From Neofusicoccum parvum (taxonomy: Eukaryota; Ascomycota; Dothideomycetes; Botryosphaeriales; Botryosphaeriaceae): a stretch of 64,000 nt of DNA. Of the stretch, positions 1 through 64,000 are shown piece by piece. The stretch covers positions 1 to 64,000 of the forward strand of contig CP087212.1 of the NCBI GenBank assembly GCA_020912385.1. Direction: 5' to 3'. Position numbers and translations under genes: made by a program. How positions within the stretch are numbered: position 1 is the stretch's first letter; every line of letters starts with the position of its first letter. Below the pieces are notes generated by a model. That model saw nothing but the letters and a program-made list of their open reading frames with translations. It searched no databases and was not told the origin of the DNA.

Positions 1-83
1 CTAACCTAACCCTAACCCTAACCCTAACCCTAACCCTAACCCTAACCCTAACCCTAACCCTAACCCTAACCCTAACCCTAACC

Positions 84-121
<38 letters not shown>

Positions 122-123
122 AA
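1..123. repeat. Telomeric repeat tract, CCCTAA units
   Basis: About twenty near-perfect CCCTAA units run from the first base, with single-base variants at the start and near position 104. This is the C-rich strand of a TTAGGG telomere, so the window begins at a left chromosome end. The tract stops at the first AAATTACTAACCC unit. It is short enough to be a complete fungal telomere, but the assembly may have clipped it. Confidence 0.97.
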
Positions 124-210
124 ATTACTAACCCTCACCCTAATCTAAAATTACTAACCCTCACCCTAATCTAAAATTACTAACCCTCACCCTAGTCTAA
201 AATTATCAAC
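124..210. repeat. Degenerate telomere-like subtelomeric repeat, distal block
   Basis: Three copies of a roughly 26-bp unit containing TTACTAACCCTCACCCTA follow the telomere directly. Each unit keeps two CCCTA/CCCT words, so it looks like a decayed telomere repeat. The same unit recurs at about 2168-2280, where it marks the junction of a duplicated terminal module. Confidence 0.85.
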
Positions 211-894
211 TCTTATTCTACTTTTACTACCTCTATTTCTATTATATCTTTTACTTTCTTTCTATTTAATTTCTTCTCTTTTATACTCTTCTTCTTCTTC
301 TTCTTCTACCTTCCTTTATTTAGTTCTAGTTCTTCTAGTTCTTCTAAAATTCTACTTCTATTTCTAGTTCTAACTTTTAATTCTAGTTACTTCTACTTCT
401 TTCTAGTTCTTCTAGTTCTTCTAGTTCTTCTAATTTTATTTCTACTTCTACTTCTACTTCTACTTCTACTTCTACTTCTACTTCTACTTCTGGTTTTAAC
501 TCTAGTTTTAACTCTAGTTTTAATTCTAGTTCTAGCTTTAATTCTAGTTCTAGTTCTAGTTCTAGTTCTAGTTTTTTTTTTAAAATCCATCTTTTACCTC
601 TTCTATATATATTACTTAATATTCGTATTTAATTCCACTCAATTCTATTTATATAGTAATACTTATCCAGCTATTATTATTTCTAAAATAAACTGGTACT
701 TACTATTTATTTATTTGTTTATTTATTTATTCATTTATTCTTTTTAAATCCATCTTTCTTATTTATTTCTACCTACTCTTTTTCAACTATTACTTCTTTC
801 TCTATTAGTTCTAAAATTTTACTAGCTCTCTCTACCTACTAGCTAGTCCTATCCATCTATTTCCATTAGCTCTATTACTTTCCTACCCCTCTTC
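211..894. repeat. Pyrimidine-rich low-complexity block, TTCTAG-type, distal copy
   Basis: No gene is visible. From about 300 to 580 the plus strand is almost wholly pyrimidine plus TAG words, with runs of CTTCTA hexamers near 440-490 and TTCTAGTTC nonamers on either side. The rest is AT-rich. Peptides read through it are simple Lys/Arg/Thr or Ser/Arg repeats and are not credible proteins. A longer version lies at 2340-2960. Confidence 0.8.
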
Positions 895-1800
895 CTACTC
901 CTCTATTAAGCTCTCCACCCTTCCTGTCAGCCATAAAAACTCTCGAGCCAAGTTATTGCTCTTAAGCTCGTCCTTCCTCCATGCCTGTCCAAGATATCCT
1001 AGTAGTCTATCTTTATCTTCATCTCCATCTCCATCTCTATCTCCATCTCCATCCTCTACCGCTGCCGCCACTGCCGCCGCTACCACTCCTCCTACTACTT
1101 CCTTCTCTCCTAGCCGTAACAACCACCTCTTCCACACCCTTTGATACCCGTGCTTGATCCCGTACAACGTACCAATCATCACCCCGAAGAACTGGCACTC
1201 GCTGCCCTGAACCTGCCGCCACCCCTGCCTACCATTACTCTCCCACCTGTTGCAGATTGCCTGTGGTACCCCGCAGCGAAAGCAGCCCGAGTACCTCTCA
1301 AACCTGATTCTTCCCTGCATCTCGCGCCTCTCCCCATCTGCCTGCCTACCCCGCTCTGTTGGACAGTGGCTAACACTGTGCTGGTCTTCCCTACCCGCTG
1401 CCTTGCACACTAAACACACCCTCTTCCACCTCTGCAGCTTTCTCTGAAGCAGTTCTGCATCTGTATACACCTATTATGTCTGCCTGGCCTGCCTTACCCT
1501 TATTCCTACCTGCTGCTGCTGCTGCTGCCTTCGAAACTCCTACCTGTCTAATTCTCTTTATTACGTACTCTGCTCTTCCTTCCAACTTCCCTGCCGACTT
1601 TCCTGCTGATTTTCCTGCTGTATTCTCTACTGCTCTTCTTGCTACGTCCTCTGCTGCTCTCTTTACTACTGCTCCTACTACTACTGCTGCTTTCTTTACT
1701 GCTCCCTTTGCTGCTACTGCTCCTACTGCCACTACTGCTTTCTTTACTACTCTCTTTGCTGCGTCCTCTCCTGCTCTCTTTGCTGCTGCTGCTGCTCCCT

Positions 1801-1832
<32 letters not shown>

Positions 1833-2160
1833 AGTAGTGCTCCCTCTGCTGCTACTGCTACTGGTGCTCCCTCTACTGCTCCCTCTGCTACTCCCTCTAC
1901 TACGTCCTCTCCTACTTCCTTTCCTACTGTAGTTGCTGCTGCTCCCTCTGCTACATCCTCTCCTACTCCCTTTGCTATTACTGCTGCTAGTGCTTCCTCT
2001 ACTACTAGTCCTGCTGCTATCCTAGCTGCTACTACTACCATCGTTGCCCTAAGCTGCTGCCAGTCCTACTACTATCCTGGCTACTACTACTACTACTGCT
2101 GCCGCTGCTGCCGCCACTGCTGCCACCGCCACTACCACCACTACCACTATATACATCACC
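895..2160 (-). pseudogene. Duplicated 3' end of telomere-linked RecQ helicase gene (distal fragment)
   Basis: The minus strand encodes the Cys-rich C-terminal region of the helicase at 3154-9006: blocks CLVCKAAGREDQHSVSHCP and GCFRCGVPQAICNRWE are identical in both. Only the C-terminus and the glutamine-rich segment are present, with no helicase motifs, so this is a fragment. At 1471-1476 the frame has adjacent TAA and TAG where the proximal copy (3709-3714) has CAG and CAA codons. At 1432-1434 this copy keeps CAG where the proximal copy (3670-3672) has TAG. These reciprocal changes are C-to-T at CpA, typical of RIP. Upstream of 1500 the frame dissolves into degenerate CTG/CAG-type repeat. 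Confidence 0.85.
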
Positions 2161-2167
2161 CTCACTC

Positions 2168-2280
2168 TACTTAAAATTACTAACCCTCACCCTACTCAAA
2201 ATTACTAACCCTTACCCTACTTAAAATTGCTAACCCTCATCCTACTCAAAATTACTATCCCTCACCCTACTCTTACTAAC
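2168..2280. repeat. Degenerate telomere-like subtelomeric repeat, internal block
   Basis: Four to five copies of the unit with AAAATTACTAACCCTCACCCTA, matching the block next to the telomere. Its position between the distal helicase fragment and the second low-complexity block shows that the terminal module (telomere-like unit, pyrimidine-rich array, helicase 3' end) is present twice in tandem. Confidence 0.85.
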
Positions 2281-2339
2281 TGTTAAAAACTCCTATATTA
2301 AATTATTACTCTCTACTTTTAAATCTATTATTCTTCTTC

Positions 2340-2960
2340 TAGTTCTTTTAGTTCTAGTTTTAGTTCTACCTCTAGTTTTAACTCTAGTTCTAGTTCTAGT
2401 TCTAGTTCTAGTTCTAGTTCTAGTTCTAGTTCTAGTTCTAGTCTTAGTTTCTAATTCTAGTTTTAGTTCTAGTTCTTCTAATTCTAGTTCTACTTCTTCT
2501 AGTTCCTTCTAGTTTTTTTTTTTTTTTTTTTTTTTTCTTTTTTAATTCTTCTAGTTCTTCTAGTTCCTTTAGTTCTACCTCTAGTTCTAGTCTTAATTTC
2601 TAATTCTAGTTTTAGTTTTAGTCCTTCTAATTCTTTTTTAATTCTTTTAGTTCTTCTAGTTCTTTTAATTCTAGTTCTACTTCTTCTAGTCCTTCTAGTT
2701 TTTTTTGTTTTTTTTTTTTTTGTTTTTTTTAATTCTTCTAGTTCTTCTAGTTCTTCTAGTTCTTCTAGTTCTTCTAGTTCTTCTAGTTCTTCTAGTTCTT
2801 CTAGTTCTTCTAGTTCTTCTAGTTCTTCTAGTTCTTCTAATTCTACTTCTACTTCTAGTTTTAATTCAAGTTTTAATTCTAGTTCTACCTCTAGTTTCAA
2901 CTCTAGTTTTAATTCTAGTCCTAGCTTTAATTCTAGTTCTAGTTCTTTTAAATCCATCTT
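2340..2960. repeat. Pyrimidine-rich array with (TTCTAGTTC)n, proximal copy
   Basis: Long runs of TTCTAGTTC/CTAGTT words. The cleanest part (about 2740-2845) is about a dozen tandem 9-bp units; poly-T tracts lie near 2515-2540 and 2700-2730. Translations are Leu/Val or Glu/Leu repeats and are not genes. The array belongs to the same module as 211-894. Confidence 0.85.
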
Positions 2961-3153
2961 TCACCTCTTTTATATATCACTTTATATCTGTATTCAATTC
3001 CATTTAATTCTACTCATATAGTACATCCAGTTATTATTATTCCTAAAAATCTATCTTTCTTGTTTATTCCTACTCTTTTCAACTATTACTCCTCTATTAG
3101 TTCCATCTTACTAGCTCTACCTACTAGCTAGCCCTATCTATCTATTAGCTTTA

Positions 3154-6100
3154 TTATCTCCCTACTCCTCTCTCCTCTATTAAGCTCTCCACCCTTCCTA
3201 TCAGCCATAAAAACTCCCGAGCCAAGTTATTACTCTCGAGCTCGTCCTTCCTCCATACCTGTCCAAGATATCCTAGTAGTCTATCTTTATCTTCATCTCT
3301 ATCCTCTACCGCCGCCGCCGCTACTCCCGCTCCTACTACTTCCTCTCCTAGCCGTAATAACCACCTCTTCCACACCGTCTTATACCCGTGCTTGATCCCG
3401 TATAATATACCAATCATCACCCCGAAGAACTGGCACTCGCTGCCATGAACCTGCCGCCACCCCTGCCTACCATTACTCTCCCACCTGTTGCAGATTGCCT
3501 GTGGTACCCCGCAGCGAAAGCAGCCCGAGTACCTCTCAAACCTGATTCTTCCCTGCATCTCGCGCCTCTCCCCATCCGCCTGCCTACCCCGCTCTGTTGG
3601 ACAGTGGCTAACACTGTGCTGGTCTTCCCTGCCCGCTGCCTTGCACACCAAACACACCCCCTTCCACCTCTACAGCTTTCTCTGAAGCAGTTCTGCATCC
3701 GCATACACCTGTTGTGTCTGCCTGGCCTGCCTTACCCTTATTCCTACCTGCTGCTGCTGCTGCCTTTGAAACTCCTGCCTATCTAATTCTCTTTGTTGCG
3801 TACTCTGCTCTTCCTCCTGCTGTCTTTCCTGCCGACTTTCCTGCCGACTTTCCCGCTGATTTTCCTGCTGCTTCTCTCTTTGCTGCTGTCGTATCCTCTG
3901 CTGCTGCTCTCTTTGCTGCTGATTTTCCTGCTGCCGCATCCTCTGCTGCTGCTCTCTTTGCTGCTGATTTTCCTGCTGCTGTATCCTCTGCTACTGCTCT
4001 CTTTGCTGCTGATTTTCCTGCTGCCGCATCCTCTGCTGCTGCTCTCTTTGCTGCTGATTTTCCTGCTGCCGCATCCTCTGCTGCTACTCTCTTTGCTGCT
4101 GATTTTCCTGCTGCCGCATCCTCTGCTGCTGCTCTCTTTGCTGCTGCTCCCTCCACTGCTGCCCCTGCTGCCGCTGCTGGTACTGGTCTACCCTCTGTTC
4201 TTCCTCTACCTCCCTGTCTACCTCTTCCACCTCATCTACCTCTTCCACCTCATCTACCTCCTCTACCTCCTCCTCCTCATTATTATTATCATTATTATCA
4301 TCTGTGATCTCTCGCCTAGACTCCCTGCTCCTTCTACAAAAATCACACTTTTCTTCCCCCTCCTCCTGCCTGCATTCTATCCGCCTAAAACTACCATCTA
4401 AAAACTCGTCCATCACCGTTCTCCTACACAGTCCCCCATCCAGATACTGCCTTACCAGCCGGTCATCGCTCTTCTCCCCCCCCTGAACCATCACTGCTCT
4501 GCTGGCCAGTCCATCCCTTCCCGCCCTGCCGCTCTCCTGCGCGTAGTCCAGAAAATCCCGCGGCTCATCCGTGTGGATGATGAGCCTGATGCCTGGAATG
4601 TCAATCCCCATGCCCAGCGCGCTGGTGGCCACCACTACACGCACCACTCCCGCCTTGAAGTCCTCTAGCACCTCCTTCTTCCTAGCTTCGGACATCTTGC
4701 TGTAAAATGCCTCGCACTGGAACAGCCCTGCGTCCACCAAGCTCTTCACCCTGGTCACTGTGTTGCAGTAGATGACCACCTTTCCTTCCACCGTTGCCTG
4801 TAGTTCCTCTTCCACCATCTCTTCTATTTTCCTATTCTGCGCCTCCTTCCCTCCTTATCTTCCTCGCCATCCTCCCCCTCTCCCTCCTCCCCCTCCTCTC
4901 CCTCCTCTCCCTCCTCTCCCTCCTCTCCCTCCTCTCCCTCCTCTCCCTCCTCTCCCTCCTCTCCCTCCTCTCCCTCCTCCATTCTCCACCTCCACCTCCA
5001 ACTCCACCCCCACCACCTGGTAGCTGATGTTTTTGCGGGTGGTGACCGCCCTGAACACCACCACCTCAGCCGCAGTCCAGCCCATCCTGCGCCACAGCTC
5101 CGCCTCTTTGCTAGGTGGCAGCGTTGCTGTGAGTAGAACCATCTACGTTTCTGCCGCTATGAGCTTCCCCAGCTGCTGCAGCTGCTTACGGAAGTCCACC
5201 TGGTCGTTCAGCACCACGTGGCACTCGTCGACGATAATCCTGTCCAGCTGCCTCATCGCCCTAAGCCGGTTCAAAAACGTCATGAACTCGTCGCTCAGTG
5301 CTACCTCTGGCGTGACCAGCACGATGGACTCCGCGTCTGGTGGCCGCCTCGCCTCCCATTCTATACAGCTGATGCCCAGCTTGCTGCAGCGCTCTTTCAT
5401 GTCCGCTCGCAGCGCGATGAGCGGTACCACCACCACCGTTGTTCCTCCTGGCTCCGTCCAAGCCGGCAGCATGAACAAGATGCTTTTCCCAGCCCTAGTC
5501 GGCATCACTGCCACCACCGGGCTCACTCCAGCCTGGATGGCGGTCACCGCCTCTTCCTAGATGCTGCGGAACTCGGCTTCCTTTCCCATCAATCTTTGCA
5601 GCTGCTCCTTTACGTTTGCCCTCTTCAGCCTTGCCCAGCGGTCCAGCCGCTCCTCATCCGCGTCATCCTCAAACGGGCAGCGCTTCCTCTTCCTAGAAGT
5701 AGCCGGTTCCTGGCTTTTAAATGCTGACTGGAAGCCCAAGAAGCGGTGCCAGTCGGTGCTAGAAGCGCGGAACAGCAGCCTCTTCTCCGCCACCACACCT
5801 GCCTGCTCCATCATCCCACGCGCGTAGATCAAGCCTGCGGTGTGGGAAGTGTGTCCTGCCTGGGCGTCTGCGATGGCTGCTGCTACCCGGTCTTCTCCCA
5901 CCTCCATCTGCTGCTGCTCCTGCTCCTGCTCATTCCCATTCTCTCCTCCCTCCTCATCCACCCTGAACGCGCTAGAGCCGCGCATGAAGCGCCTGCTGAT
6001 GCTAATAGCGACGTCCCTGTACGCCCTGACCGTCAGCTCCTGGCCCAAGTCGATCCTGCTCTTCTTCTTCATCGCCTCCCTCATGCGCTCCGTCGTCCAC

Positions 6101-9006
6101 CTCTTCTCCCCCGCCTCCGCCGGCCACATATGGGCCGAGATCTGCTCGCTCCCACGCACCGCTGCCAGCATGCGCTGGTGGAATGGCAAGACCAGCCATA
6201 GATACCACACCACCAGCTCGCCCACCTCCCTGGGCAGATACCTGTGGATCACCTTGACATCCCCGGACATAGCGTAGCCCTTGTGGTAGCGCGTGACGAA
6301 CACGACCAGCCCATCCTCCACGAAGACGTTGCGGTGCCCTCCCTTGGCCGTGTTGCTGTGCCTAATGCTGAGAATCTCCGGCCCTCTCGCCGGCTGTCCA
6401 CCGGTAATATGCATCAGCAGCAGCAGCTTCTCCCTGAACTCGGCCACCTGCGCTGCATATACATCCACCGCCTGCCTGCTGATGCCCGAGCTCGCGTTTT
6501 CCCTGGTGAACCTCTTCCTCGCAGCAGTGATTCCCATAATCCTGTTAAACAGCCAAGTGTTCCCGTCTGCTGGCAGCCTGGTGCGCTGGTCCTGCAGAAA
6601 GCTCCACCCTCTGCGCTCCTCGGCTGGGTTGTCCCTGATGGAATCCCACGGCACTGCTGGCACGTCCATTTCCCCATGCTCTTTCTTGTGGCTGCTGTAG
6701 CCGCTAAACAGCAGCTCCTGGAGCAGCAGCTGGCGACTGTCGTTCAGCAAGCCGTGCACCATGCCCCTGAACTTGGCCATGGTGAACTGGATGCCCTGGT
6801 ACAGCAGCTGCTCCCGCCCATTCCATCCTACATAGCCCTTGGTGGTGGTGTTGTAGTGGATCTTCATCCCGTAAGTGCGCAGATCCAGTATCCACTGCAT
6901 GGGACTGTGGCTGCCTCGGATCATGAAGCTGTCCATCATCTTGGTCACCAGCTCCAAGCAGCTCATCTTCATCTGGCTGTACCGGCTGCGCTTGCTGCGC
7001 CCACTGCTGTCCCTGGCGCTGCCCTGGCCGCTGTTCCTGCTGCTGCCCTGGCCGCTGCTGGTCCTGCTGCTGGCGCTGTCCTGGCCACTGCTGCCCTGGT
7101 CGGCGCTGCCCTGGCCGGCGCTGCTCCTGCCGCCCTGGCTGCTGCTGCTCCTGCCGCCCTGGCTACTGCTGCTCCTGCCGCCCTGGCTGCGCCCGCTGCG
7201 CCCACTGCTGTCCCTGGCGCTGCCCTGGCCGCTGTTCCTGCTGCTGTCCTGGCCACTGCTGCTCTGGCCGGCGCTGCCCTGGCCGGCGCTGCCCTGGCCG
7301 ACGCTGCTCCTGCTGCCCTGGCTGCTGCTGCTCCTGCCGCCCTGGCTGCTACTGCTGCTGCTACTGCTGCTGCTGCCAGCATCGCCTCCACCACAACCGC
7401 CAGCGCCGTCCTCCTCCTCCTCCTCCTCCTCCTCCTCCTCCTCCTCCTCAAAGTCCCATGCGCTGCCCCTACTGCTGAACTCCTCCCCACCATCCTCCTC
7501 CCCTTCTGCTGCTACTGCTGCTGCTACTGCTGGACCCGCCATCTCCAGCGCCTTCTGCACCACCATGAACCGCCCCACCTTGATGATGGCCGACAGAATC
7601 GCCGTGTACAGACCCGGCTCCCTCCAGCCGGTGGGCGTGACCCCCTGCACCGCCAGAGCGCAGACCAGAGCGCTGTCGTACTCGCGCTGCGTGATCCTCT
7701 GGTTCAGCAGTTCAATGCAAAAGTCCAAGCACGCCTTCTGGATCCCGGACAGCTTTGGTGGTAGCTGCTGCTGCTGCTGCTCTTCTAAACCAGCTCCTTC
7801 TTCTTCTTCATTATCATCATCATCATCACCATCACTTCTTCCTCCCTCTTCTTCCTCGCTTTCTTCTTCGTCTCTTCCTCCCCCTTTCCCTTCTTCTTGC
7901 TTCTTTACAGCTTGCTCTGCCTCCTCCATCAGCCTGGTGAATGCCCTGGACTGCCTGCGGGTGAACCTGTACTCTGGGCTTCTCCAGTCATGCTCCTGCT
8001 GTGTTCTGACAAAGAACATCAGCACCTGCTTCCACGCCCTCGACCTGTCCGCGACCGCGTTTTCCTCCATGTACGGCTGCAGCGGGTGGTACCGGTTCTG
8101 GTGCTTCTCCGTCCTCATCAGCTCCATGCGGATGAATATGCCGACCTGCTGGGTTACCGCCTGCTGGCCGATGCGCGCAACGTCGTCCATGGCTTTCCAG
8201 ATGGCCGCCGCCACCGGCTCCTCCTCCTCCTCTGGCCTGTCCGGGTTGGCGTTGGGCTCCTCAACCGACGCTAGCAGATCGTCGCGGTCCAGCCGCGCCA
8301 GATACGGCAGCTACTGCGTCCTGTCCAGCCACGGGCTGACCTCGTCCTTCTCCCCGTCCTCGATGGTGGCCCGCGCCCGCTTCTCCAGCTCCTCCCAGTT
8401 CCGGTTCGCCTTGTTCCACGCCTGCTGCCACAGCTGCTCTCCGCCCTGCTGGCCTGGGTCTACCTGCTCTTCCTGCTCTTCCCGCTCTTCCTGCGCTTCT
8501 TCTGGCTGGCACACTTCAAAGTACTGCGAGCCGTGGAAGGTGGGGAAGAAGCGCTGGCAGCGGACCTGTTTCACCGCTTCTTAAAGCCTCTTGTCCAACC
8601 CTTCTTCAGTCCTCCTACTCAGCCGGCCTCTGCTTCCCCCTCCAACTGACCATCCATGCTCGACGCGCCAGTGCTTCTTCATCGTCATCTTATCCCCCTT
8701 GGTGTCCCTGCAGATATACCGGCAGTTGCCGGGGTCCTTCTGGCACAGCAGTCCATCTTCGAACAGTGGGAGCTCGGCGACGGGCCGCTCTACCCGGGCC
8801 GGCACCTCTAGCTCGCTGGGAAACATGATCAAGCCGTGCCATCCTCCGCTGACCTCGCCGCTGATGAGTTCCGCCTGCTTCCGGCCCATCCGGTGGTGTT
8901 TCCCCTGCAAGTGGCCTTCCACCTAGTCCGGCCAGACCGCGTGCCGGCACTCCCTGCAGATCACGAGCCGGTATTCCGCCTGGTGATGAAAGTAAGCTGT
9001 CGCCAT
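3154..9006 (-). pseudogene. Telomere-linked RecQ helicase (TLH), RIP-inactivated
   Basis: One uninterrupted frame of about 1,950 codons runs from an ATG at 9006-9004 to a TAA near 3154. It is broken by at least nine in-frame stops (starting at 8923, 8581, 8311, 5557, 5143, 4855, 4084, 3991, 3670). All are TAG or TAA fitting former CAG/CAA, and there are no frameshifts. Order: N-terminal Cys/His region (LVICRECRHAVWPD, then HLQGKHHRMG) of a fungal zinc-finger type; a tyrosine-recombinase-like segment (residues about 870-1065); acidic and Ser/Gln-rich linkers; SF2 RecQ core with Walker A PTRAGKS (about 1170, Gly replaced by Arg) and DECH box (about 1257); helicase C domain with QESGRAGRDG (about 1488); Gln-rich repeats; Cys-rich tail. 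Subtelomeric RecQ-like genes are known from many fungi. The start is chosen because the Cys/His motif begins right after it. Confidence 0.9.
3880..4160 (-). repeat. Imperfect tandem repeat coding a Gln/Arg-rich segment of TLH
   Basis: About six imperfect 45-48-bp units alternate CTGCTGCTCTCTTTGCTG with GATTTTCCTGCTGCCGCAT. On the minus strand they read as REQQQR/MRQQENQQQ-type repeats in the helicase frame. Two units carry TAG in place of CAG (3991, 4084). The distal fragment has a degenerate counterpart near 1600-2000. Confidence 0.8.
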
Positions 9007-9088
9007 TTGGTGCGCTAGTTAGTATTTTGCCTGGCCGATGCTGAAAGTTGCTGGAGAGAGAATAGTGCTGGTGTAAGAAAGCTTGTAA

Positions 9089-9200
9089 ATGCTACTGCTA
9101 CTACTACTACTACTGCTGCTACGCTGCTGCCGCCGCCGCCGCACGGATCACCCTTACCCCATCAAAATCTCCAACCCTAACCCTACTCTTACCCTAAGTG
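9089..9200. repeat. CTA/CTG-rich run and interstitial telomere-like sequence upstream of TLH
   Basis: A CTACTACTG-type run (9089-9125) and a GCCGCCGCC tract precede CCAACCCTAACCCTACTC and TTACCCTAAG at about 9172-9197. The telomere-like words sit about 170 bp upstream of the TLH start codon, in the helicase promoter region. They may be an old telomere junction or a Rap1/Tbf1-type site; the sequence alone does not decide. Confidence 0.5.
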
Positions 9201-9311
9201 GCGGGTTTCTCACGACGCAGCGGTCGGATTTGAAGGTCGCTCGTATAAAAAGTGGTCGTGGAGACCGGTGGCGTAACCTCCCAGAGTTGCAGCTGGATTG
9301 AAGCACCTCGT

Positions 9312-9411
9312 TCCAAATCGACCGCGGTAAATCGACCGCGAGCGGCTCACGCGGTACCTACCCAGCGATCCCCCATACAAATCCAAATCGACCGCGGCCG
9401 CGGTCGATTTG
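9312..9411. repeat. AAATCGACCGCGG repeat cluster with perfect 28-bp palindrome
   Basis: The 13-mer AAATCGACCGCGG occurs in direct orientation at about 9315-9327 and, nearly complete, at 9329-9340. It then occurs as a back-to-back inverted pair forming a perfect 28-bp palindrome at 9384-9411 centred on GCGGCCGC. There is no coding potential. The cluster separates the TLH region from transposon relics. Function unknown. Confidence 0.75.
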
Positions 9412-9439
9412 CGTCTTTTCGGTTAGGGAGAGATTAAGG

Positions 9440-11097
9440 CCTTTAATAAAGGCCTAGAAGTTATTGGCGAGCCCTACTGGCTTACGAACGAGACAAGAAG
9501 GGCTGAACAACGTATAGTATCCGCTATAGTAGCCTTTAAGTCTAAGAAACAGCAAGAATAAGCTATTAGTCACCGGCTATATATAGCTAGGGTTAGCTGT
9601 AAGGTTAAGAAACTCCACTCAATCCCACGCTCTACTTAATATTTAAACTGCTACGGGTTTGGGCATCTAGATAGCCAGTATAAGCAGAACCTAATCTACG
9701 TACTATATATAAAAAACCACCATACGTCTACACATACCTGTCTAGATAAATACTAGAAAAAGGGGAAAATCTATAGCTATACAGTACTCCTTTGCATTAA
9801 CTGTAAGGAAATGCATAAGGCTATAGATAAGTCCTGCCCAGCTAGACCTCAAACTAAATAAATCTAATGGATTTACGGGTACTGCAAGCCAATTTAAATA
9901 GGAACCAGGCCGCTACTAAGGGCCTCCTACAATACGTAATAGAGCATAATATTAGCCTAATACTTATCCAAGAACCATGGCTAGCTAACTCTAATAACCC
10001 GTCTAAAATAAGGTCTATTTCCCATCCATCGTTCGTCTAAATTCTACCGGTTTTTCCTCACGGCTCTAGGCCGCGTATGTTAGCCTATGTCTCCCGTTTT
10101 CTCCAAGAAATAGAGGTTAATTTCCGGCCTAATCTCTTTCCTAGCCCTGATTTAATGGTACTAGATATAAGACACTACGCAAGCCAATTCCGAGTGTTTA
10201 ATCTATATAACCAAAAAGATCAACTAGAAGAAAGTCCCCTCTATACCTTAGAGAGAATTCTAGGCTACCACGAAGCTAGATTATCCTCTATTTATTTAGG
10301 AGACTTTAACCAACACCACCCGTAGTGGGACCCGCTTTCCTAAACCTCTAGCGGGGCTACTACCCTAGTTAAATGGATAGAGGATAATAACCTTACTCTT
10401 CTAAATAAACCCGGAGAAGGAACCTTCTTTAGGGCGCATATAGATAGAGAAACGGTCATAGACCTTACCCTAATAACCCGGGACCTAGTAAATAAGATAA
10501 AAGGCTGGCAAACGATATTAGATATTAGGTCCGATTACAAGCCTATTCTATTTACTATAGTAGCCCCAAAGAGAACTAGACCTCCCCCGGCCAATCTAAA
10601 TGCTAAATTCAACACGAATAAAGCAGACTGGATTAAATTCCAAGAGATATTTAAGCAAGAAATAGAAGAATCCCTAGTAAACAGCCTCCCCCAGCTAGAT
10701 CACCTAGAGGATCCTTCTATTATCTCAAAGAAAATAGTAAAAGGGGAGCTTTTAGCTATCCCTGAACTCGATAATCTAGGTAGTAGCTTAACTTAAGCTA
10801 TTACTAAGGCTGCCGAGGTTACTATCCCACGCGTAAAGCCTAGCGTAAGGGCTAAACCGTGGTGGTCCGATGAACTTCTAGAAAAGAGAAAGGAAATACA
10901 ACGAAAGGCACGCGTAAAAAATACTAGTAACCCTAGTACTATATACGAATACCTAACCGCCCGGAATACCTACTTTTCCCACGTTAAACGGGCTAAATAA
11001 GAGCACTGGAACTCTTTTCTTAAGAGAACCGACCCTTAATCTATCTATAAAGCAATGTCCTATACGAAGAACCGTATAATACAACCAATCCCACAGA
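9440..11097 (+). mobile_element. LINE (Tad-like non-LTR) relic: gag knuckle and endonuclease, 3' truncated
   Basis: The plus strand has a decayed gag tail with CCHC-like spacing near 9650-9850. An ORF2 endonuclease (EEP) domain then starts near 9869 with MDLRVLQANLNRNQAATKG, followed by LILIQEPW (about 9960) and LGDFNQHHP (about 10300). Further weakly open sequence includes KPWWSDELLEKRKE (about 10855). Several TAG and TAA stops fit former TGG/CAG codons. No reverse transcriptase follows: at about 11097 the sequence switches abruptly to a Ty3/Gypsy gag. It is a different family from the LINEs at 50 and 58 kb. Confidence 0.8.
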
Positions 11098-11712
11098 TAG
11101 TAATATGACTGCTCAGTGCCTACTGGACCAACTACGCCTATCATTTGGCGACCCCCATGTACAAGAAAAGGCCCAGCGCAAGCTGCACAAGCTACGCCAA
11201 ACCAACAAGCCTTTCATGGAACACTTTACCGAGTTTCGCAAACTGGTACTGGAGGCAGGAGGCACCCACTGGCCAGATGAGATCCTGAAAGCTTACTTAG
11301 AAGCAGGACTCAGTCAAGAGCTTCAGCACAGCATGATTGGCCTTGGAAGTACAAGCCAGTCCTTTGAGGACTACTGCACTGAGCTGAAACGCGTTAGTGA
11401 TCAACTGGAGGCATTTCATGTGCGTAATAATGGCAAGAAAGCCCAACAGGGCTGGTAGGAAGGGTGGTGGCGTGGTCAGAATAAGGTTGGCTCGGCAGGG
11501 TCCACTAGCAGGCAGCCAGGGTCCAAGCAGCCAAAAACAACGACGCCCCAACACGACAACATGGACTGGGAACCTACTGGGCCAGCTAAGGCAGCCCAAG
11601 GGCGCCGTGTCAAGTGGGTGAATGATCAAGAGATGTAGAAACGAAAGGAGGAATACCGTTGCCTACGCTGCGGCGACTCAACGCATCTAATTGCCCAATG
11701 CCCCTGGCTACC
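11098..11712 (+). pseudogene. Ty3/Gypsy gag remnant
   Basis: Open from 11105 to 11458, containing the gag capsid-like segment RLSFGDPHVQEKAQRKLHKL. A TAG and a frame change follow, then a CCHC zinc knuckle RCLRCGDSTHLIAQCP near 11658-11705. The 5' part and LTR are missing because the element abuts the LINE relic. The same gag, much more mutated and reversed, is at about 49.1-49.7 kb; that copy extends beyond this 5' edge, confirming truncation here. Confidence 0.85.
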
Positions 11713-11910
11713 ACCAAGGAGACCTACACGCTTTGCAAGGCCTGCTCAGCAGGAGGGACACGTGGGACCGCAACTGGAAGACATAGAGGATAATAAGACC
11801 TCCTCCCAGCAGTCGGAAAACTGAAAGCTCCTGTTGGAAATCGCAGGCAGGAGCTAATAGTGGAGGAAAAGCAGGAAGCACAGGATGAATAGCGTAAACA
11901 GCAACCTAAA

Positions 11911-14900
11911 TTGGAACAGGATTCACTTCTCACTTCAGTTATGATCAATAAAGAGACTTTTGGAAAAGCTCTTGCTGATACTAGTTGTGAATTCTACGCT
12001 GTAATGAGCTATAAATTCGCTGAACGCTGTAACCTCCCGCGTATTAAAATCTCACCAAGGACACTGGATGGACTGACACCAACTGGGTGGAAGATCAATG
12101 AAGTTGCCTAGGCTGAAGTCGACATTAGGGGTCATCATCAAAAGCGTATGTTCTTCTATATCGTCTCAAAACTCTCTGGATGCGATCTTATGCTAGGGAG
12201 CCCCTGGATGGTGCAAGAAAAAGCAGTACTTGACTAGAGCGAACGAACCATCACCTTCAAGGATACTGGATTGACTGTAAAGCAAGACACTGATCTCCCT
12301 AAGTCTCAAGGCAAGCTAATTGGAGCTGCTGCCTTTTGCCACCTTATGAGGCTTGGAAAAAAGAAAGGATATCAGATCTTTACAGCCAGCCTCGCGGATA
12401 TCAACAAGGCCTTATAGGAGAAGCCCCTTATGGATTTCCGAAGCCAGTTACCTAGCTGGGTAGACCCTAAACGGATCAGTCTATTTGACAAGAAAGAGGC
12501 GGAAAAACTCCCACCGCACCGACCTGGAATTAACCATCAAATTGAACTGGAAAAGGATACCAACGGTAAGACACCTGATGCCCCATGGGGACCTTTATAT
12601 AATATGTCTCGTGATGAGCTTCTTGTACTAAGGAAGACTCTTAACGAGCTACTAGATAAAGGCTTTATCCGTATAAGCAACTCGCCAGCAGCAGCACCTG
12701 TCCTCTTTGTAAAGAAACCTGGAGGAGGCCTTCGTTTCTGCTGTGACTACCGGGCTCTTAATCGGATTACAAGAAAGGACCGCTATCCCCTACCACTGAT
12801 CCAGGAGACACTTAATCGAATTAGTAAGGCTAAGTGGTTTACGAAGCTCGACGTGAGTGCTGCCTTCCACCGGATACGAATTGCGGAAGGAAGCGAGTGG
12901 TTAACGGTATTCCGAACACGCTTTAGGCTCTTTGAATGGCTGGTAACACCATTTGGACTGGTAAACGCGCCAAGCACCTTTCAACGGTATATCAACTGGA
13001 CCCTAAAGGACTTCCTAGACGACTTTGTCTCAGCTTACGTTGACGACATCCTAATCTTTACGGATGGATCGCGCCGGGAGCACCGCGAGAAGGTGAACAA
13101 GGTACTAGAGAAGCTGGACACTGCAGGCCTACAACTTGACCTAAAGAAATGCGAATTTGAAGTCCAGTCCACTAAGTATCTTGGATACATCATCGAGGCC
13201 GGACAAGGCATCCGCATGGATCCAGAGAAGGTTAGAGCAATTCAAGAATGGAAAGCCCTAACGACTACAAAGGGGGTACTTGGGTTCCTCGGCTTTGCCA
13301 ATTTTTACCGAAGGTTTATCAAGGGGTTTTCAAACCTAGTATCTCCCCTGGTCTCCCTAACAAGAAAGAACACCGTTTTCCAATGGAGTCAAGAGGCCAA
13401 TGCCGCATTTGAGAAACTAAAGAAGGCCTTTATCACTGCACCAGTCCTTATACAATTCGATCCAGAGCGAGAAACAATCCTCGCAACGGACTCATCTGGT
13501 TACTGCACAGGAGGAGTGCTCCAACAATTTGATAACGACGGCTTTCTACGACCAGTAGCGTTCTTTTCAAAGAAGAATCTCCCAGCAGAATGCAACTACC
13601 CGATCTATGACAAGGAACTACTTACGGTGGTTAAGTGTTTACGCCAGTGGGATGCCGAACTAAAAGGACTTCATCAGTTTAAGATTTTCACTGATCATAA
13701 GAACCTGGAATACTTTACCACAGCAAGAAGGCTTTCTAAAAGGCAGATTCGATGGTGGAGAGAGCTTAGCCGCTTCTCCTTTATTATTGAATATACCCCA
13801 GGGAAAACTAATAGATTGGCAGACGCATTGACAAGAAGGGACCAAGACTTGCCTACAACAGATATGGATGAGAGACTTGAACAAAGAACGGCTCAATTGC
13901 TTCAGTTAATACCCCACGGATTGGTCCTCAACACTGGATCACCAGAGGACCCTGAAGAACAAGAATGGAGCAATGAAGAGTCACTTCTATCTGAAGAAGC
14001 CATGGCAGTTAAACCTCGATAAGCACGACCAGGACAACAGGTACGAGAACCTCCTTCCCTAGAGGATCAATGGCAAGAGGCACTCCAGCAGGACCAGACA
14101 TTAAGGCAACTCCGAGAAGCAGTACAGCAAGGAGAAAGAACATTTCCCCTAGAGTTTGCTATAAAGTTCAAGGTCTCAATCACTGAGTGCTCACTGGACA
14201 ACCAAGGGAGCCTCCTCTTCAGGGATAGGAAATGGGTACCAGACTCTGAGCCACTGCGAACGAGAATCATTTAAGAGATGCACGACTCCCCCCTCTCAGC
14301 ACATCCTGGACGTATCCAAACAGTCTCTCTCGTGGCAAGGCATTTCTTCTGGCCAGGATTTATCAATGATGTCCGGAGGTTCTGCCGGAACTGTGATGTC
14401 TGTGGAAGGACCAAGGTCTGGAGGGATAGAAAGCAAGGGCTGCTCAAGCCGTTACCAGTACCAAGCCGTCAATAGAGAGAGATCTCTATTGACTTTACTG
14501 GGCTACTGCCATCTAGTAACGGTTGCGAAATGCTTATGGTAATAACCGACCGCCTAGGAAAAGGAGTAATCCTTGAGGCCTGCCCAAATACTAAAACAGA
14601 AACCATTGCAAGGCTGTTTATTGGATGCTTCTACCGGAATCATAGTGTCCTAGCAGCAATCGTATCTGATAGGGGAACGCAATTTGTGAGCCTTCTTTAG
14701 CAACGTATTTGTCAACTGCTTAAGATCAAGAGACGTATCTCAACGGCCTACCACCCCCAAACGGATGGATCAACGGAAAGAATGAACACTAAAGTGGTAA
14801 GGAAACTCGCACTGTTTGTGGATCACTACCAACAAGACTGGGCGGACTGGTTACCGGTTGTTCAGCTGGCCCTTAATAGAAGAACGTCAACAATAACTTA

Positions 14901-15031
14901 GACAAGCCCCTTCTTCCTCTCCCACGGGTTCCACCTCGAGCCACTAGAACTGCTTGAGGACATTCAACCCAATGACCTACAGAGACAATCCCTAATGGCA
15001 AGAGCGGAGGCCATTGTAGCAAAGATCAAGG
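11911..15031 (+). pseudogene. Ty3/Gypsy pol remnant: protease, RT, RNase H, integrase
   Basis: Protease-like sequence (11911-12240) leads into a long open segment 12430-14022 (530 codons). This carries reverse transcriptase (KLDVSAAFHRIRI; YVDDILIFTDG near 13040) and RNase H (ATDSSGYCTGGVL; FTDHKNLEYF). Integrase follows with a zinc-binding head (HPGRI...CRNCDVCGRTK) and core (SIDFTGLLP, SDRGTQF, AYHPQTDGSTERMN), broken by TAG/TAA stops at 14278, 14475 and beyond. The sequence ends at 15031, where an LTR of another element begins; the integrase C-terminus and own 3' LTR are absent. Most of pol is still readable, so damage is light compared with the copy at 42.6-50.1 kb. Confidence 0.92.
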
Positions 15032-15511
15032 TGTAACGGCGGGCCTCTGCCTCTAAGGATCAAACACCAAAGAGGGTGGTAAGCCGTGTAGGGTTTACCT
15101 TGAGTGGGTACAAGGTAGGGGAGAGAACAAGTGTGAACGAATACACGTGACTGAGCACTGCGTGCGAAGGCCGTGTTACTAATCAATGGTGTAGATTGAT
15201 TATCGAAGAAGTTGACCACCGAGGTCAAAGCTATACTAAGGAGTGTAGTTTATATACGTAGGAGAGTTCTATATAATCTATGCGCTCAATAGTCGTATCC
15301 TGCTCAGAGGCGCGTGGTCTTCTTGAGCGGTTGTCATGACCGAGCAGGATGGCTCAGTAGGTGGGATCCGCTCAGACAGCCTTGGCATTCTGAGCGGGTG
15401 GGTCTGGTTGAGCGCGAGGCCACGTGACCTCGGATCTTCATGACCCCGACTTCTGTTATTCCGGCGGGGCTGATCCCTATCCTCAACCACCGTGGAGGCT
15501 GCGCCGTAACA
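15032..15511 (-). repeat. LTR (3' LTR position), GAGCGG-type U3
   Basis: 480 bp, on its own strand TGTTACGGCG...CGCCGTTACA. About 250 bp from position 15032 (R-U5 and core promoter with TATATA) match the LTRs at 22647, 36160 and 48502. Beyond about 15288 the U3 is different and rich in GAGCGG/GCTCAG words. CACGTG lies at 15421-15426. Confidence 0.9.
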
Positions 15512-15609
15512 CTATCCCCCCCTTTAAGGATCTTTGGCCCGAAGATTCTTCCGTGTCGCCTATTTCCTTGTGCGTCCTTTCCGGCTTGCTTCCTTTCCGT
15601 AAGTCCATC

Positions 15610-16492
15610 ATGTCCAAGCGAAAACGGGATACTACGGAGGAGCGGCGTCGTTTAGCGGCCCTCGTGGAGTCTCTCTCCTTCCCTGCGATTCGTCCTTGTT
15701 TTGATTGTGAACTGAACGGTAGGCCGTGCAAGGTTGCTCCGGAGCACGATCGTTGTGGTGCCTGTATTGCGAAGGGTACCACGATGTGCGACGCGAAGAA
15801 GATATCGCTTTCTGAAGGTCGGTAGTCCTTCTTCTGTCCGGGCTGCTTGCTTACGCTTTTTAGCCTTGAGTCTTCGTCGCGAGCAAGAGAAGTTGAAGGC
15901 CAAAGAGGCCGAGGCTCAGGAGAAGTTCCTGGCTTCTCTAGCTGATCTTGATAGGCTCCGCGCGGCTTAGGAGGAAGAGCGAGTGCGCTTACAGCGGGAG
16001 CAGGAGGAGATGCATCGTCGTCATAAGGAGGTCTTACGATGCCAGGAGAAAGAGCTAGGGACTATTGCTGCTCGTTTGAAACGATTACGAGCCAACCAGC
16101 GTTTATTGGAAGAGCGTGGTTACAAGGCTCTTCTCGCTGAGTCTGGTAGTTTGGCTGCGTTGGATGAGCGTGATCGTCGGGAGGCGGAGGAGCTGCTGGT
16201 TGCGCTGGCCGAGGATGAGGGGTACGTTCCTGACCCTGAGAGTTCTGAGGGTCCGTCCGCGTCAAAACGGCCACGTCACGAGGTGGTGGGTCCCGCTGTG
16301 CCGCAGTCAGCTGAGTCTGCCGGGTCTGCCGGTGAGCCCGTAACTGGTACGAAGCCTCCTTATTCGCCTGAGTTGGTGGATTCTGCCCGCTTGGTTCTTG
16401 ATCCTGCGCTTCCTGAGGGTTTGCCGTCGTTTGTTTTCGAGGGCGACCTCGTTTCCGTGGGAGGTCAGGGTTCTGGCGATGGAACTCTGTGA
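15610..16492 (+). pseudogene. Antisense accessory ORF inside the Gypsy element, Zn-cluster-like and coiled coil
   Basis: It starts with MSKRKRDTTEERRRLAALVE. A Cys cluster follows (CFDCELNGRPC and CGACIAKGTTMC), then a strongly charged Gln/Arg/Glu coiled-coil segment, then an acidic, Ser/Pro-rich tail with RPRHE. It lies opposite the integrase/chromodomain end of pol and overlaps it at 16062-16492. The reading frame changes between about 15800 and 15825 (a very short intron or a frameshift) and has one TAG at 15968 that fits a former CAG. Codon-like structure and domain order suggest a real accessory protein, perhaps DNA-binding; I do not recognise a named family. Confidence 0.6.
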
Positions 16493-19400
16493 CCAGTTCT
16501 GGATGTATGTCGTCCTTGGGTATCCACTGGTTATCCTCATTCCCGTATCCTTCCCATTTGACCAGGTACTTAAGCTGATGACCGAACCGTTTGCAGTCTA
16601 GGATTTTCTCTACCGGGTACTGTTTTTCCTCGGCGTCCGGGTTCTCTGGTACAATTTCTTCTTGAGTTTCTGGGATGTTGGCGTTCTCGGGTGCTGGCTC
16701 GAGCAGTGAGACGTGGAAAGTGGAGTTCATCCTCGTGTTTGATAGTTTGAGTCGATAGGTGACTTCTCCGAGTTTCTCTTCAATCTTGAATGGGCCAATT
16801 TTTTTGAAATCCAATTTATCGTTTGGTCGTTTGGTCTTGATGTTTTTCCTGAGGAGATAGACCTTATCCCCCCTCTTCAGGTTCGGTGCCGCCTGGTGCC
16901 GTCTGTTGTAGTATTTGGACATCATGATTCTGACGTACTCGAGGTCAAGGCTGATAGCCTTGTGTAGCTCCTTCAGCTGCTCGGCTTTAAGGATACCACT
17001 TTGCGCTAGTTTTCTACTTGGGATCGTTTCCCTGTAGGCTTCTGGTTCAAACCCGTAATTGGCGAAGAACGGTGATTCGTTCGTGGATTCTTGTTTGGAG
17101 CTGTTGTAGGCGAATTGGGCCATGGGTAGCAGTTCTGCCCAGTTCTCTTGTGGATAGTTAATATAACAGCGGAGGTATTGTTCAAGAGTCCGGTTCATTC
17201 GCTCTGTTTGACCGTCTGTTTGCGCGTGTGCTGTGGTTGCGAGCTTGCTCTTCGTTCCCAGTTGGCGCATGACTGTTTGCCAGAATTCAGAGGCCATAAG
17301 CTTGTCTCTATCCGATACTATTTCTTCCGGCATTCCATGATCCGCGAAGATGGTTCGGAGGAATGTATAGGCGAGCTGTTCTGCGTTGGATGCCTCAAGG
17401 TAGGGTAGGAAGTATGCGTACTTCGTAAGTCGGTCGACGAAGACGAGAATCGAGTCGTACGAGACTCTTGTAAGAGGATCCTTTGACCTAGGTAGTTTGG
17501 TAACGAAGTCCAGTGTGATGGACTACCACGGTCGTTTAGGTGCTTCCAGCGGCTGTAGGAGGCTATAAGGTGCATGTGTCGTGGCCTTGCTTCTGATGTA
17601 AAGATTGCACTGCGAGACTATACGCTGTACGGTTTTCCTCAGTCCTGGGAAGTAATAGTTCCTCGTGATTCTTTCTATTGTCCTGTCGATGCCCTGATGT
17701 CCGTGTACTAGGGCTTCGTAGATGTCTTTTACTAGTGCTTCTCGTAGCCGTGTTGGTATATAGATGAGTCCTTTGAAGAGAAGCGTTCCTTCTCTATCTT
17801 GAGCAATACGCGGATCGTCCTCAAGCGCTAAAAGTTCCTGCGCGAAGGAGTCCTGGGCGTATACTTCTCGGATCTTCTGGTGCTATGGGTTTGGCTCGAT
17901 GCGTAGTATAGGTAGCGTCTGTCTGGTAAGGAGAAGCGATCTATCGCTATCCGCTGTAAAGATTACAGGGTGCGGCTCGGTTTTTCCTTCTATATAATCC
18001 ACTCTTCGGCTGAGCGTGTCAGCTGCGGTATTATCAGATCCCTTTCTGTAGGTGATCTTGAAGTTATAGGAGGCCATTTCTTCTGACCAGCGAACCTGCC
18101 GTCGGTTCAATTCCTTGGTCGTGGTGAAGCGTGTGAGATTCTAATGATTATAGCGTACTACCACCTAGTGGCTTGCTCCTTCAAGGTAATGTCTCCATTG
18201 CTTAAATGCTAAGACAATGGCCAGAAGCTCTTTATCGTGAATATCGTAGTTAAGCTCTACCGGGGTGAACTTCTATGAGTAGAACGTGACTGGGTGCTAT
18301 CTACCTTCTTCATTAGGCTGGCTGAGGCATGCTCTAAGGGTGAATCCTGACGTATTAGTTTCTACTTCGGTGGGCTTATCGGGGTCGTATATCCCGAGTA
18401 CCGGGGCTTCGTAAAACATCCGTTTAAGCGAATTGAATGCCCTTTGCTGATCGTCTTCCTATTTGAAGCCATGCTCTTTTCGCGTAAGCCTAGTTAAAGG
18501 TTCTGTAACTCTGGAGTAGTTCTAGATGAACTTCCTATAGAAGTTCGCGAATCCTAGGAAGGACTGTACTTCCTTGATTGTCTTTAGTACTGGCCATTCT
18601 CTAATGGAATCCAGTTTCGCGTCGTCCATGCCGACGTGACCCGGGGTGATGATGAAGCCTAAGAATTCCGTTCTCTAGACGTGCCATTCACACTTCTCGG
18701 GTGCGATAGAGAGGTTCTTTGTTTAGAGGGCTTCTAGGACCTTTCTTACATGCTTCTTATGTTCCTTAAGGGTTTCTGAAAAGATGAGGATGTCATCAAG
18801 GTAAGCCATGTAGAAGATATCCAAGTATTCTCGTAGTGTGTCGTTGACGAGATTCTGGAATGTTGCCGGAGCGTTGGTAAGCCTAAATGGCATTACCGTA
18901 TACTCGTAGAGTCCTAGCCTCGTTCTAAAGGCTGTTTTCCATTCTTCCCCTTCTTTGATCCTAACTAGATGGTATCCGTCCCGGAGGTCTAGCTTCGTAA
19001 AGTACTTTGCTTTCCTTAACTTGTCCTAGAGCTCGTTAATACGCGGGAGCGGGTATCGGTTTTTAATCGTAATGTCGTTGAGTTGTCGGTAGTCGACATA
19101 TAGGCGTAACTTGCCGTTCTTCTTTGGGATAAAGAGGATTGGGTATCTAGCTGATGATGTCGAAGGTCGGATATATCCTCGTTTAAGGTTCTTCTTAATA
19201 TATTCCTTAAGTGCTGTCATCTCCTTTTCTGATAAGGAGTAGATAGGCTTGTAGGCTGGCTTTATACCTGGCTTAAGTGGGATTTCGTGGTCCTACGGCT
19301 GATGCTTAGGCAAGTCTCCTTTTCCTCTTTCCTGGTAAACGGCCTGTAGATCCCAGTACTCGCTGGGTACCGTTTCCATTTCGGGTATCGGAGGATATCC

Positions 19401-20201
19401 ATACGGGTTGTTCTATATTTCTAGACTGCCGTATTGTCCTCTTGCGATCCTCGCAGGATCGTCGCCTCTAATAGGAGTGGGAGTATCCTCGTCTTTAAGC
19501 CTTTCTTGTTGGGCCTTGGCCAGTGCTCGTTGCTGCACTGCCTGTGAGGGTTTAATGTATATGAGGTAAACCCGATGTCCCTGGCGTCTCATACGCTTAA
19601 ATGCCTCTCCTGAGATTATCTGGACGTCGGTTTGGGGTTCTAGGGCTGCTAATTGCTTACGCGAAGCTTTACTCTTAGCCTTACGCCGCTTCCTCGTAGT
19701 TCTTCGTGTCGTGTGTTGTACTTCTAGTTCCTGAGAAGTGTCGGTCTGGTTTGGTCCTACTCCGCTCGAGGTGTTGTATTTTACTAAGGAGGCTTTGTTG
19801 CTGTCCTAGTTCTGACTTATTCCGTCCTTAAGGTGGCCGTTGATGTCGCCGTCGCTGGGTCTTATACCATCCTAGTTGACCGTGTTGGGGGTGTCGTTTC
19901 GCTTAGTAGGGCTTATTCCTGCTGATGGGCTGCATTTTACTAAGGGGGCTTCGCTACCTGCGTCGCAGTCCTGGTCCTGACTTATACTACTGTTGGAGTT
20001 GCCTATACAGTTGCTATATTCAGGCCTTATACTGGCTACTTCCTGTGTTGCTGCTGATAGGAGTGTCCTTAGGGTATCTAACAACCCTTTTTCCTTCTTT
20101 AGCCCTTGTTTTCGTAAGAGGTTCTCAAGGTCCTCTTGGAAGATGATGGAGTCTCCCTCTTCAAAGTCGAAGATAGGTTTCTGTGTCCTGACCCAGGGCA
20201 T
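16062..20201 (-). pseudogene. Chromodomain Ty3/Gypsy pol remnant
   Basis: Read on the minus strand from about 20200. Protease-like segments come first, then RT ([20 protein letters not shown] near 19150; YLDD near 18800), then RNase H ending in ITYRKGSDNTAADTLSRR (about 18050). A long open segment 17333-16062 holds the integrase core end (HAQTDGQTERMNRTLEQYLR), the GPF/Y-like region (KKIGPFKIEEKLGEVTYRLKL) and a chromodomain (YLVKWEGYGNEDNQWIP). Chromodomains in this lineage direct integration to heterochromatin, which suits a subtelomere. RT and RNase H carry many TAG codons; the integrase end is open, possibly kept by the overlapping antisense ORF. Confidence 0.88.
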
Positions 20202-21061
20202 ACCTAGAATGATGTCATGCCCGGGGACGCGTTGAACGTCGAGGGAAATCTGTTCCTAATGGTTCCCTATCTGGAGGGTTGCTTCCTTCGTTTCTATCCT
20301 TACCCAGCCTTGTCTATAGGCTGCCTGGGAACCGTCAAACCCGCTGAGAGGGTATGGTTCCTGTTTCTTACGGTAGGGTATATTCATCTTCTGCACAAGC
20401 TCGTTGTGGATGAAATTTCCGTATGATCCTGTGTTAATCAGGATCCTCGTAGGTACTCCGTTAAGTGTCCCTTTCGTCTTGAACTGTTTCCATAGGTTTG
20501 GTCCGGTGAGAGCTTCCGTGTTCGAGGTGCGTGATACTATATTAAGGGACCTAGACTGCGGCCCCTACTGTTGTCCCTTGGCTGCAGGGCCGTCTAGTTT
20601 TTTGACTGGTCTCTCTATGGTTTCTAGAGTAGGAAGAGGTTGTTACGGGTTTGCCTATAAGGTTTCCAGCCTTCTATTTCCCATTCTTCGATGACTTGGT
20701 GCACGCCGTCCTGTTGCACGCGTACTGGGAACCAATGGTTTTCGTTTTTCTTGCTCCTGTGCATCCTGCAATGGTGAGCGATACACGAGATCCACGTAAT
20801 CTACCTATGTTTCTTGTGTCGTAGATCTAGACGCTCGTCATCCTCGGGGAGGATCTATAGGCTCGGCTTGGAGATTTGCCGTAGGGCCTTCTATTGGATA
20901 CCTGGGATGGCGATTTCCATGCTTGGAAACATCCTAGCCTGTTCTTCTTCTTGGACCAGAGCCCTTTGGGTTGCCAGGTTATCTTCGAGGGTGACTTCGT
21001 CTGTCTCAGTGTGACGATCTTCGTAGACGCGTGTTTCCTATATTTGATCTTTCTATACCTG

Positions 21062-22453
21062 CTAGGTGACTAGCGCGAGTCCTGGTTGGTTGTCTAGGAT
21101 CCAAATGCCTTGCTCCGACTCGCCGTGGTGGAGGGGGATCTTGGTAATGATGCCGTGTTCCTCTACTTTCTCAAGGAGCCTGTTAATAGCGCCTGCTAAT
21201 GGGCTCTCCTTCTCCTCTGCGAAGTCTTTTTCGTCGGAGCTATCTTCCTCGGCCTCGGTACTGTCGTAGAATTCACCATCCTCACTGTTGATGATCTCGT
21301 TATCGTGTAGGAATGCTTCAATAATATCGTCGAGGTCGAGTACTTCCTCGTTCCTGGTAAGCATGGCGATGCCTCTTGGCTTTCTAGGATACCACCCTGT
21401 AGCATCTTTGTCGCTTTGATGTGTTGTGTAGTTGTCGTTGAAGTATACTGTCCAGCTTAGCGCGTTGTGGTTCTCCTGACGCGATGTAGCTACTGCTTCG
21501 CGCTGGGCGCCTGAGGCCTGCTTCCCTTCTTTCCTGCGAGGGTTCTGCGGACATGTAGGCGAGAAATACTTGTCGCTACCGTAGGTAATACAGAGCCGGT
21601 CCTTGTAGCGCTGCTTCTGTTCGTCTGTCCAGTTTGGATTGGGGCCCTTGGGCTTCTTATTATAGTTGTTCCGACCCTTATTGTCCTTCTTCTTGTCTTG
21701 ACGGTTGGCGGCGTCGAGAGCCATGGCGTCCCCTCCTTCTAGCGTGGTACGTTCGCGGTGTGGCCTGGTCGTGTTTGCCTGAGGGCCACCCTTCTTCTCG
21801 AACCACCTGTTGGTCCGCCTTCTATCCATGTCGGTTGCTAGGCGAATGAGTTCTGGGAGTGTTTCTGGCTCGTCGTGGTAGGATATGGCTTCTTTAATTT
21901 CATCCTTTAGGCCTCGGTAGTACAGCTGTCTGAGTGTGTAGTCCGAGTGTTCTCCTGCGACGTAGGCGGCTTCCTGGAATTCAGCCGTGTAGTCGAGTAC
22001 TAACTTCTTCTACTGAATCCTGAAGAGGATTTGGTTGGCACGCTTAGCCTTATCAATCGCGTTGAACGCTTCCTGGAGCTGCTTGGCGAAGGTCCTGTAG
22101 TCGGAGAAGATGGCCTGAGTCTGAGGCGACCATTGCTAGTGTGGCTTCTCCTGAGTCTCTCTCTTGTAGGGCCTGAACCACTTCTCTGCTGCTCCTCGGA
22201 GGAAGGTGCTAGCGTAGCGAACCTTATCTGCGTCGTTGCCGAACTGTCCTTTGGCGAAGTGTAGATAGTCCTCTAGCTGCATGAGGAAGCTTTGCGTCTT
22301 GGTACGCTCTCTATGGTAAAGGTCCGGCTTCGGCACCTTGACCTGGGCGGATGGTTTCTTTGCGGCATCTGGCCCGGTGGCCTGATCCTGTCGATTCTTT
22401 AGGATGCGGTTCTCGGCTCGCAGCTCCTGGATCATCTGCATGAGTTCTCTCAT
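21062..22453 (-). pseudogene. Chromodomain Ty3/Gypsy gag remnant
   Basis: It starts with MRELMQMIQELRAENRILKN (coiled coil). Capsid-like sequence (KPDLYHRERTKTQSFLMQL; FRPYKRETQE) is followed by nucleocapsid. A TAG near 22136 and another near 22015 interrupt it. The zinc knuckle reads CITYGSDKYFSPTC: the expected CxxC pair has become C-x-x-Y, a G-to-A change. The acidic C-terminus resembles the gag-protease junction of fungal Gypsy elements. Confidence 0.8.
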
Positions 22454-22646
22454 GGTAGGCTCCGTTTGCTCCTGGTAAGCAGGCTGAGCGGCCTCTTAAG
22501 CCGGTGTCTGAGGCACCGCTGGACGATCCTGTCCTGCGCTAACGTCCTCCATGTTAACCGTGCTCATTGCTGTTTCCTAAACTCGTTAGGGGGTGATACC
22601 TTACCCAATGTTCTCTTACCCTTCCTTGTAAGGATGGTGGTCAAAG

Positions 22647-23099
22647 TGTAATGGCGGGCCTCTGCCTCTAAGGATCAAACACCAAAGAGGGTGGTAAGCC
22701 GTGTAGGGTTTACCTTGAGTGGGTACAAGGTAGGGGGAGAGAACAAGTATGAACGAATACACGTGACTGGGCACTGCGTGCGAAGGCCGTGTTACTAATC
22801 AATGGTGTAGATTGATTATTGAAGTTGACTATGAAGGTCAAAGCTATGCTAAGGAGTGTGGTTTATATACGTGTAAGAGTTCTATACAATCTGTGGTTCA
22901 TGGAGTTCATGCTGTAGGGTCGTCTGAACCGTCTGAACTGGAGTTCAGAGGTTCATTCTGCCAAGCCCATATGAACTGGTGAACTGGTGGGGCATCACGT
23001 GATCTTCGCCTGTCTGGAGGGATCTTCCGTGGCGTTTGTTCACGCCCCGCTTATCCTTCTTCTCTACCTTTCCTACCCTGTGGAGGCTGCGCCGTAACA
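22647..23099 (-). repeat. LTR (5' LTR position), GTTCA-type U3
   Basis: 453 bp, starting TGTAATGGCG on the plus strand and ending GCCGTAACA. It matches the 15032 LTR for about 250 bp, then has an unrelated U3 rich in GTTCA/GAACTG words. CACGTG at 22996-23001. The different U3 shows it did not arise in the same integration event as the LTR at 15032. Confidence 0.88.
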
Positions 23100-24255
23100 C
23101 CTGAGGTTGAGCCCTGACATTATTCTTCAATTGTTAAGAGCCTTATATGGCCTTAAGTAATCCCCTACTCTCTGGAGCAATCATCTCTCAGTAACGCTTC
23201 AAAAACTCGGACTCTCACCCGTACCAGGAGTCAATTACCTTTTCGCCAATAAGTTCATGCTCCTATTCTTCTATGTGGATGACATTGCAGTCATCTATGC
23301 AAAGCAGAACGAGCACAAAGTGGATAAACTCCAACGCAGACTCCAAGACACTTATTAACTCCGCATTCTTAGTGAACTCGAGTGGTTCCTTACAATCAGG
23401 ATCATTAGAGACAGACCCTAAAGAAAGCTTTGGCTTTGTCAGGATTCCTATATTGAGAAGATTACAGCCAAGTTCAATATTTAAGGAAAGCTCCCACTAA
23501 CGCCTCTTCCAGTTGAGGACCTCCAGGCCTCCCAGGATCAAGCCTTAGCATAGGATATTCACACCTACTAATAGAAGATTGGGTTAATCAACTTCGCAGC
23601 AGTCGTCACGCGTCCAGACATTATACAAGCAGCCTCAAGGCTTGTAGAATACCTACAGAACCCCTCTTAAAGACACTAACAGCTCGCTACACGGGTCATT
23701 CAGTACCTTTTAGTAACCAAGTACCTTGCAATCGAGTTCAATGCTCTATAGACGGAACCAAAGAACATCTTCTTAGCCTACAGCGATGCCTCATTTGCAA
23801 ATGACCTAGACACAAGAAGATCCGCCCAAGGCTACGTCTTTCAGCTCTTTAGTGGCCCCATTGACTGGAAAGCAAGCAAGCAGAAGACTGTCACTACCTC
23901 AAGCACTGAAGCCGAGTTTCTCTCCCTATTAACCACAGCAAAGGAGCTTCTATGGTGGGAAAGACTCTTTCAGCATATACGCTTCAATCTAGACCATCAC
24001 TTGTTTATACAATGTGATAACAGGCAAACAATACGCCTCCTTGACGAATCCACACCTAAGCTTACCACCAAGTTGCGCCATGTGGATATCCATCAGCACT
24101 GGCTCCGCCAGGAAGTCAAAACCAAGCGTATCAGACTTCAGTGGACTCCCTCAGCTGAAATGGTAGTAGATGGCTTCACCAAGCCTCTTCCCCCTCAAAG
24201 ATTCAAGCAATTTGTCAAGCAATTGAACCTTACAGATATCAGAGAGCTCATTTAG
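23100..24255 (+). pseudogene. Ty1/Copia pol 3' fragment (RT end and RNase H)
   Basis: A plus-strand frame with Copia signatures: LRALYGLK (about 23135), FYVDDIAVIYAK (about 23267) and RNase H segments SDASFANDLDTRRSAQGY, SSTEAEFLSL, VDIHQHWLRQEV and DGFTKPLPPQRF. It has several TAG/TAA stops and ends in a normal TAG at 24253. The 5' two thirds of the element are missing; the Gypsy LTR abuts it. Confidence 0.88.
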
Positions 24256-24800
24256 CCCTCAGGTATCACAGCCACCGACAACATTCCTAAAAGGAATTGA
24301 ACTCGAGCAATACTCCCTAAATTGGACCCTTTCCTTGCGCACTTCCTTCCCACTACATCTACAGCAAAATTTCTTTAAGTATACAAGTCAGCATATCAGA
24401 TCAGCCCTAGTACCAGCAACTTCTTCTGTCAGAACAAGCACCGGACTGCTTATTCTGAAGGGGGTGTGTCAACCACACGAGCCCGCAATCACGTGCTTCA
24501 TCTTTTCGTTCAACAAAAAGCTACACTAGCCTCAACACTACCCCTTTGCTCCCCTTCTTACTATAGCCAAGGTTAATGAAAGAGCCACCGTGTTCTTCCA
24601 AACGAGTAGTATATAGTTAGCTCAGATAGCCTTAATTTACAAGACAGCGGCGTCTTACTTTCTCGCACCGTTCGACATCTATTCTATAAGATTCGCGAGA
24701 CACGTCGGCTCTCCGCATCAGTGCTTACTATTAAGTTCTTCGTCATCACTAATCAGCACTAAGAAGCGGCTTGTAGAAATTGTTAGCCTTCTCGTCGAGC
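24256..24800 (+). repeat. Copia 3' untranslated region and probable partial LTR
   Basis: After the pol stop a purine tract (CTGAAGGGGG, to 24464) is followed by TGTGTCAACCACACGAGCCC, the expected start of a Copia LTR at 24465. A clear ACA-type end is not visible, so the right boundary (about 24800) is approximate and the LTR is probably truncated. Confidence 0.55.
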
Positions 24801-24832
24801 ACTTTATTAGCAACCCCAGAGGCGCCTACTGC

Positions 24833-25149
24833 AGCATTCATGCCGATTCACAGTAACCCAAACTTCGCCGGATGGAGGTGGTGAACTCAACCACCCCTGG
24901 CGCCATTGGCCCCTCCAGCGGCCAAACACCACCATCGCGATTATTGTTGCCTCCGGCTTCGCCCTTATTTGCAGGACCGTAGGCTTCTACTGCCAGACCA
25001 CCACCGTGCTTCATACCCACGTCCAAAGGCTGCTGCACATGGCCGCCGCCAGGAGCACATCAATCGCCGACAATGATGGCGCCCGGGAAGACAAGTTTCG
25101 GATGGCACATGAAGTGGAGAAGTATGCCAGCGCGATAATCAGTGGCTAG
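24833..25149 (+). pseudogene. Unrecognised 3' gene fragment with a hydrophobic segment
   Basis: A plus-strand frame of about 100 codons ends at TAG 25147-25149. It includes PNTTIAIIVASGFALICRTV, a plausible membrane segment, followed by a charged helix REDKFRMAHEVEKYAS. There is no start codon in frame and no recognisable family. It may be the 3' exon of a gene cut by the adjacent transposon, or chance. Confidence 0.3.
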
Positions 25150-25179
25150 AGCCGCGGGTAACAACGGATTAGGAAAGAG

Positions 25180-25523
25180 GAGGCTGGACGGTCGCGGTGG
25201 GGTGCTGCTGCGCCAGCGCGAGCGTGACGAAGGCGCCGGGCCCGCAGCCGATGTCGAGGATTTTGGACGGGTCGGCGGTGGAGAGGGGCGCGAAGGTTGC
25301 GCGGCCGTTTTGCATGGACACGATGGCCGCGTGCTGGGTCACCAGCCGGTCGCGCTCTTTTTCACTGTGCCGTGGGGATCAGCCGCTTTTCAGGCAACGG
25401 TTGCGTTCCAGAAGGGATTCAAGGAGCCCACTCGTTTGGAAGAAGGTATTTCGAGGTTGTTGCATGGTAGGTACGCTCAGACGGATCACCATGGACAATG
25501 GGAGTTTCCGTTGCGGCCGTCAT
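25180..25523 (-). pseudogene. LaeA-like SAM-dependent methyltransferase, truncated after motif I
   Basis: ATG at 25523 opens exon 1 (25523-25432), which ends in KYLLPN. A 67-nt intron (25431-25365, GTGGGC...CACAG, with CTGAT) joins it in frame to DEKERDRLVTQH, then KILDIGCGPG, the SAM-binding motif I. The family signature 'Y-LPND-E--RL--QH' is restored exactly by splicing. About 15 residues after motif I the frame runs into TAA (about 25182) and the rest of the Rossmann domain is missing. LaeA-like methyltransferases often sit in or regulate secondary-metabolite clusters, but this fragment cannot be functional. Confidence 0.75.
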
Positions 25524-26584
25524 GATGTCTTGTTCCCTAAAGCCTGAGGTACTATGACAAGCTCTGTGGCAATCTTTTATACGTGCCTGCATTCGTAGCT
25601 GCAGAAAGCCTGGATAGAGCCCGTATGTGGGGTCGTCATAGTGTATTGCTGACTGAGGCTGACCATCAGCACTAGTCGCACACCAAAGACAGGGGTTCTT
25701 GTGTTGTTCGGCACAGCGCAACGGCAAAGATGTGAGTCAGAAGGCACGTGATTCTCCAATCGCCATTGTTAAACAGAGTAACGGCGTCGCTGGTTGCATG
25801 TCAACAGGTGAAAACGGTGGTTGAAACAGTCGCCCATCTCGCCATCGATACAACGACGAAGCGCCGTCGGGAAGAAGGCAAACCACACCATCACAGCACG
25901 TGGCAGCCGGGAAGAGATGCGAGCTGCCTTCCCCCACGCTGCTCGAACGCTGCGGCGGCCAACGGCCGGTCGGCAGCTGCGAACCGTGATTGCACGGCTT
26001 TAGTGACACGAGGGGCGCCGTTTCTTTGGCTCCGGGGCTTGCTACTGCGTTGGGAGAAGTTGTGGTTCAGGCGCCCGTGGAGCCTGGAAGTGAGGGCGTG
26101 CGCGGCGTGCGGGATGGCTGCGGGGGAAAGGGGGGGCTGGGGCACGGAGCTTGGTGTGGTGGGATTGGTAATGAGGACTGCTGGCCTAAGAGACTGTTTG
26201 CGGCAGGCGGTGTGGGTGGGAGAGAGAGAGACCGGAGGCGCGGTATGGTGGAGCGGGTCGGTTACGGAACTGGAGGGGTGGACTGCGGGCCCGTGGCAAG
26301 CTGACGCCTGGACGGTCACCGTTCTCCAGCTCCGGCGCGAGATCGGGCTGTCACGTGGTGGTTGGGCAGCGTAGGAAGCAGCGAAGCCATCGCCAACGCA
26401 GGGAAGGGCATTCCATGCTCGCCTCGTACGCGATGACGAGAGCAGAGTGTCGTGGGAGGATTAGTTGACGATCCAGACCTGGCTGCCGTTTTGACGTCCA
26501 ACTTAGACGGACGAGTAAGAATCGCATGGCAGGCACGTATACGGGCGTCGCCGAGGCATCAAGGCTTGATGTTTGACACATTGC
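25524..26584. other. Intergenic, GC-rich, no supported gene
   Basis: Several overlapping open frames occur on both strands because the segment is GC-rich, with G-rich runs near 26110-26280. None shows a domain, splice-consistent extension or a plausible start. This is the space between the methyltransferase fragment and the 3' end of the four-exon gene. I see no repeat signature. Confidence 0.5.
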
Positions 26585-27871
26585 TTAATATGTTCCCCGA
26601 TGGAGATTTTCTTGGTATTGCTGAGCTTCCTGGGAACCGTGCCACTGCATAGAAACAGGCCATCCTCCGCTCATTCCCGAATCACCCATCGGAAAAAGAT
26701 ACTCGTAGTCGAGCTGCTGCTGCTGCAACATTGGCGTGAGAGATGTATTTTGAGAATTCCGTGGTTCCAAGGGCTGCTCTTCAGTAGTAGGCCGCCGTAA
26801 ATCGCGTATAGCAGGCACTTGCGGATACGGGGTAGTTGCGAAAGCTGTAAATTCTTAATGCCTCTGCAGATATCTCGGCAGGATTATTTCAAAACGCACC
26901 AGGTGGCTGACCTGTCTCCGCTATTCCATCATCTATTAGTATGTGCAAACGTTTTCGTCCGCGATGTTCTTCGTTTCCTTCGGCATTCTCCTCGAATAAA
27001 CCTAATCTCTTCTCTCTTTGGTTGTAGCCTGCTGCAGCCAAATGAGCAGAGTTCTTGTGCGCGTGGGGTTGGTAAGTTGAGTGTATCGACGCCAACTGGG
27101 AATAGTGTTCTGGGTGAACGTCGTTTGGAAAGTCTACAGATCACAACGAGCCTCATATTAGAAACCGACTACTGGAAACACTTGTCTAGGAAATGGCTTT
27201 GATGCATACTGTCGTAGTTTGGCACCTGCTGTTTCTTCGGCCGTGCATATGAATCCTCGAGCCAGGACAATTCATCATTGATTCCTTTCGGGTTATGTTA
27301 GCGTCTTAAACAATTCGGTAAAAGGATTCATACCATTTTCCAATTTCTGATCCATCTGATATTGATCGTTTGTTTTGTGTCTGTATGAATTTTGTGCAAC
27401 TTCTCTTTTCATCTTTATGAGCAACTTCGCCGGGAGAGGTTTGATGTCGTCAAGGTTCTGCTCAGCCCAAGACCAGAAAAGATCCATCTGAGCTTTCCCG
27501 CCAATATTTCGCGTTTCATTCCACTCTTTATTTCTGAAAGACGCCATGACAAAAAGAATGACTCTACAAGGTACCGTCAGCGGCGGAGGTGACTCTCTTA
27601 ATTCCTCGAGGATCATGATATTCCTCAAGGGACGGTAAGACTCATTCCTGAGGTAGGATTCATTGGCGTATTTCTTTTTCCATGTCAGGGTCTTTTCCTT
27701 GAGCATTTCGAATGCCTTCACACTCTCAATGATTCCTCCTAGTTCCCTCATTGCGTGAATTAAGTTATCTCGCTGTTCGTCTGAAAGCTTGAGCACATGA
27801 AGTCGTTCCGCAGTGTTATATCCTTCGAACTTTTGACCTTTCCAGGCTAAGGCTAATGAGGTGGGATCCAT
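26585..27871 (-). CDS. Unknown protein, four exons, 368 aa
   Basis: Exons: 27871-27334, 27284-27210, 27133-26900, 26844-26585. Introns are 49, 76 and 55 nt with GTATGA/AAAG, GTATGC/GTAG and GTGCGT/ACAG ends; CTAAC and CTAAT branch-like words lie in the first two. Phases agree at all three junctions and the product ends at TAA 26587-26585. The N-terminal half is a helical, charged domain (starting MDPTSLALAWKG) with KKKYANES and the hydrophobic block PCRVILFVMASF. The C-terminal half is Gln/Pro/His-rich and disordered-looking, with MLQQQQLDYEYLFPMG near the end, like an activation tail. I do not recognise the family; a DNA- or protein-binding regulator is possible. No RIP-type stops are present. 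Confidence 0.8.
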
Positions 27872-28976
27872 CGCGACGAAAGGAAGGTCTAGAAAGATTG
27901 ATGGAAAATGGGATCAATCATGTCTGTCATCTGTTATTGGATAGTATATTAGCTGAGTCATTCATTCTGGGACGTCTTGGGGATCAACACCACGAGCACC
28001 AGTAATCAAGACAATCAAGTCATTTATTCATCGATTCCGACCGAATGAAAACGAAAATAGGGCGCGACGGAAGAAAGCTTACTCGAACGTGTTTCGCAGC
28101 GCTGACCCCTTATCTATCTGGCAGGTGCTCTAGGCTGCCAAGCGCCTAGGTAACCGCTTATCACTAGTTCCGTGTCTGACTCATATTGCGCTCTGAACAG
28201 TCTGTGTGATAAACAGTGCGTTCTTTAGACAATCTGTTCAACCGACATTGCGTCATTCCGACAGCCTGTTCCATTGATTGTCTTAGGAGTCCAAGGCAGT
28301 GTGTCACGCCACCCCGCTTTGAGCGGTTGAATACCATATTCACCGACGATCATGCTCTTGCCAGGTATCCTGCCATAGTCTCCATAAGCGCAAACGTCTC
28401 TAGGAAACACCAACAATACTACAAAAAGTCTAGCTATATTAGGCTATAGCCCTCCTCCGGCAAGCACCGAAGGATCTCTTTAGATTGTGAACTCTCGATT
28501 AGTCAGTCGGACGGACTCTTCTTTACATGTCGGAGAATGATTGCAGGGATAAGCTATACCCGCTTTTTAAAAGATGGCTGTGCATCCAGGCCTACTAAAG
28601 ATGTTAATCAGTTACATGACTAGTGGGCTACTTAATTAATATGCAAAAATATCACGGGATGCGGGCCAAAGGAAGTGTTTACACATGATTATTAGCTTTT
28701 ACACCTCTAGTACATGCGGTGTCTTATACCTTACTCGAGTAATATAGATGTAACTTCGAACCACGCGTAGAAGGATATTATACTAAGCGTAGATCTCGCG
28801 CCGAGCTAATAATATATCTACGTAAAGGTATATTACGGGAATCGTAACAGTAGAGGCAAGAAGTATACGACAATAGACGATAACAAAAGGCACTAGTAGT
28901 TCGTACGGAGCTTAGAATAGCCAATGTATTATACATTCAAACAGAGTCTATGAGATATAAAGAAAAATAGCATGTA
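27872..28976. other. Intergenic, partly AT-rich
   Basis: 27,872-28,450 has ordinary composition and would hold the promoter of the minus-strand unknown gene. 28,600-28,976 is AT-rich with TATATA/TACGT words resembling mutated repeat, and contains the 3' flank of the isomerase gene. No gene, LTR or inverted repeat is recognisable. Confidence 0.5.
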
Positions 28977-29765
28977 CTAAATATCCCCTTGTCCAATACT
29001 CCCTCCGGGATGGTTCTTACGGAATCTTGAATCGGCGGTCACGCCTGCAATCCAATCTATTACTGTGAGACACAGCATGTCTCCTACAGCCATGGCGACT
29101 ATGGTAGAAGTAGTGGGAGTTGATATCCCAAAACAGTCCTTCTCCGTCTTTGGAATTGGTGCAGGAACAAGAATAGAATCAGGCCGTGCCCTCAACAGGC
29201 AATTGGGTGCTGCCGTTTGAGATGTGATGATGATCACATTGATATCCGCGATATGAGGCATCAGACAAATGAGCTCGGGAGTTCTCCCTGAGTACGTGTA
29301 GATAACCACGCAGTCATTCTGTTGTTGCTATTAGCATTTTGCTTCCTCTGATTTCAGAAGTCCATACCGGGCGAACATCACCAATATCCCCATGCAAAGC
29401 CTCAGACGCATGCAGGAATGAGGAAGAAATTCCGACACTCCTGAATGTTGCCGCTGCTTTCATCCCCACTAAACCGCTTTTACCGATGCCGCAGAAAACA
29501 ACCTTTCCGCCTGCCTCGTGCGTGGTAACTATTTGTGCGACCGCACGTCCAAAGCCATCTCTCGCGTCATTGTCTGTTCGATAGGTCTGTGCAAGTTGCT
29601 GAAGTGCGGCTGCTTCGGTATCTAGGACAAGTTGTCCGCGTTCATGCACTTTCTCCCAAAATCCCTTCTCTTGTACAATAGATACCGTAGTATGATCCCC
29701 TTGCGCGAAGTCGTCAGCTCTGCCGCGGGGTAAGAATATATGGGCTGTTCACCTTGACATTCCAT
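28977..29765 (-). CDS. D-arabinose-5-phosphate isomerase-like SIS protein (KpsF/GutQ family)
   Basis: Interconverts D-ribulose-5-phosphate and D-arabinose-5-phosphate in characterised KpsF/GutQ/KdsD proteins. Exon 29649-29368 and exon 29318-28977 are joined in phase by a 49-nt intron (GTATGG...ACAACAG, branch GCTAAT). Motifs: VVFCGIGKSGLVG (phosphosugar loop), HASEALHGDIGDVRP, TYSGRTPEL (SIS S-G-x-T-x-E), STPTTSTIVAMAVGDML, and FRKNHPGGSIG, which carries the family's conserved His. No CBS domains follow, unlike bacterial enzymes of about 330 aa. The protein matches the family from about 29650; the 5' end is unresolved. The only nearby ATG (29765-29763) is in another frame and would need a further short intron. 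It is divergent from the lactone oxidase gene, sharing a promoter region of about 600 bp. Confidence 0.85.
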
Positions 29766-30349
29766 CGCCGTGTCCTAACGTGTTGTCCCCTTGGATTTGA
29801 ATGATGATTGTCTTATGGACCGTATTGCAGGCTGTTAGATTTATACAAGTGGATCGTAGTTATACGTGTGGTAAGCTATAGAGTACGTATCGCACGCATT
29901 GGAAGTTCAAGCGGGGTCAACCTGATACGAGTGTCTCGGAGAAGTATACCGGAGTGGATAGTGTGGTGTAGAGCGGCTCGTGACCCTAAAACCGCCAAGT
30001 CGGATATATTAACCAAGACTTTATGATCCACCAAAGCGATCGGAGACGCAAATTAGAGAAGTATGAGTGCTTTACAAGTGGTGATTGTTTGAACTCTATG
30101 GATTGTCCCTCTAATGGGCCTGCCCTAAGGGTAGATAGCTAAGGACTCATGGCAGACGCTAAGCTACATTTGGATTTCCTAATTAGACTACTTGCTTGGC
30201 AGTGACTTTCGTCTTTCAACAGTAATTAGTCTAAACCATATTCTAGTTATATATATTTAGTGCTTTCTCGTAAGGCCGCTAATCATTATTCATCTCCCTA
30301 CCCCGATCCTCGTAAGGTCTACCAACGAATCTATTCTTCATAGTCCTAA
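29766..30349. promoter_or_regulatory. Divergent promoter region, isomerase and lactone oxidase
   Basis: About 580 bp between two divergently transcribed genes of the same proposed pathway. A TATATATATTTAG run at about 30247-30259 lies roughly 95 bp before the lactone-oxidase ATG and could be its TATA element. A shared promoter would allow co-regulation. No operator is identified with confidence. Confidence 0.45.
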
Positions 30350-31915
30350 ATGGCCGGCATGGACCTATTCACACGGTCGCAGTACGCGAGTCGGGAGCTT
30401 TCCGAATACGATGCGCTCATCCTCAATGCCTCAAGAAACCACGTTCATTTCACCTGGGCGGGGACATTCTACTCTTACCCAGAGCTGTATTTCCGCCCAA
30501 CAACTCTATCCCAGATCCAGAACATTATCATCTCCGCACGCCGGTACAGGCGTCATGTTGTCGTCGTTGGCTCTGGGCACTCTCCAAGCGACCTGACATG
30601 TACCTCATCTTGGATGGTAAATCTCGACGGGATGAGTGAACTACTCCGGGTTAACGAGGAGAGGGGTACCGTAACGGTTCAGGCAGGAATACGTCTGTTC
30701 GAGTTGAACGCCAAGGCCAAGGAATACGGTCTCACATTGCCGAATCTTGGAAGCGTCAATCACCAGTCCATTGCAGGCGCCATCTCCACCGGAACGCACG
30801 GAAGTTCCTCCCGGCACGGCCTACTATCAGAAGGAGTGCGTAGTCTGAGGCTCGTGCTTGCGGATGGCTCCGTCGCTCGTTGTTCCCCAAGCGAGAACAT
30901 CGATCTCTTTCGTGCTGCGCTCCTCTCCCTAGGAGCACTTGGCATTCTCTTCGAAGTCGAATATCAAATGGTACCACATGGCAACATTCGTTGGAAACAA
31001 ACGGTCAAACCGCTTGACGACATTCTCAGCTTCTGGGATGACGGCCTATGGACCGGTAGAGAGTTCACCCGGATCTGGTGGACCGCATACACTAAGCGTG
31101 CTGTAGTCTGGTCGGCGGATAAGTCAGCAGAGCCCATCCAACAGGCTGCTGGATGGCAGCAGCATCTTGCAAATTATCTGCCGTACCAGCCGCTTCTTTG
31201 GCTTGCAAACTGTCTACCAGCTTTGCTCCCGGCTATCGAATGGGCCTTTTCCGGAGTACGGTACGGTTTCAGAAATAATACTACCATGTCCGGTGTTGAG
31301 CCACAGGATACGGGCCTGCTCATGGACTGTCTTTTCTCGCAATTCGTCAACGAGTGGGCGCTTCCCCTCCGAAAGGGTCCCGAGGCGATCATACGTCTAT
31401 CTGCTTGGATTCACGGGGATGAACGGATCGCCCAAATCCCTTTCCCCAGTACTAACGTATGGATCAACGGCCCGATCGAGGTGCGCATCGTCGATACTTC
31501 GTGTTCAACGTCTAACCGCCCCTTCCTGGACCCGAGTTTCTCCGACGAACCCACGCTATACCTGAACGCAACGCTATTCCGGCCATTCGGATACGACCCG
31601 CCTTTCTATAAGCGTTTCTCCGATGGTTTTGAGTGGTTAATGAAGGATCTTGGCGGACGGCCTCATTGGGCCAAGAATTTCCACAGCATTAATCACGCAG
31701 AGTTGCAGGGGATGTACCGGGGAGACCTGACCAGCTGGCTTGATGCTCGTGCCAAGGCGGATCCTGATGGAATGTTCGTGGGTGAGTGGCACCGCCGCAC
31801 ACTCTTACCACAAATCGACCAGCTACCATATTTACCATTGGAGGAGAGGAAAGCTGAGCGCAATGCTCGAAAGATAGGCGGTCTTAGTTGGTTCGGTGGA
31901 AAGCGCCAGGCGTGA
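30350..31915 (+). CDS. ALO1: D-arabinono-1,4-lactone oxidase
   Basis: 521 aa, intronless, ATG at 30350, TGA at 31913. The yeast enzyme is a mitochondrial outer-membrane FAD oxidase that makes D-erythroascorbate and H2O2 from D-arabinono-1,4-lactone. The VAO/PCMH FAD domain (about residues 30-205) has VVVVGSGHSPSDLTCTSSW, with the His expected to hold covalent FAD, and LGSVNHQSIAGAISTGTHGS. The C-terminal ALO domain ends with GGRPHWAKNFH, matching the family HWAK motif. Length fits fungal ALO proteins (about 525-560). All residues I can check are intact and there are no RIP-type stops, so it is probably functional. Plant and animal relatives (galactono- and gulono-lactone oxidases) are less likely substrates here because Ara2-like and A5P-isomerase genes are neighbours. 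Confidence 0.93.
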   Translation: MAGMDLFTRSQYASRELSEYDALILNASRNHVHFTWAGTFYSYPELYFRPTTLSQIQNIIISARRYRRHVVVVGSGHSPSDLTCTSSWMVNLDGMSELLRVNEERGTVTVQAGIRLFELNAKAKEYGLTLPNLGSVNHQSIAGAISTGTHGSSSRHGLLSEGVRSLRLVLADGSVARCSPSENIDLFRAALLSLGALGILFEVEYQMVPHGNIRWKQTVKPLDDILSFWDDGLWTGREFTRIWWTAYTKRAVVWSADKSAEPIQQAAGWQQHLANYLPYQPLLWLANCLPALLPAIEWAFSGVRYGFRNNTTMSGVEPQDTGLLMDCLFSQFVNEWALPLRKGPEAIIRLSAWIHGDERIAQIPFPSTNVWINGPIEVRIVDTSCSTSNRPFLDPSFSDEPTLYLNATLFRPFGYDPPFYKRFSDGFEWLMKDLGGRPHWAKNFHSINHAELQGMYRGDLTSWLDARAKADPDGMFVGEWHRRTLLPQIDQLPYLPLEERKAERNARKIGGLSWFGGKRQA

Positions 31916-32081
31916 GCTTTGTTATGAATATTGTGTCTTAACTGTCGTCTCAGTTTTCACCTCCGTTTTGCTAGCTAGCCTCAATTCAGCTCACTTCATC
32001 GTGCCGTGGTGTGGTTTCCTACTTCGGCCTGTAATGGCCACTGCAGTGTCTTTTTTTCAATCTATTGTACGAGGATCACTT

Positions 32082-33191
32082 CTATTTTACATAAATATAT
32101 GTCGAGTAAGAAACAATTCCCGCCCCAATTACGTACTACTGCAAGTCAGCCTCGACATTTAGATTTGCGGTAGTTGCTTACCTGTTTCGATATGTGAAAG
32201 TCGAAGAAAATGTTACTGGCGAGGCAGGAGATAAGAATGCTGATACTCGTAGCGAAATTCTTTTCAATGTTATCCGAATACGCGACAACCATTGCGACCA
32301 GAATTCCCCCAACTGCCTGCATCGCGATGGCACCCCACACAGCCAGATTGTAACCCTCGAAGAACCCATATACAGCAATGTTGCGACCATCTTTCACTAG
32401 CATTGTCAAAACTGCAGGGAGCAACGAGAACATTGCCAGTTGAACGTTTCGGATCCAGAGATTTTTTGGACCACAGCCTTCCTTCAGGATTCTTTCAATG
32501 TAGACGCTTGCAAGGCCAGATAAGACGCAGGCAGACAGTACGGCAGCAAACCCAAGGAGCTTATTTCCCTCGCTCTTCCGGGCCAACCCTTCTCTTTTTG
32601 CGTCTTCTGCAGAGTTCAGGACGAGAACAATGCCCGAAACGAGCGATGCGAGGCTACCCCACCTCCGCAGCGTTAACCTCTTACCTAGCAGTATGGTACT
32701 GAATAGCGCCGTCGTGATGATTTTCAGCTGGTAGGTTATTTGGAACGTCGCCGCGTCCAAATTGCTGATCGCAATGTACTGCAACAGATTCTGGAATGTA
32801 TAGAGGATCGCGGCAACCGTCAACTTTCCGCTTGCAGCGTTGAAAACTTCGCCGAGAAATTGTTGCAGCATCTCATCCTTCGTTGAAGTATGTGCGTTTG
32901 AACGAAAATGGCAGATAGCCACAAGTGATGATAGGAGGAGCTTCATGACTTCGTTGAGGAGGACGGCCGTGCTGGTGAAATAACGGTGCGAGCTTGTCAA
33001 GGGCATGACCCGCGAGTAGTGCATCATCTGTCAGTCGGATTAGACGATTGTTGGTTTGAACTCTTACAGAACGTACGTACCAATATAAGAGCAGAGTTTT
33101 GAATTGTCAACTATAAAACTTCTCAGTAATGAGGAGCGGGCAAACAAAAATTGACACTCACCGCAATGAGACACAAAACTCGTGGTGACAT
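32082..33191 (-). CDS. UDP-galactose-type nucleotide-sugar transporter (SLC35A family)
   Basis: Four exons: 33191-33162, 33110-33081, 33027-32182, 32135-32082; introns 51, 53 and 46 nt (GTGAGT/ATAG, GTACGT/ACAG, GTAAGC/GTAG with CTGAC branch), all in phase 0. Product 319 aa with about ten membrane segments. Diagnostic blocks: VLCLIALTIQNSALIL across two junctions, then YSRVMP; NLDAATFQITYQLKIITTAL; SGLASVYIERILK; LWIRNVQLAMFS; SDNIEKNFATSISILIS; last membrane segment VIGAGIVSYSTYIYV. These are typical of SLC35A2/A3 Golgi antiporters for UDP-Gal or UDP-GlcNAc. An in-frame ATG further upstream (33320) exists but the conserved sequence starts at 33191. Genomes already carry housekeeping copies, so an extra subtelomeric one suggests a dedicated role. 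Confidence 0.9.
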
Positions 33192-33471
33192 GATGAAGGT
33201 AGATATAACTGATTCAACGTAACGAAGTGTAGTGTGCCCCATTGGAACACTCTGAGCGCTCGGGATAAAAGCCGTAAAGATATCGAACGTGACAGAATGA
33301 GGTTGAACAGTCATGCACACTGGGGGAAACGGTTGATTTATACGTTTCCTGTTTCACTAATGAAGGATGTGGGCCCGACAGAGCAATGTTACTCAGGGGA
33401 GGGAAAAATTAGCCAGGAAAAGGTAGTGTGGCTATTAGGCCATATAATCTACTTCTGCCGCGGTAAGCAGA

Positions 33472-34722
33472 TCAACCCATACGAGCCGAGGTTCCGCTAT
33501 CACTACTGAGTCTGCTTAGGCTTTCGAGCTCTAAACCGGGACCAGCTACCGACGTAGATGCAGTCCTATCTTTGTCCGTAGCCCTACCACCCACGAAGGC
33601 CAGTCCAGCAATAACACAAATTGTACCAATGACGGAAAAGACAGATATGCTGTACTTCCAAATAAAGATGTCGGGAACTAGCGCCAGAATAGACTGGAAA
33701 TACAACATGTTCACAGCTCTTGGGGATGAATCTAAGGCAAAACCACTGGTTTGAAGTATTTCCTGCAGGTGTTACCGAGTTAGAGCTGAGAATCGCAACA
33801 AACAATGTGAAGATTCAGAGATCTAGACTCTAGGCATACCATTAAAAAGGCCAAGCTTCCAAGCCCTAGAAGCATCGCCCACTGTGCGACTTTCAAATTC
33901 GAAATGAATGGGACGCTCTCAGTCCATACCAAGTAAACGATGGTGGAGATGAAAAGCATGGCATATGCCAGGTAATTCATAATTACCAATGGATGAGCTC
34001 GCGTGCCAATTTTCCGGACGCAGATAATAGTAAGCTAAATTTATTCTCGTAGGCTCGTAAGCTTTCGGTCTTAAAGCGTATCGGAAGAAGCTGTTGCGGG
34101 ACCTTACTGTGCTACCAAGAACACCCACGAGCGTAAATATAACGCCAAAGACCAACTCCGATTGAGAATGCTTGCTCTCGTGCGCTGGTGGATCGAGCAG
34201 TTTTGGGACAAGAATGCAGAGCACACCAAAGAAACAGGCAATGGAGGCATAAAGCTGGCGAGGTAGGAGTTCGGATCCTATAAGCTTACTCGATAATATA
34301 GTGGCGCAAAGCGGAGAGAGAAAGCTGAAGACTGTTGCCTCTACGAGAGGAAGATATATCATTGATGCTATAGTAGTTAGTCTACTTGCTATTCTTTAGC
34401 AGAAGGATCGGGATCGAAAATTTCTCATACCATAAAATCCACCAACTCCAACAACACCGGCAAGAGCTCTACCTAGGAGAAGATAGCGTACGCTAGGATC
34501 ACCAAGGATGAAGTTTGGTACAGATTGTATATGAAGGTAGAGCAAACCCGGTATCAGGGTGATGACCATGCGAGTGGTGATTATTTGCAATGTTGGGAGC
34601 GAGGGAGTCTGCTGCTCCCCTGTCTGGAGAATCTTAGCGAGAGTATGAACAATAACAGCCGGTACTTGAGCGAAAAGCACGAGTAGCCAGCCATAAGTGC
34701 TTAGTGAAGTGGTTGCACCCAT
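33472..34722 (-). CDS. EamA/DMT-superfamily transporter (SLC35G-like)
   Basis: Four exons: 34722-34431, 34367-34108, 34034-33840, 33762-33472; introns 63, 73 and 77 nt (GTATGA/TATAG, GTAAGG/TTTAG, GTATGC/TGCAG), phases consistent, 345 aa. Ten hydrophobic segments in two EamA repeats. Recognisable blocks: TRMVITLIPGLLYLH, IYLPLVEATVFSFLSPL, RKIGTRAHPLVIMNYLAY (restored by intron 2), NMLYFQSILALVPDI. The C-terminal tail is Ser/Glu-rich and cytosolic-looking. Family members export or import small metabolites at the plasma membrane or endomembranes; substrate unknown. It lies tandem to the nucleotide-sugar transporter and divergent from the GH31 gene. Confidence 0.88.
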
Positions 34723-35400
34723 ATTCGTTTTGCTTCAAGAATGAGGAAATGGAAGACGCTACAGGCTAGAGAGATACCATGTTCCTCCTAGATAAACGAC
34801 TTGAACTCTAGAGAGTCATTGTACGACCTACGTGTAGATGGTAAACAAATGGGGCAGCTGCCTAGTTAAGACTCTGTCTTGGCGTCAAGAATAATTCCGG
34901 ACCGCCGGGAGACAGGTTTCACAGCCATGTCTATGCTATCATGACATATTTTTGTGGCAAATCACGATCTAAGACATTTTTAGGCTTCTACGGCCTTTAT
35001 CAACCTTAGATTTCGTCCCCCTACTATAATATATCACGCGTTATTATTTCTCCTCCTGAATTGGGCCTAGTAGCTGCATTTAACCGGAACGTGGAGTTTC
35101 CGTTCCGCCTTAAATCCATATGAGAAGCACTTCTAACAGACCTTTTACTAAGGTCGATATTGGTGAATCATTCGAGCCGTTTAAGAGCCCCACGTACCAA
35201 GTAAACATACGAAAAAAGTCGTAAGATTAATATAAGGCCGCTAAGAGATCGTGTTTAGAATATCTTACTACTATAAAGATAGCGTCTATTATCTGTAACA
35301 CGTGAGCACATGAATTGTAAATATCAACCTTATAAACATAAACTTATGCCCACGTTACCATAGAAGTAGCAAGCTTCCAATTTCATAAGCAGGCAGAGCT
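34723..35400. promoter_or_regulatory. Divergent promoter region, DMT transporter and GH31
   Basis: About 680 bp of AT-rich sequence between divergent genes. TATAAAC at 35331-35337 lies about 65 bp before the GH31 ATG and is a reasonable TATA box. No other regulator site stands out. Confidence 0.45.
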
Positions 35401-38400
35401 ATGAAGTGGCTGAACTTTGTGTCTCTTTTACTTCCACTGTCGAACAACATCCGTAGCCCGAGCGTGGGCTACTCCGACAAAAACCTCTCGGAGTCTCTTC
35501 ACGTTATTAATGGACATGAGCGTCTTCGGATACAGCCTTGGGGCCGAAACTCTATCAGAGTGAGATGCACCCTCTACAGAGATGCAGTCGGAGACGAGCC
35601 TGGAGCCCTCCTTGACAGCCCACTGGTCCAAGGGCCTATGGATGAAGCACGTGTATCGCACACGGTCACTTACTCCAAAAACATGACATTGCGGAATGGT
35701 CTTCTCGAGGTCACAGTATCCAAAAATAGACTGAAGTTCTGGCGGATAATGGACGATGAGCAAGAACTACTTTTTGAGGAATCATGGCCTAAGGTAACTG
35801 TAAAAGATGCATGGACAATGGCGAAGTGCGACGAACTGATTGGCAAAAGCATGGCAAATTAGCCCGGGACTGGTCGTACGACTATTCCGGAGTTACATCT
35901 AGACCTTCCGCTACCTTTTCCTTCACCACAGATCCAGGAGAATCCATCTTCGGTCTAGGTCAACATCAAGATGGGGCCTTAAATCGGAAAGGCTTGTCAG
36001 TGACCTGACATCAAAGATTGAATAACGGTGCGTTACTAAAAGAATTAGAACCTTCGAGTTTAGGCACTACCAGTCGGAGACAACAATCCCTTTTTATTTG
36101 TCCTCCAAAGCATACGGATTTGTATGGAATGTTCCAAGTATGGGCCACGTTAGCGTAGGTGTTACGGCACAGCCTCCATGAGGTGAGGAAGTTGGGGGAT
36201 TGCCCCGCAGTAGGCGAAGAACACAAAGAGATGTGGGTCAAGAGTCACGTGACTCCCGCGATCAGCTAGGACCCACCCGCTCAGTAACTGAGCCGGCGGT
36301 CTTAACTGAGCCACCCGCTCAGTTGGAGCCAGGCGCTCAGGGCGTGAGCATCACCAACTCACTGAGCGTATAGATTGATAGAACTTTCCTACAGTATATA
36401 AACTACACTCCTTAGTATAGCTTTGACCTTCGTGGTCAACTTCAATAATCAATCTACACCATTGATTAGTAACACGGCCTTCGCACGCAGTGCTCAGTCA
36501 CGTGTATTCGTTCACACTTGTTCTCTCCCCCTACCTTGTACCCACTCAAGGTAAACCCTACACGGCTTACCACCCTCTTTGGTGTTTGATCCTTGGAGGC
36601 AGAGGCCCGCCGTTACAGTAGGGAACAACGTCATCCGGTGGATGGCTGAAGCCACTCTAGTGATAGACTATGGTATGTGCATCCACTATAATTAGCGCTA
36701 TAGACTAACGGTGAGGGATGGAGTCGTTTTCACCGCACCGCCGAGCGATTTCAACTCCTTGATTGATACCTACACCTCCATCACTGGAAGACCGCCTACT
36801 CTTCCATATCATGCTCGGGGATATATCCAGTCCAAGACACGATACTTGAATCAAGAAGAAGTGATGCGCGTAGCAGAAGGATTTAAAAAGCATGGTATAC
36901 CTGTGTCAATGATCCAGATAGGTAGGGGCTAATAAGACGCACTTAAGACCTTAGGGCTAAATTCAAGTACAGATGCCCCCCATTGGGCTGCCTTTGGCGA
37001 CTTCACGTTCGACCCTGAAAAGTTCCCTGACCCGGCTGGACTGGTAAAAGCTGTCGCTCATTTAACAGGAGGGGCTCAGATCATTGCCAGCGTGTGGCCT
37101 CTGATGGAAAGAAAGTCAGTCAACTGGCTTGATGCTCTATCCTTTGGTCTCCTCGCTGGCTCTCCTCAAGGACTAGGCGTGGTAGAATTTTTCAACGACA
37201 CATTCATGCACCTCATCGACCACACTAATCCCATGGCTCGAGAATTCACCTGGAATCGGCTTCATTCTAGCTACCATAGCATCGGGATACAGAACTTTCT
37301 GATTGATTGTGTAGAAGGGGGCGGTGTAGGAGAGGTATGTCCAGAGTAGAGTGCCGATAGTTCAAAGCTAATAGTAGCACGGCTCGGCAGGGCTTTTCAT
37401 TCAAGTCCAGCACAGCGTATCCTCTGCAAGGCGTTCCATACCCTCGCCCGAATCTCATCTATTCGATCGGCTCTCAGGCCGAAATCGGTGCACTTTATCC
37501 ATTTTATGCCCAAAAGATGATCAATGATGGGCTAATCGCCTCTGGACCGTCCTACAAATCCGGCGGAGCGATGCAGGGGCTGTCTTTCTCTCGAAGCGCA
37601 TGGCTCGGGTCTCAACGATTCTCTAGTGTTCTGTGGAACGGAGACGTTGATGGCAGTTGGCAAGCATTTCGCGCCCAAGTAGTTGCCGGACTTAGCGCTC
37701 AGGTAAATCGTAGCCGGGACATATGACCTCACGATCGCAGAGACTGATGTTATCTTCCGTAGTTGTCCGGGATCGCGTGGTGGGCATCTGACATCGGCGG
37801 CTACTACGCTAACAGCGACTACCACGGTAACATCTCCGATCTGCATTATCAAGAGCTTTATGTCCGTTGGTTTCAATATGGGACGTAAGTGCGACTTCCT
37901 TTCGAGAAGCAATTGACGATCAAAAGCTAGACAGTTCTTGTAGGTTTTCCCCAATCATGAGAGCTCACGGGCGCCGTACGTGCCTCCCAGAAGACCAAGA
38001 CGGGTTTGAGTCCTGCCCGAATGAGCCCTGGTCGTTTGGAAACTCCACATTCACACATCTGAAAGAATTTATTCGACTCCGATACACGTTAGACGCGTAC
38101 ATTGCGGCCTTATTTACAGAGGCTGCCAAGTACGGAACGCCACTTCAGAGACCCCTCTTCTTTGACTTCGGAGAGAAAGATCCATACACATTGCACCATG
38201 CCGAGAATCTAAGATACGAGTTCATGTTTGGACCGAGGCTACTAGTAGCTCCGGTCACGGATCCGAATCCTATAACATGGACCGTGTATCTCCCGAAAGA
38301 TACTTCAGGCGTGCTATCGGATATGAATGGGCCTATTCCCTATGGTTTGACTTGGAGAGACTGGTGGACGGACGAGATCTTCCTCGGTGGGACTTTTGTT

Positions 38401-38478
38401 ACAGTGGAGGCTGATTTGGGTAGGATTCCTCTTTTCTACAGAGGGAAGAAAAGCGACATCATGAAGGGCAGGCTGTAG
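35401..38478 (+). pseudogene. GH31 alpha-glycosidase, split by a solo LTR
   Basis: Eight exons: 35401-35793, 35850-35999, 36059-36159 plus 36623-36672 (one exon cut by the LTR), 36724-36921, 36973-37334, 37391-37702, 37763-37884, 37944-38478. All phases agree once 36160-36622 is skipped, giving 740 codons. The acceptor at 36058 is the least certain. GH31 marks: FGLGQHQDGALNRKG, SSKAYGFVWNVPSMG, RPPTLPYHARGYIQSKTRY, SVWPLMERKSVNW, nucleophile Asp in NFLIDCVEGG (family usually FWID), acid/base Asp in LWNGDVDGSW, then WWASDIGGYY. GH31 enzymes cleave or transfer alpha-xylosyl, alpha-glucosyl and related groups. MKWLNFVSLLLPL may be a signal peptide. No other lesion is visible, so inactivation is recent. 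Confidence 0.85.
36160..36617 (+). repeat. Solo LTR inside the GH31 gene, 5-bp target duplication
   Basis: 458 bp, TGTTACGGCA...CGCCGTTACA, flanked by GTAGG at 36155-36159 and 36618-36622. It is the same family as the LTR at 15032 (R-U5 nearly identical; U3 of the GAGC/CTCAG type; CACGTG at 36246-36251). A TATATAAAC core promoter faces right. It arose by insertion of a full element and LTR-LTR recombination. Confidence 0.95.
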
Positions 38479-38690
38479 TCTGGTCTCAATCAGCATTTGA
38501 TGGATAATAAGCTCAAACACCTTCCTTATGGTATTGGATAAGTCTATACGTGTAGTCATTCATTCTAAGAGTCTGAACACTATTAGATCTAGGAGAAATA
38601 AGCAGTCAAGCTACTCGTTTATCGATTCCGACTAATCAAGCGCAAAATTCCATCATCGACTGAGTAGAGATACAAAATGCTGAGGCTCTC
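38479..38690. terminator. Convergent 3' region of GH31 and Ara2-like genes
   Basis: About 210 bp between the stop codons of convergent genes; both transcripts must terminate here. It is AT-rich, with GAATGAATGACT-type words and no recognisable gene. Confidence 0.4.
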
Positions 38691-39878
38691 TTACTCCCTC
38701 CTGCGTTGGTCAAGGTAACCTCCGTCCGGACTATCCCAGGTGTAGTTGACCCATTCACCAAGGATTTCCTGGATGCCCTCCGCTAGTAGTTCAACTGCAC
38801 GATTGCGGATCAAACTCCATTCATGCTCTCGCTTCCAACGCCTTGCATGGTCGGCAAGTCTTTGCCCGTTCTCTAACCCATCTAGAATGCTGTGCCACAC
38901 CATGATCAACTCCTTGAGTTCCGCGAGTTCACTAACACCTACGACAGAAACACCAAGCCTCTGGCTATATCTGTTACATTCCCCTTGTACGCCAGACGCC
39001 AACTCGCCAAGTGAACCAACTGGAGCTCCTAAACGAAGCCAGTTCTCGAGCGCGAAGTGTACCGCGACGGACTCAAGCTTTTCTTCATATGTAGAGCAAA
39101 ATTCATGAGCCCGATGCACTGCCTCGCGTAATTCTTTAGAGGATGGAGGAGCATCAACCCTGCTCCCAAAAGGCATACCATTGTGACGTAGTAGACTCAT
39201 GCCAAGTAGACTAGCATTAGATACGACATCAACGCCGGCAGCTACCATCCTCCGGACGCTCGCAGGAAGTGTGGTGTTTTGGAGTGTGAAATTGGCATGA
39301 CTCATAATGAAGTCCAGTGGCTCACCAGTATCACGTAGCACGCGCTCGGCTAGCCGACATAGCCTTTCAGTAGGATAGCCTGAGATTCCGACGTGCTTGA
39401 CAGTTCTCTCCTCCTCGCGGATGTATCGTAGTTCGCGTATGGCGATGACGATTTCCTCGTCTGTTGCGAACTCGACGTCCTGGCAGCACACAACGTCTAG
39501 GTATGGTGTCTGTAGCCGGCGCAGACTGCGAGCCACAGAGCACCGTAGCCAGCCTGGGCTAAAATCGAACTCTGTGCCAACGATCCGGCCGACCTTCGTA
39601 AGGAGAAAATATTCTTCGCGTGGAAACTTCGCACGCACAAACGGCGTCGAAAGCGCCTGGCCGAGTAATGACTCAGATGGCCCGTAGTAAGGTGAGGTAT
39701 CGAAGGCGCGGATGCCGGCTTCAAGGGCGGAGGTTACTAGGCCGATAGTGTCGTGAGGGTAGGGGTTTTTGCTATCCTCATGGCTAACTGCCGCAGTCCC
39801 AAGGATAAGCGGCGGAAGAACGGATGATAGAAGCGTTATAGGTGCCATCATGGATTGTAAGAGGAAGATATCGGACAC
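38691..39878 (-). CDS. ARA2: D-arabinose 1-dehydrogenase-like aldo-keto reductase (Ara2 type)
   Basis: 395 aa, intronless. Ara2-type enzymes oxidise D-arabinose with NAD+ to D-arabinono-1,4-lactone, the substrate of the lactone oxidase seven kilobases away. Family blocks: VLPPLILGTAAV; GIRAFDTSPYYGPSE (catalytic Asp and Tyr); YFLLTKVGRI (Lys); RSLRRLQTPYLDVV; VKHVGISGYPTERL; MSHANFTLQNT; VDVVSNASLLGMSLLRHNGMPFGS. The tetrad His position, in the strand after YLDVV, reads CCQDVEF, with Gln in place of the usual His. Homologs start near ...PLSSVLPPL, so the Met at 39851 or 39848 is as likely as 39878. It is convergent with GH31. No nonsense codons. Confidence 0.88.
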   Translation of the reverse strand: MSDIFLLQSMMAPITLLSSVLPPLILGTAAVSHEDSKNPYPHDTIGLVTSALEAGIRAFDTSPYYGPSESLLGQALSTPFVRAKFPREEYFLLTKVGRIVGTEFDFSPGWLRCSVARSLRRLQTPYLDVVCCQDVEFATDEEIVIAIRELRYIREEERTVKHVGISGYPTERLCRLAERVLRDTGEPLDFIMSHANFTLQNTTLPASVRRMVAAGVDVVSNASLLGMSLLRHNGMPFGSRVDAPPSSKELREAVHRAHEFCSTYEEKLESVAVHFALENWLRLGAPVGSLGELASGVQGECNRYSQRLGVSVVGVSELAELKELIMVWHSILDGLENGQRLADHARRWKREHEWSLIRNRAVELLAEGIQEILGEWVNYTWDSPDGGYLDQRRRE

Positions 39879-39945
39879 GTTGGTAAGTGAGAACCGCCTT
39901 TAAGAAGACTTAGGTTCATTTGAGACAACACGGCCGCTTGAAGTC

Positions 39946-39956
39946 TTATAAAAAGG
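39946..39956 (-). promoter_or_regulatory. Probable TATA box of the Ara2-like gene
   Basis: CTTATAAAAAG on the plus strand (TTTTTATAAG on the coding strand), about 70-80 bp upstream of the first ATG of the minus-strand dehydrogenase. Confidence 0.5.
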
Positions 39957-40556
39957 CTTACTGACACACAAACGGAGCGGTAGGTCTTCGTATTATTGAT
40001 CACGAGCCTTAGGGCACAGGGGACGTTTTGGCCCCCGGCTTACAGGGGCATGGTACGTGATGTGAGAGTGTGATTGATCATCCCTGGCCTTGGATCGCCA
40101 TCCGGGGCCGTATATGACCACCCGTTGGCGTACCTACCGTATCTAGATCCTGGCACCGCCCGGCTCTACGCGCTATGGGATGTAACCCTAGAGAGGCGGG
40201 TGGGGACTTCTGCTTGAGTACACGCTGCTGTGCAACCGGGGAAGCGGGAGCTGCGTTGGCATGGGCTCTATGTGTTTCCGTTACCGCCTGCTGGGGGTGG
40301 GCCTGACACCATGGACCGACGAGTGGGGTGCCCGCTCACGCGGAAAACTAAGTCCGTAAGACATATCGTCGAATCGACTCTACTCTGAGAGACAGGTGAA
40401 AGACCTGCAGTATTGTAGCAAAATTGATGATCTTAGAAAGTAATAAGATTCTTGGCATGGTGTGGAGAGGGAGGCACCGGGGGTGCCTCTTAAGTGATCC
40501 TCTCACGCTAACTATAGACGGACTAGTATACATTGATATAATTCACTACACACCCC
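39957..40556. other. Unassigned GC-rich segment
   Basis: 40,000-40,340 is GC-rich relative to its surroundings. It has a plus-strand frame with protein-like stretches (YLPYLDPGTARLYALWDVT, then after a TGA at about 40213 GKRELRWHGLYVFPLP). I recognise no family. It may be a remnant of a gene or of another transposon cut by the neighbouring LINE. Confidence 0.35.
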
Positions 40557-42610
40557 TTTTATAGAATATAGATAGATAGATAAATTCATTTTCTTCCCGA
40601 TATAGCTCCCTTTCGGGTCCATGCGGGGTAGGCTATCTGCGATATTTTACATGAGAGGGAAAACCTGGTCTCCCAGGTGAAAAACCCCTCCTTTCTTCTT
40701 GGGTTGGTTGCCCCTTCATATTCCGTTTTTCCTGCTTACCGGTAGAAGCTACTATAGCAGCCTTACATTAGCTAGGTGTTAACCTTAGCTCTCTCTTTCT
40801 CCCATGTCCTGGTGCTGGTCCTCCTGGTCAAGATCCTGGTTCTCCTGGTAGTTCTCCTGGTGGACCTCCTTAGCCTCCTGGTCCATCTCTCTTGCCAGAC
40901 TAAATTGGTTTAGCAGCCCTAGGTGTAGAAACCACTTTGTTGCTGCTTGGACCCCTTTCTTTATTGACAGAAGGGTGTGGTAGTCTGTGGTTTCTGCTAG
41001 TTGTAGCATCTGTGCTCTGCCTTCTTGGAAGTATGGGTAGAATAGGAGGATGTGCTTTAGTATTTATCTATGCTAGCTACATAGGTAGGCTGGGCTAGGG
41101 TGGCCTGGTACCTTACGCCTGGAGAGAAAGTCTTCAAGGCTAATATATTTAGTGCGTAGCAGGGTGAGGAGAGTGCTTTATAGTTTAGTAAGTTTACTGT
41201 GGAGCTGCCTAATTTTTAGATTCTAGGATATACTCTAGGCTACTAGCTTGTTTCTCCTCTCCTATTTAGTTTGCTTTATTTACCTCTCCTTCTATAGCTC
41301 TCTAATTGCTGTACGAAGCCTAGTTTACTCTGGGAATTTTTAACTTGCAGGGGGGTAGCTACTAAGGAGGGAGTCTAGTTTTCTCTCTAGTAGTATTCTC
41401 CTAGATGGGCTAGAAGCTCCCTTAGTATTTAGTGTGGCCCTAGTAATCATCTTAATATCCCTGTATATATTCTTAACTATTATAGCTACCGGTCTCTTTT
41501 TACTTCTAATTGTATATACTAGTGTAAGCTCATCTAAGTAAAGTAAGAGGGGGGTAATCTTAGTCTTATACTCTAGTATTTGGATAGGTGTTGACTTATA
41601 TACTTTAGAGATAGCACGTAGGCACTAGCTTTGGATTTTTTCTAGGGGTTTAGCTGCTGTCTTTCTTACTCCTAGGGTTCCTTCTAGGGAGTGCCACACC
41701 CTATAGCTATAGGTGAGAACTAGTCTTACTACTATAGTGTAGATGTAGCGTGCCTTTATAAAGGAGGCTCCCTAGGTAGATACTATAAGTCTAGAGAGAG
41801 AGGTGTATTATCTTATTACCTTAGTAGTAGTCTCCCTAATATGGGGTCCCTACCTAAGCTTACTGTCTACATGGATGCTAAGTATCTTAATCTATGGTTT
41901 AGGGTTGCCCTTAAAGCTAGGGATTTGAATCCTGGCCTTTATATTGAATCTTTGTGGCCTTCTGGTGAAGTGAATAAGGTGGTACTTATCTAAGGAGAAT
42001 ATAGAGCCATGGGTGGCTGCCTACTACTTATAAGTATTATTAGCCTCCTCTAGTGCTCTATAGTTTTGTTCTATTGACCTACTGAAGGTAAGAATATTAG
42101 TGTTATCTATAAAGCCTAAGGGGAAGGTACTTCCCCTTTTTAGCTCCGTAAGGAGGTTGGAGGCAAAGTAGAGGTAGAGGATTAGTAAGAGCGAGGATCC
42201 CTAGGGGATCCTAGTTGTGACGATTCAGACCGTCAACTTCTCTTTCTCTAGGTAAGAAGGGAGTGCCGGCGCCGAGACCTTCGGCAGGTCGATGGAAACG
42301 GGCAGAAGGACCTGTAGAAAACTAAGCCTAATCGGGCTAAGGCACTTTTCTAAGACAAAGATGTCTAAGACACGGGGTTTGCTAAGAGCAAACGCTTAGC
42401 GAAAACGCACTAGAGAGGGAAGCCTAAGACCGGCTATTTGACTGTCTGGATATATAAGTCCTTCTCTTCTCTTCTTTATTCTTTTTTCCTTTCTCTTTCT
42501 TTTCTCTAGCTTAGAAACTTTAGTCAATTTCGAGAATCTAACTTGTTCTTCTTGAGTCGTGACACTAGTGGGGATTAAGATCTGTAGGCTGATGTAGCCG
42601 TTAGGGTTCT
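40557..42610 (-). mobile_element. 5'-truncated LINE copy, heavily mutated, interrupted by a solo LTR
   Basis: 3' UTR (TAGATAGATAGATAAATTCAT, CGGGTCCATGCGGGG) and ORF2 C-terminus match the LINE at 57839-62900. The copy runs from the 3' end up to the RT region (GFIDNTNIL-like, about 42100; the GYISLQILIPTRIP-stop-GSS equivalent of GYTSQAISTPTGIPQGSS near 42570-42600). It stops at about 42610, a normal 5' truncation. TAG/TAA codons are dense. The solo LTR 42216-42564 sits inside it. Confidence 0.8.
42216..42564. repeat. Solo LTR of a second family, target duplication CTAGT
   Basis: 349 bp beginning TGTGACGATTC and ending GAGTCGTGACA, flanked by CTAGT on both sides (42211-42215, 42565-42569). 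The interior has ordinary base composition, a pyrimidine-rich stretch and a TATATAAG core. The LINE reading frame resumes after it, so it inserted into the LINE. It is unrelated to the TGTTACGGCG LTR family. Confidence 0.88.
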
Positions 42611-44377
42611 CTAGTACTAGTAGATTCTATCTAGTAGTCTATAATACCTAACTAGGTAATCTAGTACTATTATCTTATAGTTTACTACCTAGTAATAGGA
42701 AGGATAAATATTACCTAAATTAGGCTTAGCTTTAGCTAGGCTAAACTACTTATCTTTTTACTTACTACTAGTTCTTATTTAGTTACTTATTAGTCTAATT
42801 TTAGTACTAGAGTTCCTATAGAGGTCGTTATTAGTTCTTCTACTCTAGGTAGGAGTCTAGCGCTACTATATTCTATAATACTAATACTAGTTCCTATATT
42901 AGCCGAGTATATCCTTTCTATTTAACTTAATACTATAGCTAGCGCCTTTATTAACCTAGTCTTTTTACTATTCTCTTACTTAGGATTACCTCTATTACCT
43001 ATTTATTCTAGCCGTCTACTTAGACTAGTAGGAATTAATAGTCGTCCTATACTTAACTTAGTAGTAGGTCTATTCCTACTAGTTAGAGGAGGTCTATATA
43101 GAAGATATTATATACTACTCTAGAGATATCTAGTTTATAGTTATAAGATCTAACTATCTTAATAATAGTAAATTTTACTACTTTATTATCGAGTTTCTTA
43201 CTTAGCCTATCTATCTTTAGGTTCTATAGATAAAGCTAAATCTTATTACCTACTTTATATATAGGTAAAGGATTTCTTTACTAGTTAGCTTACCTCTCTT
43301 ATTCCTATTAAGTCTCTACTATAGATATCTACGCCTAGTCTATAATTTCTTTAATTTTAGCTATAATTACCTCTACTCTTACTACTAAGGAGTCCCTATA
43401 GGGGTTATTAGGTTAAATATCCTTAAGTAGTTCTAGTAGCTTAAGATAAAACCTATAGGAGAGAAAAAAGAGACTTATTTAAGTCGTTATTAACGTTCTT
43501 CTATTAAGGGCTAACTAAATAACTAGTAACTAGTCTATCTAGTCTTACTAGTAGTAATCTATAAATAATACGAGTTTTCTTACTACTTTAGTATTTATTC
43601 TTTCTATTAATCCATCCGTTTAGGAGTAATAGGCTATTAAGATACGTCTCTTAATCTTAAATAGTTAATAAATACGTTACTAAAGAAGGCTTATAAATTA
43701 TATTCCTCTATTAGATATAATTACTCCTAGAATACTATAATTCTAGTAGAAGTATCTAATAAATAGCCTTATAATAGTTTCTATTTTAGTATTTAGGTAG
43801 GCCTTAAGGATTACTCCTTTTCCTAGGTAGTTAGTTATTACTATAAGTATTTTATAACTATTACTAGATAGTAGCGGCCTAGTAAAGTTAATAGAGATCT
43901 CTCTCTATTAATAGCTTAGTACTAGTAACGGCTTAAATAGTCTTTACTTTCTATTCCTCTAGACCTTAGTCCTTTTATAGACGTTATAGTTCTAGTAGAA
44001 CCTCTAAATATTATTAATAAATCCTAGCTAGAAGAAATACCTTACTATAAGAGAGATTATTTAGATACGTCTAGGATATACTAAGAGAGGAGAGTTATAT
44101 ATCTCTTAAATAATTCTTATTTATAGTAGCTTAGAGTCTAGTACCTATTTCCTACCCCTAAAGAGGAGGCTCCCTTAATTATCTAGTAAGTACTCGGTAA
44201 TTAAGACCTTAAACTTTATAGTAAACTCTAGTAGGAATATTCTTTTCTCTTACTATACTACTTCTCTAAGTTACCTTAAAACTTAGTCCTATTAAAGTAC
44301 CTCTTACTATTAATCCTCTAGAGAAGGAGGTTCTTATACTTATTATCCTAGTCGTACTTATTAAGGTTTAATTACTA

Positions 44378-46238
44378 ACGTAGTTTATCATCGAGTCGGA
44401 CACATCATCGAGTCGGACAAGATTTCAAACACTACAACTTCAAATCGCCACAACTCCACGAAAAACACATTAAAGTTACTCGTTCGAGTCGGAATCCGAA
44501 GAACTATTTACATCCTTAGCCTCTGGGCATGTTCTTGCATTGTGGCCGGCCTTACGACAGATACCACAGAGTCGCGTACCCGTTTTACGACGTTTCGATG
44601 ACCCCTCCCCTATATCTTCATTAGGACCTTCCTGCTCAACAACGCCCTTTTGAACTAAGAGCCGGCTAGCTTCCTTGCCAGTAAGAGGCCCCGAATCTTG
44701 TAATCGGGTCCTTTTAGCCCGCCGGCGCTTTGAGAGAGCCTCATTTGCCTCTCGAAGTGCCTTGACCTCGCTAGTTAAAAGCGTTAGCTGGTGGCTATTT
44801 GCTACTATAGCCTTTGCCAACTGGTCGATAGAATTTAGAATTGGCGTTGGAGAGCTTCCCTGATGTCGAGCCACCTGATTCTTAATTAAAGTTGACTGCG
44901 AGATAGCTTCGGTGGCGGTCTGCGGTGTCTGAGAGACCCAAGGTTGGGGTAGGCCGTCGGAGCTTCTAGAAGGCGTTGGTGTCCGCAACTTAACATCCAG
45001 CTTCGAAAGTACGGCATCTGGATTAAAAGGGACTAGGCCAGTGCCTCGAAAACCGCCTTCGATATTTTGTTTGGTAAAAATTGCTTCGAAGGTGGTTTTA
45101 AACGCGGGGAGGAAGTCGTCCTTTGTAATATGCGTAACGTTGGCCCGAGCGAGAAACGAAATCTCAGTACCATACGCCTTCTTTAACGGTCCAAAAATGC
45201 CAACATCGAGAGGCTGGGTTAGATGCGAAGAATGAGCAGGTAGATAGAGCGGAACGATGTTGTGTTCTTTGTAGTATTTATTAAATTCGGCGTTGATGTG
45301 GCTCTCATAGCCATCCAGTACTAGCATCCGCCACCGACCCTTCCGGCGGGATTTAGTATGCTGGTCAAAGTGCTGAAGCCAGTCGAGACCGGTCTTATGA
45401 TCAGTCCAGCCGTTCTGAGTTGTTTTGATTACCCATTTGGCCGGAACGTGGCCGCCAGAGTACCAGGCGGCAAGGTGGAATCGGCCTGCGATGCAGAGAA
45501 AAGGCGGCACCACGAAACCATCTGCCGCAACACTGCAAATTGCCGTTGCCCATTCTCGGTTGCCTGGCTGAATAGCCTTTGGCTTGCCGACCCGGTCAGA
45601 GCGCGTAACAACCATTCCAGGCCGAATCATGCCCATCATAAAGCCTGTTTCATCAAAGTTGTAGAAATCGCAGTCTTAGATGCCGTACTTCGTACGCATA
45701 TTGGCGACTAGAGAGAACCACGCGCTTAACACGTTAGGATCTTCTTGTAAGGCCCTCTGGTAGTCGTAGGCGCGAGAGAAACGCGTGCGGAGCTCTGGTC
45801 GTCGTGTAATAAAGCGGTCAGTCCAGCACTTTCCGACGCGTCGCGCGTTACGCTCTACCGTCAACAAATTCGCGATATCTTCAACGTCAGCCCTCCGAGG
45901 CGAAAATCCTCGGGAATCTAGATCAAGGATGTATTGAACAATTGCCTCCTCCTCTGCAGTCGTTAGAGTCGACCGCCCGTTGCGAGTATCCGCCCTTGGA
46001 GTCCTACCAGCCAATCTGTCACTGAGTGTACTCCGAGGAACATCGTAGAGCTCAACAAGCCGTCGTAAAGTTAATTGGGGTGTCGTTCGCTTCGCCTCGA
46101 TCGCAAGAATAATGCGAGACTCAAGAGTAAGAACCTGCATCGTTGTGGTGGAGGAAAAACGCGTTGTGAAGTTGGGGTGGTGGTGGTGAGGAATCTTGTC
46201 CGACTCGATGATGTGTCCGACTCGATGATAAACTACGT
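44378..46238 (-). mobile_element. Pogo/Fot1-like DNA transposon with perfect 47-bp TIRs
   Basis: 1,861 bp bounded by TA (44376-44377 and 46239-46240). Terminal inverted repeats 44378-44424 and 46192-46238 match perfectly over 47 bp, and each holds two copies of ATCATCGAGTCGGACA. Composition is normal, in sharp contrast to the mutated host sequence, so the insertion is young. One transposase gene fills the interior. Confidence 0.95.
44476..46140 (-). pseudogene. Pogo/Fot1-type transposase, one nonsense codon, C-terminal zinc knuckle
   Basis: ATG at 46140, one frame to TAG/TAA at 44476, about 555 codons, interrupted only by TAA at about 45676 (former CAA, giving GIQDCDFYNFDETGF). Domains: psq/HTH and CENP-B-like N-terminus (QLTLRRLVELYDVPRSTLSDRL; GRSTLTTAEEEAIVQYI), then DDE endonuclease with NFDETGF (first Asp), MLVLDGYESH (second Asp) and LPAHSSHLTQPLDVGIFGPL. 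A coiled coil follows, then a C-terminal CCHC knuckle CGICRKAGHNARTC and an acidic SDSDSNE end. Restoration by one transition suggests very recent loss. Confidence 0.9.
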
Positions 46239-48501
46239 TATAGCTTCTTTAAATAGAAGTAAATCTTTCTTATTCTATTCTTATTCTTTAGGGTCCTCTA
46301 GTAATCTAGTATTAAGGACTAATTCGTAGGGTATTAACTAAAGTAATTAAGCCGTTCTTTATTTAAGTCTCTTATCTATATCTATTATAGGTAGGTCTTA
46401 GTCCTTTCTTATTAATACGTCTACTAATCTATTAGTTTTCCCTAGGATATATTTAATAGTAAAGGAGAAGCGGCTAAGCTCTCTCTACTATTAAATCTAT
46501 CTTTTAGAAAGCCTTCTTACTATAGTAAAGTACTCTAGGTTCTTATAATTAGTAAGAATCTTAAACTAATAAAGTCCTTTTAGTTTAGTATCCTACTAAC
46601 GTAGGTATTTAACTACTATAAGTAGTTCCTTATTATAGATTAGGTAGTTATATTCTACTAGAAGATTCTTCTTTAAAAAGAACGCTACTAGTCGTAGAAA
46701 GCTATCGTTATTAAATTATTAGAGTACTCCTCCTATATAGTAGCTAGATAAGTCTATTACGAGGATTATTTCTCGCTCTAGGTCGAATTATATAAGGACT
46801 AGTATAGTAATAAAGGCCTTTTTTAGTTTCTTAAATATAGTATTAGCTTTTTAACTCTATTAGAAGACGGTGTTCTTTCTTATTAAGGAGACTAGGGGAG
46901 ATACTAGGTTAGAGAAGCCCTTAATAAACCGTTAGTAAAAGTTAGTAAAACTAAGGAATCCAAGTACCCCTTTTATAGTCGTTATTGCTTTCCATTCTTA
47001 AATTACTCTAACCTTCTCTAGGTCTATACGGATGCCCTATCCGGCCTTAATAATATACCTAAGATACTTAGTAGACTGGACTTTAAATTTATATTTCTTT
47101 AGGTTAAGTTGTAGGCCTATAGCGTCTAGCTTCTCTAGTACCTTATTTATCTTTTCTTAGTACTTCTAACGAGTTCCATCTATAAAGATAAGAATATTAT
47201 TAACGTAGGTAGAGATAAAGTTATCTAAGAAATCTCTTAATATCTAGTTAATATACTATTAGAAAGTACTAGGTGTATTCGCTAGTCTAAATAGTATTAC
47301 TAACTATTTAAAGAGTCTAAAGCGTGTCTAGAATACCGTTAACCACTCGCTTCCTTCTATAATTCGTATCCGGTAGAAGATAGTACTTACGTCGAGCTTC
47401 GTAAACCACTTAGCCTTACTAATTCGATTAAGTATTTCCTAGATTAGTAGTAGGGAGTAGCGGTTCTTTCTTATAATCCGATTAAGAGCCCGGTAGTTAT
47501 AGTAGAAATGAAGGCCTCCTCTAGGTTTCTTTATAAAGAGAATAGGTACTACTACTAGCGAGTTGCTTATATGAATAAAGCCTTTATTAAGTAGCTTATT
47601 AAGAGTCTTCCTTAGTATAAGAAGCTCGTTACGAGACATATTATATAGAGGTCCCTATAGAGCGTTGGGTGTCTTGCTATTGGTGTCCTTTTCGAGTTTA
47701 ATTTAATAGTTAATTCCAGGTTAATATAGTAGAAGTTTGTCTACTTCTTTCTTATCAAAGAGGCTAGTTCGTCTTATATCTACCTAGCTTAGTAACTGGG
47801 TTTAAATATCCATAGGGGGCTTCTCCCGTAAGGCCTTATTAATATCTACGAGGCTGGCTATAAAAACCTAATATCCCTTCTTCCTTCTATGCTTTAGAAG
47901 GTAGTAAAAGACAGCGGCTCTAATTAGCTTTCCTTAAGGCTTAGAGAGGTTAGAGTCTTACTTAATAGTTAATCCAGTATCCTTAAAGGTAATAATCCGT
48001 TCGCTTTAATCAAGTACTACCTTTTCCTATACTATCTAGGGGCTCCCTAGTATAAGATCGCATCTAAAGAGTTTTAGGACGATATAGAAGAATATACGCT
48101 TTTAATAATAGCCCCTAATATCGACTTTAGCCTAGGCAACTTTATTAATCTTCCACCTAGTTGGTGTTAATCCATCTAGTATCCTTGGTGAGATTTTAAT
48201 ACGCGGGAGGTTATAGCGTTTAGTAAATTTATAGCTTATTATAGCGTAGAATTTACAACTAGTATTAGTAAGAGCTTTTCTAAAAGTCTCTTTATTAATT
48301 ATAACTAAAGTAAGAAGTGAATCCTATTCTAATTTAGGTTACTATTTACGCTATTTATCCTATACTTCCTACTTTTCCTCCACTATTAGCTCCTATCTAC
48401 GATTTCTAATAGGAGCTTTTAGTTTTTTAACTACTAGGAGGAGGTCTTATTATCCTCTATATCTTCTAGTTACGGTCCTACGTATTCCTCCTACTAAGTA
48501 G

Positions 48502-48980
48502 TGTAACGGCGGGCCTCTGCCTCTAAGGATCAAACACCAAAGAGGGTGGTAAGCCGTGTAGGGTTTATCTTAAGTGGGTACAAGGTAGGGGGAGAGAACA
48601 AGTATGAACGAATATACGTGACTGAGCACTGCGTGCGAAGGCCGTGTTACTAATCAATGGTGTAGATTGATTATTGAAGTTGACCACGAAGGGTTAAAGC
48701 TATGCTAGTGAGCGTGGTTTATATACATAGGAGAGTTCTATCAATCTGGTACTTTACTCTGTATACTCTATACCTCCGGTGGGCGGTCTGTAGTAGAGCA
48801 GGCAGAGCACCTAGCATTGCTCCTGCTGCTCTGTCCTCAGGGGCCCGTGCGTAGAGGGAGCACCGAGAGCAGCTTCTTGGCGTCACGTGAATCCCGTGAC
48901 TACGTGGATTCTCTTCCGCGCTACGACGGCGCTCCCCACTTTCTTCCTTATCCTGTTGCTGTAAAGGCTGCGCCGTAACA
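48502..48980 (-). repeat. Solo LTR, target duplication AGTAG, third U3 type
   Basis: 479 bp of the TGTTACGGCG family, flanked by AGTAG at 48497-48501 and 48981-48985. R-U5 matches 15032 and 22647. Its U3 is distinct (GCAGAGCA, GCTGCTCT-type words), again with CACGTG (48884-48889). It is inserted in the RIP-degraded Gypsy copy and is itself little mutated, so younger. Confidence 0.93.
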
Positions 48981-50096
48981 AGTAGGCCTTGTAAAGCGTA
49001 TAGGTCTCCTTAGTAGTAGCTAGGGGTATTAGGTAATTAGATGCGTTAAGTCGCTACAGCGTAGGTAACGGTGTTCCTCCTTTTATTTCTACATCTCTTA
49101 ATCATTTACCCACTTAACACGGCGCCCTTAGGCTACCTTAGCTGGCCTAGTAGGTTCCTAGTCTATATTATCGTATTAGGGCGTTGTTGTTTTTGGCTAC
49201 TTGGACCCTGGCTACCTACTAGTGGACCCTACCGAGCTAATCTTATTCTAACTATGCTACTACCCTTCCTACCAGCCCTATTGGGCTTTCTTACTATTAT
49301 TACGTATATAAAATACCTCTAGTTGATTACTAACGCGTTTTAGCTTAGTATAGTAGTCCTTAAAGGACTAGCTTGTACTTCTAAGGCTAATTATACTATA
49401 CTAAAGCTCTTAACTAAGTCCTACTTCTAAGTAAGCTTTTAGGATCTTATCTGGCTAGTAAGTACCTTCTACCTCTAGTACTAGTTTGCGAAACTCGGTA
49501 AAGTATTCTATAAAAGGCTTATTAGTTTAGCGTAGCTTATACAGCTTGCGCTAGGCTTTTTCTTATATATAGGGGTCGCTAAATAATAGGCGTAGTTGGT
49601 CTAGTAGGTACTAAGTAGTTATATTACTTATGTTAGTGGTGGCTTGTATCTAGGGCTATAGCTGACGCGCTACCTCGCCTCTAAGTTAATTATAGAGTAT
49701 AAAGAACTTGGTTGCCTCGTTAAAGTTATTATAATCTACGGAGAGCTTTACTAAGGCCTAAGAGATCTAGGGTTTAAGTTTATCCCTATTGCCTAAGAAC
49801 TTAGCGAGGGGGCTAAGGTTCTTAGTAGGCTTATTATTCTAAGAGGAAGGCGCGTGTTCTTAGGGCTAGGCTATAGCCTATACTTAAAGAGGCTCGGTTG
49901 GTTATTACTTAGAAATTATAGTTCTAGTTTAGGACGTCTATTACCTCTTTTCTAGCTATTCCACCTTACTATTTAGTGCGCTCATCTAAGCTATCATCTA
50001 CTATAGTATCTACTTTATTTCTTAGGATTCTTAAGCCCGTTACTCCTCCTTATACTATAGATTAACTATTCTAAGAATCCCTCGCTTCGTATTACT

Positions 50097-50190
50097 TCTA
50101 GTAATTCTAGTAGTTCTAGTAATTCTAGTAATTCTAGTAATTCTAGTAATTCTAGTAATTCTAGTAATTCCAGTAATTCTAGTAATTCCA
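50097..50190. repeat. (AGTAATTCT)n 9-bp tandem array
   Basis: About ten units of AGTAATTCT with few changes, just before the LINE insertion site. It resembles the subtelomeric TTCTAGTTC array near the telomere in unit length and AGT/TTCT content. Confidence 0.8.
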
Positions 50191-50225
50191 ATACAAGACT
50201 ATACTAATAATCTAGTTCAAAAAAC

Positions 50226-51791
50226 ATGACCGCACCAAAAAATCGACCTCAAGCTACGGCGCTGGAAGAGGGCCCTAGGGACTCTTCCCAGCCCCAAAAC
50301 CAGCTATACAACAACCCCAGCAGCAGCAACCACGCTGGGGCGGAAGGAGAGGGCCGGAAGAGGGACAAAATGCCCCCCCAAGGCACCCAACCCCACCACC
50401 CACAGCACAGCCAACAGGCACCCAAGCAGGCTCCTATCAGCGTAGAGTACATCAACAGAGCAAATAAAACACTTGAAACCATCCAGCAGGCCCTATAGAT
50501 GCCGGGTAGCGACCCCCTAGCTCTCTCTTCCCAGCTGAAAAATTTTCTCAGCGTTGCCAAGACAATCTTCCAGGGATTCACCACCACCCTCCAGGAGGCC
50601 AACTCTAAGGATCCAGGCCTCAAGGATATCATAAAGGAAATCCAGGAGGTTAAGAAAGCCATCAGCGTGCCTCTCCAACCTGCAGTCCTAAAGTGGTCAC
50701 AGATTGTAGCTCAGACAACCCTGAAGCCACCCACCCCCCCCATCACTACAGAGCTCACCCTGCACTTCCCTGAGCAACAGGACAGGCAGGAAATTGCCTC
50801 ACTCTCCAACGAAGCCATCATCCAAAAGATCCAGGCAGGCAAGGGATTTGCCTGTAAAAAAGTCCTCGCAGCAAGGAAGCTCCCAAGTAGAGACATTAGA
50901 ATCTTTGTCCCTAACCCAAACACCAGGACAGAACTGCTAAAGGACCAAGATTGGACCTTAGGGCTGGGCAGGGAGGTCAGACCCAACCAGCAGATGTACT
51001 CAGTGCTAGTACACAATGTCCCACTTAAAGGTATTGATACCAATAACCCACAGGCCATCAAGATAATCCAGGAGCAGAACATATCTCTACACCCCGGCCT
51101 CTAGGTCAGCAAGATGGCCTGGCTAAAGAGGAAGCTCCCTGTAGGGAAAACCCACTCAGCAGTAATACTCAGTACCACCAACCCAGAGACTGCTAACCAG
51201 GTGATTACGAAGGGCATCATCTGTAATTACTCCCTTCACACTACGGAATACTACAGCCCTCTGTTCACAGTCACCCAGTGCTTTAAGTGCCAGGCCTATG
51301 GCCACATTGCCAGCCACTGCAGGAAGGAGGCCAAGTGTGGCAAGTGTGCAGGCAGCCACAACACTAGAGAGTGTACCAAGGAAGAAACGCAGTGTGCCAA
51401 CTGCAACTAGAAGCACAATACATGGAGTAACTCCTGCCCTACACGCAGGGCAAACCAGGCTAGAGCAAACAGTACCCGCCTAACAAACCCAGGAGGATAT
51501 AGAGAAAGAACTCAGCCCCAGCAACAGATACAAGAAGGATGGACTCTAGCAAGGTCTAAGAAGAGGATTAGAACAGAGGAATCACAGAAGGAGGAGCCAA
51601 AGAGAGGCCCAGGCAGACCTAGAGACCTTAGCAGACCCCCTCCACCCGGCCAGATGATCTTCTCTGGCATGGGACTGCGCAGTTCCCAGTATGCCCCAGA
51701 GATAAACCTAGAAGAGGTGGTCCTACCCACACAGGCCAGCTCCACCCCCCCAACGCAACCTGACACAGATATGGGAGACAATCAATGCTAA
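50226..51791 (+). pseudogene. LINE ORF1, gag-like with CCHC knuckles
   Basis: ATG 50226, stop TAA 51789-51791, one frame interrupted by TAG at 50496, 51102 and 51408 (former CAG/TGG). A Pro/Gln-rich head is followed by a coiled coil, an RRM-like or esterase-like middle (ELTLHFPEQQDRQEI; DIRIFVPNPNTRTELL) and zinc knuckles CFKCQAYGHIASHC, CGKCAGSHNTREC and CANC. It acts as an RNA-binding chaperone in related LINEs. Confidence 0.85.
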
Positions 51792-54700
51792 ACACAACAC
51801 TACTATCAATTATACAGTACAACGTTAATAAGAGTGCGGACAAGGTAATAATCCCCCTCTATAGAGAACTAGACCCAAGAACCCACCATATCCTGGCCAT
51901 CCAGGAACCCTGGAGAAACCCCAGAGTTAAGACAACAGTAAAACACCCTGCTTACTATACCATCTTCCCCTACGAGGGAGAAGCGAGAACCTGCTTCCTA
52001 ATAAGCAAGGCCCTTGCCCTAGAATCCTGGCAGGAAACTATCCACTCCCTAGACCTCATCACCCTTACTGTTAACACCCCATCATGTACCATCCACATTC
52101 ATAATTACTACAACCCGCCACCTCTCTCCCATACTAGCATAGCTATGGGTACCCTACCACTCCTCTCAGAGGCTCTAAACAGGCCTGGAGAACACATCCT
52201 ACTTGGAGACTTCAACCTCTATCACCCCCTCTGGGGAGGCATTACCTCCCCCACCCAACACAGCCTCTCAGATAACCTGATTAAGACAGCTACCACAGCT
52301 AACCTCAACCTGGCCCTACCAAGGGGAACTATCACCAGGAAAACCAACAATAGTAAAAGTACAATTGACCTCATCTTCACCACCTACTGGCTAGAGGAGA
52401 GGATCCTGCGCTGCGGGGTCTCCTAGGAACTAGAATCCTCCTCTGATCACCTACCTATAATCACCACATTTGATATCTCCCCCACCCCAGCAGCCTCGCA
52501 ACCCCCCAGGCCACAATGGAAAAAGGCGGACTGGGAGAGAACCAATAAGACCCTCCAAGCCAGAGTCTCAAGGCTGGAAAACCTCCCACTGGACACTGAG
52601 AGAGACATAGACCAATTCACTGAGCAGCTCCAGGCAGCCATCCAAACAACAGTCTAGGAAACCATCCCAGTAGCAAAACCCTCACCTTGGGCCACCACGC
52701 AGTGGACAAGAGAATGCTCTGAACTAGTCCGATAGGCTAGAGCTGCTAGGAGAAAGTGGACTACTACAGGCAGGGAAGAGGACTAGGTGGCCTACCAAGC
52801 CACAGCCAACAACAAGAAGAGGCAAATCAGGAGGGACAGGATAAAAGCATGGCGAAAAACAGTAGCTAAAATCACCTCAAACCCAGGCGCCATCTAGAAA
52901 CTCTCAAAATGGGCTAGAATAAGGGCACTAGAGCCACCAGCTCCACCCCAGTTTCCCCCACTCCAGGACACAGAAGGACAACTACACCATAACATTCAGA
53001 CAAAAACCAACATCCTTAGAAGCCAGTTCTTTCCCCCACCAAAAGAAGCCAACCTCTCTGACCTAGACGGGTATACATATCCAGCCCCAGTAGAAATCTC
53101 ACAGGATATTATAGAAGAGCAGGTACTCCACACCATCAAGCGGCTTCCCCCAGACAAGGCACCTGGGCCAGATAAGATCATCAACAGAATCCTAAAGCAG
53201 TGTGCACAAGTGCTAGGCAAGACAATTACTAGACTCTTCCAGAGATGCCTAGCACTAGCCTACCATCCTAGACAGTTCAAAACCTCTACCACTGTGGTAC
53301 TAAAGAAACCACAGAGAGAAGACTACACCAAGGCAAAGGCATACAGACCAATTGCCCTACTCAACACACTAGGCAAGCTGCTTGAGCGGATAGTGGCAGA
53401 CAGAATCTCCCAGGCCACTGAAACCAACCACCTCCTCCCAGACTACTAGATGGGAGCTAGGAGGAGTAGATCAGCGGTTACTGCCCTTAGTCTTCTCACA
53501 GAACAAATCCACGCTGTCTAGAAACAGGATCCAGGCCTAGTAGCCTCTGTCCTCAGCTTAGATATCTCTGGGGCATACGACCATGTGTCCCATAAGAGGC
53601 TCCTCCATAACATGAAAGCTGCAAGGCTACCAGGCTGGGTGGAGAGGTTTACCCACTCCTTTCTGAGTGAAAGGTCAACACAGCTCCTCTTTAGAGGATA
53701 CACAAGCCAGGCCATCTCCACCCCCACAGGGATCCCACAAGGCTCCTCATTATCACCAATCCTATACCTCTTCTTTGCCTCCAACCTCCTTACAGAGCTC
53801 AGAAGGGGGAATGTCTTCCCTATTGGGTTTGTAGATGATACAAACATCCTGACCTTTAGCAGGTCTACAGAGCATAACTGTAGGGTGCTTGAAGGAGCAA
53901 ATAGGACCTGTGAAAAGTGGGCAGCCACCCATGGATCAGCCTTCTCCCCAGACAAGTACCACCTCATCCACTTCAGCAGGAAACCACGCAGGTTCAACAT
54001 GGCGGCAAAAATCCAGATTCCTGGCTTTGAGGGAAACCCAGAGCCACTGATCAAGATACTAGGCGTCCATGTTGACAGTAAGCTGAGGTGGGGCCCACAT
54101 ATCAAGGAAACCAGTGCCAAAGCCACCAGACAGTGCATGTCCCTTACCAGGCTTGCCGCATCAACCTGGGGCGCTTCCTTTACCAAGGCGCGCCACATCT
54201 ACACAGCTATAGTGAGGCCAGTCCTCACCTATGGGTGTGGTGTATGGCACACGCCAGAGGGTACCCCAGGGTGGAGAAGGACAGCAACCAAACCCCTTGA
54301 GAAGATCCAGAACCAGTGCCTACGCACCATAGCAGGTGCCTATAAGTCTACCCCTACGCAAACACTGGAACATGAGACTGGGATCCCCCCCCTCCTACTA
54401 CATCTGGATGAACTGACCTTGGCCCACTCTATCCGGACCAGGGAAGGACCAGCAACGGCAGTAATTGAGGCAACATGCAGGGACATCAAGGTAGTAGCTA
54501 GAGCAGCATTTAGTGCAAAGGGAACAGCTAGCCCAGCTAGAGGGAAGCTACTTGAGGGGAGAGTGAACTCCCTCCTTAGTAGCTGCCCACCTAATGCACA
54601 GAAACTACCACAGAGGACCCAACTCCGCATGGCAATAAGGGAGCAGTGGAAAAAGAGGTGGACAGAGCAAACCAGGCAGGAGGGGAGGCCAGTAGCCCAG

Positions 54701-55101
54701 AGTTCACCCTGGAACCCAAAGATCAGGCAACTACACAGTGGCCTACTGAAACCACAGAGCACACTCCTTACCCTGCTGAGAACAGAACATATTGGACTGG
54801 AGGACTACCTCTCTAGACGCAAGGTGCCAGACCATCCAAGCCCTGCATGCCCATGCGGCTAGTACAGACAAACTCCAAAGCATATCCTCTTGTTCTGTCC
54901 TCACTTCTAAGCAGGCAGAGCCCAGATGCTTTATAAAGCTCAAACCACAGACTACCGCACTCTGCTGACAACAAAGAAAGGAGTCTATACGGCCACGGAG
55001 TGGTTTCTAAAGCTGGGGCTGCTAGGCCAATTTAGCCTGGCGAAGGAAATGGACCAGGAAAACCAAGAGGACCAGGAGGACCCAGTGGACCAAGGAGACT
55101 A
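51785..55101 (+). pseudogene. LINE ORF2, EEP endonuclease plus reverse transcriptase
   Basis: ATG at 51785 overlaps the ORF1 stop (ATGCTAA). Endonuclease motifs: QYNVNKSADK, ILAIQEPWRNP, LLGDFNLYHPLWGG, SDHLPI. RT motifs: RLPPDKAPGPDKI, YRPIALLNTLGKLLERI, GIPQGSSLSP, FVDDTNILTF. The C-terminus is HPSPACPCG...TPKHILLFC (CCHC). About ten TAG codons fit former TGG/CAG, for example near 52424, 52657, 53447 and 53521. The C-terminal 425-codon stretch (53585-54862) is open. Confidence 0.88.
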
Positions 55102-55569
55102 GGATGGAATGAGAGAGCTAGGAATCAATACCTAGGGTAATTGTAGGACTGCCACAGCAGCCACTACTGGTAAGCAGAAAAACGGGAAAAGAAGAGGTAA
55201 CGCACCCAATATAAAGAGAGGAGAGGTTTTCTACCTAGGAAAGGTTTTCCCCCTCGTGTAAACTACTATAGATAGCCTACCCCGCATGGACCCGTAAGGG
55301 AGCTAAATCGGGATGAAAATGAATCTATTTATTTATTTATTTATTTAATAATCTAGTTCTAATAAGTCTAGTAGGTTTAAAGTCTTAGCTATTATTAGGG
55401 CTTAACCTTAGGATAATTACTAAAAGGTTTATTACGCTATATACATTAAGCTAAGACTTAAAGAGAAGAAGAAGAAGAAGAATAAAGAAGAGAACTTAAA
55501 TATAAAGAGGACTTGGTATTACGTAACTACTAATAATCCTCTAAGGCTTCTCCTAAGGCTTTAGACTCT

Positions 55570-56057
55570 AATATATAGCGTAGCCTCCTTAGAGCGAGTA
55601 AATAGTAGAATAGAGGATTAAGTAGGGTGTACGCTTACGGCGCTAAAAGACCTATAAGGATCACGTGGCTTACGTGATACCAAGGGCACGATCTATCTAA
55701 TCTAACGAGCCTTAGGTATCTAGAGATAGATTAAAGGAACCTACCTCGCTATAATCTATTCGATCTATAAGGCCTACCTAATAACGCGAAGTAGATCAAA
55801 TAGATCTAGAATAGATTATATAGAACTCTCCTACGTATATAAACTACGCTCTCTAGTATAGCTTTAACCTTCGTAGTTAACTTTAATAATCAATCTACAC
55901 TATTAATTAGTAATACAGCCTTCGTACGTAGTACTTAGTTACATATATTTATTTATACTTATTCTCTCCCCCTATCTTATACCCACTTAAGGTAAACCCT
56001 ATACGACTTACTACCCTCTTTAGTATTTAATCCTTAGAGGTAGAGGCCTATTATTAT
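55570..56057 (+). repeat. Degenerate LTR of the TGTTACGGCG family
   Basis: AGCGTAGCCTCC near 55577 matches the GGCGCAGCCTCC start after C-to-T changes. CACGTG is at 55662-55667. TATATAAAC and the R-U5 end AGAGGTAGAGGCC (about 56036) align with the solo LTR at 36160. It is mutated throughout; ends are approximate. Confidence 0.75.
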
Positions 56058-56823
56058 AATCGAGTAACCCCTATATTAGTTATAGGAGGCTAAAGAGTTA
56101 ATACCTGGCTAGACTTAGCCTCGCTCTTCGGGGTAGGACTAAACCGCTTGTCTTTTTACCTACTACTATCTCTTCTTACTACTTCTTTTCTTTTTCGTCT
56201 TCTATAATTACTTAATTAGACCTATACGCTTCTATAAAGTAGACACCTATAAAACCTAATTAGGAAAAAGAAAAATAATACAATCCTAAAAGAAAATAGT
56301 CTACTATCCTAAGTAGGCCCTCTTTAATACTCTATTTCCTAGACTTTTATCTTCTATTAGCGGGCGCTTCTAAGCTCTAAGATATACCTAAAACCTAAGA
56401 AAACTATACCACTCCCGACTAGTAGTCTAGTATTCTATTCTTCGTGCCTCTATATATCTAGGCGCCTCCTAGAGACCTCTCGCGTATACTATACTCGTAA
56501 TCTAAGAGCCGTAAGTTACCTACTTATCTACTAGCTTTTTATCCATTCTATAGTCCCGTTTAAAACCCCTATATTTCAGATGCTAGTGTGAGATTACAAT
56601 AGCAATATACCTATACGTTATAATATTAAGCGTCGTGCCTAGATGTATGCTTATTTCCCTTACTAGAATAGCTCCTAACCTACTACTATCCTAGCTCCTA
56701 GATCCCTTCGGCTATAAAAAAGACGATAACTATTCTAGCCTTTTAAAGGCTAATATTTCCAGCTTCTACTAGAATAGTAGGACTAGCTAAAGATAATATA
56801 CTAATAGTTCGCTAACCTCCCTT

Positions 56824-57290
56824 GTATTACGGCGTAGTCGTTGTAGAATAAGAGAGATAGCGGAAAGGTAGTAAGTAGGATAAAGATATATAGCGTAAGA
56901 AAGACCTATAGTAGTTACGTATATTACATACTACTAAGGTAGTACTCTCGCTACTCCCTTTATAAAAATAAGGAGTAGATAAAGCAGCCCTAGATACTCT
57001 AACTAATCTACCCCTTAATATACGGAGCACCTAGAGCAACTATTAGATTATATAGACCTCTTCTATATATATAAACCACGCTCGCTAGCATAACTTTAAC
57101 CTTTATGGTTAACTTTAATAATCAATCTATACTATTAATTAGTAATACGGCCTTCGCACGTAGTACTCAGTTATATATATTCGTTTACACTTGTTCTCTC
57201 CTCCTACCTTATATCTACTTAAGGTAAACCCTATACGGCTTACCACCCTCTTTGGTGTTTGATCCTTAGAGGTAGAGGCCCGCTATTACA
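56824..57290 (+). repeat. Degenerate LTR of the TGTTACGGCG family, second copy
   Basis: Starts TATTACGGCGTAGTCG and ends GAGGCCCGCTATTACA. R-U5 (57060-57290) aligns with 36380-36617 and is less mutated than the 55570 copy toward its end. Confidence 0.75.
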
Positions 57291-58055
57291 TCGTATACGC
57301 GCTTAACGAGGCGTTCTAGGCTCTAGGATAGTAGGACTAGTAGGGGCTCTATTACTAGGTCTACCGCGTAGGCAAGTAGAGAGATATTAGAAAGATCGAG
57401 GCCGTTGAAGAGGGATGGCTAGCGAGTTATCTCTAGTTAGGGAGAGACTTCGGTCTTAGTAGTTTAGTTATAGTAGATATATTATGCTTAGAAGAGCTTA
57501 TAGTCGTACTCTATAAGGTCTTTCTTTACTAGCTCTTTAATAAGGTCGCTTTCCTAGCTAATACTTAATAGGCTAGTACTTTCATCCTTAGTTTTATTAT
57601 CCTCGCGAACCTAGCTAACCTAAAAGAACTACGAGCTATGGCTATATGTGAAAAATCTTTAGCGGTATACTTCTTTCCTTCTAATCTATAGACGGGTCTA
57701 GACCTATTCCTCCTTTTACTTTCTAGATCTCCCTAAGGTACTAAGGGACTAATAGTATATCTTACGCTAATGTTTCTTTAGAGACTTTAAATCCCGGTAG
57801 ATATAGTAGTAATTTTAGGAGTTAAGCAGGTATAATAGATAGATAGATAAATTCATTTCTTCCCGATATAGCTCCCTTGCGGGTCCATGCGGGGCTGGCT
57901 ATCTGCAATTATTTTACATGAGGGGGAAAACCTTGTTCACTAGGTAAAAACCCCTCCTCTCTACTCAGGTATGTCTTCCTCTCCTTATTCCGTTTTTCCT
58001 GTTTACCAGTAGTAGCTGCTGTGGCAGCCCTTCATTCAATCGCTAGTGTACCCTT

Positions 58056-61000
58056 TCAGTCTTCGTCCCGGTCCTCCTGGTAGTCCTCCTGGTGCTCCTC
58101 CTGGTGATCCTCCTGGTGGTCCTCCTGGAGCATTTCCCTGGCTAGGCTGAACTGGTTTAGAAGCCCCGTGCGTAGGAACCATACTGTCGCTGCCTTAATC
58201 CCCTTCTTTGTGGAGAGGAGGGAGTGGTAGTCTGTAGTTCCCGCCTCTTACAGCATCTGTGCCCTTCCCTGCTGGAAGTGGTGGTAGAAGAGAAGGATGT
58301 GCTTTGGGGTCTGTCTCTGCCACCCACACGGGCAGGCTGGGCTGGGGTGTCCTGGTACCTTGCGTCTGAAGAGGAAGTCCTCTAGTCCAATATTCTCTGT
58401 ACGTAGTAGGATGGCGATTGTGCTAAGTGGTTTAGATAGCTCCTTGTGTAGGTCTCTAAGCCTTGGGGTCCAATCCGTGTTCAGGGCTACTGGCTTGTTT
58501 CTTCTTTCTTGATTGATATGCGTGGTCCATTGCTCCCTCCATATTTCCTTAAACGCCATGTGGATTCTGGCTTTCTCAGGGAGCTTCTTGGTGTTGGGTT
58601 TGCTGCTTTCTATAAGGGAGTTGATTCTCTTGCGAAGTCGTACTCTCCTAGCTGGGCCAGCTGCGCCCTTAGTCTTTAGCACCGCTTTAGCTATATCCTT
58701 GATGTCCTGGCATGTCCTCTCTGTTACTTTAGCTACCGGATTCTCCTTGGCGCGGAGTGCCTGGGTGAGGGCAAGTTCATCCAGATGTAGTGGGAGAGGG
58801 GGAATTCCTGTTTCATATTCTAGGACTTTGGTGTTAGTAGATTTATACGCTCCAGAGATGTTACAGAGGCACGTGTTCTGGATCTTTTCTAGTGGTTTGC
58901 TTGCCGTTTTACGCCATCCTGGGGTTCCCTCTGGGGTATGCCACGCCCCACAGCCGTAGGTAAGGACTGGCCTAACTACTGCTGTGTAGATATGTCGAGC
59001 TTTCGCGAAAGAGGCCCCCCAGGTGGATGCTGCAAGCCTGGATAGAGAGGTGTACTGTTTAGCAGCCTTTGTAGCAGTTTCCTTTATATGGGGTCCCCAT
59101 CGCAGTTTGCTGTCTACGTGAATTCCTAGGATCTTTACTGTTGGTTCCGGCTTTCCTCCAAATCCTGGGATGCGGATTTTTGCATTCATATTGAATTTCT
59201 TTGGCCTTCTTGTGAAGTGAATAAGGTGGTACTTGTCGGGTGTAAATGTTGATCCGTGGGTTGCCGTCCATTGTATGCATGTTTTATTCGCTTCCTCTAG
59301 CGTTCTGTAGTTTTGCTCTGTGGATCTACTAAATGTAAGGATGTTGGTGTCATCAACGAATCCTAGGGGAAATGTGCTGCCCCTGCGTAGCTTGGTAAGA
59401 AGGTTGGAGGCGAAGAAGAGGTAGAGAATTGGAGATAATGAGGATCCTTGTGGGATACCATTCGAGGTTTCAATTGGCGGGCTGGTAAAGTCTCTAAAGG
59501 ATAATTGTGTGGTGCGGTTCTGTAGAAAGGAGCGGGTGAATCTCTCTATCCAGACTGGTAGCCTTGCCATTCTAATATTGTGGAGGAGCCTCTTGTGGGA
59601 GACCCAGTCGTATGCCCCCGTTATGTCCAGGCTAAGTACTGATGCCACCAGTCCTTGGTCCTGTGCCCAGACTGTATGGATTTGTTCCGTTAGGAGGTTA
59701 AGTGCTACTACAGTAGATCTATTTCTCCTTGCACCCATTTGTAGGTTAGGGAGTAGGCTATGCATCTCAGTTGCCTGGGAGATCCTATCCGCCACGATTT
59801 TCTCAAGTAGTTTGCCAAGCGTGTTGAGTAGGGCAATTGGTCTAAATGCCTTGGCTTTGGTGTAGTCTTCTCTTTGTGGCTTTTTTAGGACAATAGTGGT
59901 TGAGCACTTGAACTGTCTAGGGTGGTAGGAGAGTGTGAGGCATCCCTGGAAGACGTTGGCGAGGGGCTTTGCTAGTGTATGCGCACACTGTTTTAGGAAT
60001 CTGTTAATTATCTTGTCTGGGCCTGGCGCCTTATCGGGGGGAAGCCGCTTGATGGCCTTAAGGATTTGTTCCTGGGTAAGATCCTGGGCTATTTCTACCG
60101 GTTCCGGATAGATGGTTCCATTAATGTCGGAGAGATCGGCGGCTTTAGGAGGGGGGAAGAACTGGTTTGCGAGGATTTCTGCCTTAGAGGGGTTGTCATA
60201 GCGTAGGACTTGGTCTATCCCTTGTAGAGGTGGGAATTGCGGTGGGGCCGGTGGTTCTAGTGCTTTAGTTCTTGCCCACTTCGCCAGTTTCCAGATTGCT
60301 GAGGGGTCGGCGGTAATTTCTACTACTGTTCTTCGCCATGCTTTTGTTCTGTCTCTTCTAATTTGTCTTTTCTTTCTGTTGACGGTAGTTTGATACGCAA
60401 TCCAATCTTCCTCCTTTCCTGTATTGGTCCATTTTCTTCTAGCTGCTCTAGCCTGGTGGACTAGCTCTGAGCACTCTTTTGTCCACTGGGTAGATGCCCA
60501 GGGTGAGGGTTTTGCAGCTGGGATGGTTTCCTGGATGGTGTCCTGAATGGCCTTCTGGATCTGCTCGACAGCGGCGTCTAGCTCTATCTTAGTGCTTGGT
60601 TGGCTTGTTCTGATGCTCCTAAGCTTCATCTAGAGTGTTATGTTTACCTTCTTCCAGTCCGCTTTTTTCCATTGAGGTCTTGGAGTTTGGGGGAGTGTAG
60701 GTGTTGGGGTGACGTCGAGTGTTGTGAGAATAGGTAGGTGGTCAGATGATAACTCTAGCTCATAGCTAACTCTATAGTTTATAATTCTTTCCTCTATCCA
60801 CTGGGAAGTAAAGATAAGATCTAGAGTGCTTTTACTATTGCCTCTTCTTCTGGTGATAGTGCCTCTTGGGAGGGCTAGGTTTAGGTTTGCTGCAGTTGCA
60901 GTTTCGATTAGGTGATTCGCAAGAGTATGGTGTATAGGGGAGGTAATACCTCCCCAGAGGGGGTGATGGAGATTGAAGTCTCCGAGAAGGATATGTTGCC

Positions 61001-61379
61001 CCTGCATAGCAAGGGCTCTCGGGAGAATAGATAGGTTCCCTAGTTCCGTACTTGTGTGGGTAGAGGGTGGGTTGTAGTAGTTATGGATGTGGATAACGTT
61101 GGTTGCAGTGGTGAGGGAGAGGGTGATAAGGTCTGGAGAGTGGATTGTTGTCTGCCAAGATTCTACGGCAATGGCCTTGCTTACGAAGAAGCAGGTCCTT
61201 GCTATTCCTTCCTTAGGGAAGATTGTGTGGTAGGCCGGGTGTTTTACTGTTGTTTTTGTCCTTGGATTCCTCCATGGCTCCTGGATTACGAGGATGTGGT
61301 GGGCTGTTGGACTGATATCCTGAAAGAGTGGGAGCATTACCCCCTTTGCACTTTTATTTACGTTGTACTGTAAAATCGA
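58056..61379 (-). pseudogene. LINE ORF2, nearly intact (endonuclease, RT)
   Basis: The minus-strand frame is open at 61379 (SILQYNVNKSA). Its start equivalent to the ATG at 51785 reads ATA. It is interrupted only by TAG at 60630 and TAA at 58248. The stretch 60629-58248 (793 codons) is open and carries RT motifs LPPDKAPGPDKIINR, GIPQGSSLSP, FVDDTNILTF and the C-terminal HPSPACPCGWQRQTPKHIL. The EEP domain has LVIQEPWRNP and LLGDFNLHHPLWGG. The tail is an acidic HQED repeat. Confidence 0.88.
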
Positions 61380-61384
61380 GAGGT

Positions 61385-62896
61385 AGCTTGTGTTTATTAT
61401 TAGTTTCCTTCCATCTCTGTGTCTGCCTGTAGAGTGGTAGGTATTTCCACCTGTATATGGGGGCCTTCCTGGTTCTCGACCTCGGCTGCGTGTTGGGAGC
61501 TGTTAAGCCCTGGCTTTCTTCTCCTGGGTTCCTCTTCCCTTATTCTCTTCCGGGACCCTACCAGGGTCCATCCATTCTGTGTTGGCTTTTGGGCTGCTTG
61601 GGGTTGTTCCTTGTAGTTTCCTGGCGCGGCCAGTCGAGCTTGAGTTGCTCTAGCCTGGTGGGCCTTGCGCGCTGAGCATAGATTACTCCAGGCTGTATGT
61701 TTTTAGGAGCAGTTTGCACATTGCGTTTTCTCCTTTCCGTACTCTCTTGTATCGTGGCTGCCTACACACTGACCGCACTTTTGCTCTTTCCTACAGTGGG
61801 TGGCAATGTGGCCATATGCCTGGTACTTAAAGCATTGGGTTACTGTAAAGTTCGCACTATAGTACTCTGCTATGTATAGGGCAAAGTTGTAGATTAGTCC
61901 TTTAGCTATAATCTGGTTGGCTATCTCAGGGTCTATAGTACTAAGGATGATTGCGGAGTGTATTTTCCCTTCTGGGAGCTTCTTCTTCAGCCAGGCTAGC
62001 TTGCTAATGTGCAGTCCTGGATGTAAGACCAGGTTTTGCTCCTGTAGGGCCTTGGTGGCCTGGGGATCCGTGGTGTTAATTCCCTTGACAGGGACGTTGT
62101 GGACCAGTACTGAGTATAGTTGTTGATTTGGGCGGACCTCGTTTCCGAGTCCAGTGGTCCACTCCTGGTCCTGGAGAAGGGCTGTCCTTGTTTGTATGTC
62201 CGGAACAAAGATCCTGATATCCCCACTAGGGAGCTTTCTAGCAGCGAGTACCCTTTTACAGGCTAGGCCTTTTCCTGCCTGGATCTTTTGAATGATAGCT
62301 TCGTTTGGGAGATTTGCTACTTCCTGTCTATTTGCTTCATCTGGAAGGTGGAGGGTGATTTCTGTGGTGGTGGGCGGGGTGGGAGGCTTTAGGGCTGTTT
62401 GGGCTGCGATGTGTGCCCAGCTTGGGCTAGTTGGTGTAGGCGCTGTCTGGATACGGCTGACTGTTTTCTGGACCTGCTTGACTTCCCTTAGGATATCCTT
62501 CAGGTTTGGTTCCTTGGCTGCTGCCTCCTGGCGGAGGGTAATGTGGTCCTGGAAGATTTCCTTGGCGGCGCCGAGAAAATTTTTTATCTGGCTGTTGAGG
62601 GCTGAAGGTCTACCAGCGATTTTCTGGAGGGCTTGTAGGATGGCGTCTGCTGTTATGGCAGCTCTCTGGATATATTCTACGCTGATTTAGCCACGCTGCA
62701 GGCTTTTAGGTGTCTGCTGGGGGCGGGTAGAGGTGGGTACTGGGAGGGGTTGTTCAGCCCTTTCCATAGTCTCAATTCCAACCACCACGTTGCTGCAGCT
62801 GCTGGGAAGGGTATTGCTAGGGTTTTGAGGCCTAGAAGAGCCCCTAGGGGTTTCTTCCATAGCCGTAGCTTGAGGTCGGATTTTTGGTATGTTCAT
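61385..62896 (-). pseudogene. LINE ORF1, gag-like
   Basis: Begins MNIPKIRPQATAMEETPRGS at 62896. TAG at 62687 and another near 61670 (former TGG/CAG). Knuckle cysteines are partly lost by G-to-A changes (CFKYQAYGHIATHC, CGQCVGSHDTREYG). It ends MEGN then TAA just before ORF2. Confidence 0.82.
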
Positions 62897-62917
62897 GTTT
62901 TTAAGCAGGTATAATAG

Positions 62918-63600
62918 TCCATCCTTATATAGCGGTAACTAGATAATAGAATGATTAATATACGTTAGAACCACTAGCTTATAGGCGTTCTTAATTAAAT
63001 CTATCTATTTCTACTATATATTAGCTAAGGCCGTAGCCGTCTCTTTTAGGCCTAATTCGTAGTGCTTACCTTATAGGTAAATCCAGACCTGGCTAAGGTA
63101 AACGGTATACTTGTAGCTCTTATAAATAAGTAGGCGGTATTTAGAGAGAAAGAAAAAATATCTATTTAATAGTATTATATTACTATTAGATAGATAGTCA
63201 AGGGTGAAGAATCTAGTTTAGTTTATATCTACTACGAGAAGATATAGTAGAGAAGGATTAGAAGAAAAAGTCCTACTTAACACGTCTAGATTATTTTCTT
63301 ACCCTTATAAAAGCGCGTACGTATCGCGTTTGAATAAGGTTTAACTATGGGATGTTATTTATATTTTCACTTGATAAAGAAATAGTAGAATTTTGATAAG
63401 GCGAAAAGGCGGCGAGAACGGGAAGGCTTGTATAAAATAGGAAGGATCCATGTAGGGTGGACTGAAAAAGTACGGTGCACTCGAGCATATATCTTAGGCC
63501 TCGTCGAGACTAGTTCCCGAGCGTTGTCAGTCTCTATATTAGCGTGACAACTAACTAGTAGAAGGATAGAAGAGTGAGTAGCTGTCATAGTCTCCTAATC
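62918..63600. other. AT-rich unassigned sequence
   Basis: No gene seen. AT-rich with ATAGATAG and TATTA words, resembling mutated repeat; no inverted repeats or LTR ends recognised. Confidence 0.5.
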
Positions 63601-64000
63601 CCTAGTTATATTAAGCCTTCCGGTAGCCAAAGCGAAAGCTACCGTTGCTTTAATCGTATGCGGGTCCACCCGCTACTTGTCTAGAGGTCCGTCCTTATAT
63701 TTCCCATTCGGTAGTTTTGTTCCTGACCAGCCTTCTAATATATATACAAGGTCACCGAACCTATCTCCAAGCCCGTTCTGTAGCTCTACCCGAAGATCCA
63801 GCCAGCGCGGGCACTCGAGAAGGAAATACTTGACTGTCTCTTTTTCTACTCTATAGGCGCACGCTGCTGACTGCGCACACCTAATCTTGTATAGTAGTTC
63901 GTTGAGATTTGCCTTAGAGGTTCGAAGCTAGGCGATTATAGAAGCCTCTTTATAGCTAAGCTAATTGTAAAGCCGTTTTATATGAAACTAAGCGAGTGCC
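63601..64000 (-). pseudogene. LINE (Tad-like) ORF2 C-terminal fragment
   Basis: Minus strand reads ...RVEKETVKYFLLECPRW then LRVELQNGLGD and WSGTKLPNGKYKD, ending in stops near 63680. 'ET--Y-L-ECP-W---R' is the typical end of fungal Tad-type ORF2 (Cys/His motif then Trp/Arg). The upstream part is mutated and continues past the window edge. Confidence 0.6.

Follow-up and report, generated by a model that had tools for sequence, protein, structure and literature searches.

Does a group of six genes near a chromosome end of Neofusicoccum parvum build D-erythroascorbate? The question was raised by a KpsF-like isomerase, an Ara2-like aldo-keto reductase (AKR) and an ALO1-like oxidase lying together with two transporters and a GH31 glycosidase, and the original prediction was that such a cluster builds the whole pathway from the pentose phosphate pool. 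As it stands, a working and complete erythroascorbate cluster is unlikely. We lean, with slightly less than even confidence, to an accessory cluster formed from old duplicates of erythroascorbate genes, which was long under selection and is now partly decayed or re-purposed. The main rival to this reading is chance assembly.

Genomic setting and gene order

N. parvum is a fungus of the grapevine-trunk-disease type. The window, that is the whole stretch of DNA analysed, is the first 64 kb of the 2.54-Mb contig C7, in a genome of 44 Mb and 18 contigs. Contig C7 opens with telomere repeats, (CCCTAA)n, read in the sequence at positions 1 to about 120 (plus strand), which bears out the predicted subtelomeric position. 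The six-gene island spans 11 kb and lies about 29 kb from the telomere, and all six genes were found at the predicted place and in the predicted order.

The first gene encodes a KpsF/GutQ-like sugar-phosphate isomerase with a single SIS domain (28977..29748, minus strand), assigned from its PF01380 and TIGR00393 scores. It is followed by an intronless gene for an ALO1-like D-arabinono-1,4-lactone oxidase of 521 aa (30350..31915, plus strand; 61% to the native copy on C4), a nucleotide-sugar transporter gene (Nuc_sug_transp, PF04142; 32082..33191, minus strand) with four inferred exons and an open frame of 319 aa, and an EamA-type transporter gene (33472..34722, minus strand) with three inferred introns and an open frame of 345 aa. 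The last two are a multi-exon gene for a GH31 family glycosidase (35401..38478, plus strand), with a solo LTR inside, and an intronless gene for the Ara2-like AKR of 395 aa (38691..39878, minus strand; 66% to the native copy on C6). Intron positions were inferred from splice signals and frame continuity. From the KpsF side to the AKR side the intergenic gaps are 601, 166, 280, 678 and 212 bp, and KpsF/ALO and EamA/GH31 are divergent pairs. Both the identities given to these genes beforehand and their clustering are supported.

The recognised frames in the flanks carry transposon or helicase domains only, including reverse transcriptase frames at 12.4-14.0 and 58.2-60.6 kb and a Tc5/pogo-like transposase at 44.5-46.2 kb of the window. 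Frames up to 104 kb look transposon-like as well, judged by eye only beyond 64 kb; two of these frames were checked, and neither matched Pfam. There were also zero Pfam matches for several flanking frames, including 27293-27913 (minus strand), which adjoins the island, 23752-24255 and 25736-26374. The claim that no unrelated gene is present is thus right for the recognised frames and less secure for those with no Pfam match. Near the telomere, Helicase_C and DEAD-domain frames at 4084-5556 resemble telomere-linked helicase genes.

Metabolic gene clusters occur in fungal subtelomeres. The island resembles them in that its genes adjoin one another, share a theme and lie near transposons at the end of a chromosome, but it is made of duplicated primary-metabolism genes, and no backbone synthase, regulator or transferase was recognised in it. 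Pfam gave no match to a glycosyltransferase or phosphatase family in any of the six genes.

Extra copies and native counterparts

Copies were counted by six-frame searches of the fungus's own genome. Three matches in all came from the ALO search (the window copy, a close match on C4, a distant one on C8), four from the AKR search (the window copy, 66% on C6, 43% on C15 and, on C11, a weak match), and two from the KpsF search with the first exon as query (the window copy and C11). The native copies on C4, C6 and C11 are unlinked. It had been recognised from the start that the prediction would suffer if the island held the only ALO1 and ARA2 of the species; this is not the case. For the nucleotide-sugar transporter one gene was found besides the window, in two pieces on C5, and searches with one exon as query gave weaker relatives of GH31 on C3 and C1 and a weak relative of EamA on C2. 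Because native pathway genes sit on three contigs, and relatives of the transporters and GH31 on C5, C2 and C3, the set was assembled and not copied as a block. Segmental duplication of a native block is ruled out, since native ALO1, ARA2 and KpsF sit on three other contigs.

The native ALO on C4 is 100% identical over 579 aa to a Neofusicoccum parvum protein and 99.1% to an N. ribis protein; judged by this single gene, the host is N. parvum or something very closely related. The match on C8 (C8:1864971) was rejected as ALO1; it is a distant member of the family, with 22% over 186 positions versus native ALO, and it carries an HWTKN motif.

Age and selection

Over aligned codons, amino-acid identity to the native copy is about 60% for ALO, 66% for AKR, 42% for KpsF and 55% for the nucleotide-sugar transporter. 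In these four genes pS between window and native copy is 0.72-0.80, at or near saturation, and pN is 0.20-0.40. Because the silent sites are near saturation, the window copies are old duplicates.

In a neutral model the native sequence was mutated with the observed spectrum until its second-position divergence equalled that observed (300 runs per gene). The model covers point changes only in the same four genes, and starts KpsF from the native gene, which is perhaps not the true sister. The runs had on average 10.8 stops in ALO, 7.3 in AKR, 5.5 in KpsF and 6.7 in the nucleotide-sugar transporter. For each gene 0 of 300 runs were free of stops, and the real frames hold no internal stop. Together with pN far below pS, this argues for a coding function long kept in the four genes, which speaks to the past and not to present function. 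The neutral runs rule out, for ALO, AKR, KpsF and the nucleotide-sugar transporter, that the island consists of pseudogenes throughout.

Repeat-induced point mutation was ruled out as the cause of divergence, since substitutions are concentrated at third positions and TA/AT is low in the gene block, 0.69-1.13 across the 1-kb steps between 28 and 40 kb (twelve in all), versus 2.02-2.25 at 41-44 kb. The latter stretch (41000-44000), near the unmarked island, is AT-rich and carries a strong signature of repeat-induced point mutation, with (CA+TG)/(AC+GT) of 0.68, 0.37 and 0.01.

The kept frames weigh against incidental gathering, in which the subtelomere collects stray, unrelated duplicates, the pathway theme is coincidental and the copies are slowly dying. 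We hold this to be a serious possibility, though a somewhat improbable one. It fits with the transposon-rich surroundings, the copies' long terminal branches and their changes at near-invariant positions, the interrupted GH31 and the loss of the catalytic His of AKR, all described below. Its chance was estimated by rough arithmetic, taking about 11,500 genes (a number of the size given for D. sapinea in PMC12693491), six duplicates, a pathway of three or four genes and a guessed 100,000 pathway-by-island chances. With KpsF uncounted, two erythroascorbate genes would fall among six randomly drawn duplicates with a rough chance of about 0.1, which is in its favour; with KpsF counted in the pathway the rough chance is about 1 in 10,000, which speaks against it.

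Phylogenetic position

Trees were built from chosen subsets of the listed proteins (45 of 120 for ALO, 48 of 120 for AKR and 35 of 120 for KpsF) plus the window and native rows. The end branch of the window copy is 1.46 changes per column in the AKR tree, versus 0.05 for the native gene, 1.71 in the ALO tree, versus a median of 0.28, and 2.54 in the KpsF tree, versus a median of 0.2. The AKR nests in Botryosphaeriales, to which we take the species so named in the trees to belong, and three nested nodes there carry starred support (97/92, 100/94 and 96/86); its exact node is weak (90/6), and the tree program flags long rows as unsure of place. For ALO, there was no rejection (p-AU 0.434) of a tree that groups 15 native rows, mainly Botryosphaeriales, and leaves the window copy outside, and the nearest rows by path are Neofusicoccum. 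The window KpsF falls apart from the native one, and its grouping with Botryosphaeriales is disfavoured, not rejected (p-AU 0.07). ALO and KpsF are not firmly placed by these trees.

The unfixed place of ALO and the separate place of KpsF would agree with an arrival by transfer or introgression, the donor being a lineage outside the sample, instead of duplication within Botryosphaeriaceae. We consider such an origin very unlikely: the AKR lies inside Botryosphaeriales, flagged long row and weak exact node notwithstanding, and Neofusicoccum rows are the nearest to ALO.

Among the matches listed, from capped candidate sets for ALO and AKR, no relative of the window copies was closer than 61% (ALO), 66% (AKR) and 57% (KpsF), which gives no evidence of the cluster elsewhere. 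In the same way, the closest among the matches listed were 91% for native AKR and 68-78% for native KpsF. N. parvum's own native copies are missing there too, so that not finding the window copies tells little about whether other isolates have them.

Catalytic residues of the pathway enzymes

The ALO1-like oxidase has profile scores of 222.4 bits (cut-off 23.1) and 113.9 bits (cut-off 26.4), and 395.6 bits with TIGR01678, just under the cut-off of 396.8. It keeps His77, Gly134, Glu377, Arg379 and Lys442, with identical letters in 121 of 121 relatives; His77 we take to be the FAD-linking residue. It departs from its relatives at 17 of 151 columns conserved at 97% or more (median relative 1, highest 6); such column sets, here and below, were built from the relatives nearest to the query, which shapes them. 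The Arg and Lys were equated by motif with Arg388 and Lys456, whose roles in the ALO family, like that of position 113, are treated in PMC11099136. In a PDB alignment Gly134 falls at position 113, where dehydrogenase-type enzymes carry Ala (PMC11099136). The window ALO keeps the important residues of its family.

The AKR scores 132.6 bits with the aldo-keto reductase model PF00248 (cut-off 24). From the catalytic tetrad Asp-Tyr-Lys-His (PMC8695856) it keeps Asp60, Tyr65 and Lys95, and Gln133 replaces the His that is found in 122 of 122 aligned relatives and at the same position of the nearest solved chain, 8k1i. It also departs at 22 of 148 columns conserved at 97% or more (median relative 1, highest 12). 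With the catalytic His gone, the reaction would be lost or changed, and the reductase step could fall to the native Ara2-like gene on C6. No AKR relatives were found in viral contigs in one scan with AKR as the sole query.

The KpsF-like frame has no convincing ATG and is open once an inferred 49-bp intron (29367-29319) is removed. It scores 39.5 bits with PF01380 (SIS; cut-off 25) and 113.1 bits with TIGR00393 (cut-off 203.7), the latter match spanning model positions 1-151 of 268; the name KpsF-like is used because this score is under the cut-off, as is that of the native copy (119.9 bits). The frame keeps Lys, Glu, Asp and His residues shared by all 33 other aligned proteins (29 of the matches listed, three bacterial proteins and the native copy), and presumably these are the catalytic K59, E111, D168 and H193 of KdsD. 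It departs at 15 of 79 columns conserved at 95% or more in 30 relatives. Solved phosphosugar isomerases are matched by it, 5uqi with E 3.2e-25, 3etn with 5.9e-23 and 2xhz with 2.5e-19, one of which bears the name arabinose 5-phosphate isomerase; we take 5uqi and 3etn to be arabinose-5-phosphate isomerases without CBS domains and 2xhz to be KdsD. The likeness to these bacterial enzymes consists of the match itself, the four residues and the single SIS domain, whereas the window gene, a putative isomerase, is fungal, bears an intron and stays below the TIGR00393 cut-off.

Glycosidase, transporters and promoters

The GH31 gene is interrupted by a solo LTR of 458 bp (36160..36617, plus strand) with a GTAGG target duplication. 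Other apparent stops in GH31 and in the EamA gene coincide with inferable introns, and the solo LTR is the sole clear lesion. At least ten other full-length identical copies of it, and an eleventh nearly identical, are among the 44 matches listed, a lower bound because 40 of 233 candidates were scored. Four pairs of copies are each separated by 7,531 bp, the arrangement expected for the two ends of a complete element. The identical full-length copies and these pairs indicate that the insertion into GH31 is recent. The LTR family, found in the window and on contigs C1, C2, C5, C6, C10 and C18, belongs to a recently active retrotransposon.

Glycosylated erythroascorbate is reported in fungi (PMC8782026), and such glycosides would give the sugar transporter and GH31 a task.

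A 12-base word, TTAGCGGCCTTA, occurs at 30271-30282 and 35233-35244, once in each divergent promoter, and three times in the 44 Mb. As a shared promoter signal it does not go beyond chance: 35 of 200 shuffles give such a match too.

Does the cluster build erythroascorbate?

Compared with the yeast and fungal D-erythroascorbate pathway (ARA1/ARA2, ALO1), the window has enzymes for both of the last two steps, an AKR of the ARA2 type and an oxidase of the ALO1 type; the difference is that the window copies are extra, clustered, subtelomeric and much diverged, with an AKR lacking the His, while the native genes are unlinked. No description of an erythroascorbate gene cluster was found among the open-licence PMC papers listed. 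For Trichoderma, the enzymes of D-erythroascorbic acid synthesis are treated in Additional file 13 of PMC6560777.

Gene content and order, the catalytic residues kept in ALO and KpsF, and Gly134 of ALO, which aligns with a position where dehydrogenase-type enzymes have Ala (PMC11099136), would suit an intact D-erythroascorbate cluster that works and draws on the pentose phosphate pool. We find such a cluster quite unlikely, since the AKR has Gln for His, GH31 is interrupted and native unlinked genes already serve these steps. At least two of the six genes carry damage or have lost a catalytic residue, and with the broken near-invariant positions of AKR, ALO and KpsF the claim that the cluster builds the whole pathway is not supported.

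The accessory cluster that we prefer may have arisen when separate duplicates of ALO1, ARA2 and the KpsF-like isomerase gathered with two transporters and GH31 in a transposon-rich subtelomere, where they would have been held long under selection while changing fast. The reason for selection was most likely the making or processing of a D-arabinose-derived lactone or an erythroascorbate-like compound, and the probable direction would be from ribulose-5-P to arabinose-5-P, arabinose, arabinonolactone and an erythroascorbate-like product. In this scheme the genes would have worked jointly, and the transporters and glycosidase may have played a part. Today the cluster is altered, its reductase lacking the catalytic His and its GH31 recently interrupted. 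In favour of this reading are the three genes of one proposed route within 11 kb, the assembly of the set from separate contigs, the pS and pN values with the kept frames, the retained residues of ALO and KpsF, and a gene block free of the signature of repeat-induced point mutation. Against it stand the Gln133 of the AKR, the many changed near-invariant positions, the interrupted GH31, the unclear start of KpsF, the TIGR01678 and TIGR00393 scores under their cut-offs, the chance level of the promoter word and the lack of closer relatives among the matches listed. Independently of the pathway, duplicates of otherwise unlinked primary-metabolism genes have come together here at the end of a chromosome, and they show signs of selection and strongly elevated rates.

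Source of D-arabinose in fungi

In the window a KpsF-like gene lies together with the genes for the last two pathway steps, which hints at a source of fungal D-arabinose. PMC11301363 calls the D-arabinose route in eukaryotes unknown; there, eukaryotes are described in 2024 as without obvious homologs of bacterial arabinose-5-phosphate isomerases, and GFAT (glutamine:fructose-6-P aminotransferase) is proposed to convert ribulose-5-P to arabinose-5-P. The isomerase used there as positive control comes from "fragilis", with Bacteroides in the legend and Bacillus in the table (PMC11301363). The step is the same as the one considered here; in the GFAT route an aminotransferase does it, and here the candidate is a KpsF-like isomerase.

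At least 25 of the best 120 of 425 KpsF matches have fungal names. Those listed are mostly Dothideomycetes, plus Lithohypha, Teloschistes and Metschnikowia. Judged by sequence, these fungal proteins are homologs of bacterial arabinose-5-phosphate isomerase, which makes the source of fungal D-arabinose a testable question. Among the open-licence PMC papers listed we found no tested function of any fungal KpsF. An unlikely extension would be that fungi own a dedicated KpsF-like arabinose-5-phosphate isomerase that feeds D-arabinose into erythroascorbate, and that the island is a specialised second pathway, put together from duplicates of this isomerase, Ara2 and Alo1, in which the reaction of the Gln-bearing reductase is changed and the product modified, possibly glycosylated.

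The native KpsF gene (C11:1881959-1883653) lies on a 2.3-Mb contig of the same genome, which speaks against contamination, and it adjoins an open frame named by eye as FAD-monooxygenase-like.
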